Below, in pieces: positions 1 to 64,000 of a DNA stretch of 64,000 nucleotides. The translations under genes were made by a program, and so were the position numbers. Source of the DNA: Lonicera japonica (Eukaryota; Streptophyta; Magnoliopsida; Dipsacales; Caprifoliaceae); NCBI GenBank assembly GCA_021464415.1, contig CM038463.1, positions 248,001 to 312,000 on the forward strand, read 5' to 3'. Below the pieces are notes generated by a model. It saw nothing but the letters and a program-made list of their open reading frames with translations, ran no database searches and had not been told where the DNA came from. Each line of letters opens with the position of its first letter. Within the stretch, counting starts at the first letter, position 1.

Positions 1-1492
1 GTGTCGTACGCCGACGGCGGTTGAATTAGGTGATGATTCCTGGAAACAATGCGAAAAATTCAATGTCTAGATAAGGAGACTAAGGTATGTCTCATACTCA
101 TCATACAAACCATACATTATGCAATTAAACTAGTAGCATGACAACAAGCCTCCAAAGAGATCCCAGAACATTAAGTCTACAATCTCTATACAATACATAA
201 GTTAAAATAAAAAAAGATACATATGAAGTCAACAAAATTTTATGAGCAATGGTCCTTCCCTCGCGGGGACTCTCGACCAACTGTGGTATAGAGGCGACCT
301 ATGAAGTTGCGTCTTTCCCTTTCCTTTTTTCCGAAGAACCTACGGAAGTACCTGTGTAGGAAAATCAAAAGGGGTGAGTCAAACGAACTCAGTAAGAATC
401 ATATATAATGAAATTGTGAGGAATATAGTATGTACAATCTTTTAAGTAACCATATAAAACCAGTTCATAGTGCTGTTGTATACATATATAAGCGTTTCAT
501 AAACTTCGAACCGCTACACTGATAATACTCGCACCATCCAAGCGTACACCAGGTCTGCGTTTCATGGCCTTTCACCCACACGGCTACAGAGCCTCACGAT
601 TGTTTCCATTCACGGTTTTGGGTCTTGCACCCAGGAGACGTCGTCCCAACTTTCGGCCCCATCTGATGAGACCTCACCTGGGACCGTTCATAGACTAGTG
701 CTAATGGATATTTCCAACAAGATATCAACCATCCCAATTTATAATAATAACGCCTTATATACATTTATCCATAAAACCCACATTACTTTAATAATGTAAT
801 CAACAAGAGGAAAGTTATATTAATACTTGTAATTGGTATATTAATTTGTAATTAAGGGTTTCATAAGTAATTTCCACCACTTGAAGTTGTAAGAGTAAAC
901 AATGAACTTATATAATAAGGTTATCAACAAAAATGTGAGGTTCAAGTGGGTTTTGCAGCAAAACAAGCGAGTAGCCATAATTTCTCATCGTATCTAGGAG
1001 TTTTAAACCATATTACGACTATTCAATCCATAAATTTCAATATTTAATAAAAATCCCAAGATATATACATAGACCTATTTAGAAAACCTAGGTTTTCGAC
1101 AAAACATGTGGTAAATTCAAAATAAAGCTACAATAAGGTGTAAAGTAGGTTTTAGTACTAGATTCCTACCTCAATAAAGCTTAATCCTTGAGTTTTAAGG
1201 GTTGAACCAAGCCAATTCCACTGAATTTTGAAATCCCCCAAAGTGTTGCTTCTTGCCCTAACAATGGTGATTGATGAGATGAAGAAGAAGAAGATGGAGA
1301 TGAAAGTGGTAGATATGATGATCTTAAGTTCCCATCTTAAATCAAGGATGAGATCCTTCAAGAAACCCTAAAATTTTCCCCTCCCTTTCTCTCTGTAAGT
1401 CTTGAACTCGAAGGTTTGAAGAATGAGAAGAAAGGGTGTGTTTAGAGGTTTAAAATCGGGTCAAAATTGGTCAAAGAAGATCTGTTCTGATG

Positions 1493-1654
1493 AGTAAGAT
1501 CGATCTTAGTAGTAAGATCAATCTTACTCTGGGTAAAAAGTGTTCTGGTTTGGTTTGTCAACAATTTCAGATGAGTAAGATCGATCTTACTCCAGGCAAA
1601 AAGTGTTATGTCTTGAATCTGCTCAAAATTGACCCTAGTAAAATAGATCTTACT
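1493..1654. repeat. Array of AGTAAGATCGATCTTACT palindromes in chromovirus LTR
   Basis: A perfect 18-bp palindrome, AGTAAGATCGATCTTACT, lies at 1574-1591. Near-copies lie at 1493-1508 (truncated), 1511-1528 (one change) and 1637-1654 (two changes). They sit just upstream, in element sense, of the CT-rich leader, which is the promoter region of the LTR. Short related text (GGGTAAAAAGTGTT / GGCAAAAAGTGTT) recurs between them, so a longer unit was duplicated. A transcription-factor site array is inferred only. Confidence 0.7.
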
Positions 1655-2238
1655 TGGGTCAGCAATAAGTGCCCCTGTTATACTAACACGTAGGTCCTCG
1701 AGACGCTGGAATCTCGTTTTGGTCCAAACACGAAACTTGTAGAGGGGAATGAGATGGAACTTTTGGCACTAACGGGGACTCATTTAAGCATTGGATGAGG
1801 AAGTTATGACCTCTCAAAAATGGCCAAAATTAAGGAATCGTAAAATGTCAAAACGTGTGATTATTGCCTTTTATTCAGTATGGGCCAACCGAATCATGAA
1901 ACGATTGTTCAAGAAAACTTAATTATACCGATACAATATGTTGAAAGTGATAGACTAAATAAAATTCACTCGGGTCATGATATGACCATCCGAAATAACA
2001 TTTTGTGAACACCCCAATCCACGACTCTCGTGCGAATACTGATTTTCTTTAAGCATCCTGCATTTAATCATGAATCATCATACATGCAGAAAGACTGATA
2101 GGAAAGACTCCAATTTTGGACGCGTTGGGAGTCTAAGATAACCCTTGTTGCAGCGCCCCGTTAGAAAATTTGGTTTTTTCCGAGAGCTCCTGCGCATTTT
2201 TTTTATGAGCCAGCCGCACCCCCCTGTCGCACGCCCAA

Positions 2239-2478
2239 CCGTACGGCTACCTGCCAACCGTACGGTTGGCACCTCCTAACCGCACCCCCTAGTCGCACGC
2301 CCAACCGTACGACTACCTGCCAACCGTACGGTTGGCACCTCCTAACCGCACCCCCTAGCCGCACGCCCAACCGTACGGCTGGCACACCCCTGTCGCACGC
2401 CCCAGCCGCACCCCATGCGGCTACCCCCTGCGGTTGGCCTCTTTTGGAGCGTTTTTGGCGCAAATGTTGCTATAAATA
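2239..2478 (+). promoter_or_regulatory. CCGTACGG palindrome array plus TATA box, LTR copy 1
   Basis: CCGTACGG cores start at 2239, 2258, 2324 and 2371, with a CCGTACGA variant at 2305. The two cores of a pair are 19 bp apart and the pair repeats every 66 bp. Most are extended to CAACCGTACGGTTGG or end in GGCTGG, and half-sites (AACCGCA, AGCCGCA) fill the gaps. A TATAAATA box follows at 2471-2478, about 35 bp after the last half-site. The layout is that of an enhancer and core promoter in U3. GTAC is the core bound by plant SBP/SPL proteins in general knowledge, but binding here is untested. Confidence 0.8.
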
Positions 2479-3042
2479 GGACCCTTGGGATCCCATTTTG
2501 GGATCATCAACATTGAATAGTATTTTTGGGTAAGTAGGAGCTTTGTCAAAGTCTCTAGAAAATCATTTTTAGAGAAATTCTGTGAGAGAAAGCTCTAGAG
2601 AGAGAAAGCTCTAGAGAGAGAAGAAAGTCAAGGCAAAGTCCTCCTATCTTCTTCAAGCGCAGCAGGTATAACTTTCTACCAAATCCTTAATTTCAGTATT
2701 GCATTTAATTTCACTTTTAATACAGAAAATTAGATAACTTGCAAAGAAGTTCATTTCTTTCAAAACAAATCCTTTCTAAGTTTTACAAGAAATCTAAAAC
2801 CTGTTTTGACACGTTTTCAAAACAAATAAAATACAAAAACAGTTTCCAAAAGAAAGGAACTACGAGACTCTGATTTCATTCTACGAATGAATACGTAGGC
2901 GCTCGCAAAGCTCGAGTCTGATTTCAAAATATTATTTTAAACTGAATTTATCCGGAAAGGACTATTCTGAAAACCATTCGAACTACTTGCACGATATCTA
3001 AAATAGGAATTAGATGCATGATCCATTAAGAGACCGAAAGGG

Positions 3043-3073
3043 CGAATTGGGTGCCTAACACCTTCCCAATTCG
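3043..3073 (+). other. Conserved LTR hairpin (CGAATTGGG / CCCAATTCG)
   Basis: A 9-bp perfect inverted repeat with a 13-nt loop holding the TGCCTAACACCTT strip. It is present in every copy of this LTR: 12916-12946, 50301-50331, 55605-55635 and 58321-58351 are perfect, and the copy near 46713-46743 has one mismatch. It lies downstream of the TATA box, so it would be in the transcript. A role in packaging, dimerisation or 3' processing is a guess. Confidence 0.75.
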
Positions 3074-3358
3074 TAACGTAGTTCCCGAACCCTAACAAAG
3101 TCAATTTTCAAAATAAATCTCTGGTTTCAAACGTATGAAGGATAATTCATTTTTGAATTGTCCTTCGTACGATCTTTTGTTTGTTTTCTCGTAAAACAAA
3201 CTGGCGACTCTACAAAACACGTTTTTCAAATAAAACCGAGAACGAGGACTACTCTTTTCTTCTCTCGGGGTATGGGTCCGAATTCTCACACATTTTCATT
3301 AGAACGAAAAAGTTTCTAAACAAAAGGAAACATGGATAATCACACTAGGGGTATTACA

Positions 3359-3997
3359 ACCTCCCCTCCTTATAGAATTTCGTCCTTGAAATTATAAAGG
3401 ATCGGGTTAGAAAGTACCTTACTGAAACAAGTGTGGATATCTTGATAAAATTTCTGACTCTAGTTCCCACGCAACTTCTTCTACACCATGGTGTCTCTAG
3501 ATGACTTTCAATAATGGGATCACTCGGTTACGGAGAACTTGCTCCTTACGATCCACCACTGCTACTGGGCATGTTTTATAAGAAACATCTTCATTAATTT
3601 ATAATGCGTCAGTCATAACGACATGAGAAGGGTCCGGCACATACTTGCGTAGCATTGACACATGAAACACATTATGAACACGCTGAAGTGAAAAAGGTAG
3701 ATCGAGACGATAAGAAACCGAACCAACACGTTCAATAACTTCGAATGACCCAATGTACCTTGGAGCCAACTTACCTTTATTCCCAAATCTTACAATGCTA
3801 TGACGGGGTTTAACCTTAAGGAAAACATAGTCACCTACTTCGAACTCAAGTGGTCAACGTCTTTTATCGACGTAACTTTTTTGTCTGCTTTGGGCAGTCA
3901 TCGGGCGCTGCTTAGTCAATTTGACTTTCTCTGTGGTTTCTTGCACCAACTGCGGCCCTAGTAACGAAGCTTATCCAGCTTCGGTCCAACACACCGG
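3359..3997 (-). pseudogene. Chromovirus pol C-terminus: integrase tail and chromodomain remnant
   Basis: Read on the minus strand, this gives integrase C-terminal text (GPQLVQETTEKV; EVGDYVFLKVKPRHSIVRFG; GKLAPRYIGSFEVIERVGSV; VHNVFHVSMLRKYVPDPSHV). A chromodomain-like end follows (RHHGVEEVAWELESE). Downstream is the usual 'AGGACGAAATTCTAT' strip and the LTR. In-frame stops occur after the GEAS-type box and near the chromodomain, so it is dead. The upstream pol is missing because the Athila-like element joins here at 3998; the broken sequence is the PVCWTEAG box of the integrase. The plus-strand open frame at 3921-4112 is a shadow. Confidence 0.85.
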
Positions 3998-5550
3998 TGA
4001 CGCGTGTGAAATAGTGCAATCGTATACACCCAAGTGTAGGCGATCAAGTTGTAATACAGACTTATGGAAGTCCGAGTGTCGAACCACAGGGAGGGGACTA
4101 AAGGTTTTGTAGATCATGTGTTTATATAGTAATTATTGATTGATTAAAATTGTTGTGAATTGCTTTGTGGAAAAATGTGTAAAACAAAACTTAAAGCTCT
4201 GAGAATATTCTTGTTTTAAAGGAAAGCGAAGGCTTTGGGGGTTTATTTGTTATTTATTGGGAACCATGGTTTATGAATCCAATTCAGCTCATTCATTCTC
4301 CTTATTGTGTTGCATATTGTACTTTTCATTTAGAAGTCTAGATGTTGGTGGTAAAAGATTTCTATGAAATACAATCAATCCAACTTTACTAGGCTACCTT
4401 ATGAGGGAAGACAAACACCACATTTAAGGGAACAAATAAGTAATTAGAAAGTCCTCAAATATAGGCACAAAGTATGTTTAAGTGTTGTAGGTGACAAAGA
4501 AAAATAAAACCTTACTTTACACTTAACCACAAAATGTGACCATAATTGAAATAAAACTCTATAATTTTATATAAAAAGCATAGCCATCCATTTATAATGG
4601 TGGTTGTTGAATAATATATGCTTACTTGAAGTAATTTGTTTGTATATAAATGATTTAACTAGTACTAATCATACATGGCATGAAGAGTCTATGTATCATT
4701 TATGTACTAAACATGTCCATTAATCACCAAACAATTCCATATACATGGCATAAGGAGGCAAAGGAGATTAAAATGGAGGTTCCATAATATTTATGGTGTT
4801 TTAAGCCATCAAATATTATGGAGAATTATTAATAGATGAGAAGCATAGTTATTTAACAATACTAGGCACAGAGCTTTTAAAGAATTGAAATGAGTCTATT
4901 ACAACTGATTGAGAATATAAGAAGAAGAAGAATATTTCACTCTATTTTTCTCTCTTTATTACAAGAAGATTTCTCACTCTCCAATTATGTTCATGTGGTT
5001 AATGGAATGGGGTGGAGATGTACATATAGTTGTTATAAAATAAATCCAATGGTCTACATTGAATCCCACCAACCACGATCTAAGGGCTCACATTTGTTCT
5101 CACATGATATAAGTGATGTAAGCCATGACATCACTAAAGACTTATGTAAGCGATGACATCATCGATGCATGATGTAAGCAATGACATCATCTATACATGA
5201 TGTAAACAATGACATCAGCAAGTACTAGTCAAAAATACTATTTTTAAAACAAAATAAAAAATAATTCTTATAATTAAAACTACTTAAAATAATGCTTCCA
5301 AATTATTCCAATTGGTTTAAGCCCATGTAGTCTTGTCCGCATCAATAACGTAATCCTTGCCATTCTTCTTTAAACCTTTGAATGAGCCCTTTCAATGACA
5401 AAAAATGGCTTGCATTAATTTGTTAGCACATTAATTTGCTATGAACCAACAATTCGTAATTTGAGGTTTAATTAGTGTGTTTAGCCATATAAGAGCACTA
5501 TAATGTTTACAAAAGCGTATTCTCATATTCAATATAGTGCGCTTATCACA
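3998..5550 (-). mobile_element. Athila-like Ty3/gypsy 3' LTR
   Basis: The element-sense start is TGTGATAAGCGC at 5550, preceded by a G-run polypurine tract (TAAGTTGGGGG). The end is ...CACGCGTCA at 3998. The last 150 bases have the 'CGACACTCGGACTTCC ... TACACTTGGGTGTATACG' style typical of Athila/Tat LTR ends. The pol on the same strand further right (6912-9582) belongs to it. The insertion broke the chromovirus integrase at ACCGG (3993-3997). The matching duplicate on the far side is not in the window. U3 holds a four-unit 28-bp dyad array (5114-5217). A TATA-like stretch at about 5030-5045 is only suggestive. No genes inside. Confidence 0.8.
5114..5217 (-). promoter_or_regulatory. Four 28-bp as-1-like dyads in Athila LTR U3
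   Basis: Units at 5114, 5142, 5170 and 5198 are spaced exactly 28 bp. The best unit is TGATGTAAGCAATGACATCA (5170-5189), an inverted repeat TGATGT...ACATCA. It resembles the plant as-1 element (TGACG-TAAG-N-ATGACG, bound by TGA-type bZIP factors) with each CpG changed to TpG or CpA. Unit 2 keeps a CpG (AAGCGATGACATCA). The array lies about 330-440 bp into the LTR, in U3. Regulatory function is inferred from layout and resemblance. Confidence 0.65.
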
Positions 5551-6911
5551 CCCCCAACTTACTTCTTGCTAGTCCCTTAACAAGTCTAAACACTATACCA
5601 ATAAAAAGGATGCATTTGGCTAATGCATCGTGCCTTTAAATCTCAAAGTTCCCAAAGAGGATGAGTGGCCTTCTCGTGAAGGTTTTCAGAGATGATACCT
5701 ACAAACATTCAAATCATGATATTGTCTAATATTCATGTTTACTTTTAATTCTATTGTGCAAGTCATGATTTAACATTTCAAACGCCTCTTTAGAATGAAT
5801 GGCAATCAAACAAAATCTCAAAAATCTATATAAATTTAGAAATAAGCTTCAAATGTTGTCTTCCTTGTGTGTGTGATTTTTGATTTAAAAGAACTTTTAA
5901 CATGTCAATAAAGTGTTTTGATTATCCCTTTGGAAAGAAGCAAAGTTTTCAAGTGAAGAAACACCTATTTTTACAAAACACATAAGCTCAGTCCTTTTTT
6001 TTTTTCTTTCTTTGGTTCTTGGATTTTTTTGTTTACAAGGGAATATAGGCACTTTTATGCATGATGAATAGGTAGCCTTTTTCTTCTATATTTTTCTTTT
6101 GTGTGCCTTTGAAGCTACTTTGCTTTTCTCAAGGTGGCTTCACTCTAATTCATAAGGCAGCCTTTTCCAACTATTCCAAGTATCAAAAAAATAGGCTAAT
6201 TAATTTACCAAGTGAAACATTAAGTCCGGTTTAGATACAAAGCCTTTTCCAAGAGTTTTATCTGTTAAGCTTATTTAAGAGAGATTCTTTCTTGTAAGAG
6301 GAGTTATTTGTTTATTTTCTTTAAAACAAAGCTTCTTTCTAAGACAAAAACAACTAAATTTGTTATGACAAAAGTTCAATTTTAAATCAAATGTGCATTT
6401 TTAATGTGAGAGACAACTTGAAGGAACGTAAGCCTAATTAAAGATAGATATTAAGAGATAACAATTGGTTGCCTATCCTAATCAAGAGTTATAATGCCAA
6501 GATCAAAACATGAACATGAGCTGAAATTTTAAAATTTTAAACATGGATACTAAGCCTTATCATGATTTCAAAAAAAATGGGGTCTAAACATGGAAAATAA
6601 TCAAACTTAAACAAAAATTTGAAATGAAAAATTACATTTCCTTACCCCCCCCCAACTTGAAGTGAGCATTGTCCCCAATGCTTTGAGCAATTGATCTTTG
6701 AGAGGCATTTTCCAATCTTCAGGACCTCAGTTTTTTTTTGCTTTTTTTTTAGGATGGCTTCTTGTGCTACAAAAAAAAATACTTAAACAAATATATATAT
6801 ATATATATGTATATTATTTAGACATGACAACCTATATTTTTACACATAGGTTGGTTCCTTTAGAGGGATGGACTCCTCCAAAGTTGGAATTTCCAAAAAT
6901 TGCTTTAATCG
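5551..6911 (-). other. Athila-like element 3' noncoding stretch (polypurine tract, T-rich)
   Basis: This is the stretch between integrase and 3' LTR. It opens (element sense) with TTGGGGGGGGGTAAGG at about 6645-6660 beside a GCATTGGGGACAATGCTC strip, a sequence style common just after Athila pol. It ends with the polypurine tract beside the LTR at 5551-5560. Otherwise it is AT-rich with long T and A runs (around 5998, 6730, 6770) and a (TA)n strip at about 6791-6808. I see no env-like or other coding remnant. Confidence 0.6.
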
Positions 6912-7774
6912 TTAGCCATTGACTTTAAATACAAAGCCATTTTTGGGACCTTCCACCGTCACGGCTCCGTATGGATAAACATGTTTAACAATAAATGGGC
7001 CGGTCCATCTTGATTTTAATTTTCCCAGGAAGAGATGTAAACGAGAATTGTAAACAAGGACTTTTTGACCAATTTGAAAATCTTTTCTCAATATATTTTT
7101 ATAGTGAAAATTTTTTGCTCGGTCCTTGCTTATTTTTGCATTTTCATATGCATCTATTCTCAACTCCTCAATTTCTTTGATTTGGACTTTTCGATTTTCA
7201 TTCGCTTCTTTGAAATCGAAATTCAATTTCTTAATTGCCCAAAAGATTTATGTTCTAATTCCACGGGCAAGTGGTATGATTTTCCAAATACTAATCGATA
7301 GGGAGACATATTAAGATTGGTTTTAAAAGCCGTCCGGTATGCCCAAAGCGCATCATTTAAGCGCAAAGACCAATCTTTACGAGTTGGATTTATCGTTTTT
7401 TCCAAAATTTGTTTGATCTCCCTATTTGCGAGTTCCGCTTGCCCGTTTGTTTGGGGATGATAGGCGAGTGATACTTTATGTGTCACACCATACTTACGCA
7501 TGAGTGCTTCAAAAGATCAATTACAAAAATGTGTACCACCATCACTTATTATTGCTTTCGGAATACCAAACCCTGCAAGAATATTTTCTTTCAAAAATTG
7601 AATTACCACATTGTGGTCATTTGTCTTGCAAGCTTTGGCTTCCATCCATTTAGAAACATAATCTACAGTAACTAAAATGTAAAGATTACCAAATGAGGGT
7701 GGGAAAGGTCCTATGAAATCAATACCCCAACAATCGAAGATTTCAAGAATCAAAATTGGATTGAGTGGCATCAT
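6912..7774 (-). pseudogene. Athila-like integrase
   Basis: Minus-strand text in order: catalytic core start [12 protein letters not shown] (first acidic residue), [10 protein letters not shown], then [15 protein letters not shown] (second), [20 protein letters not shown] (third, E), then the C-terminal [22 protein letters not shown] and the VYNSRLHLFLGKLKSRWTGPF box. The D,D,E residues are all still present. The reading frame breaks at a stop near 7516 (CN*SF) and by a frame change at about 7225, so the protein is not made. It would insert element cDNA into host DNA. It follows RNase H in the usual gypsy order RT-RH-IN. Confidence 0.88.
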
Positions 7775-8458
7775 GCTTCATCGTGTAATCTCTCTGAGGA
7801 TTTGGCATCTCGGACATGCTTTGCAATAGTGATGCGTGTCTTTGAACAACGTTGGTCAATAAAGGCCGCATTGAAGAATCTTTGCTGCAGTTTTCTTTGA
7901 AGAGAAATACCCACCACAGGCTTCGGTGTGGCAAAAAGTAATAACACTTTCAACTTCTTCATCCGGAATGCAACGTCGAATGATTTGATCCGCACAATAT
8001 TTGAAAAGATATGGCTCATCCCAATATAATTGCTTTGCTTCATTGATGAATCTCCTCTTATCTTGTGAGCTCCATTCTTTCGGCATCTCTCTGGTGATAA
8101 TAAAATTGACAATATTGGCATACCATGGAGAAGATGAAGATGATACCGAAAATAAGTGTTCATCAAGAAATGAATCTTCGATTGGACTTTCGTCAATTGG
8201 ATCATTGAACATGAGCCTTGACAAGTGATCGGCTACCACATTTTCGACTCCTTTCTTGTCCTTAATCGTGATGTTGAATTCTTGAAGCAAAAGAATCCAA
8301 CGTAAGAGTCGTGGCTTTGCATTTTTCTTTATGAACAAATATTTGAGAGCTGCATGGTCCGTAAAGATTAGAATTGGTGAGCCGATGAGATAGGATAGAA
8401 ATTTGTTAAGAGCAAAGACAATTGCAAGGAGTTCCTTCTCGGTGGTGGTGTAATTCAT
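7775..8458 (-). pseudogene. Athila-like RNase H and integrase zinc-finger remnant
   Basis: The minus-strand frame 8458-7856 begins within RNase H ([66 protein letters not shown]). It continues into the linker and the zinc-binding domain ([34 protein letters not shown]), where a frameshift follows near 7856. Zinc-binding residues continue in the next frame (MLFCKACPRCQ-like region, 7775-7830). The conserved TEKELLA and ADHLSR boxes are intact. Shadow frames on the plus strand are meaningless. Confidence 0.82.
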
Positions 8459-9582
8459 TTGAGCCTCATTAAGAGTTCGGATAGATTAATAAATTACACC
8501 TGACTTTTTGTTTTTCTTTTTTGTCCAAGCACCGCACCAATTGCATAGTCACGTGCATCACACATAAGCTTGAATGGAAGATTCCAATCCGGGCTTTGCA
8601 TAATTTGAGCAATAGTGAGCAATTGTTTGAGTTTATTGAAAGCTTCCTCACATTTAACGGTCCACTCGAACGAGGCATCTTTGAGGAGAAGATTACACAA
8701 CGGTTTAGTAATTAAGCTAAAATTTTGTATAAATCTTCGGTAGAATTCGGCGTGACCCAAAAACGAACGAACATCTTTGATTGTTTTTGGAGTTGGCAAT
8801 TTGGCAATGAGATCCACCTTTGCTTTGTCAACTTTAATTCCTTTTTTGGACACCACATGGCTCAAAACAATTCCTTTGGTCACCATAAAGTGACACTTTT
8901 CCCAATTCAAAAAAGCCTATTTTTTACACATCGTGTTAGAACCTGCTCAAGATTTAATAAACAGTTATCGAATGACTCACCGTAAACGGTGAAGTCATCC
9001 ATAAACACTTCTAGTGTTCTTTCAACAAGATCACTAAAAATGCTTAGCATGCATCTTTGAAAAGTTGCGGGCGCATTACATAATCCAAATGGCATTCGTC
9101 GGTATGCAAATGTGCCAAACGGACATGTAAATGTCGTCTTCTCTTGATCGTCCAAATCAATTTCAATTTGGTTATACCCAGAAAATCCATCCAAAAAATA
9201 ATAAAATTCATGCCCCGCCACTCTTTCTAGTATTTGATCTAAAAACGGTAATGGAAAATGATCTTTATGTGTCACTGCATTTAGCTTACGGTAATCGATG
9301 CACATACGCCACCCAGAAGTGACTCTTTGTGGAATCAATTCATTTTTATCATTTTTAACTACCGTGAGCCCGGACTTTTTTGGTACAACTTTGGTAGGGC
9401 TTACCCACTTACTATCCGAAATCGGATAAATGATTTTTGCATCAAGCAATTTCAACACCTCGTTTCTAACAACATCTTGAATGTGTGGATTCAAACGGCG
9501 TTGAAATTGTCTCGATGGTTTAGCCTCATCTTTCAAATAAATTTTATGAGTACAGATTAAAGAACTAATCCCATGAAGATCG
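8459..9582 (-). pseudogene. Athila-like reverse transcriptase, cut by a copia LTR
   Basis: The minus strand reads from HGISSLICTHKIYLKDEAKP through RRLNPHIQDVVRNEVLKLLD, IIYPISDSKWVSPTKVVPKK, WRMCIDYRKLNAVTHKDHFP, FSGYNQIEI and RRMPFGLCNAPATFQRCM. It continues to the catalytic box as VFMDDFTVYG (the usual YVDD/FMDD position), then FLGHAEFYRRFI. These are Athila-lineage RT signatures. A stop breaks the frame near 8906-8910, and an in-frame stop lies in the following RNase H start. The upstream part (protease, gag) is absent because the copia LTR starts at 9583. RT converts element RNA to cDNA; this copy is dead. Confidence 0.88.
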
Positions 9583-11053
9583 TGTTAGAGTAATATACTA
9601 AAAGCCATAATTTTGTTGTTGGTTTAGATATGTTATAAACTCGATTTTGCTATTTTAATGAGAATCTTTATGGGCAATGGTTGCATTATATTATTTATTT
9701 AAATATTGTGCATGTGCTTGTCTTTTATTCCTTATAGTGGATGATTTAGTGTGTAGAGTATAGCTTATACACAGAAGATTATATCATCGGTTCTTGTGGA
9801 ATATAAGTTTAATGGTTCACAGTCTTAGATGGAATTGGACACCCATCGGTAGGTTTGTAACACAAGTTTTAGTAGTTTATCTTAACTATAGGAAGCGGTA
9901 TAGTTTTAACTCGTTGTGCTAGTACACTTTATGTGTATTGAATAGGACCAGTTTGGGTTAATTGTTTTTATACTGACTATATAAAACAATTTAAAATCCC
10001 ATGCTTATTATGATTACTTATGCTTTTAATCTTGAAATAATTAATAGACATATATATGTAATGTTTGTCATTTTGACTCATTAAGAGTGAGATTCATTTA
10101 TGGATCAACAATCTTCATGAATTGGATGACGACACTATATGTATGATGAATATTAATTATTAATGGAATCCACGTCCCAGTATAGGGATTGATGATAGCC
10201 CTCTGAGAAGGTTATAAGTTTTGATCATGTCAAACCCTGCAGGTGAATTATGTTAATCCGACATGTCAAATAAGTTAAGTGGTAGGCTCAAGGATTAAGA
10301 AGTCATTTAAATATAATTGTCAGTAATTTAATTTAAATGACAGTTATCTGTAATCTTAACGTGGGGAGAATAATAAGTATTTAATAACAAGGAGCTCGAA
10401 ATATAATTTTGAGATAAGGATAGGAGTGCAATTATAATTCTTTAGTGGTGTGAATTATAATTTATGGAAGGAACTAATTCATAGTGGAATTAGGATTCCA
10501 ACTTTCCATAGGAAGCCCAAACACTTATTTCTCCTTAAGGCCCATATCGTAGCCTTATATATACGCCAGCCTTGTCTCTTCTTATAATAACAATAATTCT
10601 CATGAGTTAGGGTTTGTTCTATTGAGAGAGGGATAAATCTTGGTGATACCGTAGCCCACACTAGGTGCAAGATTTGATGGCGGGAGGAATACGATAAAAG
10701 ATCTTTAGGTTTTCGGTACTGCTGTCGTAAATTAATTGTAACTTTTGATCGCACCGTTGGATAGGGCTGATTTTCGGATATGTCGTTCTGAACGCAAAGT
10801 TACATTTATTGCGCAAAAAATCAAGATGATCAGAAGTCGTTTCAGTGGCGAAAACAATCGATTTTCGCAGCCCAGCGAAAATTAAAAAATCTAACCAAAT
10901 CGCAATCTGATGCTTTCAAACCCTAGTCTCCTCATATGAATCCTCTACATGATCCACAAAGGTGAAATCCCTTTATTCTTATATGATTTTAGCAAAAGTT
11001 TTTTTTTCAATTTATACACAATATCAAACGATCCTGTATTTATGTCTCCATCA
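9583..11053 (+). mobile_element. Ty1/copia LTR, plus orientation (solo or remnant)
   Basis: It starts TGTTAGAGTAATATAC and ends ...TGTCTCCATCA, 1471 bp. It is collinear, in reverse, with the minus LTR at 11311-14160 and related to the LTR at 23499-24805. No polypurine tract lies before it and no TGGTATCAGAGC primer site lies after it. It is therefore a solo LTR or a recombination product rather than half of a complete element. The flanks (GATCG left, ACCAG right) are not a target-site duplication, which favours rearrangement. It interrupts the Athila-like RT. Confidence 0.85.
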
Positions 11054-11310
11054 ACCAGGCCCTGCCTATTTTTCCAACCCGGCAAGCACTACCCATCATA
11101 ATCATTCCCCTTCACCGACAGACGCTAAACAGATACAGATAACTGTAGGCAACATCCCACCATATAACATAGCCGAGAATATATCCACATGCGAATGAAG
11201 AACTTTCGAAGATAGATAGTCACTTGTTTAAGAATGCCACACGAGTATAGAAAGCCATCCATATCATGGAGAAGAGATATAATTCTCCCAAAAGATAATT
11301 ATCACATCAT
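11054..11310. other. Unassigned spacer between inverted copia LTRs
   Basis: 257 bases bounded by the end of the plus LTR and the end of the minus LTR. I see no clear coding, repeat or RNA feature, and it does not read as the missing part of the Athila-like pol. Confidence 0.5.
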
Positions 11311-14160
11311 TGATGGAGACATAAATACAGGATCGTTTGATATTGCGTATAGATTGAACAAAAAAAAAACTTATGCTAAAACCCTTTAAGAATAAAGGGA
11401 TTTCACCTTTGTGGATCATGTAGAGGATCCATATGAGGAGACTAGGGTTTGAAAGTATCAGATTGCGATTTGGTCAGATTTTTTTTTATTCTCGCTGGGC
11501 TGCGAAAATTAATTTTTTTCGCCACCGAAATGACCTCTGATCGTCCTGATTTTCCGGGCTATAATTGTAACTTTGCGTTCCAAACCACATATCCAAAAAT
11601 CAGCCCGATCCAACGGTGGAATCAAAAGTTACGATTGATTTACGACTGCTGTGCCGAAAAACCTAAAGATCTTCTATCGTATTCCTTCCGCCATCAAATC
11701 TTGCACCGAGTGTGGGCTACGGTATCACCAAGATTTTCTCCTCTCTCCATAGAACAAATCCTAACTCATGAGAATTATAGTTATTATGAGAAGAGATTAG
11801 GCCGGCGTATATATAAGGCTACGATAGGGACCTTAAGGAGAAATAAGTGTTTGGGCTTCCTATGGAAAGTTGGAATCCTAATTCCACTATGAATTAGTTC
11901 CTTCCATAAATTATAATTCACACCACTAAAGAATTATAATTGCACTCCCGTCCTTATCTCAAAATTATATTTCGAGCTCCTTATTATTAAATACTTATTA
12001 TTCTCCCCACGTTAAGATTACAGATAACCGTCATTTAAATTAAATTACTGACAATTATATTTAAATGACTTCTTAATCCTTGAGCCTACCACTTAACTTA
12101 TTTGACATGTCGGATTAACATAATCCACCTGCAGGGTTTGACATGATCAAAACTTATAAGCTTCTCAAGGGGCTATCATCAATCCCTATACCGGACGTGG
12201 ATTCCATCAATAATTAATATTCATCATACATATAGTGTCGTCATCCAATTCACGAAGATTATTGATCCATAAATGAATCTCACTCATATTGAGTCAAAAC
12301 AACAAACACTACATATATATGTCTATTAATTATTTCAAGATTAAGAGCATAAGTAATCATAATAACCATGGGATTTTAAATTGTTTTATATAGTCAGTAA
12401 AAAAACAATTAACCCAAACTGGTCCTATTCAATACACACAAAGTGTACTAGCACAACGAGTTAAAACTATACCGTTTTCTGTAGTTAAAATAAACTACTA
12501 AAACTTGTGCTACAATCCTACCGATGGGTGTCCAATTCCATCTAAGACTGTGAACCATTAAACTTATATTCCACAAGAACCGATGATAAGATCTTCTGTG
12601 TGTAAGCTATACTCTACACACCAAATCATCTACTATATGGAATAAAAGACACACATGCACAATATTTAAATAAATAATATAATGCAACCATTGCCCATAC
12701 TGTGAGAATCCGGACCCATACCCCGAGAAGAAGAAAAGAGTCCTCGTTCTCGGTTTTATTTGAAAAACGTGTTTTGTAGAGTCGCCAGTTTGTTTTACGA
12801 GAAAACAAACAAAAGATCGTACGAAGGATAATTCGAAAACGAACTATCTTTCATACGTTTGAAACCAGAGATTCATTTTGAAAATTGACTTTGCTAGGGT
12901 TCAGGAACTACGTTACGAATTGGGAAGGTGTTAGGCACCCAATTCGCCCTTTCGGTCTCTTAATGGATCATGCATCTAATTCTTATTTTAGATATCTTGC
13001 AAGTAGTTCGAATTGTTTTCAGAATAATCCTTTCCGGATAAATTTAGTTTAAAACAATATTTTTGAAATCAGACTCGAGCTTTGCGAGCGCCTACGTATT
13101 CATTCGTAGAATGAAATCAGAGTCTCGTAGTTCCTTTCTTTTGGAAACTGTTTTTGTATTTTTGTTTGTTTTGAAAATGTGTCAAAACGGATTTTAGATT
13201 TCTTGTAAAACTTAGAAAGGATTTGTTTTGAAAGCAGTGAACTTCCTTGCAAGTTATCTAATTTTCTGTATTAAAAGTGAAATTAAATGCGGTACTGAAA
13301 TTAAGGATTTGGTAGAAAGACATACCTGATGCGCCTGAAGAAGAAATAAGAGCCTCGCCTAGTTGCCTTGCTTGCTTCCTTCTCTCTCTCTAAAACTTTC
13401 GCTCTCTAGATTTTCTTTCTCTAAAACTTTCTCTCTCTAGAAATTCTCTTTTAGAATTTCTCTAAAATGACTCTCTAAAGATTTTGACAGAGTTTCTACT
13501 TACTAAAAACACTATTGAGTGTTGATGTCTCCAAATGAGAGCCCAAGGGTCCTATTTATAGCAAAAATCTCGCCAAAAACGCTCCAAAAGAGGCCAACCG
13601 CAAAGGGTAGCCGCAGGGCGTGCGGCTAGGTGCCAACCGTACGGTTGGGGAGCCAACCGTGCGGCTAGGGAAGGTACCAACCGTGCGGCTAGGGAAGGTA
13701 CCAACCGTGCGGTTGGAGCGTGCGGTTGGGGGCTGGGAGGCAACCGTGCGGTTGGGGGCTGGGAGGCAACCGTGCGGTTGGAGCGTGCGGTTGGGGGCTG
13801 CGGCTAGGAGCCAACCGTGTGGTTGGGGGCGTGCGTCTGGCTACCAAAAAACTCAATTTTTCTAACGGGGCGCTGCCCCGCACCCCGCGACCTGACCGGG
13901 CAGGTCGATCCCCGTCCTAGTAAGCGAAGTGGCGACAAGGTTGCGATTAATTCCTAACGCGCTCGAAAATCAGGGTTTTTCCTAACAGTCTCTTGTATGC
14001 ATGACGACTCAAGACTTGATGCAGAATGCTTGTTAGGTTCACGTGAGAGTCGTGGATTGGGGTGTTCACACATACAGATTCTCATTAAAATAGCAAAACC
14101 AAGTTTATAACATATCCAAACCAACAAGAAAATTATGGCTTTTAGTATATCACTCTAACA
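11311..14160 (-). mobile_element. Ty1/copia 3' LTR, minus orientation, split by solo LTR copy 2
   Basis: The left edge TGATGGAGAC and right edge ...ACTCTAACA are the complement of a TGTTAG...CCATCA LTR. Beyond the right edge lies the polypurine tract (complement of AAGTGGGAGAT, 14161-14171), then copia RNase H and RT on the same strand. This is therefore the 3' LTR of the element ending at 19785. A Tat-type solo LTR with duplicated CATAC occupies 12701-14070. Without it the LTR is about 1.47 kb, the same as the plus copy at 9583-11053. Confidence 0.87.
12701..14070 (-). mobile_element. Tat/Ogre-like solo LTR, copy 2
   Basis: It starts TGTGAGAATCCGGACCC and ends GGGGTGTTCACA. It is flanked by a perfect CATAC duplication (12696-12700, 14071-14075) inside the copia LTR. 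The complement TATAAATA lies at 13553-13560. Upstream in element sense (13600-13845) is a dense array in which only one core is CCGTACGG (13637-13644). The others are mostly CCGTGCGG, and there is one CCGTGTGG, so the array has been re-homogenised to a variant. The conserved hairpin lies at 12916-12946. The two arginine/glycine-rich frames over the array are translations of the repeat, not genes. Confidence 0.88.
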
Positions 14161-15500
14161 ATCTCCCACTTAGACTCAAAGCCATGCAACTTTGCATCTC
14201 ACTCCCATTCCCTCAACGTGAACACTCTATGTGATTTCCCTTCTTGTGAATCATTGGCTCTTTCGAGTTCGCATCCGTTTCACTATTATCAAAATAAAGT
14301 GAAATAGCTTATAACACTTAATGTGCCACATCTAGATTCATATGGAAGTTTCCTGAGCCAAACCGCTGCCTTAGCTGCTTCTAAAGCAGCCACATATTCA
14401 GCTTTCATGGTGGAGTCAGCAATGCTTGACTGCTTGATACTCCTCCAACTAATGACTCCACCTCCTAAAGTAAACACATAACCTAAAGTTGACTTTCTGA
14501 AATCCTAACATTTGACTAAAAATTCTGGTCTGTGTATCCAACAGGTATGACTGTTTGCCTGGTAAACCAACATAAAAACTCGAGTCCTTTTAAGGTACTT
14601 AAGTATATGTTTTACTGCAGTTCAGTGCTCTTTCCCTGGATTAGACTGATATTTGCTAACCATACCAACGGTAAAGCAGATGTCTGGTCTAGTACACAAT
14701 ATAGCATACATGAGACTTCTTACTACCGAAGTATAAGGAACTACCCTCATCATGTGTCTAATAACACTGATCTTGGATAAAGTGATTCCATGCCTAAAAG
14801 GGAGAAACCCTTTCTTGGAATCCTGTATGCTAAATCTAGCAAGAATTGTATCGAGGAATAACACCGCGCTTCCATTGCGCCTTTTGTACACATAAGACTC
14901 ATCCGATTATTGATCAAAATCAAAAAATTTGAATGCATGGTCAAAACAGATGTTCCAAGATCTAGACACTTGCTTAAGCCCATAAATGGGCTTCTTGAGT
15001 TTTCACAATATGTGCTCTTGGCCCTTTGCTATGAATCCTTCTGGTTGCATCATATAAATGCTTTTATCAAGACTTCCATTAAGGAAACCTGTCTTGACAT
15101 CCACTTGCCAAATCTCGTAATTAAGATGAGCTACAATGGATAAGAGAATCTGAATAGACTATGGCATGGCTACCGGCAAAAAGGTTTCATCATAATCGAT
15201 CCCCTTCTTTCTGAGTGATCCCTTCTAGCAACAAGCCTTGATTTAAGCCCGTCTAATCCTCTCTATCTCTTATATACCTACTTGCATCCGATAGGTTTTA
15301 TCCCTTCGGGTGGTTTTATAAGATCCCAGACTTTGTTAGAGTACACGGACTCCATTTCAGATTTCATAACCCTTTGCCATTTTCTGTATCTTTATCTTGA
15401 AGTACTTCATTGTAGTTAAAAATGGTTCGTTTCTTATTCATCAGGGACCTTGTCACAAGACTCTCCCAAGAACATAAAACGACCAGGTTGACGAACAACC
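14161..15500 (-). pseudogene. Ty1/copia RT and RNase H, minus element, degraded
   Basis: Starting beside the polypurine tract, the minus strand gives the copia RNase H boxes ([40 protein letters not shown]). Then comes RT C-terminal text (RSLMYAILCTRPDICFTVGM, SKYQSNPGKEH), then scattered RT pieces to about 15440 matching the better plus copy at 21759-23485. Stops and frameshifts occur every one to two hundred bases. Several long plus-strand frames here are shadows. Confidence 0.82.
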
Positions 15501-16620
15501 CTCCCACTATGACGAGGCACTACTTGTGTTTGTGTACATTGTGCAAATATTGAACATACTACTTCACTATCCACACGTTGTACTGGTTCAAGAACCTACG
15601 TATTAGTGATTTGTTCAAGATGTGCACAAGTATCGGCAATCCTCCCACTACGACTAGGTAATGGAATGTCAATATCCATTTACTGTGGTATTTCCTCTTG
15701 TAATAAAGGTATAGACGAATTGTGCCCTGTCTTTCTCTCCTCTTATTTCCACTACAACAACATTACTTCTGGGCTTATGGTCTATGATATAATCATCTTC
15801 TAAGAATCTGGCATTGATAACAATAACCTTAAATTCTCAAGGATTATAAAATAAACCACCATTGATTAATTTTGGATACGTAACAAAGAAATACACTTCT
15901 ATTCTTGATTCCCAACAAATTCGCATTACCTTTCAGCACATGTGCTGGACTACCCCATACCCGAATATGCCGCAGACTAGGCTTACGCCCAGCCCGCAAT
16001 TCTATGGGTATAGTAGGTACTGACTTTGATGGTACCAAGTTCAGAATATATACAGCTATTTCTAAAGCATATCCCCAAAAAGAATCAGGTAGGTCTGAAT
16101 AACTCGTCATAGATCTTACCATTTCTATAAGAGTCTTATTCCTTCTTTCTGCTACACCATCATGCTGTGGCATCCTCGGTGCAGACAACTGGGATGCAAT
16201 CCCATTCTCTAATAAGTATTCCTTGAACTATCCCAAGAGGTATTCACCACCACGATCTGATCGTAGTGCCTTGATACATTTTCCTAGATGCTTCTCCGTT
16301 TCTGTCTTGAATTCTTTGAATTTTTCAAAGACTTCAGACTTACGTCGCATTAAGTAAATGTATCTATACTTTAAATAATCATCTACAAATGTGATGAATA
16401 CTCAAAACCTCCTCTAGTCTGGACATTCATGTGACCATACATATCAGAGTGAACCAGTTTTAACTATTCTTTAGCACTATAGCCTTTTGCCGAGAATGAT
16501 CTCTTAGTCATTTTACTATCTAAATAGGATTCACAAACTGGAAGTGCCTCCATTTCCAATGAACCTAATGGCCCATTTTCGACCAGTTTTTGAATTCTTT
16601 TTAGATTAATATGACCGAGG
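15501..16620 (-). pseudogene. Ty1/copia integrase, minus element, degraded
   Basis: Minus-strand text includes LRSDRGGEYLL (about 16230-16265) and the box SAPRMPQHDGVAERRNKTLI with the catalytic E. It continues VRSMTSYSDLPDSFWGYALE and the C-terminal GRKPSLRHIRVWGSPAHVLKGN. The left part (15501-15840) is the proline- and arginine-rich linker to RT. Several stops interrupt it. Integrase precedes RT, the copia order. Confidence 0.83.
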
Positions 16621-17900
16621 CGTAAATGCCAAAAAATACATTTGGTTCATTTTGAAGGTTCCTTTCTCTTAATTGGTAAACTATTAATGCTATTCAATTC
16701 ACTCAGTTGTAGTACTGACAAGTCAGGATTTAATAATATAAAGATCAATCACTAATGTACCAGAACAAACAAACTATTTATTTTTTTCTAATGATAACTG
16801 ATTTATCATTAAAATAAATAAAATATTTGTCCTCAACCAATCTAGAAATAGAAATCAAATTCTTTCTATTGGAAGATACATATAGACATTACTTAATCAT
16901 TAATATCCTATTCTGACTAAACTGAAGATAAAATATCTTCTACTGCAACTGTTCTCACATTCGTAACTGCCCATATGTAAATTTTCTCTATTTTTAAGTT
17001 ATCTGGTTTCCTGGAACCCTTGCAAAGTATTGCAGACATGATTAGTGGCTCCCGAATCTACACACCAGGTACTGGTAGATCGGACCAATAAACAAGATAC
17101 AACAACAAATAGATGAAATTTACATATGTTGTTATAACGGTTTAGGAAACAAGGACAATCTTTCTTCAAATGCACTTTCTACTGACAGTGAAAACACTGG
17201 CCCATAGGCTTTTTCACTCCTCCTAGAGGTTCAGCGACTGCTGCACGCACTGCTCCTTGTGGGACTGCAACTTATGCATTATTCTTCTTCCTTTCTTACT
17301 TTTAGGCATAGAAGTTGAAGCTTTCTCAGCCACTAGAGTACTAGCCAGCTTTCCAAGGAGTCCCTCAACTGCTTGGAATTCTTTAAGAAGTTCTAACAAT
17401 GAATAAAGCTTATTCATGTTGTAATTCTGTCGGAATCCCTTAAATAAATCCAGCAGCGACTGGAGAACGATATCGACCTGAGTTTTCCCATCGATTTCAG
17501 CCCCAAAGATCTCTTAGTTCATTCAAAAGACCGATCATCTTCAAAACAAGATCTTTAACTCGGGTTCCTTCAGCTATAGTCGTGCTCATGAGGTCTTTCA
17601 TCGAAACCTACCTTACGGCATGATCCTGATCCCCAAAAATATCTTTGAGGTTCAACATTATGTCGTAGGCGGTGGCAAAAGACTAATGCTAATGTTGTAG
17701 CACATTTGACAAAAATGCCAGAATGTAAAACCACACCATCTCATCAGCCTTTTTTTCACCTCCGGCAAGCTTGAGTTTCCTAATCGGTCGCCCCCCTTAC
17801 CAGGTTCTACTGGAAAAGACTCAGTGAGCACAAACTTGTACTCTTTAACAGTAAGCACAATGTTCAAGTTCCCTTTTTTTAGTCAATATAATTAGGTCCA
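16621..17900 (-). pseudogene. Ty1/copia gag, zinc knuckle and protease, minus element
   Basis: The gag start is seen as NLNIVLTVKEYKFVLTESFP (about 17800-17870), after a damaged 'DW..' box. A gag C-terminus follows, then the zinc knuckle as QCFHCQ*KVHLKKDCP (about 17155-17205), broken by a stop. The aspartic protease box WCVDSGATNHVC lies at about 17040-17075, with the catalytic D intact. The order gag-PR-IN-RT confirms copia. The rest to 16621 is a degraded pre-integrase region. Confidence 0.8.
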
Positions 17901-19386
17901 ATCAATTTGTTTTAGTTGAGAATAATTAAAAGTGGATTGAAAGAGTTTGCCATTTTAAAACTTGAGAATCACATACAAATTATGATGGACAATAATAACT
18001 TTGAACACATATTTTAAATATGGTACCCTCTACCATTTCAAAAAACGTTCGCCAGCAGCCTAAGACTTTAAACAATATGCCCCGTTAATGAGGTCGTCTA
18101 TTATTCATTATTTCTTAGACAGATGTAAACCTATTAAATTTTACTATCTAGACAATCCTTTATCGTCAAGCAATAAATACTATCTTAGACAATCCTTTAT
18201 TGTCAAGTAAAATTTAAATAGCCGACTTCCTTTGGTCCTACAAATAATATTAGAGACTCAGTTGGAGAGCATACTATTATTTATATCTAAGTGTATACCA
18301 TCATTTAATTTAGTCCAATGATTCTGAAATTTATTCTCTCCGATATGGAGGTGAGCACTAAAACCCACACGAAAAATAAATCACATCATTTAAAATTACA
18401 AGTCAGTGAAATTTGTACAATGATTCCGCAATCTATTCTTTCCGATATGGAGGTGGGCACTATAACACACACGAAGAATAAATTACATCATCTACAAACC
18501 AATGATGGAGACCGTGGGATTTTTATGTGAAAAAATCCCTCACCCACTTAGTATTTAAAACATTATTTTCTGAGGGTTAAGAAAATTTTATATTAAATTC
18601 TAGTCAACTAAAATACAAGGGTATGAAATATAAAAGACATGTGTAATAAAATTATTTTGCTGCTTTTTAAAAAAAAACTTATATTTTTCAATTACGCAAA
18701 ATTTATATTTATATACCCTTTTTTAATTTGACAAGAACTAAACATAAAATAAAAGGTGATCTAGGTATGGTCATGTATCCATGTTGTCCAAAATTATAAG
18801 AAAACCTAATAATTAAACACATATGACCAACACACAATCACACAAGCATTAAACCATTCAATAATAAGAATAATTAAATCCCTGCTATTATGGTCCAAGC
18901 TTCATCATCCCTAGTCTGTTGAAAAACCTGTCACGACCTACGTCGCCACTTCATTGACTATGTCGGGAATCAACCTTGGTGAAAACGCCTTCTTCAACGT
19001 TCTTCGTTAAAGAAACTGCAATCATAGATACAAAGGTCCTATGCCTCCATTTAAGGAGTTCACACATAAACTATTATATCTAAACTGTAAATAAAATTAC
19101 ATAGATCCTATGCCTCCTTTTAAGGAGTTCACAAATCTGATCTAAATTTAATTTACAACCATGAATAAAACCCAAATCATCATGCACATTAAAATTAACC
19201 ACGAATAAAAATATCGTGGGATCCAATCACACAAAACATAATTATGTGACCATAATAGCGGGACAAGAACACTGCAAAATAAGGGTTAGCGAGTTCTATG
19301 TTCTATCCAACAATAACATGCATTAATAGATTTAACTGGACAACATGGCTAGTTCAATCCGTACGCAGTATCAAAGAAAACCAATC
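17901..19386 (-). other. Copia 5' leader with internal duplications
   Basis: This AT-rich leader lies between the primer-binding site and gag. It holds an imperfect tandem duplication of about 105 bp: 18317-18410 and 18421-18510 both carry a CCGATATGGAGGTG strip and a CACACGAARAATAAA strip. A second smaller duplication (CCTATGCCTCC...TTAAGGAGTTCACA) lies at about 19028-19070 and 19088-19130. An ACAATCCTTTATYGTCAAG strip occurs twice near 18151-18210. I see no coding content. Confidence 0.6.
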
Positions 19387-19398
19387 GCTCTGATACCA
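19387..19398 (-). other. Copia primer-binding site (initiator-tRNA type)
   Basis: The complement of TGGTATCAGAGC lies 2 bases from the LTR edge at 19401. It is the usual plant copia primer site, matching the 3' end of initiator tRNA-Met, and fixes the polarity of the minus element. Confidence 0.9.
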
Positions 19399-19400
19399 AT

Positions 19401-19785
19401 TGATGGAGACATAAATACAGGATCGTTTGATATTGCGTATAGATTGAACAAAAAAAAACTTATGCTAAAACCCTATAAGAATAAAGGGATTTCACCTTTG
19501 TGGATCATGTAGAGGATCCATATGAGGAGACTAGGGTTTGAAAGCATCAGATTGCGATTTGGTCAGATTTTTTTTATTCTCGCTGGGCTGCGAAAATTAA
19601 TTTTTTTCGCCACCAAAACGACCTCTGATCGTCCTGATTTTTAGCGCTATAATAGTAACTTTGCGTTCCGAACAACATATCCAAAAATCAGCTCGATCCA
19701 ACGGTGGAATCAAAAGTTACGATTGATTTACGACTGCTGTGCCGAAAAACCTAAAGATCTTCTATCGTATTCCTTCCGCCATCAA
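19401..19785 (-). mobile_element. Truncated copia 5' LTR, minus element
   Basis: It is near-identical to 11311-11700 of the 3' LTR (same TGATGGAGACATAAATACAG edge). The match stops at 19785, where chromovirus LTR sequence begins. About 1.1 kb of the LTR is missing. The other edge of the foreign block joins a plus-strand copia integrase, so this junction looks like recombination rather than a clean insertion. Confidence 0.82.
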
Positions 19786-21197
19786 TCATATGCCAAAATG
19801 ATGCTCTAGACTTGCCAAAAGGATACCCCGGACTTGCCAATATATCCTCGAGATGCCGGGTTGACACAATAATGATGCAAACGTGCACAACATGCTCTAA
19901 ATGTAAACTAGAAACAACATATGCCATATAAACCTTATCTAACATCATACTTGTCCCTTGGTGTGTACCAAAACTATTTATTAGTTCAATCATATCAACT
20001 CAACATATATACACCCGAGGGACATCCTGTAGATATCAAATACTACGCAAGAATCGAGTTTATATGGCATATCTCGCCTCACTTTATGAAATTCATAGCT
20101 CAATCAAGCATAAGCTATGTATATTAACTAACATGATTTTTATCAATAACATAAATATGCCAATCATTGATTCATAATCAATAACAACGAACATATGCTT
20201 CATATATCATGTATATGTATATAAGCATTCATTTCTTGATAAATAAAATAATATTATCGGGTTTAGAAAACATTTAAACTATATAATTGACTTTTAAATT
20301 CATATAAACCCCTACCTCAACTTATCAATGAGAAAGAGGAAGAAAAGATGAAGATTCAATCCTAATCCGAAGAAATCCCAGCGAGGAAGACGATGAATAG
20401 TGACCAGGAAGATGATTCAGAGGATTTGGAGCTCTTATTTCAGACTGATGTTGAAAATTGAGTAAGAACCCTTCAAAGAACCACCTCTATCTCTCTCTAA
20501 AGCCCTCAAGTTGATAGGTGTGGGTTTTGGTCGAGTTTGGGTGAGTTAAGGTGATAAATGATGAGAAAATGGGGTTAAAACTCTAAAAAATTCGTCACAC
20601 AGGGGTCTGGGACCGATCCTAGGATTTTTGGGACCGATCCTAGGTTTTTTGAGACCGATCCCAGAAACATTTTGTCCAAGCTTTAGTTTGGCTGCACTGA
20701 CCACTGTTGGTAATTTGGTCCTAACTCCTTGTTCGAAACTCGGATTTGGGTGATCTTTATGTCCACGAAAAGGTAATTCAAAGATTTACAACTTCTTAAG
20801 AGGAAGTTTTTCAAAATTATGAATAGATTATCCCCAGAAATTCGCCTAAGGCAGCGCTCTGCCAAAGCATTACCGAATGACCAGAATTTAGCGATGGGTT
20901 TACTTTGCGACCTGTTTTGACCCACAAGGAGTGCGAATTAGTTTTCGGTCAAAACACAAAAGTTGTAGAATGGTATGAAAACTAGACACTCACTTGTACA
21001 GAATCTTAATCGGATAAGAAACGAAGAAATTACGATAGCTCAACGTTGGCTAAAATCAACGAATCGCAAAGGACTAAAACTTCGTGTTTACCAACTGAAA
21101 TTGATTCAGACCACCCGAATCATTAAACGTCACTCACATGAGTATAAATAAGCCAATATACTTCAATTTAAAACAAATTAAAGTACGGGGTATTACA
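19786..21197 (-). mobile_element. Chromovirus LTR fragment, minus orientation
   Basis: The right edge GGGGTATTACA at 21197 equals the complement of a TGTAATACCCC start, as at 3358. Internal text resembles the LTR at 1-3358 ('GGTCAAAACACAAAAGTTGTAGA...', 'GGCTAAAATCAACGAATCG'). The left end has no proper terminus and the flanks do not match, so it is truncated. A three-unit ACCGATCC repeat (20606-20664) holds the promoter-proximal position. No gene inside. Confidence 0.72.
20606..20664 (-). repeat. Triple GGGACCGATCCTAGG repeat in chromovirus LTR
   Basis: Three units (GGGACCGATCCTAGG twice, GAGACCGATCCCAG once) repeat about every 21-25 bp. Each is an imperfect dyad (GGA...TCC, plus CCTAGG). 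They occupy the LTR position that holds AGTAAGATCGATCTTACT in the copy at 1-3358 and TGTAGTCGACTACA in the copy at 53076. Confidence 0.65.
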
Positions 21198-21740
21198 GGT
21201 AAGATCTATGATGAGTTATTCAGACCTACCTGATTCCTTTTGGGGATATGCTTTAGAAACGGCATCATATATTCTTAACTTGGAGCCATCAAAGTCAATA
21301 CCTACTACACCCATAGAATTATGGGCTGGGCGTAAGCCTAGTCTCGGCATATTCGGATATGGGGTAGTTCAGCACACGTGCTGAAAGGTAATGCGGATAA
21401 ATTGGAGTCAAGAACAGAAGTGTGTTTCTTTGTTGGATATCCTAAAGGAACCAAGGGTGGCCTATTTTATAATCCTCGAGAACGAAAGGTTATTGTTAGC
21501 ACCAATGCCAAATTCTTAGAAGAGGATTATATCATGGACCACAAGCCCAGAAGTAGTGTTGTTCTAGAGGAAATAAGAGGAGAAAAAGTAGGGCACAATT
21601 TGTCTGTACCTTCAGTACAAGAGGAAGTACCACAAGAGATAGATATTATCCCATTACCTCGTCGTAGTGGGAGAATTGCTGATGCTCGTGCATATCCTGA
21701 ATGAACCACTAACATGCAGGTTCCTGAACTAACGCAGATT
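21198..21740 (+). pseudogene. Ty1/copia integrase C-terminus, plus element
   Basis: It begins abruptly inside the integrase as VRSMMSYSDLPDSFWGYALE. It runs through AGRKPSLG and, after a frame change near 21365, MLKGNADKLESRTEVCFFVG and YPKGTKGGLFYNPRERKVIV. It then gives the basic linker LPRRSGRIADARAYPE and a stop at 21702-21704. Everything upstream (5' LTR, gag, protease, catalytic integrase core) is absent. Confidence 0.85.
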
Positions 21741-21758
21741 CCCTAACCAGCACAGCGT

Positions 21759-23485
21759 GTGGATAGTGAGTTAGGAAGTTCAGTACCTATACAAGGTACA
21801 CAAACACAAGTAGTTCTTCGTCGTAGTGGGAGAGTTGTACGTAAACCCGGCAGTTTTATGTTCTTGGGAGAGTCTTATGACAAGGTCCCTGATGAACACA
21901 AAATGGATCCCTTTAACTACAATGAAGCACTTCAAGATAAAGATGTAGAAAAATGGCAAACGGCTATGAAATCTGAAATGGAGTCCATGTACTCTAATAA
22001 AGTCTGGGATCTTGTACAACCACCCGAAGGGATAAAACCCATCGGATGCAAGTGGATATATAAGAGAAAGAGAAGAGCAGACGGGAAGGTGGAAACCTTT
22101 AAAGCAAGGCTTGTTGCAAAAGGGTTCACTCAGAAAGAAGGAATTGATTATGATGAAACCTTTTCACCAATTGCCATGCTAAAGTCTATTAGGATTCTCT
22201 TATCCATTACGGCTCATCTTGATTACGAGATTTGGCAAATGGATGTCAAGACAGCTTTCCTTAATGGAAGTCTTGATGAAAGCATCTATATGATGCAGCC
22301 AGATGGATTCATAGCAAAGGGCCAAGAGCACATGTTGTGCAAACTTAAGAAGTCTATTTATGGCCTTAAGCCATCGTCTAGATCTTGGAACATCCGTTTT
22401 GATCAGGCAATCAAGTCTTTTGGTTATAATCAATGTCCAAATGAGTCTTGTGTGTACAAAAGGTGCAACGAAAATGCCGTAGTATTTCTGGTATTGTATG
22501 TATATGATATCTTACTTATTGGGAACGATATGAGGTTATTATCTTCAGTGAGGGTATGGTTATCAAGTCAATTCGATATGAAGGACTTGGGAGAAGCTAG
22601 TCATATCTTTGGTATTAAGCTTATACGAGATCGGAAAAATAGAATGTTGGGCTTGTCACAAGCTACTTATATTGATACAATTCTTTCCAGATTTAGTATG
22701 CAGGATTCCAAGAAAAGGTTTATCCCTTTCAGGCATGGAATCACTCTATCCAATGATCAGTGTCCTAAGACATCTGATGAGATAGAGAAAATGAAGGCAG
22801 TTCCTTATGCCTCAGCAGTAGGAAGCCTAATGTATGCTATGCTGTGTACTAGACCAGACATCTGCTTTGTTGTTGGCATGGTTAGCAGATATCAGTTTAA
22901 TCCAAGGCAAGAACACTGGAGTGCAGTAAAACATATACTCAAGTACCTTAAAAGGACTCGAGATCTTATGTTGGTTTACCAGGCAGATAGTCTAGTGCCC
23001 ATTGCGTACACAGACTCATATTTTCAGTCAGATAGGGATTCTAGAAAGTCAACTTCAGGATATGTGTTTACTCTAGGAGGTGGGGCCATTAGTTGGAGGA
23101 GTATTAAGCAGTCTTGTATTGCTGACTCCACCATGGAAGCTGAATATGTGGCTGCTTCAGAAGCTACTAAATAGGTAGTTTGGCTCAGGAACTTTCTTAT
23201 GGATCTAGATGTGGTACCTTCAGTGCATTTAGCTATTACACTTTATTGTGATAATAGTTGAGCAGTTGCAAATTCGAAGGAGCCAAGGACTCATAAGAAG
23301 GGAAAACACATAGAGCGCAACTATCATTTAATTAAAGATATTGTGTAGAGAGGTGATGTCATAGTGACTAAGATTGCATCAGGGGACAACCTAGCTGATC
23401 CTTTTATGAATAGCTTACCGGCCAAGACTTTTGAAAGACACGTTGAGGGAATGAAGGTGAGGTGCATAGCTGCATGGCTTTGAGT
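21759..23485 (+). pseudogene. Ty1/copia reverse transcriptase and RNase H, plus element
   Basis: A 471-codon open stretch (21759-23174) is the best-preserved copia pol here. RT boxes in order: GCKWIYKRKRRADGKVETFK, ARLVAKGFTQKEGIDYDETF, QMDVKTAFLNGSLDESIYMM, LKKSIYGLKPSSRSWN. The catalytic motif is LYVYDILLIGND, that is YVYD instead of YVDD, so a catalytic aspartate is lost. RNase H follows ([60 protein letters not shown]). A TAG at 23172-23174 cuts it after EATK. The frame resumes to about 23480 (AVANSKEPRTHKKGKHIERN, DNLADPF) with two more stops. Confidence 0.9.
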
Positions 23486-23498
23486 CTAAGTAGGAGAT

Positions 23499-24805
23499 TG
23501 TTAGAGTGATATACTAAAAGCCATGATTTTATTATTATTGATTTTTATATGTTATATAGACTCAGTTTTTCTATTTTAATGAGAATCTTTATGGGCAATG
23601 GTTGCATTATATTATTTATTTAAATATTGTGCATATGTGTGTCTTTTATTCCATATAGTAGATGTTTGGTGTGTAGAGTATAGCTTACACACATAGGATC
23701 ATATCATTGGTTCTTATAGAATATAAGTTTATTGGTTCACAGTCTTAGATGGAATTGGACAACCATCGGTAGGATTATAGCACAAGTTTTAGTAGTTTAT
23801 CTTGACTATAGGAAACGGTACAGTTTTAACTCGTTGTGCTAGTACACTTTGTGTGTATTGAACATAACCAGTTTGGGTTAATTGTTTTTATACCGACTAT
23901 ATAAAACAATTTAAAATTCCATGGTTATTATGATTATTTATGCTCTTAATCTTGAAATAATTAATAGACATATATATGTAGAGTTTGTTGTTTTGACTCA
24001 TTAAAAGTGAGATTCATTTATGGATCAATAATCTTCGTGAATTGGATGGCGACACTATATGTATGATGAATATTAATTATTGATGGAATCCACGTCCTGG
24101 TATAGGGATTGATGATAACCCCTTGAGAAGCTTATAAGTTTTGATCATGTCAAACCCTGCAGGTGGATTATGTTAATCCGGCATATCAAATAAGTTAAGT
24201 GGTACGCTCAAAGATTAAGAAGTCATTTAAATATAATTGTCAGTAATTTAATTTTAAATGACGATTATCTAAAATCTTAACGTGGGGAGAATAATAAGTA
24301 TTTAATAACAAGGAGCTCGAAATATAATTTTGAGATAAGGACGGGAGTGCAATTATAATTCTTTAATGGTGTGAATTATAATTTATAGAATGAATCAATT
24401 CTTAATCGAATTAGGATTCCAGTTTTCCATAGTAAGCCAAAACACTTATTTCTCCTTAGGCTCCTTGTCGTAGCCTTATATATATGCTAGCCTTGCCTCT
24501 TCTCTCGATACAATAATTCTCACGAATTTAGGGTTTGTGCTGTAAAAAGTAGAGATTGAGATCTTGGTGATACCGCAGCCCACACTTAATACAGGATTAC
24601 ACGGCGAGAGGAATACGATAGAAGATCTTAATGTTCTATCGAGCCCGTGTTCTAGATTCATTTCCACCAACCCCTGTTCGTGCTTAGACGAGATCAAACC
24701 AGAGAGATCTCAAAGGTAAAATCCGATTCCGCACTAGGGTTTTACATAAAAATTTTGTTCGGTCTATACGCAATATTAAACGATTCTGGAACTTAGTTTC
24801 CATCA
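23499..24805 (+). mobile_element. Ty1/copia 3' LTR, plus element
   Basis: It begins TGTTAGAGTGATATAC right after the polypurine strip TCTAAGTAGGAGAT and ends ...TTAGTTTCCATCA, 1307 bp. It is collinear with the other copia LTRs for most of its length. The last 250 bases differ, so it is a distinct subfamily. The next bases are LINE ORF1, so the copia element appears to have inserted into LINE A. Confidence 0.87.
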
Positions 24806-26851
24806 ATTCATCTGTTACAGTATTGAGCAACAAAAATGAAGCAGAAATCAATGTTTTAAACCAAGCTCCAGCAAAAAAACGACTCCCATTAAAGTTGTTC
24901 TGGTGGAAGAAGAAGAAACCATTTTGGTGCCAAAACCTCTATTCAACCCTTTACCCAGCAGTACAAGGAATACGATGGGCCAAAACCACCCCACAATACC
25001 TAACACCCTAGCCCCTGCCACAATTGTCCCTGCCAGCTCTAATAATACCCATTTTGTGCCTGCCAAACCTTCAAATCCTGCTTTACCAACTCAAAAAGCT
25101 ACTTATGCCAGTTTTTTTAGGCCCAAGGCAGCTCTTCCACCGATTCCCATCACTCAGCTACCTAACCCCTACAAAAAAGGTCACCTGATGACTGTCAAGT
25201 TGGATGAAAATGTCTACCAAAGATCTCTCAAGCAGTCTAAAAACAATCTCCAAGGCAGACTAATTTTACAACGTGGGAAAATCCCTGTTAAAGCTAGTGA
25301 TTTGCAAGTTGCTCTTTCAACTGTATGGCAACCAAAAGACCTATGGTCCATTACTCCCATCAGTAGAGGCTACTATACTATCAGATTCTCAAATAAGGAG
25401 GACAAGCCAAAAGTCTAGACAATGGGAAAAACCAACCTCAAAGAAGGAGTGTTTAATCTTTTTCAATGGACACCTAATTTTAAACCAAGTAAGCAAAAGC
25501 AAACTCGAGCTAGAATTTGGGTTAGATTGCATGAAATACATGAGGAATATATGCATTATCATCTTATCCTAAGCATGGCAAATGCTATAGGAATCCCCAT
25601 TACTATCGATCATTTCACCCTCAAAAAAGAATTTGGGCACTACTGCCGTGTGGAAGTAAATGTTAACCTCAAAGGCCAGCTCCCTTCTTGCATCTTAGTT
25701 GAAAGAGAGGAATATAATTTTGAAGTTGAAATCTCGTATGAAAGAATCCTAGAATTTTGCTCTCGTTGTGCTGTCATTGGCCACCTGGTAACCTCATGCA
25801 GATCTCTCAAAAAAGCACAACAAATCAATGATGCTCCTGCCAAAACCACCAACAAACCTACCTTTAAAGCAAAACACATGACCAACCACACAGTTGATGA
25901 TAACACCCAGCCTTTTGTTGAGGCACCTTTTGTCCCCAATCCCACTGAGAAAATCCAACCTCCAGCTCCCTTTGCTCCTATTAGCACAAAATTCAATGAC
26001 CATGCTCATACTTCCTCTAACAATGCTGCCCATGATGCTACCTTTGTGGAAAGCCCACAAGTCCAGCATTCCAACAACCCATCTCAGACTGTACATTATC
26101 AAACTAAGCCTACTTCTGTCAACACTGCTCCCATGAATGCAGGTTTGATAGCCACTCCCTCCAACTCCTCTTGCTCCATTTCCAATCCCTCCATAGCTAA
26201 TACTATTGTCCCTTGTTCAGTTGAAAATGTCCACACTCCCACCTCCCCACATAATAATTATCACCAAATTTACTCCCCTCCATCTCCCACATCTATTCAT
26301 AATACATTCTCTCATCTGAATGGTAAATTCTGGGCTGATGAAGCTGAGGAAGAACCATTAACCAACTCTATTGTTGCTACTGAAGAGCATCTAGCTGAAA
26401 TCATGCCCATTCAATGTATCCAACTTCTAGAGGACAACAATACCTCAGTATTTGATCAGGCCACCCCCTCAAACGTCACACCCCAAAGCATATTTCCATT
26501 CATGGCACTTCTTTTCCTTCCAATGCCTCTTCAGGTGGTGTTGGTAAGAGCAAAAAGAAGCCATCTTCTTCTACTATAAGCAAAAATATGGTATTAAAAG
26601 CCAAGCAAAAACGAATGAGAAATGCCTCTATCAGAAAAGAAAAAAATTTGAACAGAAACACCAGCAACTTGAGGGCACTGCCCAGTCCTGAGGATGCTTA
26701 TAAGGATAGATTATACAATGAGATCATTGCTAGAAATGCTGCTATTAGTTCATGCTCTCTTGATGGATCTGTCTCCCTATCAGAAAATGCTCTGAATTCC
26801 CCCAGCTCTGACAGCTTTTGCAACAATCCCACCCCTTCCTATTCCCAATGA
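24806..26851 (+). pseudogene. LINE A ORF1 (DUF4283 / zinc-knuckle RNA-binding protein), 5'-truncated
   Basis: The frame resembles the nucleic-acid-binding ORF1 protein of plant L1 elements. A low-complexity N-terminal part leads to TYASFFRPKAALPPIPITQL, then the DUF4283-like core (KKGHLMTVKLDENVYQRSLK; GRLILQRGKIPVKASDLQVA; RGYYTIRFSNKED). A stop at 25416-25418 is followed by continuation in the same frame (NLFQWTPNFKPSKQKQTRAR; WVRLHEIHEEYMHYHLILSM). Then comes a CCHC knuckle CSRCAVIGHLVTSC and a long Pro/Ser/Thr-rich tail. Frame damage also occurs near 26577. The final stop TGA (26849-26851) overlaps the ORF2 ATG. The 5' end is lost at the copia LTR. LINE C ORF1 is the closest relative in the window. 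Confidence 0.85.
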
Positions 26852-29800
26852 TTGTGTTGTATTGGAATATTAGGGGCATCAACAATTTTGAATCTCAAGA
26901 AGCCCTCAAAAATCACTATTTTAAACACAAGCCAGATTTTCTCTTCATAGCTGAACCCATGGTAAAATTCTCCAAAATTCCCTCTTACCTTTGGGCTTTT
27001 ATTGGAATGCAGCTCATCACTCCCAATCGTAGGCCTAATAAAATACTCAATCTTTGGGTGTTCAAGTCAATTAGCTCAACTAATCCCAATTTGATTTTGG
27101 TTTCTAGCCAACACATCACCTTCTCCTGTATTTTTAACAACGGCACTATCATGATCTCTGCTGTTTATGCTCACAATTGCCACGGAGTCAGAAGAATTCT
27201 ATGGGATGATCTTACTAGCATTCAGGCTAATCTTCAACTCCCTTGGATGGTGATTGGTGATTTTAATTATGTTTTAGGTGCCCACGAGAAAAGAGGAGCT
27301 ACACCTCCTAATGCTGCCACTTGTTCTGAATTCTAAGCCTTATCTGACACCTGTGATCTGGTTCACCTGGACACCATTGGCCCTCTTTATACTGAGTCCA
27401 AAAATGCTTTCACTAATATGGACTCTAGACTGGATAGAACTTTGTGTAGCACTAACTGGTTTGACTTATGGAATTCAATCTCATGCATAGCTCTAAACAG
27501 ATTTGCCTCTGACCATGCCCATTTGGTTTTCTAGTCTGAAATCAACATCATTACTGGACCTAAACCATTTAGATTTATTTATGTCTGCCTGGACCCTCCA
27601 TCACTATTTTGAAGCAATGGTTTCTACTTCATGGAGTAAACCAGTCCATGCCACCTGCCCCATGGTTACCATACAGCTAAAACTCAAGCAGTTAAAGCAT
27701 GACCTGAAGTAATGGAATGCTGAAGTGTTTGGTAATATTCATGATAAAGTCAAAAAAGCTTCTAAGAATCTCCAAAAAAAATCAACTGGACATAGATCAT
27801 TCTGGGCACAATTCTATCATAGACAAGTTAGAAATTGAGGCCCAAGCCAATCACACTCAAGCTTTGCATATTCAATAGGTTTTTTGGAAAAAAAAAAGCC
27901 AGGTTTGAAGCACTGCCTTCTTCCACAGAATTCCTAAACAAAGATGGGCAACTAATAAGCTCACCAGTTTGAAGCATGAGGGCAACACTATTCAAGATCC
28001 AACCTTGCTCAAAAATCACATAATCAACCATTCCACAAGCTCTACAGCTCCCAAAACCCTTCCACTAATCAGGATTTGGTCTCCAAAATCATTCCCCAGT
28101 TGGTTTCTCCTACTGACAATGATTACATATTCTCTATTCCCACCCAAGAAGAGATTAAAAATGTTGTTTTCTCTCTGAACCCCAATTCTGCTCCTGTCCC
28201 TGATGGATTCCCTGGCCTTATCTTTCAAAAATATTGGCACATTGTGGGGGAGCAAGTCTGTAAAGCAATCATCTTATTTTTCAGTCCAACTGGCTTCTCC
28301 CTGGGTTCAATTCAAACTTCATAACCCTCATTCCTAAAACTCCCAATGCATACTCCATTTCCAATTTCAGACCTATTTCCCTTGCTAACTTTATCTTCAA
28401 AGTTATCCCCAAAATTCTAAGTGACAGGATGGCCTTCATTGCTCCTAAACTTATTTTAGATCAGCAAAATGGATTCATTAAAGGCAGACACATCCACAAC
28501 TCCATTGGTGTTACTTCTGAATGCTTCAACATGTTGGATAAGAAGAACTTTGGAGGGAATATTGCTATCAAAATTGATATAGCAAAGGCTTTTGACACTC
28601 TGGATTGGGGCTTTCTTTTGAATGTTCTTGGCACCTTTGGCTTTAGGCCCACCTTTATTGGATAAATCAAATGTATTCTGGAATCAGCTAAGCTCTCTCT
28701 TCTAATTAATGGCACTCCCTGTGGTTACTTCAGTTGTTCTAGGGGAGTCAGACAAGGGGATCCTTTAAACCCAATCCTATTTTGTCTTGCTGAAGATGTT
28801 CTTAGCATATATATTTCCATGCATGTCGAGAATGGATCTCTCAAGCCCATATCCTCTCCCAAATGAACCACTACTCCCACTCATTCTCTATATGCAGATG
28901 ATGTCATGCTATTCTGTAGAGGGGACAAGCCAAATTTGAAGCTAGTTCTTAAAATTCTTGATGACTATGCTTTTGCCTCTGGCCAATTCATTAACAAAAA
29001 CAAAAGCAAAGTCTATTTTGGAAAGGAAGCAATGCACAGAAAAGCAGTCATCACTTCTCTCTTGGGTATGACTGCTGGAAGTACTCCCTTTACTTACCTT
29101 GGAGTTCCTATTTTTAAGGGCAAACCTAAAATCTCTCATCTGAATTTGGTGGCTGACAAAATGAGAACTAAACTTGAAGGTTGGAAAGGCAAAGTGCTCT
29201 CCTTTGCTAACAAAGCTGAGCTAATTATTTATGTTGTTGTCCCCATGGTGCTTCATACTTTTTATATCTACTCTTAGCCAGCCAAACTCATTCACATGGT
29301 TAACACCTGGCTTAGAAACTTTCTGTGGATTGGTGATATTTTCTGTAAAAAACTGGTAACTGCTCCTTGGCACTCAGTTTGTAAGCCTAAGGTGAGTGGT
29401 GGCCTGGGCCTGAGAGATCTGGCTCAACTCAATAAAGTTTCCTTGCTCAAGCACCTTTGGGAGGTTCTTCATTCTTTTAACCAATGGGGAAAATTGCTCA
29501 AAGCCAGGTTCAACATTGTCACTACCAAAGCTTCTACCACTTATAAAACCTCTTCTATTTGGCCTCGTTTTAAAACTGCTCTCCAAGTCATCAATGAGCA
29601 GGCCCTTTGGGTGATTGGCAATGGCAAGAAGGTCGATATTTGGGATGACCTGTTGATCCACTCATCCCCTATTTTATGCCCTCCTCCTCTCCTCAAACAT
29701 AATAGCAAAGTCAGTAGTTTCATTAAAGATAACCATTGGCAGCTTCCTTCTTGGTTTCTCCATCAGTTCCCTCTCCTTTTTAAGGAAATCACTCAAATCC

Positions 29801-30050
29801 CCCTTCCCTCTAAGTATAGAGAATATCAGTTGATCTGGCATCACTCTAATACATGCACCTTCTCTTTCTCAGAAGCCTACCTTTTCTTCTCTAACAGTCA
29901 GCTTGCACCTTAGACCTCTCATCTTTGGAAAAAAATTATCCCTCCCAGAATTTCTTGCCTTACTTGGAAAATTCTGCTAAACAAAATCCCCACCCAAGAG
30001 AACCTTCAGAAAAGTGGCATGACATTTGTTTCTAGCTGTTGCACATATCT
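26848..30050 (+). pseudogene. LINE A ORF2 (endonuclease-reverse transcriptase), 3'-truncated
   Basis: It starts MIVLYWNIRGIN in an ATGA overlap with ORF1. Apurinic-type endonuclease boxes: WNIRG, FIAEP, VIGDFNYVLGAHEKRG, RLDR, and RFASDHAHLVF (SDH retained). RT boxes: NPNSAPVPDGFPG, DQQNGFIKGRHIHNSIGVTS, IKIDIAKAFDTLDW, SRGVRQGDPLNPILFCLAED, and the catalytic HSLYADDVMLF (about 28880-28920, YADD intact). It continues GVPIFKGKPKISHL, the 'WLRNFLWIGD' region and a zf-RVT start, and stops matching at about 30035. Many stops and frameshifts (27334, 27535, 28662, 28864, 29274). No RNase H, 3' UTR or tail follows; LINE B ORF1 begins instead, beside a 12-bp direct repeat (AGCTGTTGCACA at 30034 and 30061). 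Confidence 0.87.
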
Positions 30051-32197
30051 CCCCACTTCCAGCTGTTGCACAATCTTCGACTGCTTTTCCTTCTAGTATT
30101 TTACCTTTTTTTGATCCTAACAACAAGCCTTTTCCTATTGATCATACTCATTTGCCTCAAATTTTAGAGGTTGAAGATGCTCCTTCTCGGTTGCGATTCC
30201 CCACCACCAAAAATCACCCCTTTAACCAGCAAAACCTGATATTACCCAATGGTTCTGCCAATGATCTTGTCAACACCTACACAGGTACAAGTCTCACTCA
30301 GTCAACTAGTTCTGAACCTTTTTAACTTGAGCCTTCAGCTCCTGTTTTTGCACAAGGCTCTAAGCCTTGTTTTCTCAGCCTATTTGCTTCTTCACCCAAC
30401 ACCCTACAACCTTAACACCTCGACCTTCTCAACTCTTATTTCAAAGGTGACTTGGCTGCTATAAAGTTAGATGAAAATGCCAATCAACAGGCTTTGGTAA
30501 AATTTAAATTTAACCTTATTGGTAGATTAATTCTTCCCAAAGGCTCTGAACCTGTCAAATCAACTACTCTTCATTCTAAGCTTTCAGCCATATGGAACCT
30601 TAAAAAGGCTTGGATTATTTCCCCTTTGGGTAAAGGCTACTTTTGCCTACGTTTTTCAAATGCTATGGACCAACAACAGCCTAGTCTGCTGGTCAAAAAA
30701 ACCTGAAACCTTGAACTCTCAAACTCTCCCCCTAGGTCCAGGACTTTGTTCCAGAAAAACTTAAGCAGACAAATGCTCAAGTGTGGGTTAGATTATACTC
30801 ATTACCTTGGGAATATTGGAAGGAAACTTTACTACTTAGTATTGGTAAAACCATTGGTATTCCTATTGTTGTTGATCCAACCACTCTTAGAAGGGAATTC
30901 TGCCTTTATGCTAGAATACTTGTTGGTGTAGACCTTCAATTCACTCTTCCTTCAAGAGTATTGGTGGAAAGGAATGATTTTAGCTTTGAGGTTAATGTAT
31001 CTTATGAGCAACTTCCAGATTACTACACCTATTGTTGCACTGTGGGTCATTTTGTGGGAGACTGTAGGGCCCTTAGAAAGGTCCAAGAAGAGACTTCTAA
31101 GGCTCATGAGGGAAGAGATAATAGAACCAAGCCTGTGACCAGGAAGAAAAACATGCCTGCTACTAAAGCTTCCAGTGAACCTCTTCCTAAATCCACTGTT
31201 GTTGCTCAGAATAACACTAAGACTGCTGAATTTGCTTCTACTAGTGCTCACAACTAGTTGGCTCAAACCAAAATACCCTCTACCAGCTCTAACACGGTCC
31301 TGCCCTTTATAACCCCAGTCAACCCTACCACAACCACCAACACTCACTTCATTAACTCCACACCCAATAACTCTCTGATACAACAGCCTGAAATAGTTAT
31401 TGTTCAAAACCTTTCACCTATCTTTAATGTTGAACCCATTGTTCAATGTACTATCAACAGAGAGGCCAGTGTTCTCACCCCCTCTTCACCTCTTTCACAT
31501 TCTTCTGCCTTCAATTCTCAGGTCAATGATCACTTCAACTCTTCAAACTCAGTGGAATCTTTTGTGCCCAACACTGAGCCTGAACAAGGCAAATCATTTA
31601 CCACCAAAACCATATGTTCTTCACATTCTCCTATCAATTCCCTCTCCTAGCTCATTGCCTCAACCACTAATAAATTTGCTCTTCTTTCAAGCAAGTTTTA
31701 GGGAGATAAGGAAGATGAACCTCCCCTTCAAACTTTTGAGCATAGTGCTGATGAAAATACAACATGCAATGACACTATCCCCTGCATACAATTGTTGGAG
31801 GATTCTGATAACTCTATTTTAAATCAGGACTCCAGAACAAATCAAAAGCACTAGCTACCTTTCCTCCCTCTACACTGATTCCTCCCCATCTATTAGCAAA
31901 ACCTTGTACACCCCTACAGATTCTGAGCATCAATCTTATTCTGCTAATTCCTCCTCTTCAAATACTCCTTCACAGGATTTTATCCCCACTGTGCCTCTGG
32001 TCATAACCACCACCAACAAAGCCAAAAATAAAAAAGCCAAAAAAATCCAAGCTAAAAAAGAAGCTCTGCACAAAGGAAGCATTCCTCAGGCCACTATTGA
32101 TGAGTGCTTCAGGGAAGAAAGTCCCATGGAGCATGACAACTCTAGCAGTTTAAACAATTCCTCTAAGAGGAACAAAAGGCATTCTTTTAAGCAATGA
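30051..32197 (+). pseudogene. LINE B ORF1 (DUF4283 / zinc knuckle)
   Basis: It belongs to a different subfamily from LINE A; LINE D ORF1 is its closest relative (QQNLILPNG; FAQGSKP). DUF4283-like text: LAAIKLDENANQQALVKFKF, GRLILPKGSEPVKSTTLHSK, LGKGYFCLRFSNA. After a frameshift near 30706 it continues VWVRLYSLPWEYWKETLLLS and LPSRVLVERNDFSFEVNVSY. The knuckle YCTVGHFVGDC has lost its first cysteine (YTYC...). A Ser/Pro/Thr-rich tail follows with stops at 31256, 31648 and 31852, and a lysine-rich end (NKAKNKKAKKIQAKKEALHK). The stop TGA (32195-32197) overlaps the ORF2 ATG. Confidence 0.83.
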
Positions 32198-33165
32198 AAA
32201 TTCTTTTTTGGAATTTGAGGGGTATCAGCAACACAGACACTCAAAAGGCTTTGGCTTTCTATGGGGATGCAATTTGTTGCTTCCAATTCTAGGCCCAATC
32301 AACTCCCTTCTTTGTGGGTGTTGAGATCTCAATATCTCCCACCCCCCAAACAACTTCAATGTCACAACCAACATGTCACCTTCATTCAGTCTACTCCTGT
32401 GGGAGATACCCTCATTACTATTGTTTATGCCAATAATAATCTTTACAAAAGAAGAGAATTATGGTATGAATTTGCCAACATCAAATCCAATTTCAGTGGC
32501 CTTTGATGGTTATTGAAGACTTTAACTGCTCTCTTGGTGCTCATGAGAAAAGAGACCTTCCTCCTCCCCATTCTACTGCCTGTTTAGAATTTCAAGTTGC
32601 CACTAACACCTGTGATCTCATCCATCTCCTAACTGTTGGATCTCTTTATACCTGGTTTAAAAAAGGGTACCCTTCTATGGATATTCGTTTGGATAGGTCT
32701 ATATGTACTCTTGAGTGGCTTTAATGCTGGAGTCAGGTTTCTTGCACTACTCTTCCCAGAATTGCCTATAATCATTGTCCTCTTTTGCTTCACTATGTTG
32801 ACAAAATGGTTACTGGTCCCAGGCCTTTCAAATTCATGTCCAGTTGGTGTTCCCATGAAAAATTCATGGATGTTGTCTCTCAATCTTGGCAAAGCCCTTG
32901 TCCTACCATCTGCCCTATGGTCAGAATCCAGATGAAGTTAAAGCAACTCAGACAGGTGCTTAAATAATGGAATAAGACTGAATTTGGTAATGTCAACAAC
33001 CATGTGTCAAATGCCAAGGCCAACCTAACTGATATTCAATAAGGGATTGAGCTCATGGAGCACTCTATTCATAGAGATAAAAGTGAAGAATTAGCCTAGC
33101 AAGCTCTTCTAAAAGCCTTGAATAGGTAGGAAATTCTTTGGAAGGAAAAATCCAGGGTCAGATGG
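32194..33165 (+). pseudogene. LINE B ORF2, endonuclease part (before the CACTA insertion)
   Basis: It starts ATG-KILFWN in an ATGA overlap. Endonuclease text follows: NLRGISNTDTQKA, a frame change after about 32260, MQFVASNSRPNQLPSLWVLR, VIEDFNCSLGAHEKRD (GDFN changed to EDFN), TWFKKGYPSMDIRLDRSICT, and RIAYNHCPLL in place of SDH. The frame runs to KSRVRW at 33165 and resumes after the CACTA element and its duplicated TGG as LTDGDRNTTFFHKI at 38437. Confidence 0.83.
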
Positions 33166-33169
33166 CACT

Positions 33170-33390
33170 ACACCATTTCATGTAATTTGTAACAGACAAT
33201 TTTTACGATTAGTAACGGATTAAATCTGTTAATGTGTAGCAACATTTTTAATCCGTTACTGATATAAAATATCCGTTATTAAAAGAACAAATGTCAACTT
33301 TCCCCTTATTAAATAATTATTTGTTAAAAAAATTATATATGTTACAGTTAATCCGTTACAAAATCCGTTACTAAACCAAAAATGAAAATG
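33170..33390. repeat. CACTA left subterminal repeats
   Basis: Multiple GTAACGGATT / CCGTTACTRA units in both directions (around 33220, 33255, 33280, 33350, 33370). CACTA subterminal repeats are the known binding sites of the element's TNPA-like protein. The unit here is TAACGGATT. Confidence 0.8.
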
Positions 33391-34081
33391 CGCCCAAATT
33401 TTAACTTTACCCGCTCATATTTTAATTAAATAAAAAAATCTAAACAAAAAAACAAATTATCTCCCACTTATTGCTCTCACATACTCTCACATACTCTCAC
33501 ACTCAATGGGAACAAAAAAGCCCTAAGTTTGTAGCTTCGTTCCTCTTACCCCCTTCCTCGCCGCTGCACTTCCTTTTACCCCATTTCTCGCCGTAGTTTG
33601 TCTCACGATTTCTCTCATTCGTTGCTGCTCTCACACCCATTGTTCCTACCACTCACCATTTCTCTCACACGCACAACTCCTCCCGCCGTTCATCCCTGCC
33701 GTTCATCTCCGCTCGGTTCTCTCTCCATCGTGGCTGGTCCATCTCCACCGTCACCGGTCCATACTACAAGCTTCTATAGGTAAAATCTTAAACCCTATTT
33801 GGTTTATTAATGAAGATGTTTTATATGTATGTGCATCATAAGGACAGACAACTTCAAATCAGATACAACAATCCCCAAATTGAATATTTATCTTGCAGGC
33901 TCTCCAAATCAAAATCCCTAAATTTCCTTGTATATATCTTATGTTATTGCAATGATGTTGACAAATACACGTTAAGAGTGTTCATCTAATATAGTGGAGT
34001 GTGGTAAAATCAACTTATTATATATGTGTATTTAATTCCTTTGTGTAAAAGGTCATTTGAATGGTTAGGCTTTGAACACTT

Positions 34082-34472
34082 TGGTTGTGTTTGGTTGCTC
34101 ACTATTTTTTTTCCCCAAAATTTTAAAAACTCAACTCAAAACCAACTCTACTTTCACACTTCCTAAAATTTATTTCACTATACTTTCTCTCTCTAATTTC
34201 TTTTTTTAAAATGCCATAACTTTAAATCCAAAAATTAAAAAATAATAAAAAATATATATTTGAAACCTACTCATCGAGATCTATAAAATAAGATCCATTG
34301 TGACTATTTTTTGAAATTTTTTATGCGTTTTTTTCATTGGTTGAAAAAAAGTCAAACAAAACCAAATTTACTTTTCAACATAAAAACTCTAACTCAAAAC
34401 ATTCAACCAAACACCAAATTTTAAAAACTTATCTAGAAAACTTGTCTAGAAACATTAACCAAACACAACCTT
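34082..34472. mobile_element. MITE-like insert inside the CACTA element
   Basis: Inverted ends GGTTGTGTTTGGTT (left, about 34083) and AACCAAACACAACC (right, to about 34470) enclose about 390 bp of AT-rich sequence with no coding content. The target duplication cannot be fixed, so the superfamily (Harbinger- or hAT-like) is open. Confidence 0.65.
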
Positions 34473-35221
34473 AATATTTTACTGGGTTGAATCTTGGCCC
34501 CACCATTTATAATTAAAAGGTTTATTGAATTTTATTATTTTTACCTAAAAAGTCAATATCTATATCCTCTCTCTATATGATATGTCCTGTAGAATTACAA
34601 TATATGTACATCTGCATTGGACTTTATATATATCAACAAATTGAAAAAAACGAATTAATGGAACTCTTCGATCAAAGCTTTCACCGCTTAACGTATGCAA
34701 CAAATGCTAAATTTCTTTGATTGGTTTAATGGTAAGTGTACAATATATGGACTAGTTTAGACCCATCAGATCGACTTAATCCCTCTTCAATCCGGTCAAA
34801 GAGAGACCATTCCCGTTTTAATACTCCTTGTTGTTGACATGGGAAGCTTTGTCCAATTTTATATTAATTGTTAGTTCAATTATATGATAACAAACGTTAA
34901 TTTTTAAAAGGGATTGACGGAGACAAAATTAGATTGTGGCACTAATCTTTTACTATAAAAAGGACAACTCCGAAATTATATGACAAACCTTAAAGAATTG
35001 CAAACAAACAGGAAAATGCAGTAAACTCCCCAATGTAATTATACTTAGCTCCCTTCTCTATTTTGCGCCTTTTCTTGAATTTTTTGAATTTTTATATGCA
35101 TAGAATTAACGGGTTTTTATGTTGTGCCGGATGAATTCGAAAAATATATGTGAATGCAGAACCTTAGCTTCAACTTCCTCACCAACTCAGTGCGTGTATA
35201 TGTAGCAGCAATGAGCTAAGA

Positions 35222-35812
35222 TTCAAGTCTTCAATTCCTTGTTGATGTTTTTGTTTAGTGCGTGTATATGTAGCAGCTTCAAGGGTCTTGTACTTTTAAA
35301 TTTCAGCTCTTTTATTTTAATGTTTGATAGTCTGTCACTTTGTTGTAGTTGTTTTGGATGATCCTCTGGTTCACCCTTTTGACCTTCATCCATTTTATGT
35401 TTATAAAATGTGTTTGTTTATGATATGTTTTTTCTATTTTGTCCTCCCTTAGTCCCAAACTATGAGGCACGTAGTTTAACAACCAATTACTATTTCCAAG
35501 CAGTTTGGGAATTTACTAATCTTAGATATTTATTTGAATTGGACAACAGTTAACTACGATTCAGGTCTTCTCTTTCTAGTTGATGTTTTTGTTTAGTGCG
35601 TGTATATGTAATAGCTTCAAGGGTCTTGTACTTTTAAATTTCAGCTCTTTCTTTAATGTTTGACAGTCTGTCACTCTGTTGTAGTTGTTTTGGGTGATCC
35701 TCTGGTTCACCCTTTTGTACCTTCATCCATTTTATGTTTATAAAATAGGTTTGTTTCTGATAATTTTTTTATTTTATTTTGTCCTCCCTTAGTCCCAAAC
35801 TACGAGTCACGT
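35222..35812 (+). repeat. About 250-bp direct duplication inside the CACTA element
   Basis: 35222-35472 and 35560-35812 are collinear, offset 338 bp. Both run from GATTCAAGTCTTC/GATTCAGGTCTTC through GTTGATGTTTTTGTTTAGTG, GTAGTTGTTTTGG and GTCCTCCCTTAGTCCCAAAC. The spacing block is unrelated. The sequence looks intron-like and precedes the captured arabinokinase exon. Confidence 0.8.
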
Positions 35813-36010
35813 TTCCTTTTTGCGACCTAATCAATGTATAGAATCTCCCGATAGTGGCTCTTGATTACGTTTAAAATATTCTCTCCTAAAAATGTGTGAA
35901 AGTCAAAATGTGAATCTTAATTTAGGATAGAGGGACTATTTCATGTGATCCATTCATATCCCTTTTGTATGATGTCATGTGCTTATTCATTGTTGAAATA
36001 TTTGATATAG

Positions 36011-37668
36011 GTAGAGAACAATATTGTCGGAGCTCCATGTGGTGTGATGGATCAGATGACTTCAGCATGTGGTGAAGTCAATCAACTTCTTGCAATGGTT
36101 TGCAAGGTATGTATGTGCCTTTTTCATGCATATAGAACCAATCCTTACCTATTCCCCGCCTTCAACATGAAGTGTTTATATTCCTACGTGTAAATTAATT
36201 CAGTAAATGTTTTATTTTCTATTCTGAAACTCACTCTGATGTCTTATTAAACTAGTCTTTTTCTTTAGTATGAAAATAGGTTATAGAATAGGTCATGTGT
36301 ACTGCATACTTCAGTTTTTCCTATCATTCTTTAAATAATCCTTAAAATCCTTACATAGTTACACTGATCTGCTATATTGAATTATTATAAACCATTAAGA
36401 GCTATTCCTATACTTTCTAAGTGTGATCTCCAAACTTATCTCTCTCACTCTCTCTCCAATTTTTCCATGGGATTTATAATTAGTTGGCCATATTACAGTA
36501 TTGGAGGTGCAGATTATGGATCTGTGAGAGTAGCTAGAAGCCTTTATGGGTCTGAAAATAATAAAGTTTGTTGCTAATGGGATGAACCCTGATGAATTGG
36601 AGGATAACTGTGTTGAAATGATTGAAGCTGAAGCTTCATTAAAATACTTGTGCAATGCTGGACCTTACATGTAGTGCTATTCGTCCAGAGCTATTGTCAG
36701 TGACACGAAAATCTGACATCTTAGAGTAATCTAATTTGTCTTATAATCAAAAACTGTGGTGACGCAAATAGAAAAATCAATATTTTATTATTTTATATTA
36801 TCAATGTTATTTATTGTTCATTTTACATTTTATTATTACTTTTCTTGCTTTTTAACTTGTTTAGAAGGCCGACCCACGGGTAGGCCGGTGAGAGAACTGC
36901 TTGGACCCCAAATTTGTAAAATTTTGAGGATTCCCAAGTCCTAGCATCTGTGTTTTAGTGTATGTGTGTGCATATGCTGTCAAAAACTAGTTATGGAAAA
37001 TCAATTTTAAATCTTTAGAAAGGAAGATCTAAGTCTCTACCTTTCTAGTAGGCTGCTTCCTAAAGAAGAGTAATTAACAAATGTCTTTGGCAAATAAATT
37101 CATAAAATTGTCTCTTTGTTCCAAGGCATTTTTCAACTATGTTTATTAGCGATGAACAAGGCCAAATTCCTTTTTGACTTTTTAAGGCTTTTAAATTTCC
37201 GTGAAGTACTTGTTGGAAAACTTGAAAGAGAATGGAAGATAATTTCTTTTTTGTTATTCACGATCTTGTTCTACATTGCCACTGCAGTTACAGGGCTTGT
37301 GGACTTGGATCGGATGGAACATATTTCATCTAACATGACCAAAAGTTATCGATCTCCTTGTAGAGCATGTAAGCGATTCAATTATCCTTTGGGTATATAT
37401 GTATACACTAGCATAAGAACTACTTCAAACCCCTAATAACAATAAAGGTTCGTATAGCTTTATTTTAAGTGGAAGTTAGCAGAGGGATATAAAGGGGGAA
37501 AATATAACAAGGCTTCAAGCATTTGGAGTGCCTATTTCGCTTTATATTATACATATATATGTACAGATTCAGCGAAGATACCAAGATGCCACAAGCTATC
37601 TACCATTTGTTTTCGAGGGTTTATCGCCAAGTGCAAGAAAGTTTGGGTTAAGAATTCGTCACCGCCGG

Positions 37669-37675
<7 letters not shown>
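36011..37675 (+). pseudogene. ARA1: Captured fragments of an L-arabinokinase gene (GHMP kinase)
   Basis: Three exon pieces are visible. (1) 36011-36106 reads [20 protein letters not shown] and on to LLAMVCK, with an acceptor AG before and a donor GTATGT after: a clean 32-codon exon. (2) About 36499-36672 reads IGGADYGSVRVA, then after frame damage NPDELEDNCVEMIEAEASLK and YLCN. (3) About 37565-37672 reads IQRRYQDATSYLPFVFEGLS and ARKFG.LRIR, which matches the extreme C-terminus of plant L-arabinokinase. The enzyme phosphorylates L-arabinose in the cytosol. Introns are kept, so capture was from DNA, not cDNA. Exons between (2) and (3) and the whole N-terminal half are absent. An open frame at 37116-37436 lies between the pieces and is unrecognised. 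It cannot make an enzyme. Confidence 0.88.

Positions 37676-37710
<35 letters not shown>
37669..37710. repeat. (CT)n microsatellite
   Basis: About twenty uninterrupted CT units directly after the captured arabinokinase C-terminal exon. Confidence 0.95.
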
Positions 37711-37711
<1 letters not shown>

Positions 37712-38129
37712 CTCTAAGTAAATAGTTGAAATTAGTTAATAATATATAAAGGGATCACTGCCATATGTTTGTGTGTTGAAAAGTGCTAAACCCTTTTATG
37801 TAAGTACTTTGTAATTTTACTTTGAGCTTCATTTGCAATGTATTAGCTGCATTTTATAGTATATTTGATATATGGTTGGACATCTTTGGTACCTTATATT
37901 TGTAGACGGACATGCTTTTGTAAGAATATTGGGTTAGTTTTTGAATAAGTATTGGTTTGTTCATTTTTGGATAAATATTATTTTGTATGATGTTATTTGA
38001 TCATTACATGGGAATTTGTATTGTGCACTAAATTTGTGTTGCTAAAACTGGTTGCATTTATAGCTACATGATTTTATATTGTTCTATATATAGGGATATT
38101 GGACAAAAAAAATAAAAAAAAAATTTAAT

Positions 38130-38425
38130 TAATTTACACCTTGTAACGGCTATAGACCGTTACAAATACGTAACAATGGTTTTTTCATTAGTAACGATTG
38201 TTCAATATTGTTAACGGGTTAAATCCGTTACTAAAATTAGTATAAGTAACATATTAGCAATGCATTTAGTCCGTTACAAAATTATTTTTTGTAACGGATT
38301 TTAGCTAATTTTAGTAACGGACATATCCGTTACTAAAGTGTTTCCCACGCCTAAAGAGTAACGGATTTTATGTGTTAGAAACATTTTTTCCAATGGATTA
38401 TATCCGTTACAAAAGGGCCATTCTG
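38130..38425. repeat. CACTA right subterminal repeats
   Basis: At least ten TAACGG/CCGTTA units in alternating orientation, several as inverted pairs (GTAACGGATTTTAGC; TTTTAGTAACGGACATATCC; CCGTTACTAAA). Denser than on the left. Confidence 0.85.
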
Positions 38426-38436
38426 GTGTAGTGTGG

Positions 38437-40607
38437 TTAACAGATGGGGATAGAAACACTACATTCTTCCACAAAATTTCTAAACATAAGCAAGTCACCA
38501 ATAGCATCACTCATATTAATGTCAATGGCAATCCTTACACTGACCCTCAGTTTATTCAGCAGCACATTGTCAACTATTTTTAGAATTTGTATTCCACTCC
38601 CAATGACATTGTTGACAATGGCCTTATCCAGAATGTTATCCCTAACATGGTTTCTGAGGAAGAGAATGCCTCCCCTTATGCTGTCCCATCTCATGATGAA
38701 ATCAGATCTACTGTGTTTGCCATGGACCCTTCTTCTGCTCCTGGTCCAGATGGTTTTTCTGGTACGTTTTTATCAAAAATGCTAGAATATTGTTGGGCAT
38801 GATGTGTGTAATGCTGTTACCTTATTTTTCACCAAAAGGCAAAATTCTCTCATTTGCTAACAGAGTTGAGCTCCTTAAAGTTGTTATTATCCCCATGCTT
38901 CTTCATTCTTTCACCATTTACCTGTGGCCTATTGCCCTACTAAAATTTATTCAAAAATGGTGTAGAAATTTCTTATGAACTTGAGACATATTTGGAAAAA
39001 AACTTGTTACTGTGGCTTGGCATATAGTTTGCACAGATAAACAGTCTTGAGGTCTGGGCCTAAGGGACATCATCACTCTTAATAAGGCTGCTTTGCTTAA
39101 GCACATGTGGGGTATTCTTAACTCTGATTTTCAATGGACTTCCTTGGTGAAATTCAGATTTGATATCAGAAACTATAGAGCCTCTTCCATTTATAAAACC
39201 TCTTCAGTTTGGCCTGGATTGAAGCTTGCTTTGCTCACCATTCAAGAGCATGGTCAATGGGTTTTAGGTAATGGTCAGAACATTAATATATGGAAGGATA
39301 ATTGGCTGCCAATTTCTAAGCTGCCTATAGTCCTGGCTTTGCAATCAAAGCCTAGCAGCTTGGCATCTCTCATTGTTAATAGCAACTGGCATATTCCCAG
39401 CTAGTTCTACCACAAATTCCTTTTTATCATTGAGGAGATAAAGAGCATTACCCTGCCTCCCCACATGCCTAATCAATTCATATGGCCTCTCTCTCCTCAT
39501 GGAGATCCCACCTTTCAGCATGCTTATGCCTTCTAGAACCCTCACATACAGACAAATTGGTGGAAGCATCTCTGGAAAATTTTTATTCCTCCCAAGGTTT
39601 CCTGTACTGCTTGAAAAATTCTATGTGGAAAAATCCTAACTCAAGGTCAATTCTAAAAAAGAGGGGTTACTCTAATTTCTAGATGTGATTTATGCAAAAG
39701 GCATGCTGAGAATATTGATCATTTGTTTGTTACCTACTCTTTCACTGCTGTCTTATGGAGCTGGACATGGTGCATTTTTAATATCAATTAGCCTGTCCCT
39801 TGCTCAGCCATGGGTATTTGGAAATTTGATTATTCCCTAAAAGCAAGTCCTCAAGTTAAAAGTCTCTTCATGGCTTGTTACCTGATCTGCTTTCATATTA
39901 GTTGGGATGCTCGTAACAAGGCTATCTTTGAGGATTCCAAACCTGTTCTATCTAGCACAAAACATCACCTTAAATGTTGGGTTAAGGACATCTCATCTCT
40001 GATTACTGGTCATATGTTTAACAACATAAATGACTTCACTATTCTTAAAAATCTGGGAATATAAGGTATCAAGTATCATAGTCCCATTATCACTGAGGTT
40101 ATCTGGCTCCCTCCAATGATGCATTGCATAAAAATCAACACTGATGGTCTTGCTCTAGGCTCTCCTGGGCAGGCTGCCATTGGGGGTGTTTTTAGGGACT
40201 ACAAAGGTTCTTATATGGGTGCTTTTTGCAAGAGGGTTGGCTTCTTTAATGCTTACTGTGCTGAGCTTATTGCCTTCATGCAGGCTATTGATTTGGTTTT
40301 TGCTAAAGGCTGACACAATATTGGGGTGGAGATGGATTCTATTGTTTTGGCTAAGGGTGTCCTCAATAAATCCTACAAACCTCCTTAGAGAATCTCCTCA
40401 TTATGGGCTTTATGTCAAGACAAGATTCAACACATACAGGTTAAAGTTTCACACATTTTCAGGGAAGGCAATCAGGTGGCTGATAAGCTATCTAAAATGG
40501 GTTTGCACAACCAAAATCTCAGGTGGTGGGACTCTCCTCCAAGGGAATTAAATGCTCTGCTTTCTCATGATTATTCTTGTCTTCCAAATTATAGGTTCAG
40601 GTTTTAA
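38437..40607 (+). pseudogene. LINE B ORF2 after the CACTA element: RT remnant, zf-RVT, RNase H
   Basis: It resumes LTDGDRNTTFFHKISKHKQV, then MDPSSAPGPDGFSGTF. At about 38837 it jumps straight to GKILSFANRVELLKVVIIPM: the whole RT palm, including the YADD region, is deleted. Then LGLRDIITLNKAALLKHMWG, the 'WVLGNGQNINIWKDNWL' box and a zinc-knuckle-like CDLCKRHAENIDHLF. The C-terminal plant-type RNase H follows: IKINTDGLALGSPGQAAIGG, VFRDYKGSYMGAFC, AYCAELIAFMQAIDLVFAKG, VEMDS and EGNQVADKLSKMG. It ends at TAA 40605-40607. A 370-bp 3' UTR runs to the A-tail at 40977. Confidence 0.86.
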
Positions 40608-40968
40608 TAGCTTGGACACAGGCAGTCTGCAGTGCTTGGATCCTAGCCCCAGCTATAAGCATAAGGGTTCTAGAGTCCATGGTTTGGTGACAGCTGGGTT
40701 TCTCTTACAGCATTCCTCTTCTCTGCTGCTTCTGCCTACATTTTTGCCTACCTTCTTCTAATACTGCACAAAGGTAGTTTTGGGTTACTACCAGCACCTG
40801 TGTTGCTGCCTTTTTCATTGCTGCCCTTATTGCTATTGGTCCTATTGCTGCCTTTCTGGTTTTCTTTTGTTTAGCTTCGGGGGTGAGCTTCATACACCTT
40901 CCAACTTATATTTTTACCTTCCTTATTTATATATATATCTATTTCACTTGGGGCTAGAGTTTTTTTTT

Positions 40969-40996
40969 AAAAAAAAACCTAAACCCTAAACCCTAA
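40969..40996 (+). repeat. LINE B A-tail joined to telomere-like CCCTAAA repeat
   Basis: A nine-A tail (40969-40977) passes into CCTAAACCCTAAACCCTAA, the plant telomere repeat in C-strand orientation. LINE C leader sequence starts immediately after. The same A-run to CCTAAACCCTAAACCC junction recurs at the end of LINE C (49271-49293). Confidence 0.85.
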
Positions 40997-43830
40997 AAAA
41001 ACACAACGAAAATTTCTAAAGAGAGAAAGTGCAAAAATTCTCTCCAACCTTTCTCATCTCTCTTTTATTAATATTTTATTCCTATGAGTTTTTCGATGGA
41101 ATCTATGAGTTTTTCGGTGAACCACCACCACCCTCTGACCACCAACAATCATCTACCCCCCACTTCTCTACCACAGACCTCCTATCTCTGCCCTAGCACT
41201 ATGCTTTGAGCCATGCGCCACTCCACCGCTTAGGCCTGTAACCCACACGCCACCACCTATACTACACGCGCCAGCCACACACCATTATGCAACCACCACC
41301 ACCCCTCACCCCACTTGCATTTTCCCCCTCCGGACTCCTACTCTCTACTCCAACCAGCAACCACCCTCCCACGCGCCTAATGCTCCTCCCCAAATGCACC
41401 CTCTTTCTATTCACGCGCCTCTACAGGCTGCTCCATTGCCTGCAACTGACCTCTATCTTCAACCTCCATTCTCACATGGAAAGCCTGCTAATGAGGAGCA
41501 GTACTCTCATTCTAAGCTATCACAGTTTATGCTTCTTCAACAAAAGCTAGCTGAACAAAACCAACAACTTTTGCACATGGTTTCTTCAATGGTGAAAGGT
41601 AAAAATGTTCATCTTCCCTTATCTTCTAAGAACTGTATCAGTCATATCCTGACCCCTCCTACAGAGTCTACCATAAAAGCCAGCAAATCTGTTCAGTATG
41701 GTGAAGCTTTGGTTCAAGAATTCATTAATAATGCCCATGCAGATAACATTGATACCCAGTTACTACAGGTCCTCAACAAACAGAGTCTTGCCAAAAATGG
41801 AGAAAAACCACCCACTACAGATATTTCCACAAATACCTCAAAATCTCCAATAATTTCAAGTGTTGAAAATGAGCCCACCTTGTCGAAATAAACCAACCAG
41901 CTCTAGTTTCCATGGCTACTCCAATCAAAGTGATAAATTTGGTGCAGAAAGATTTTGAAAAAAATCTGGCGCAAAAACCAGTTACCACCTTTGTGCCCCC
42001 TGTTTCCTGCTCAAACCAGGTTAGTGACCAGGGTACAATCCCAAATGTTACAGCCCCCATCACTTTTACTACTGCTGACAGCTCTGTTGCACCTATCAAC
42101 AAACCTTCTTATGCTAGCTTTTTGAGGCCCAAAGCTGTATATCCTGCCATACCTTTCTCTCAGCTACCTGCTCCTTACAAAAAAGGGCACCTATTGGTAG
42201 TAAAGTTAGATGAAAATGTGTACCAAAGGTCCCTTTTGAAATGTCAAAATAATCTACATGGCAGATTAATTTTGAAATGGGGAAAACCACCAGTTAAAGC
42301 TGTGGATCTTCATCTCTCTCTCGGCTGTGTGGAACACTAAACATCCATGGACCCTCACCCCAATTGGAAGAGGTTACTACACTATCAGATTTTCTAATGC
42401 AGATGACAAGCAGAAAGTTTGGACCTCTGGACAAGTGAATCTTCCACAAGGTAGTTTCAACCTTCTCCAATGGACAAAAGATTTCAAACATAGCCAACAA
42501 AAACAAACAAGGGCTCATGTATGGGTTAGGCTCTGTGAGGTTCCAGAGGAATATCTTCATTACCATTTAATTCTCTCAATGGAAAATGTTATAGGTTTTC
42601 TTGTAAGCATTGACCCTTTCACTCTTAAGAAAGATTTTGGCCACTTGTAGAGTGGAAGTTGATGTGCACCTAAAGTCTGATCTTCCCTCTTAGTGGAGAG
42701 AGAAGGCTTTAATTTTGAGATTTAAATTTCGTATGAAAAACTCCCAGAATTCTGTGCTCATTGCTCTGTCATTGGGCATTTAGTCACAGATTGCAGGACC
42801 CTCAAAAGGCTCAATAGATTCTTGATATTTCGGTCAAACCTCCCCCTATGCTTCTCTTCAAAACCAAAAATCATCAGCCTAATATTCTTTTTCAAAAGGA
42901 CCCTTAAACCTCTGCCAATCTCACCTCAAATGACCCTCAAAACTCTATTTTAAAGGTCAATGCCAATTAATATGTTGCTAATATTGCTAAACAACCTACC
43001 AAGATTTTGAACACATCCTCTCCAAACATTAATGTGCCTTCCACCATCCCTATAGAGGCCATTAATGAGCAATCAGCTTCCTTTCCTCAAGAACATGATG
43101 TTGAACATGGTATGAACCTCATTTCTCCTATTAATCCTGGCACCTCTCTCCTCTCATTCACCAGCACTTCACTAACTGAGACTGTGGTCCCTTGTTCAGT
43201 TGACCAATGCCATACCCCTCCTTCCCCACACAATGATCATCTCCTAATACACTCCCCCTCTCCTACTCCTGTCCACAATTCATTCACCCCCTTAATGATA
43301 AATTTTGATCTGACATGGCTAATGAGGACCCCATTCAATATTCAGAAGCTGCAGTAGATGCCCACCTAGTTAAAATTATCCCACCTGTATGTATTCAGTT
43401 AATGCAGGATGCTAATACCTCCGTTTTTTATCAAGTAACTCCACACAAATCTATCAGCCCATCCCATATAATTCACTTCACCTCATCTAACACCCCCATC
43501 AACTCAGCTTCTAACAGTCAGAACAAAGGTAGAAAAATCCCCTCTACCAGTAAGCCTGCTCAAAAAACCACTATGTCCAAAGCAAAGCAAAACAAGTTGA
43601 GAAGTGCTGCTAATAGAAACACCATATATCAAGCCAGATTAGCCTCAGCATCTAGTAATCAATCCAGTTCTTTTGAGACATGTGAAGACAGGCTATAAAA
43701 TGCTATTATAGAAAGGGAGGCCAGTGCCCAATCCTGTTCACATGACAATTCAGAATCCCTCTCACAGGAAAAGCCTAATTCTACAAGTTCTGATAGTTCA
43801 TACTGTAGAACCACCTCACCTTCCTCTTAA
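40997..43830 (+). pseudogene. LINE C 5' UTR and ORF1 (DUF4283 / zinc knuckle)
   Basis: About 290 bp of GA/CT- and proline-codon-rich leader precede coding. The N-terminal part contains a short coiled-coil-like stretch LLQQKLAEQNQQLLHMVSSM (about 41540-41600). Then TYASFLRPKAVYPAIPFSQL-like text, KKGHLLVVKLDENVYQRSLL, a frameshift at about 42330, RGYYTIRFSNADDKQKVW and VWVRLCEVPEEYLHYHLILS. The knuckle FCAHCSVIGHLVTDC (about 42750-42795) is intact. A Pro/Ser-rich tail follows. Stops occur at 41889-41891, about 42650 and 43696-43698. The last stop TAA (43828-43830) overlaps the ORF2 ATG as TAATG. This is the only LINE here with a plausibly complete 5' end. Confidence 0.84.
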
Positions 43831-46510
43831 TGATTGTGTTGTATTGGAACATAAGAGGCATCAACAATGTTGAGTCTCAAAAAGCTCTTAAAACCCATTA
43901 TTTCAAACACAAACCTGATTTGCTGATCATATATGAACCTTTGGTTGAATTCTATAAAATTCCTCATTTCTTCTAGCAATCTATTAGCATGCAAATTTTC
44001 TCTTTTAATGTTAGAAATAGTAAAACTCATAATTTGTGGGAATTTACGTCCCTCAGTTTCCCTCAGCCAGTTACTATATCTGCCTCCTGTTAGCACATCA
44101 CCTTTAATGTTGATTACAATAATAAAACTTTTACGATCTCAGCTGTTTATGCTAATAATGACCATCGAATCAGAAGAATCTTCTGGGAAGACCTTGCCTC
44201 TATCAGAAACCACAATTCTTCTCCTTGGCTTGTTATTGGTGATTTTAACTGTGTTTTGGGAGCCCATGAAAAAAGAGGTGGTAAGCCACCTTTACCTGTC
44301 TGCTGCTTGGATTTTCAAGCTTTCTCTGATGCTTGTGAGCTTGTGCATCTCAATACCATTGGACACCAATTCACATGGTCCAAAAATTCCACCCCAAGCC
44401 TGGAATGTAGACTTAATAGAGCCTTTTGTAGTACTAACTGGTTTGAAAATTGGCAATCAGTTAGTTGCACTACTCTCTATAGATTTACTTATGATCATAC
44501 CCCCCCTCTTGTTTAAATCTGATAATGATATTATAGCTGGTCTTAAACCTTTCAGATTTACCACTGCTTGGACTTTTCACCCCACTTTTGAAGAAGTTGT
44601 GACTAAAGCCTGGTCTAAATATGTGCCTGCCTCTTGTTCTTTGGTCATTATTCAATTGAAGTTGAAACAACTCAAACATGCTCTCAAAATCTGGAACTCA
44701 AAAGTTTTTGGAAATGTGTACTCAAAGGTTCTTCAAGCCAATGACAAACTTCAGCAAATTCAGTTACAAATAGATTTTTCTGGTCATTCTCACTCTCTTG
44801 ACAAGCTTGAATTTGAGGCACAGGTTAACCTTATTCAAGCCATGCACATGCAGGAAATATTTTGGAAAGAAAAAGGCAGGATCAATTAGCTTAAGGATGG
44901 GGATAAAAGCACTGCCTTCTTCCACAAAATTGCTCAACAAAGATGGTCTACCAATAAAATCACTAATTTAAAGCATGAAGGTACCATTCTTAATGAGCCC
45001 ACCCAGCTAAAAAACCACATTGTCAATCACTTCCAAAACCCTTACAGCCACCAAAACCAAACTAATAACCTGAGCTTAATCACCAAAGTCATCCCACATC
45101 AGGTTTTTAATGATGACAATGACTTTTTTTGCAAAATTCCCTCTAAGGATGAAATTAAAAAAACTGTCACAAATTTAAACCCCAACTCAGCCCCTAGACC
45201 TGATGGTTTTCCAGGTTCTTTCTATTAGAAATGTTGGAACATTGTAGGCACTGATGTTTGCAAAGTTGTTCAATTCTTCTTCCAAAGCCATTGGATCCCT
45301 CCTAGATCCAACTCTAACTTTATTGCCCTTATCCCCAAGAGCCCCAATGCTAATACAATCTCCAACTTTAGACATATTACCCTAGCTAATTTCATCTTCA
45401 AAATCATCCCCAAAATTTTGAGTGACAGGCTTGCACTCATTGCTCCAAAGCTCATTTCCTCTCAACAAAATGGTTTTATCAAAGGCAGAAATATTAATAA
45501 TTCCATTGGGGTCACCTCTGAATGTTTCAATATGTTGGATAGGAAAAATTTTGGTGGAAACATTGCTATCAAAATTGACATAGCAAAAGCCTTTGACACT
45601 CTTAATTGGGATTTCTTGCTTAAAGTGCTTACTACTTTTGGTTTCAGCCATATATTCACTAGCTGGATCAAATGCATTCTCAATTCTACTAGGCTCTCAG
45701 TGCTGATCAATGGTACTTCTTGTGGATTTTTCAACTATTCAAGGGGTGTAAGGCAAGGAGACCCCCTTAGCCCTATCCTCTTTTGTCTAGCTGAAGATGT
45801 TCTGAGCAGATACATCTCTTTACATGCCCAAAATGGTTCCCTCAAACCCATCTCCTCTCCCAAAGGCTGTTTAGTCCCTACTCACTCCCTCTATGCTGAT
45901 GATGTCATAATCTTTTATAGAGTGACAAGAACAACCTGACGCTAATTCTCAAAATTCTAGATGATTATGCTAAGGCTTCTGGGCGATTTATTAACTACCA
46001 GAAAAGTAAGGTTTACTTTGGGAAAGAAGCTATGCACAAAAAAGATGAAATCACCTTTATATTGGGGATGGCTACTGGCCACACCCCTTTCTGCTACCTG
46101 GGGATTCCTATCTTCAAGGGAAAATTAAAAGTGAGTCAGTTGAAACCCATATCTGATAAAGTGAGAATTAAACTGGAAGGTTAGAAAGGAAAAATTCTCT
46201 CTTTTGCTGGCAGAGCTGAGCTTATCAAGTCTGTGGCAGTCCATATGCTATTACATTCCTTTATGGTGTATCTGTGGCTTGTCAAGCTCCTCTAAAGGGT
46301 TAATTCTTGGCTTAGAAACTTTCTTTGGTATGGTGATATTGGTGGAAAAAAGCTGGTAACTGTGGCTTGGCACTCTATTTGCAAGCCCAAGCAACATGGA
46401 GGGATAGGGCTGAGAGATATAAAATAAGTTAACAAAGCTAGATTGCTTAAGCATACTTGGGACATCTTCCATGTTAACAATCAATGGAGCAACCTGATCA
46501 AATGTAGGTT
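43830..46510 (+). pseudogene. LINE C ORF2, endonuclease and reverse transcriptase
   Basis: It starts MIVLYWNIRGINNVESQKAL. Endonuclease boxes: VIGDFNCVLGAHEKRGG, TWSKNSTPSLECRLNRAFC, and YRFTYDHTPPLV (SDH changed to YDH). RT is the best preserved of the four LINEs: QQNGFIKGRNINNSIGVTSE, IAIKIDIAKAFDTLNWDFLL, GVRQGDPLSPILFCLAEDVL, and the catalytic HSLYADDVIIFYR with YADD intact (about 45885-45920). It is broken by a frameshift at about 45937 and scattered stops. It continues LGIPIFKGKLKVSQL and WLRNFLWYGDIGGKKLVTVA to CRFNI, where solo LTR copy 3 interrupts it. Confidence 0.87.
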
Positions 46511-47819
46511 CAATATCCGGATCTACGACCCTCGGAATCCTCTCATCTTTTCGTTTTAAAGCAAAACTTGTTTTGTAGAGTCGCTAGTTTTTTTACAGGA
46601 AAACAAACAAAAGATTGTACAAAAGATAATTTGAAAACAAATTATCTTTCATACGTTTGAAACTAGAGATTTATTTGATGATTTGTTTTGCTATAGTTCG
46701 GGAACTACGTTACGAATTGGGAAGGTGTTAGGCACCCAATTTGTCCTTTCGGTCTCTTAATGGATCATGTATTTAATTCCTATTTTAGACATCTTGCAAG
46801 TAGTTTGAATAGTTTTCAAAATAGTCCTTTCCGGATAAATTTAGTTTAAAATTGTATTTTGAAATCAGACTCGAGCTTTGCAAGCGCCTACATATTCATT
46901 CGTAGAATAAAATCAGAGTCTCGTAGTTCCATTTATTTGGAAACTGTTTTTATGTTTTTGTTTTGTTTGAAAACGTGTCAAAACGGATTTTAATTTTCTT
47001 GTAAAACTTAGAAAAGACTAGTTTTGAAAGCAATGAACTTCTTTACAAGTTATCTAATTTTTTGTATTTCAACCTAGTATTTAAATGCGGTATTGAAATT
47101 CAGGAGGGTTGTAGAAAGATGTACCTGATGCACTTGAAGAAGAACGAGGATCGCTTGCTTGCTCCTTTCTCTCTCTAGAATTTTCTCTCTAAAACTTTCT
47201 CGCTCTAGAACTTTCGCTCCCTAAAACTTTCTCACTTTAGAACTTTCGCTTTCTAGACTTTTTCTCCCTAAAACTTTCTCTTTCTAAGACTTTCTCTCTC
47301 TAAATCTTTCTCTCTCTAAAAACTCTTTCTCCCTCTCTAAAAAGACTTTCTAATAATCTTGATAGAGTTTCTCCTCTCTAAAAACTCTATTGAGTGTTGA
47401 TGATCCCAAATGAGACCCCAAGGGTCCTGTTTATAGAGAAATTTCCGCCAAAAATGCTCCAAAAGAGGCCAACTGCAGGGGGTGTGGCTGGGACCTGCAG
47501 TTGGGGCGTGCGGTTGGGGCGTGCGGCTAGGACCTGCGGTTGGGGCCCAGCCGTACGGCTGGCAGGTAGCCGTGCGGTTGGGGGGCTGCGGCTGGCACTT
47601 CAAAAATGCCCAGAAACACCTAAAAAACTCAATTTTTCTAATAGAGCACTGCCCTGCACCCCGCGACCTGACCAGGCAGGTCGATCCCCGTCCTATTAAG
47701 CGAAGTGGTAACATTGGTCAAATCAGACTTATATGCATGATGACTCAAGATCTAATGTGAAATGCTTGTTTTATGAAAAACCAGTGTTCATACTAGAGTC
47801 GTGTATTGGGGTGTTCACA
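46511..47819 (-). mobile_element. Tat/Ogre-like solo LTR, copy 3, damaged start
   Basis: The right end GGGGTGTTCACA is intact at 47819. The left end (TGTGAGAATCCGGACCC in other copies) is degraded to a TCCGGATCTACGACCCTC-like text at about 46515. No target duplication is recoverable. The array (about 47470-47600) keeps one CCGTACGG (47551-47558) and a CCGTGCGG exactly 19 bp away (47570-47577), with many GTGCGG half-sites. The TATA position reads CTATAAAC in complement. The hairpin has one mismatch. LINE C ORF2 resumes at 47820. This is the most decayed of the six copies. Confidence 0.82.
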
Positions 47820-49277
47820 CCTGGCTTTAAATCTTCCCTGCAAACTATTGGTGCTCATGCCAGATGGTCTGTTGGAAATGGGATTAACATCAATATATGG
47901 GAGGACCTATGGCTCCCCTCATCACCTATCCACTGCCCTCCTATTCTCCTTAAAAAGAACAACAAATTCAATAGTTTAATCAATAACAACAGATGGCAAA
48001 TCCCTTCTTGGTTCAAGCTTCAATTCCCTTTTCTTGCTAATGAAATTACCCAAATTTAGCTGCCAACCAACCATCACAATGATCACTTGATTTGCCCATA
48101 TAACTCCAATGGGAATCTTTCTTTTATTGATGCATATTTGTTCTTTAGTAGCAGCACTCCTGTCCAATGGGCCTCTAAACTTTTGTATAGTTTTGTGCCT
48201 CCAAAAGTTTCTTGTCGTACCTAGAGGGTCCTTTAAAACAAAATTCCTACACAAGATAACCTTCAAAAGAGAGGTATGATGTTTGTCCCCAGATGTGAGA
48301 TACGCAAAGGTAATATGGATAATGTAGAACATATTTCCTCAACTGTCCTTATGCCTCATCTCTCTGGCACTGGTTGTTTGATACCTTCTTCATAACCATT
48401 TTTGTCCTTCAAAATCTCCTAACTCTATGGAGATTTATTTGCACAGCCAAACTGAGCCCTCAAATCAACAATCTCTCGATTAGTGGCGGCCTCGTTGTAT
48501 TTCATTTGATATGGGAATCTAGGAACCAGGCCATATTTCACCAAAAAAATCCCATCATATCCAAAACTATTCAGCACTTAAAGGGTTGGGTCATGACTAT
48601 GCCAGCCTTCCTAACTATAGGTTCAAGTAATGTGGATCTTGCCCTCCTCCTCTTCAACCTTTGGAAAGTGGATCTTTACTTCAATCAGATGGTAGCCAGG
48701 TTATTCTGGCCAGGCAACTCTGCCATTCCTACCATCATTGAAGGCTTCCCCAATCAAAAAATCAATAACCAACACAATTGCCACTCCTGCACCTTGCAGC
48801 AACACATCCTCACTTTTAATTGCAGGTCATGTATCTTGTCTTATTTCTATAGTATCAACAAAATTGTTGTTTGGCCTTGGATTTTGAACACCTACACCTA
48901 TAATCTTTCGAGCCTGCTCCATTATAGAGACTCTTCTGCTTGCTACAAGAACCATCAGTGCTGTTACATTTTCTGCTTATTTTCTGCAGAATTACTGTTC
49001 ACTGCCCAGAATTCTCATTGCTCTTATTTATTCCAGTGGGCAGCCTACATGTTTTGGCTTGTTATTAAGTCTAGTTTGGATTTGTATGCTTATATGATGT
49101 ATTGCTTTGAATTGGTTAGTGGACTTATTGTCACATCTTTAAGTCCATTAACCAATTTCCTTTATTTTTCTCTTTTGTTATGTTTTTTGTTTTTAAGCTT
49201 TAGAAATGGCCTTTTTCCGTTATTTATGCTATCTCTCTAATGCCCTAATTTGGGCTTAGAGATTTCATTTAAAAAAA
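47820..49277 (+). pseudogene. LINE C ORF2 tail and 3' UTR, RNase H missing
   Basis: It resumes as PGFKSSLQTIGAHARWSVGN and GININIWEDLWLPSSPIHCP, then WQIPSWFKLQFPFLANEITQ. After stops it gives the linker VVFHLIWESRNQAIFHQKNP (about 48495-48560). The RNase H seen in LINE B does not follow; the sequence passes into a T-rich 3' UTR. A chance open frame of 288 codons (48374-49240) spans linker and UTR. The end TTTGGGCTTAGAGATTTCATTT plus eight A resembles the end of LINE B. Confidence 0.75.
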
Positions 49278-50625
49278 ACCTAAACCCTAAACCCCAAACC
49301 CTCAACCCTCAACCTTAAACTCCAAACCCCTGTGAACACCCCAATCCACGACCCTTGTACAAATACTGGTTTTCTTTTAGCATCCTGCGTTTAATCATAA
49401 GTCATCATGCATGTAGAAAGACTGATAGGAAAGACTCCAATTTCGGACGCGTTGGGAGTCTAAGACAACCTTTGTTGCCTCTTCGCTTACTAGGACAGGG
49501 ATCGACCTGCCAACCGTACGGTTGGCACATGCTAACCGCACCCCCTAGCCGCACGCCCAACCGTACGGCTACCTGCCAGCCGTACGGCTGGCACACCCCT
49601 GTCGCACGCCCCAGCCGCACCCTATGCGGCTACCCCTGCGGTTGGCCTCTTTTGGAGCGTTTTTGGCGGAAATGTTGCTATAAATAGGACTCTTGGGATC
49701 CCATTTTAGTGGCATCGACATTCAATAGTATTTTTAGTAAGTAGGAACCCTGCCAAAGTCTTGAGAAAGTCATTTTTAGAGAAAATTCTGAGAGAGAAGG
49801 CTAGTGAGAGAAAAGGCTAGGGAGAGGAAGTTAGTGAGAGAAAGCTTTAAGAGAGAGAGAGTTCAAGAGAGAGAAGGAAGTCAAGGCAAGGCTCTCCTAT
49901 CTTCTTCAAGCGCAGCAGGTATAACTTTCTACCACTTCTCTAAATTTCGGTATTACATTTCTACATTAATTTTTAATACAGAAAATTAGATAAATTGCAA
50001 AGAAGTTCACTGCTTTCAAATAAATCCTTTCTAAGTTTTACAAGAAAACTAAAATCCGTTTTGACAAGTTTTCAAAACAAATAAAAATACAAAAAAATAG
50101 TTTCCAAAGAAAGGAACTACGAGACTCTGATTTCATTCTACGAATGAATACGTAGGCGCTCGCAAAGCTCGAGTCTGATTTCAAAAATATTGTTTTAAAC
50201 TAAATTTATCCGGAAAGGATTATTCTGAAAACAATTCGAACTACTTGCAAGATATCTAAAATAGGAATTAGATGCATGATCCATTAAGAGACCGAAAGGG
50301 CGAATTGGGTGCCTAACACCTTCCCAATTCGTAACATAGTTCCCGAACCCTAGCAAAGTAAATTTTCAAAATAAAACTCTGGTTTCAAACGTATGAAAGA
50401 TAATTCGTTTTCGAATTGTCCTTCGTACGATCTTTTGTTTGTTTTCTCGTAAAACAAACGGGTGACTCTATAAAACACGTTTTTCAAAACCGAGAACGAG
50501 GACTCTCCTATCTCGGGTCGCGGGTCCGGATTCTCACAACCCCTAAACCCCAAACCCTCAAATCCCAACCCCTAAACCCTAAACCCTAACCCCTAGACCT
50601 TAGACCCAAAACCCTATACCCTAAC
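49271..50625 (+). repeat. Degenerate telomere-like tract, split by solo LTR copy 4
   Basis: After the LINE C A-tail come CCTAAACCCTAAACCCC and degenerate CCCTCAACC-type units to 49330. The tract resumes at 50539 (ACCCCTAAACCCCAAACCC, then CCCTAAACCCTAAACCCTAA) to about 50625. Net about 140 bp. Units drift (CCCTAAA, CCCCAAA, CCCTCAA). LINE D starts right after it. No subtelomeric genes are seen. Confidence 0.85.
49331..50538 (+). mobile_element. Tat/Ogre-like solo LTR, copy 4, inside telomere-like repeat
   Basis: It runs from TGTGAACACCCC to GGATTCTCACA, 1208 bp, with a perfect ACCCC duplication (49326-49330, 50539-50543) made of telomere-like sequence. CCGTACGG cores start at 49514, 49561 and 49580 (47 then 19 bp apart, which together make the 66-bp unit). 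TATAAATA lies at about 49680-49687, followed by an AGAGAG leader, and the hairpin lies at 50301-50331. Confidence 0.9.
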
Positions 50626-52945
50626 AGTTTTTGATGAATGTTCAGTCCCCATGTTTGCTTGTTTAAGTGAGAAAAAAGTCAATTTTTACTTCCCTTTACT
50701 TGCTAATAACCAACAATCTCCTATTGTTCAAAACCCTCTTCTTAAGGTAGATAATAATACCATTAGTGGTATTCTGGAATCTCAATGCCACTAAAACAGC
50801 TTCACTACCTTTACCCAGCAAAACATCCTTTTGCCTAATGGTTTAACACCTCTGACTGCACAGTGTACTTTGACAGAAAAAGTGCAGTATGTTCTCTCCC
50901 TTCCTGCTCCACAGGTTTCTGCCTGTGCACAAGGCTCTATACCACTTTTTTCCCACTTTCCCACTCCACCTATCACATCAAAAAATACCTACCTTGTTGA
51001 CCAACAGCACATTCCAATTGTATCTCAACAACCTAGTTCTAATCCAACTAAGAACTTTACAAGCCTTTTAAAAAATTCGAATGGAAGCCAGTTCAGTAGT
51101 CAAGCTCCTCTTTCTCATTCTACCTTAAAAAACTCACAGTTTTACTAGTTTATTTAAAAATTCAAGTGGACTATATCCTTTACCCTTTGCTCCTTTCCCC
51201 ATCCTTTACACTAAAGGGAATTTTCCAGCTATCAAGCTCGATGAAGAGGTTTACCAAAAATTAGTCCTCTATTGTCAACTGAATTTAATTGGCAGAATTT
51301 AACTCCCAAAAGGTGCTTTTCCTCTCACTAGCCATGCTCTTCAAACTGAGCTTAACAATGCTTGGAATACACAGAATGGGTTGACCATCACACCTCTAGG
51401 TAGAGGTCTCTATTGCTTGAGATTTAGGAACCATGAGGACCAAAACAAGGCTTGGCTTTTTGGTTCCTTAAACATTAATCCTGGTAGCTTTAGACTCTAG
51501 CCTTAGAGCAATGACTTCAACCCAACCCAGCAAAAACAAACCACATATCATGTGTGGATTAGGCTTTATGAAATCTTTTAAGAATATTGGGATCCACATT
51601 TGCTCATCAGCATTGCTAGCTTGGTTGGCAGTCCTAAAGCTATTAACCCGAACACCATGGCACTCACTTATGGTCATTATGCTAGGCTTCAAGTTAAAAT
51701 TGACCTTATGCATTCCCTCCCTTCTAGACTGCTTATGGAAAGAGAAGGCCATAGTTTTGAAGTTCTTGTTACATATGAATCCCTGCCCAAATTCTGCAGG
51801 CATTGTCATTTTATTGGTCACTTAGTTGGTGAATGCAATTCCCTCAAGAAAGCTCAAGTAGATGCTGCTAAATCTAAGGTTCAGTTGGCTAAACCTCCAG
51901 CCAAAAAGCATCATCACCCCCATTGTGATAGCCAGCAATGACATGGCTCATATTCAGCAGATTCATGTGACTGCTCCTAACCAAAACTTGGATGATCTGA
52001 ACATGGTTGCTCATGTTTCTTGTTCAGGCAGCTCTTCTTCCCATGGTAAATCTGTCCCTCCACAGCATCAACAACTTAGCCATCATAGTTCTTCTTCTAA
52101 TAATATCAGCCAAAGTGTTTTCACTGCTTCCTCTCCAGCTCAACAAGGCATCCCTCTTTCTGTTGAAACTGTGGTCCCTTGCTCTTTAAAATCTTTGGCA
52201 AAAGATGTTTCAATTCCTGATTCTGGCTGGGATGGTAGGCCTCTTCCCTAACTTAGACATCACTCTTCTAACTATGTTGTTAGTAGCCAAAATGCCTCTT
52301 GCAAATTCACTAAATCTAGGTACTACAACAAGTATTCACCTCTTAGTGAACACTTGTTTGATGATGATGGTGAGGGTGAAGATTGGGATAATTCTTCTGC
52401 TGAAAATATGATGGATAACCAAGATCAAAACAATGAACACATTGGTTATTACTCCCCTACTGGTTCTAATCAATACATTGTTGTTTCTAGGCCACCTGTT
52501 CTCAATACTCTTGAGGCTTTAAATTGGGGTAACATGGCTGATGAAGCTCTTTTTCAATCATAGGAAGCCAGGGCAGATACTGAGTTTGAAGTTTCCATTG
52601 CATATAATAATTAACAAGGGGAATGCATTCAATTAGTTCAAGACAACCGATCCTCAGTCCTTGAACAAAAATTCCTTCCTCTCCAAGTTCCACACAACTC
52701 ATGCACAAATTATTCTTCACAATGTGTAGATTATGTTCCTTCTCCTCTACAAACCAGAGCTCAAAGGTTAAAAAAAGGAACATTAATCCCTTTATTGCAC
52801 AAGCAAAAGAAACAGTCTAAGGCAGCTAAAATAGAGGCTAATGCTTTGGCTAGGCTTTCTAAATCAACAACTCATCATCACAATCATCAACATGGTCCTG
52901 ATGAGCATTGTAAACACCTTATTTTGCGACTAAATCCCAATTTCT
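50626..52945 (+). pseudogene. LINE D ORF1 (LINE B-type), ORF2 missing
   Basis: N-terminal text resembles LINE B (QNILLPNGLTPLTAQ; ACAQGSIPLF). DUF4283-like core after stops: LDEEVYQKLVLYCQLNLIGR, LPKGAFPLTSHALQTELNNA, LGRGLYCLRFRNHEDQNKAW. Then the best-preserved stretch 51600-51941 (LPSRLLMEREGHSFEVLVTY) with an intact knuckle FCRHCHFIGHLVGEC. A Ser/His-rich tail continues with damage to about 52900 (KKQSKAAKIEANALARLSKS). No ORF2 follows: at about 52945 the sequence changes to a 130-bp unassigned strip before the chromovirus LTR. A 3' truncation by later rearrangement is likely. Confidence 0.82.
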
Positions 52946-53506
52946 AAGGAAATAAGCATGTATGCATGCACGTGCATTCTTAGATGCATACATACCATAT
53001 ACATGTGATACATGTCAAAGAAGGAAGCCGAAAGGACCCCCAGATGAGAAGTTATAAGAATTACTATAAACTACCTGTGACATCCCATTTAATTATCTCC
53101 TGCAAATTACAATTCATGTCGCGTATAAGGCAGAATCAGGCTTCGGATAGCCTAATTGGGTTCTGAAAAGGTTGGTATGGTTCGAAAACTTCCAAAAAGT
53201 CATATTAATGTATTTAAGTGTGTTATAATGGCCATAAGTCATTTCGGGTTGCTCGAATGAAAATCGGCTTAAAAATCATAAGTTTGATCTTACGCGATTT
53301 CTTTGTTTTGAGCCAACTTTGGAACTCCATAACTTTTTCATCTTATATCAGAAATGGTCTCCATTTTCATTTATTCCTAGTTTTCATAGCCCTCTACAAC
53401 TTTTGTGTTTTGGCCGAGACCCAATTCCCACTCCTTGAGGATGAAAAGTTGGTGCGAAGTCGAGCTGTTGACCAAAAACTGAAGGAGGTAGAAATAAAGC
53501 TATGAA

Positions 53507-53539
53507 GTCGACTACATGAGAAAAATGTAGTCGACTACA
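53507..53539 (+). repeat. GTCGACTACAT dyads in chromovirus LTR
   Basis: GTCGACTACAT (53507-53517) and the perfect palindrome TGTAGTCGACTACA (53526-53539) lie just upstream of a TATATATT box. Together they also form a larger inverted arrangement around GAGAAAAA. This is the third dyad type in the same LTR position. Confidence 0.7.
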
Positions 53540-55406
53540 TCGATCTCGTGAGATTTTTTATATATTCTCTTCACCTCTTTCCTCCTCATTTGGCACTCAA
53601 ACCCTTTAGGCTCTAAAGAGAGAAGTGAGGGGCCATCTTAGAGGTTATGAGGGATCACTCAAGGTTTTCTATTCCACACATAACCCACAACATCATCATC
53701 ATCATCATCTTCATCTTCTTCTTCATCTCCAGCCACCATAGCTAGGGCTTGGAAGCAAATTTGGGGGTTTTCGCGTCTACGCTTTTTCGGTTCATTTCTT
53801 CTACAATTCTTCGAGGGATTGACCCTCCTAAGGTGGGAAAATAGTATTAAATCTTATTTTTAATTTATTATAGCATATTTTTCCCAAATCACACAAAACC
53901 TAGGGTTTTTCTTTGCTTAATTTGGATTTAATATGAGTTTAAATAGTGGATTATACGAGAAACCCCAATTTCTACGTTGTTTTTGGAAAGATTGGTATAA
54001 AACCCATACATACGGGTATGATTGTGAACTGTACGCTATAGTACGCGTACTTATGTTGCTATATATGGTTCTAAAAGTATACTTTGGCCTTGATTACTCA
54101 TATCTGTGATATTGTTGTTGCACGTCGGCTGCTAGTTTATAATTTATGTGTTTTTGTATTTATTTAGCCAGTCCGTAACTATGATGGGCGTGATTATAAA
54201 CCTCTTTTGTATAAACAAATCATTATGGTCTTAAGGGAAGGTCTATATAGAATTTATATACTATGAAAACTATATTATATTTGGCTTTGGTGCCACGGTG
54301 ACTGAAAGCTTGTAGTGCCTCCCAAATCCATGATATTTTAACTGAGCCATTAGTTGACGGACCTAGCAAGCCTACTCCAAGTACAACAACAATACCACTG
54401 CGTGTTTTACGAAGCGCATATGTATACATAACTAGGATAGATATATATATACGAGTTATATAAATACATATGGAATATATGTATATACTTATCTCTACAT
54501 ATTGAATTCTATATCTTCTTATGATTTCCTTGATTTGATGCGTTTACTATCCTTTGGAGTTTATTTGGATTTATTATCGGATGCCCACACCGTTTGTACT
54601 AGATATATATTGGTGATACCCGTAGCGTATAGCCTTGGTGGCTACATGAGATTATTATATTTCCTTGGGGGCATTTTCCATCTAGGTGGACCTGGTATGT
54701 GGTCCCTGCCTTGGGGGCAAAAGAAACCGAGTTGCCGGCTATCTCTGTGCACAGTAGATCTAAAATCCTAGATGCGACATATATATATGATTGATGTGAT
54801 AGATCTAGTCGTGGGGTTGTGGCATAAACAGTATGATGATGTATATATACATATTGCCTTTCTTATACTTTGGGTTGGGGACGTTATATATATGCATTAC
54901 ATGAAAGGTTTTCCGTGCAGTGGCTGCTTTAGAAATGTAGAATATATATATATATATATTTACATTTATATATACAAAAAAAATGTATATTAACCTAAGG
55001 TGATTTATTACAGAGAAGCGGCATATAAAATAAACTTACTTTCATCATATTGCATTGTATAGCTTTCTAACCTAGTTTTCTTATACAAAACTTTTATAGT
55101 TCCCACTGAGCCCGTTTGGCTCACTCCCATTTTCTAAATCAGTGTTGCAGGTGTTCTCAGGAATAGCGCGCTTATGGAGTTTAGTGGCTCTGATGACCGT
55201 TTATTAAAGTCGTTTGGAAATGACCTGTATACTAGTTCTTTAGTCGATAAGTTGGATATATAGTGTATTGCTGTATATTTATTTAATGTAAAGTTATTAT
55301 GAGATTGAGACCTTATCAGAGGCATTGCTTTGTACCAGAATGTGAATTTCTACTTGACAAGATATTGGTAAATGTGGAGATATGATTTTAGTTAAACTTA
55401 TGTATG

Positions 55407-56581
55407 TGTGAGAATCCGGACCCCCGACCCGAGAAGTCCTCGCTCTCGGTTTTCTTTGAAAACATGTTTTATAGAGTCGCCAGTTTGTTTTACGAGAAAA
55501 CAAACAAAAGATCGTACGAAGGACAATTCGAAAACGAATTATCTTTCATACATTTAAAACCAGAGTTTAAAAATATACTTTGCTAGGGTTTGGGAACTAC
55601 GTTACGAATTGGGAAGGTGTTAGGCACCCAATTCGCCCTTTCGGTCTCTTAATGGATCATGTATCTAATTCCTATTTTAAATATCTTGCAAGTAGTTTGA
55701 ATAGTTTTCAGAATAGTCCTTTCCGGATAAATTTAGTTTAAAATAATATTTTGAAATCAGACTCGAGCTTTGCGAGCGCCTACGTATTCATTCCTAGAAT
55801 GAAATCAGAGTCTCGTAGTTCCACTTGTTTGAAAACTATTTTTGTATTTGGCTTTGTTTTGAAAACGTGTCAAAACGGATTTTAGTTTTCTTGTAATGTT
55901 TAGAAAGGATTTATTTTAGAAAATAATGAACTTCTTTGCAAGTTATCTAATTTCCTGTATTAAAACTGGTATTTAAAATGCAGTATTGAAATTCAGAAAG
56001 GTTGTAGAAAGACGTACCTGATGTGCTTAAAGAAGAAATGAGAACCTTGCCTTGCTTGCCTTGTTTGCCTCCTTCTCTCTCTAGAACTTTCTCTCTCTAA
56101 ACTTTCTCTCACTAACTTTATCTCTCTAGAAATTCTCTAAAAGAAAAGACTCTCTAATAATTTTGGCAGAATTTCACCTTACTAAAAACACTAGTGAGTG
56201 TTGATGCCTCAAATGAGAGCCCAAGGGTCCTATTTATAGAGAAAAAATGCAGAAAAATGGCTTGGGTAGCCGCGCGGCTAGAAGCCAGCCGTACGGCTAG
56301 GGAGGGCTGCGGCTAAGGCGTGTGGCTAGGGTGTGCGGCTCGAAGCCAACCATACGGTTGGGAGCCAACCGTTCAGCTAGGGTATGCGCCAACCGTACGG
56401 TTGGGGGGCGTGCGGCTAGTAAGCGAAGTGGCAACATGGTTGTGGTAGATTTCTGACGCACTCGAAAATCAGGGCTTTTCCTAATGGCCTCTTATATGCA
56501 TGATGACTCAATACTTGATGCGGAATGCTTGTTTGTATGAAAATCAAGTTCACACGTGAGTCGTGGATTGGGGTGTTCACA
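55407..56581 (-). mobile_element. Tat/Ogre-like solo LTR, copy 5
   Basis: TGTGAGAATCCGGACCC to GGGGTGTTCACA, 1175 bp, with a perfect GTATG duplication (55402-55406, 56582-56586). The complement TATAAATA lies at 56231-56238. CCGTACGG cores lie at 56289 and 56393, with decayed cores CCATACGG (56350) and CCGTTCAG (56369) exactly 19 bp apart. The hairpin at 55605-55635 is perfect. Confidence 0.9.
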
Positions 56582-56776
56582 GTATGATTTAACAGGTTTT
56601 GGTTATATTGTAATACAAACTCCACACACCAAAATTTTCCAAAATATATGGCTTTATTTGGTATCTTCAATTATGTAAGTTCTAAGTTTTATACCTTAAC
56701 ACCCGTCGTCGCGTAAGACACATTGATTAATCGGGTCCCGGAGGCGAAATCCTCTAAACGGGATTTTGGGGCGTCA

Positions 56777-58105
56777 TACTGCCAAAACTAGAAACCGTCA
56801 AAACTCTTGGAAACTTGTGAAAGGAGAGTTTTGAATTTTTGATCATCCTCAAACTTTTAGTGTTGTTATACATTATCGTAAAGAGTAGCATACTAAAAAA
56901 TCAGCTCAATCCGACGGTCGGATCTCCAAAAATTTAGAAAATCGAGAGTTCATTTTGGGTGATCAAATGGAGGCCTTCTCGAAGTCAAAATGAGTTCCAA
57001 TTTGGTCAGTATATAGGTCTTATCGTGGGAAAGAACATATCCAAAATTCATCTTTCATCGGATATGGGATCATTAAGAATTAATTTGTTTATCGTGCAAT
57101 TCTAGTTGAAATATCCTTCGTAGCAATTAGAGTAAATGGAGGCCTTCCCAATTTCTGATCAACCTCAGATTTGGATACAAGCTAGAAAACATTTGTAGGG
57201 AAAATATATCCAAAATTTAGGAAAATCCAATGGTTAGAAGTTTAATTGTTGAGGTTGTTGTAAGTAAGTAAGTATGTTTCCTGCGCGGAAAAAACTCTTT
57301 CTAGAAATCTGAGGAGACCAAGTCCTTCCTGAACTCCGATCATCTCCAATTTTTTATAGGGTCTAGAAGACTTCTATTGGCAATACATATCCAAAAATCA
57401 GCATCATGTAACGGTTAGAAATTGACTTTCCGTACAAACAAGTGACCTTGTCTACAACAAGTACCTTTCCTACGTGGAAACAAACTCTTCGTACCAATCA
57501 AAGATAAAAGAGTCTTACCCAACTCCGATCGACTTGAAATTTTGAAATAATTTAGAAGACTTCTATTCCCAACACATATCCAAAAATCAGCATGATCCAA
57601 CGATGGGAATGCTTCGCGATAAGCTCCAAGAGTCCTGGTTGTAAATCTCTATTCTTGCTCTCCAAGCATTTTGCAACTATAAATATACCCCCTCCATTCA
57701 TAATTTTCATCAACAATCAAAGAGATTTCGTGGTACACACTAAGAGACCTTTATTCTCTCCCTCCAAGGGGGCTCAGGTATAATTTTATCTCTTTTCTTT
57801 TATTTATTCGTTAGTTTTATAATTCATATTCTTGTCTGCATAATTTCTATCACTTGATAGCTTTTCAAAACCCCATTTCAGATTGTTTTTCAAAACCAAA
57901 GGCGTATAACAAACCCTAATCCAATTCCAAAATAGTAGTATTACTTTCTTACTTTTCCAAAATCCCGGATTAGCGGTATTATTCTACGAAGGAATCGATA
58001 ATTGCTATATATTCAATATAACTTATAGATTGCGGTGTATATGTGATAAATACTTGATTATGAGAGCACTAGTGCCATCTATACCAATTTAATCAATAGA
58101 CCATG
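56777..58105 (+). mobile_element. LTR-like promoter DNA of an unassigned element
   Basis: There are imperfect internal repeats of about 170 bp with the recurring strip CATATCCAAAAATCAGCAT (56898-, 57045-, 57390-, 57585-) and 'TAGAAGACTTCTATT'. They lead to CTATAAATATACCCCC (57674-57689), a TATA box with a leader beginning about 57700, and GGGGGCTCAGGTATAATTT. This is typical of an LTR U3 and R. No terminus can be placed on either side; copy 6 joins on the right. No coding content. Confidence 0.5.
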
Positions 58106-59487
58106 TGTGAGAATCCGGACCCATACCCCGAGAAGGAGAAAAAAGTCATCGTTCTCGGTTTTATTTGAAAAACGTGTTTTGTAGAGTCGCCAGTTTGTTT
58201 TACGAGAAAACAAACAAAAGACCGTACGAAGGACAATTCGAAAACGAATTATCTTTCATACGTTTGAAACCAGAGAATTATTTTGAAAATTTACTTTGCT
58301 AGGGTTCGGGAACTACGTTACGAATTGGGAAGGTGTTAGGCACCCAATTCGCCCTTTCGGTCTCTTAATGGATCATGTATCTAATTCCTATTTTAGATAT
58401 CTTTGCAAGTAGTTTGAATGGTTTTCAGAATAGTCCTTTCCGGATAAATTCAGTTTAAAACAATATTTTGAAATCAGACTCGAGCTTTGCGAGCGCCTAC
58501 GTATTCATTCGTAGAATGAAATCAGAGTCTCGTAGTTCCTTTCTTTTGGAAACTGTTTTTGTATTTTTGTTTGTTTTGAAAACGTGTCAAAACGGATTTT
58601 AGTTTTCTTGTAAAACTTAGAAATGATTTATTTGAAAGCAGTGAACTTCTTTGCAAGTTATCTAATTTTCTATATTAAAATTGAAATTAAATGCAGTATT
58701 GAAATTAAGGAGGGTCTTAGAAAATATACCTGATGCGCTTGAAGATAGGAGGACTTTGCCTTGACTTCCTTCTCTCTCTAAAGCTTTCTCTCTCTAGAGC
58801 TTTCTCTCACTAGCCTTCTCTCTCACTAGCCTTCTCTCAGAATTTCTCTAAAAATGACTTTCTAGATACTTTGACAAAGCTCCTTCTTACCCAAAATACT
58901 ATTCAATGTTGATGATCCCAAAATGGGATCCCAAGGGTCCTATTTATAGCAACATTTGCGCCAAAAACGCTCCAAAAGAGGCCAACCGCAGGGGTAGCCG
59001 CATGGGGTGCGGCTGGGGCGTGCGACAGGGGTGTGCCAGCCGTACGGCTGGCAGGTAGCCGTACGGTTGGGCGTGCGGCTAGGGGGTGCGGTTAGAAGGT
59101 GCCAACCGTACGGTTGGCCGGTAGCCGTACGGTTGGGCGTGCGACAGGGGGGTGCGGCTAGGAGGTGCCAACCGTACGGTTGGCAGATAGCCGTACGGTT
59201 GGTCGTGCGACAGGGGGGTGCGGCTGGCTCATAAAAATGTGCAGGAGCGCTCGGAAAAAACCAAATTTTCTAACGGGGCGCTGCCCCGCACCCCGCGACC
59301 TGACCGGGCAGGTCGATCCCCGTCCTAGTAAGCGAAGAGGCAACAAGGGTTATCTTAGACTCCCAACGCGTCCAAAATTGGAGTCTTTCCTATCAGTCTT
59401 TCTACATGTATGATGATTCATGATTAAATGCAGGATGCTTAAAGAAAATCAGTATTCGCACGAGAGTCGTGGATTGGGGTGTTCACA
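58106..59487 (-). mobile_element. Tat/Ogre-like LTR, copy 6, probable 3' LTR of an element to the right
   Basis: TGTGAGAATCCGGACCC to GGGGTGTTCACA, 1382 bp, the best-preserved copy. Unlike copies 1, 2, 4 and 5 it has no target duplication: CCATG lies left and GACCC right. On the right, in element sense just before the LTR, is a purine-rich strip (complement of GACCCTCTCGTCCCGGGATT). This fits a polypurine tract and an internal region lying at 59488 onward. The TATA box is the complement at 58941-58948, and the hairpin is at 58321-58351. Confidence 0.8.
58981..59230 (-). promoter_or_regulatory. Best-preserved CCGTACGG array (six cores), LTR copy 6
   Basis: Perfect CCGTACGG cores start at 59040, 59059, 59106, 59125, 59172 and 59191. 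Cores in a pair are 19 bp apart and pairs are exactly 66 bp apart. Flanks are AACCGTACGGTTGG or AGCCGTACGGTTGG/CTGG. Half-sites GTGCGGCT and GTGCGACA lie between. The TATA box lies on the left, downstream in element sense. Confidence 0.85.
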
Positions 59488-60039
59488 GACCCTCTCGTCC
59501 CGGGATTCTTGTCCCCAAGAATACTGGGATGATAAGAAGACAACGATTCACGACTCTCGGGTGAATCAAAGTATACCCTTTCTGGCATGCGGATTTTTTT
59601 GTGCTTCAGGTGATGCAACCCAAAAATTGCCCCTTTCCTTTTGGCCGGGCGACACGATACATCAACCTTTTCTTCCATCTACCCTCGGTAATAGATTACC
59701 CTCAGTGGCACACCACCCTCAGTGTGTAGGACTACACGAGGGGGCTTGGCATTTTACCGAATCCAAATGATTGTGGTGGAAGATGAGTGTTCTTGAAGCT
59801 TTCCCATTTCTTAGGGAGAAGAAGAAGAAAGACCTTAGTCTTGTGATATATCCTTTTGTGGGGTGTGGTGCTAGAAGAGATTTTTATCATTGGAGAAAGT
59901 GAGTTAGATTCCTTTCGTAGGGAATGCGCGAAGAATTCTAATTTTTCGAAAAAAGGATTCCCATCATGGGGAATGTGTGGATAAAGATTATTCCCTTCTT
60001 GGGGAATGCGCGGTAAAGGTTATTTCCCTTCGTGGGGAA

Positions 60040-60820
60040 AGGGGATCGGAGAAAATTCCCATCGTGGGGAATGCGAAGAATTCCTATCTTTTCAGGAATT
60101 CGGAAAATTCCCTTCTTGGGGAACACATGGAGTCATTATTTCCCTTCTTGGGGAAAGTGGTTTCGGAGAAATTCCCATCTTGGGGAATGCGAAGAATTCC
60201 TATCTTTTCAGGAATTCGAAAAAATTCCCTTCTTGGGGAACACGTGGAGTCGTTATTTCCCTTCTTGGGGAAAGGGGTTTCGGAGAAATTCCCATCTTGG
60301 GGAATGCGAAGAATTCCTATCTTTTCAGGAATTCGAAAAAATTCCCTTCTTGGGGAACACGTGGAGTCGTTATTTCCCTTCTTGGGGAAAGGGGTTTCGG
60401 AGAAATTCCCATCTTGGGGAATGCGAAGAATTCCTATCTTTTCAGGAATTCGAAAAAATTCCCTTCTTGGGGAACACGTGGAGTCGTTATTTCCCTTCTT
60501 GGGGAAAGGGGTTTCGGAGAAATTCCCATCTTGGGGAATGCGAAGAATTCCTATCTTTTCAGGAATTCGAAAAAATTCCCTTCTTGGGGAACACGTGGAG
60601 TCGTTATTTCCCTTCTTGGGGAAAGGGGTTTCGGAGAAATTCCCATCTTGGGGAATGCGAAGAATTCCTATCTTTTCAGGAATTCGAAAAAATTCCCTTC
60701 TTGGGGAACACGTGGAGTCGTTATTTCCCTTCTTGGGGAAAGGGGTTTCGGAGAAATTCCCATCTTGGGGAATGCGAAGAATTCCTATCTTTTCAGGAAT
60801 TCGAAAAAATTCCCTTCTAC
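60040..60820. repeat. 117-bp minisatellite made of small hairpins
   Basis: The strip GTGGAGTCGTT recurs at 60244, 60361, 60478, 60595 and 60712, exactly 117 bp apart, with a diverged unit at 60127. Each unit contains TTCCCTTCTTGGGGAA twice, TTCCCATCTTGGGGAA once (5-bp stems) and GAATTCCTATCTTTTCAGGAATTC-type pairing (8-bp stem). Looser single units extend left to about 59940. Because 117 is divisible by 3, all three plus frames stay open for 275-320 codons; no protein is implied. Confidence 0.93.
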
Positions 60821-61622
60821 TGTCTCGTTGCCATGGTTACTCAGACATTGTTTTGTTGATTTTTCCAAGAATGATATGTTAGGGAGAACTGCTTGCAAGT
60901 GGGAGTGGTTTTGTTTTTCATTCCTTTCTACCCTCAGTTTTGACCTTTATTGGGAATCGGACTTCTGAATCAACTTTTTTTTGTAGCAACTTTCGGACCG
61001 CTGTGCATGGATTTTTGGGATTTGGCATCTCTCTACCCTCAGTTTTCTTCTCTTTGGTCCTGGGGATGGAAATTCGTCTGGGATTCTCAATAGCCTTCAA
61101 GCTACCCTCTGATTTTTTTCACAGGGAAGATGCTGGTCCTGTATCGTTTTCTGTTTTTCGATACCCTTATTGCTCCCTCTTTTGATTATCCGGCCTTATA
61201 TATTTTCTGGGCTTTCGGATTTTCCTTGCTTTTTCTTTCGCGGATTTTTCCAAAACAGGAGCCTTACTCACCTAAGATGTAGCCCTCCGCCTTTTGGCAC
61301 AGCTGTCACTCTTAGTGTGGCTCTCCCTGTCGATTTTCGTCATTTCTGTTTATCTCACTTTTCCCTCTCTTGGACCAACGGGATTTTCCCTTTTCTACTA
61401 TTTCAATTTTTTCTGGTACCCGATTCTTCTTTTACACCTTCCCTGTTTATTTAATCAGATTCGAGCCTTCCGGACAATGGATCCATCCTATTGAATTTCG
61501 GTTCCTCCACAGACTTTAGAGTGTCAAACTTCGGGCATTGATTAGTCATCTCGTGCGTGTGTGTGAGTCTTGGTCCTCTTGTGTCTTGGGAAGAGTTGAT
61601 TCAGAGTCTACCCCCACCCCCC

Positions 61623-61623
<1 letters not shown>

Positions 61624-61669
<46 letters not shown>
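61624..61669. repeat. 46-base poly-T run
   Basis: An uninterrupted T run from 61624 to 61669, about 20 bp before the PMD promoter array. It reads as poly-A on the minus strand, the sense strand of the LTR element. Confidence 0.95.
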
Positions 61670-61670
<1 letters not shown>

Positions 61671-61689
61671 GTCAAACTGGTCAAAAATG

Positions 61690-61865
61690 AGGGTAGCCGC
61701 ACGGGATAGCCGCAGGGCGTGCGGTTGGGGGTAGCCGCACGGGGTAGCCGCACGAGGTAGCCGCAGGGTTTGACCCCCCAGCCGTACGGCTGGCAGCCAA
61801 CCGCACGGTTGGGGGCTAGCCGTACGGTTGGCTAGCCTGCGGCTGGCCCCTATGATCTATAAATA
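61690..61865 (+). promoter_or_regulatory. PMD gene promoter: CCGTACGG palindromes plus TATA box
   Basis: Half-sites TAGCCGCACGGG / TAGCCGCAGGG repeat from 61691. Then the full cores CCGTACGG (61782), CCGCACGG (61801) and CCGTACGG (61820) follow at exactly 19-bp spacing, and CCTGCGG at 61836. TATAAATA lies at 61858-61865 and the predicted ATG at 61976. Palindrome, spacing and TATA box are the same as in the Tat LTR U3, yet no LTR ends are present here and the strand is opposite to LTR copy 6. Confidence 0.82.
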
Positions 61866-61975
61866 GTGGCCTGTTCAAAGCATTTTCGTCACTTCCTCTT
61901 GCGATCTTTCTCTCTAGCATATAAATATCTGATTTTTCAAAAACATTTAGTGAGTATTTGAGACGAGTGTGAGCG

Positions 61976-64000
61976 ATGGCATTTGCGAGACTACTTTCGA
62001 TCTTTGTGTACATGATGATGGGAGGCCCACCAGAAGGAGGGGAGGTGCCGGAGCTACTCCCGGGGGACGAGGTGGAGTCGATCACCGCGATGATGGATGG
62101 GCGCCTGATCTGCGCGCCACATCATGACGACTGGGAGGGTGTGGCCTGGGAGGGGCCACTGGGGGCAGACGGATCGCTACAGCGGGCGATGTACCGGGAC
62201 GTGCCCTTGATCTCGCCGGGAGAGGGGCGAGAGTGGCTGTTGTTGGAGCCTGCGGCACACGAGATCCGCCGCCGGACTAGGGTATGCTCTAATTATTTCA
62301 AATTATGTGATTTTTTGAAAATGATGCAAATGAAGAGATATGCATGAAAGGCGATAGATTTAATAATTACTTGCCATAATAGATATATACTCAACATAAT
62401 TACTTGCCATAATAGATATATACTCAACATTATTTATTTTTTGAAAAAAGTTTGTTAGTGAGCCTTGTAAAAATTGGTGATGTAACAGAGGATCGGACGT
62501 TGCCGTGGCATCACGCGTGCTGCGCCTGAGCTTCGAGATCAGCTTCCGCCGCTGGTGAGAGCATACTTGAGTGCGACCCCATTCGGACGATTTATCGAGG
62601 TGCTGCCAGGCGGAGAGTTCCAGCGATCAGTGAGCCTTCCGACGGTGTTAGGGGAGAGATGGTGGGACACGACGCACACATTCCACTGGAGTTGGGGGGA
62701 GATGACGTTGACACCGGAGGATGTGTTCGTGCTGACAGGGCTGCCTTTCGGGGGGGAGGCTCTAGTGCCTAACCCCCGCGTACGCATTACTCTAGATGGT
62801 ATGGGAGCGGCACTAGGATGGAGGCCTAGCAGGATTGTGGCGGATGGGATACCCCACACGGCGATGGTGCAGCATATCGAGGCCGAGAGTGGGAGGTTTG
62901 GCGATGGTCCGATGACACGCCAGGAGGTGCGGCAGCTATCCCGATGCTTTCTGCTGCTCGTGTTGCATGATTTCTTCTATGCGCGGGGTGGCGACAACCT
63001 ACGGTTATGGTGGCTGCCTTATCTGCGGTTCTTCGACCAGTTGTACACTTTTGCCTGGGGAGGATACGTACTGGCGGTGCTGTATGAGTCGATGGACCTA
63101 GTGTGTCGTCACATGGAGCTGAACCACCGCGGGTTGGTCACGCTTTGGGAGGTAAGTTATTTAAAAATTCATTTATCTTTTTTCGAGGAAAGCATGTGAT
63201 TATTATATAAAAACCGACGGTTTTATTAATTGTGGTAATTTGTGACAGATGTGGTTTATTGCGCATACCCACCAGGGTATTGGTCAGATCCACCTGCACC
63301 CGACTTTCGCAGATGAGTTCCCGCTTTTCCGACGATACTACAGCGGGAACATAGTTGGGGTGTATCGATATCTGACCCCGGACGTCAGTGCAGGCGACGT
63401 TTCTGGGCTACAGCTTGACCAGGTATGAAATTAAATTATTGAAATTTAAATTATTTCTGAAAAAGAACAGTTAAGTTATGCTTGGTGTATGTTTGACGTG
63501 GCAGGTTCAGTGGAGCCCATGGCCGGCATACGTGACGCAGCAGTGGGGGTATGCGGATGCGTTGGCTGCGGCGCGTTCGAGGCGTTTATTCGTGCATGAG
63601 TATGGCGCGGCGTTTTACCTGGGGGAGCGCGTGGTGCGGCAGCATACTCCTGGGTTGGGATTCCGGATTCCGGCATGGCCCCCAGTGGCGATGAGGCGGC
63701 CGGTCATGCTGACTGCGGAGGAGAGGGCTCTGTTCCTGGGAGGCGTACCGATGGAGGGTCTGTTGGTGGAGGGGGAGTACGGGACGTTTGCGCACCGGTA
63801 CCTGATGAGGGAGATGAAGGGGGTGCGAGGCAGGGTGATATATGCGAGGTATGCGGCCCTCGGGGGAGACCCGATGTATATCCGGGGACAGTTGTACATC
63901 TCGCAGCGGGTCCCACAGCAGCCCGCACCAGCGCCGAACCGGAGGGCCAAGGGGATTGCAGATTCGGATGACGAGGATCCGCATGGCGAGAGGGACGTGG
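61976..64000 (+). CDS. Plant mobile domain (PMD / MAIN-like) protein, four exons, open at window end
   Basis: Exons 61976-62281, 62489-63151, 63249-63422 and 63505 to beyond 64000. All introns are GT-AG, phase 0 and AT-rich (207, 97 and 82 bp). Together they give 546 codons with no stop or frameshift, in contrast to every other coding stretch here. The ATG follows GAGCG and precedes G, and lies 111 bp after a TATA box. PMD signatures: HTFHWSWGEMTLTPEDVFVL and TGLPFGGE (residues about 170-200), RLWWLPYLRFFDQLYTFAWG and GYVLAVLYES, WFIAHTHQGI, VQWSPWPAYV. Exons are GC-rich. PMD proteins include MAIN/MAIL silencing factors and domains carried by Mutator-like and Ty3/gypsy elements. Placement next to a Tat 3' LTR on the opposite strand suggests an antisense extra ORF of that element; a host MAIL-type gene is the alternative. 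No catalytic function can be assigned. Confidence 0.85.
62365..62430 (+). repeat. 33-bp tandem duplication in PMD intron 1
   Basis: AATTACTTGCCATAATAGAT and the following TATACTCAACAT strip occur twice, at 62365 and 62398, within the first intron. Recent, near-perfect. Confidence 0.85.

Follow-up and report, generated by a model that had tools for sequence, protein, structure and literature searches.

The sense LTR promoter and both antisense promoters of a large retrotransposon in Lonicera japonica carry copies of one module, an array of short palindromes followed by a TATA motif, as is supported by the window (the whole 64,000-nt stretch that was analysed; positions beyond 64000 lie outside it and are given in window-coordinates) and by genome-wide counts. 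The element carries two antisense genes, PMD and DUF7745; the latter lies outside the window and its promoter carries the same array-plus-TATA module, with the TATA box at 65818. The window contains 19 copies of the palindrome CCGTACGG; 100 dinucleotide shuffles gave 0.08 on average and 1 at most. All 19 fall within six related LTRs (4, 1, 1, 3, 2 and 6 in copies 1 to 6) or at the PMD promoter (2), in agreement with the first-pass annotation, which had proposed that the six LTRs and the PMD promoter share one palindrome. The TATA motif TATAAATA is present 13 times against 5.6 expected, a mild enrichment only, with none of the 100 shuffles reaching 13. The features, for which the 5-bp target-site duplications (TSD) of solo LTRs 1, 2, 4 and 5 were read by eye, are as follows.

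2004..3290, plus strand: LTR copy 1, solo; TSD CATTT; perfect cores at 2239, 2258, 2324 and 2371; TATAAATA at 2471
12701..14070, minus strand: LTR copy 2, solo; TSD GTATG; perfect core at 13637 plus CCGTGCGG variants; TATAAATA at 13553
46543..47713, minus strand: LTR copy 3, decayed ends; cores at 47551 and 47570 (CCGTGCGG), 19 bp apart; exact TATAAATA absent
49331..50538, plus strand: LTR copy 4, solo; TSD ACCCC; cores at 49514, 49561 and 49580; TATAAATA at 49679
55407..56581, minus strand: LTR copy 5, solo; TSD CATAC; cores at 56270 (CCGCGCGG), 56289 and 56393; TATAAATA at 56231
58106..59487, minus strand: LTR copy 6, the 3' LTR of the full element; element TSD CCATG
58941..58948, minus strand: TATAAATA of the copy-6 LTR
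59033..59225, minus strand: palindrome array in the U3 of copy 6; three core pairs in a 66-bp repeat, 19 bp within each pair
59990..60818, no strand assigned: 117-bp unit in tandem, 7.1 copies, separating the PMD gene from the 3' LTR
61691..61837, plus strand: PMD promoter array; 13-bp half-site repeats at 61691-61765, then cores at 61782, 61801 (CCGCACGG) and 61820
61858..61865, plus strand: TATAAATA of the antisense PMD gene
61976..64000, plus strand: antisense PMD gene; predicted exons 61976-62281, 62489-63151, 63249-63422 and 63505 onward; runs beyond the window

The regular spacing of the cores, also described at first pass, was partly confirmed. In copy 6 the pairs 59040/59059, 59106/59125 and 59172/59191 are exact and stand before their own minus-strand TATAAATA. 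The 19-bp step that had been assigned to copies 1, 3, 4 and 5 as well joins perfect cores in copies 1 and 4 (as in 6), but in copies 3 (47551/47570) and 5 (56270/56289) it requires one variant core; copy 2 lacks the step among its scanned cores. The three PMD cores do follow one another at 19 bp, but the one at 61801 is CCGCACGG, so that the triple consists of two perfect palindromes and one variant. A second TATAAATA stands at 61920, and both it and that at 61858 are upstream of the predicted PMD ATG at 61976. The PMD array lies outside any LTR, as had been stated, and resembles the LTRs only over its own length and in the sequence immediately next to it. The idea that an inverted LTR fragment gave rise to the PMD promoter was rejected on the same observation, and is also contradicted by the better-matching orientation, which varies among the LTR copies.

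The full element measures 18.7 kb, with a readable PBS, and its 5' LTR (75448-76830, outside the window) is 99.93% identical to copy 6. A single open frame of 2156 codons spans gag (108-199) through integrase, with the domains RT_RNaseH at 1430-1531, RVT_3 at 1583-1701, H2C2 at 1797-1852 and rve at 1871-1967. An additional RNase H is thus present between RNase H and integrase, a criterion for the Ogre/Retand clade of Tat (PMC6317226). Ogre elements resemble this one further in being large, in having tandem repeats and in carrying the same Pfam domain in an extra ORF, PMD being found there in 57% of Ogre elements (PMC6317226); here it is encoded antisense (PF10536). However, Ogre elements have gag-pro and RT-RH-INT in two ORFs (PMC6317226), and because gag and integrase share one open frame here we use the label Ogre/Retand-type instead of assigning the element to Ogre.

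Both antisense genes are under purifying selection, with dN/dS between two elements of 0.065 for DUF7745, 0.058 for PMD exon 1 and 0.037 for PMD exon 2. The PMD gene matches Pfam PF10536 at 3e-23; the predicted structure of its exon 2 has a mean pLDDT of 38 and was set aside. Neither protein shows the basic charge that might hint at DNA binding, the pI being 6.5 for DUF7745 and 6.2 for the part of PMD inside the window. Searches beyond the Lonicera japonica genome found no PMD relatives in the protein collection used and confirmed no relatives in viral contigs.

Across the whole genome, CCGTACGG stands 15-45 bp before CTATAAATA at 504 places (247+257), against 1 (0+1) for the reversed pattern. 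Fifty such places on C1 comprise 30 that are PMD-promoter-like, 19 that are DUF7745-promoter-like and 1 that is ambiguous, and among them are 7 same-strand PMD-to-DUF7745 pairs, 3919-3974 bp apart. Paired CCGTACGG cores separated by 9-13 bp were located at 1503 places, the reversed pattern at one. The shared-switch idea had been staked on such arrays not lying equally near unrelated genes, and the 47 places examined among the first 50 of the 1503 support it: 46 belong to family LTRs or to the family's PMD or DUF7745 promoters (one directly against an LTR rather than inside it), and a single locus, L020, lies outside them. Among 40 DUF7745 promoters fetched, 38 contain CCGTACGG and none contains GTCGYRCGAC.

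This CCGTACGG-bearing lineage (lineage A, that of the window element) has a sister, lineage B, with the same layout and a different palindrome, GTCGCGCGAC, in the LTR U3, the PMD promoter and the DUF7745 promoter. Arrays are sited before TATA in all three promoters of both lineages. Pairs of GTCGCGCGACA, the lineage B pattern, occur at 14045 places genome-wide against 0. In the sample taken, the palindromes separate by lineage: they are unmixed in 20 chosen LTRs, and CCGYRCGG is absent from 12 of 12 B-type LTRs. Against a lineage-private palindrome counts one B-like GTCGTGCGAC in copy 6, at 59202. The clear lineages number two, in this one genome; a third with a TGCCGTACGG array, hinted at by loci L068 and L093, was rejected after a genome-wide count of 0 pairs, and the two loci may be decayed relatives. 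Core steps are 19 bp for 33 of 77 distinct spacers in lineage A, and 20-23 or 30-34 bp for 27 of 28 in lineage B; since the copies are related, helical phasing of the cores is suggestive only.

The first-pass interpretation, that copies of one switch drive sense and antisense transcripts through a single host factor, is partly supported. Palindromes beside a TATA box would suit a dimeric DNA-binding factor, and the array may serve as a cis-regulatory operator or enhancer for the sense LTR promoter, PMD and DUF7745, through which such a factor would control the three transcription units jointly. As each lineage has its own palindrome, each would be expected to have a reader to match. Our preference is for such a reader in dimeric form, perhaps an antisense protein encoded by the element itself, which would close an autoregulatory or anti-silencing loop. 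Taken whole, as an operator or enhancer common to three transcription units whose lineage-matched reader has an antisense protein as leading candidate, the proposal seems to us evenly balanced between right and wrong. More tentatively, and with somewhat the greater weight of doubt, the circuit could be self-contained: the DUF7745 or PMD protein would bind the lineage-private palindrome in the LTR and both antisense promoters, and protein and palindrome would change together, insulating sister lineages, as a counterpart of VANC among LTR retrotransposons.

The strongest competitor, possible though rather unlikely, is that host transcription factors read the palindromes, with one factor per lineage recruited for all promoters, for example SPL for CCGTACGG in A and another for GTCGCGCGAC in B. 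GTAC is the core of SBP/SPL sites, and CCGTACGG contains it. The conserved site of lineage B, GTCGCGCGAC, is free of GTAC in all three promoters; an SPL protein, put forward at first pass as the candidate reader, therefore cannot be the general one, and could at most read the palindrome of lineage A alone. Recruitment of differing host factors would also have needed site replacement in three promoters per lineage, which counts against this competitor. Plant LTRs with host-responsive sites are known, among them Tnt1, whose BII boxes bind defence-induced factors (PMC3316501). Those protein-binding boxes resemble our putative sites in lying in an LTR promoter; they serve that promoter and bind host factors, whereas the motif described here recurs in two internal antisense promoters.

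Less probable still is that the arrays are repeats exchanged among U3 and the antisense promoters through recombination or template switching, and that they have no regulatory function in common. Arrays vary widely in length and unit number, and elements of this kind often contain tandem repeats (PMC11963269, PMC6317226). Lineage A promoters remain similar with cores masked, which counts against the operator explanation and makes copying of array segments possible in that lineage. Little besides the core is shared in the lineage B element tested: with cores masked, its promoters show no clear excess of similarity over shuffles (1 of 6 comparisons reaches P 0.04), so that recent copying of whole arrays hardly explains the shared cores in B. 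The last core ends 18-19 bp before the TATA in 34 of 39 DUF7745 promoters measured, and the PMD array is identical at 71 of 75 positions between elements whose four-fold sites match at 32/50 and 52/107; both argue against passive spread. Other comparisons are less favourable to an operator. Across 40 aligned DUF7745 promoters conservation is 0.83 in cores, 0.73 in spacers and 0.88 outside the array, so that the cores surpass the spacers and do not surpass the surrounding sequence. In a comparison of two elements, identity is 79/92 in the DUF7745 array and 126/148 in the stretch upstream of it, which gives the array no advantage; farther up from the PMD array the same two elements are also ~90% identical where aligned. 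CCGTACGG is kept in only 5 of 20 distant relatives, which again counts against the operator explanation. It is very improbable that the CpG-rich palindromes, instead of being activator sites, tag the element for silencing by the host through methylation or small RNAs: tandem repeats can attract silencing (PMC5735166), yet a silenced element would be expected to lose such sites, and these precede TATA throughout two large lineages.

For the favoured lineage-matched reader, a proven precedent for element-encoded proteins that act on target motifs is VANC in the VANDAL transposons of Arabidopsis (PMC5735166), where related elements likewise have different motifs and encode extra proteins; here too tandem motif arrays lie in non-coding regions and differ between related elements. 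In VANDALs, which are DNA transposons, both the binding of protein to motif and demethylation are proven (PMC5735166), whereas ours is an LTR retrotransposon with palindromes before TATA boxes and a candidate reader only. Retand elements (TRP28), like ours, carry antisense ORFs in the interval from pol to the 3' LTR, which also holds tandem repeats, and a DNA-binding, regulatory role has been proposed for those of Retand (PMC11963269). In our element the genes are PMD and DUF7745, and a shared promoter motif is not among the features described in the consulted part of that report. Our search of an open-licence library found no earlier description of an LTR/antisense promoter motif of this kind.

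Ogre and Retand elements often carry antisense genes of unsettled function (PMC6317226, PMC11963269). A common palindrome that is swapped as a set in the sister lineage makes that function directly testable. Should these proteins prove to bind the palindrome of their own lineage, a regulatory or anti-silencing system encoded by the element itself, as known from VANDAL DNA transposons, would exist among LTR retrotransposons too.

The palindromic core CCGTACGG occurs 19 times in the 64-kb window (100 shuffles average 0.08), and all 19 sites lie within six related LTRs (copies 1-6) or directly 5' of the antisense PMD gene. A scan of the window arrays with one-base core variants permitted gave nine 19-bp steps in total: one apiece in copies 1, 3, 4 and 5, as the first-pass annotation had proposed, three in copy 6, whose core coordinates it had placed exactly, and two before PMD. 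Copy 2 has no 19-bp step, even with these variants permitted. The annotation's triple of PMD cores needs correction at 61801, where the core is CCGCACGG, and both steps there stand with one-base variants. The module, an array of cores before a TATA box, is real and far beyond chance.

Copies 1, 2, 4 and 5 are solo LTRs flanked by 5-bp duplications, copy 3 has lost its ends, and copy 6 serves as 3' LTR to an 18.7-kb element on the minus strand, with CCATG on both outer flanks of the LTR pair. Gag, RT, RNase H, a second RNase H and integrase share one open frame on the minus strand.

Features of the window element and related LTRs (coordinates above 64000 lie outside the window, in the same numbering)
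Copy 1: duplication CATTT, read by eye
Copy 2: duplication GTATG, read by eye
Copy 4: duplication ACCCC, read by eye
Copy 5: duplication CATAC, read by eye
59990-60818: 117-bp tandem repeat located between the PMD gene and the 3' LTR, with 7.1 copies and 97% matches
65733, 65752 (CCGCACGG), 65772 and 65791 (CCGTGCGG): cores upstream of the DUF7745 gene
65818: TATAAATA, following these cores
65898, plus strand: start of the DUF7745 gene
75448-76830: partner LTR of copy 6, 99.93% identical, no mismatch, one gap

The domain order fits Ogre/Retand elements as described in PMC6317226, and so do the antisense PMD gene and the tandem repeat close to the 3' LTR, a position reported for the hypervariable 3' region of such elements; the single open frame differs from the two-ORF layout given there for Ogre. 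In several reading frames the repeat region stays open over long stretches. Copy 4 is flanked by telomere-like AAACCCT/CCCTAAA repeats (49275-49329 and 50541-50624), so that an interstitial telomere-like array was apparently its insertion target. Elsewhere in the window, two 1.5-kb stretches (27908-29391 and 44907-46391), 72% identical, lie inside ORF-bearing regions that by eye have the look of non-LTR retrotransposons.

The second antisense gene (DUF7745; PF24924, 3.3e-10) encodes 411 aa and also gives a weaker PMD match, under that profile's cut-off. As its promoter carries both cores and TATAAATA, the module is present at three transcription units of the window element and reaches more widely than the first-pass annotation saw; as anatomy, the shared switch it proposed is well supported. 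Just outside the window (L016 880-1210) lies a possible last PMD exon, predicted, ending in a KRPR-containing tail that we take to resemble a nuclear localisation signal.

The window's own genome (886 Mb) has 1503 places where two CCGTACGG cores stand 9-13 bp apart; the reversed pattern has 1. Among the matches listed, 47 of 50 places were inspected: 40 are in LTRs of the window family (including L035, where the pair lies directly against the LTR's aligned part), 2 in a PMD promoter, 4 in a DUF7745 promoter and 1 elsewhere. Clusters equally common near unrelated genes had been named as the finding that would count against the shared switch; 46 of the 47 places belong to the window family, the exception being L020. 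This locus (G000:C1:1166600-1171700) has five cores in about 800 bp in different surroundings, with AATGG/GATT-like letters after CCGTACGG; it showed no match to the LTRs and antisense genes of the window family and is apparently an unrelated use of the same palindrome. In the sample inspected, the module is almost confined to the window element's family.

CCGTACGG followed by CTATAAATA within 15-45 bp was found at 247+257 places (control 0+1). Fifty on C1, among the matches listed, were classed by sequence as 30 PMD-like, 19 DUF7745-like and 1 ambiguous, with seven PMD-to-DUF7745 pairs on the same strand, 3919-3974 bp apart. Forty DUF7745 promoters, drawn from 118 scored matches with many near-identical scores skipped, contained CCGTACGG in 38 cases, CCGYRCGG in 39 and GTCGYRCGAC in none. 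The last core ends 18-19 bp 5' of the TATA box in 34 of 39 measured, and this fixed gap suggests that the array would act in promoter function. Twenty relatives at greater distance, taken from 42 matches, were also inspected: 5 have CCGTACGG and 12 CCGYRCGG; the remainder look decayed or lack an array. Two DUF7745 relatives (L068, L093) carry a CCGTACTG/GCCGCATGG-like array with flanks unlike those of the window lineage (lineage A); a pattern search prompted by them found no perfect TGCCGTACGG pairs.

Comparison of the window element with one near C1:9.11 Mb gave dN/dS values of 0.065 for DUF7745 (dS 0.96) and, in PMD, of 0.058 (exon 1) and 0.037 (exon 2); both antisense proteins are under purifying selection. 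The 75-bp PMD array is identical at 71/75 positions (four-fold sites 32/50 and 52/107, aligned intron bases 144/190). Two results speak against a special status for the array: sequence further upstream of the PMD array likewise reaches about 90% identity in its aligned parts, and conservation of the DUF7745 array (79/92) does not exceed that of the stretch upstream of it (126/148). Over 40 aligned DUF7745 promoters, conservation was 0.83 in cores, 0.73 in spacers and 0.88 outside the array.

A sister lineage (B) has the same layout with a different palindrome. Relatives of DUF7745 (L030, pieces 36-48% identical) and PMD (L034, 38-45%) have promoters with GTCGCGCGAC-type palindromes before TATA and without CCGTACGG, and LTRs with a TGTAGACACCCCGATCC start carry arrays of the GTCGCGCGAC-type palindrome before TATAAATA. 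Pairs of GTCGCGCGACA occur at 14045 places genome-wide (reversed pattern, 0) and, among the matches listed, show the layout of the window element.

Example element of lineage B on C1
4188857: LTR
4190598: PMD, start behind an array, 43% identical over 74 aa
4196020: DUF7745, behind an array, 45% over 258 aa; this copy carries a stop codon
4206446: LTR

Pol is more alike between the lineages than the antisense proteins are: over 666 aa, the pol piece of this element shows 67% identity. Masking the cores left its three promoters with no clear excess of similarity over 300 composition shuffles (P 0.39, 0.07, 0.18; mask 4 bases wider, 0.22, 0.21, 0.04); promoter similarity in the window element survives core masking. 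LTR starts were found at 3213+3207 places (control 2+2), and 20 LTRs were chosen from the first 100. Those with a B-type start had GTCGCGCGAC in 12/12 and CCGYRCGG in 0/12, two of these 12 adjoining places already among the listed GTCGCGCGACA matches; those with an A-type start had CCGTACGG in 4/8, CCGYRCGG in 5/8 and GTCGYRCGAC in 0/8. The separation is not absolute, as one GTCGTGCGAC lies within copy 6, at 59202.

The palindromic cores suggest a dimeric reader. Cores of both lineages fit the common scheme CGYRCG but differ in their flanks, as though a single family of readers had shifted its specificity between them. That the palindrome was replaced at each of the three promoters speaks for a reader that belongs to the lineage. 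The SPL proteins put forward in the first-pass annotation are a possible reader for one lineage only, since the palindrome of lineage B has no GTAC, the core of SBP/SPL sites.

Purifying selection on the antisense proteins, and their greater divergence between lineages than that of pol, make them candidate readers. A regulatory, DNA-binding role was proposed for TRP28, likewise an antisense protein, of Retand elements (PMC11963269); PMD is the commonest non-canonical domain of Gypsy elements in one survey (PMC9289625); and the host PMD proteins MAIN and MAIL1 have a role in TE silencing, with a promoter motif enriched at genes that need them (PMC7156037). VANC is an example of the principle in DNA transposons (PMC5735166). 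Boldly, we would infer that the reader is encoded by the element itself.
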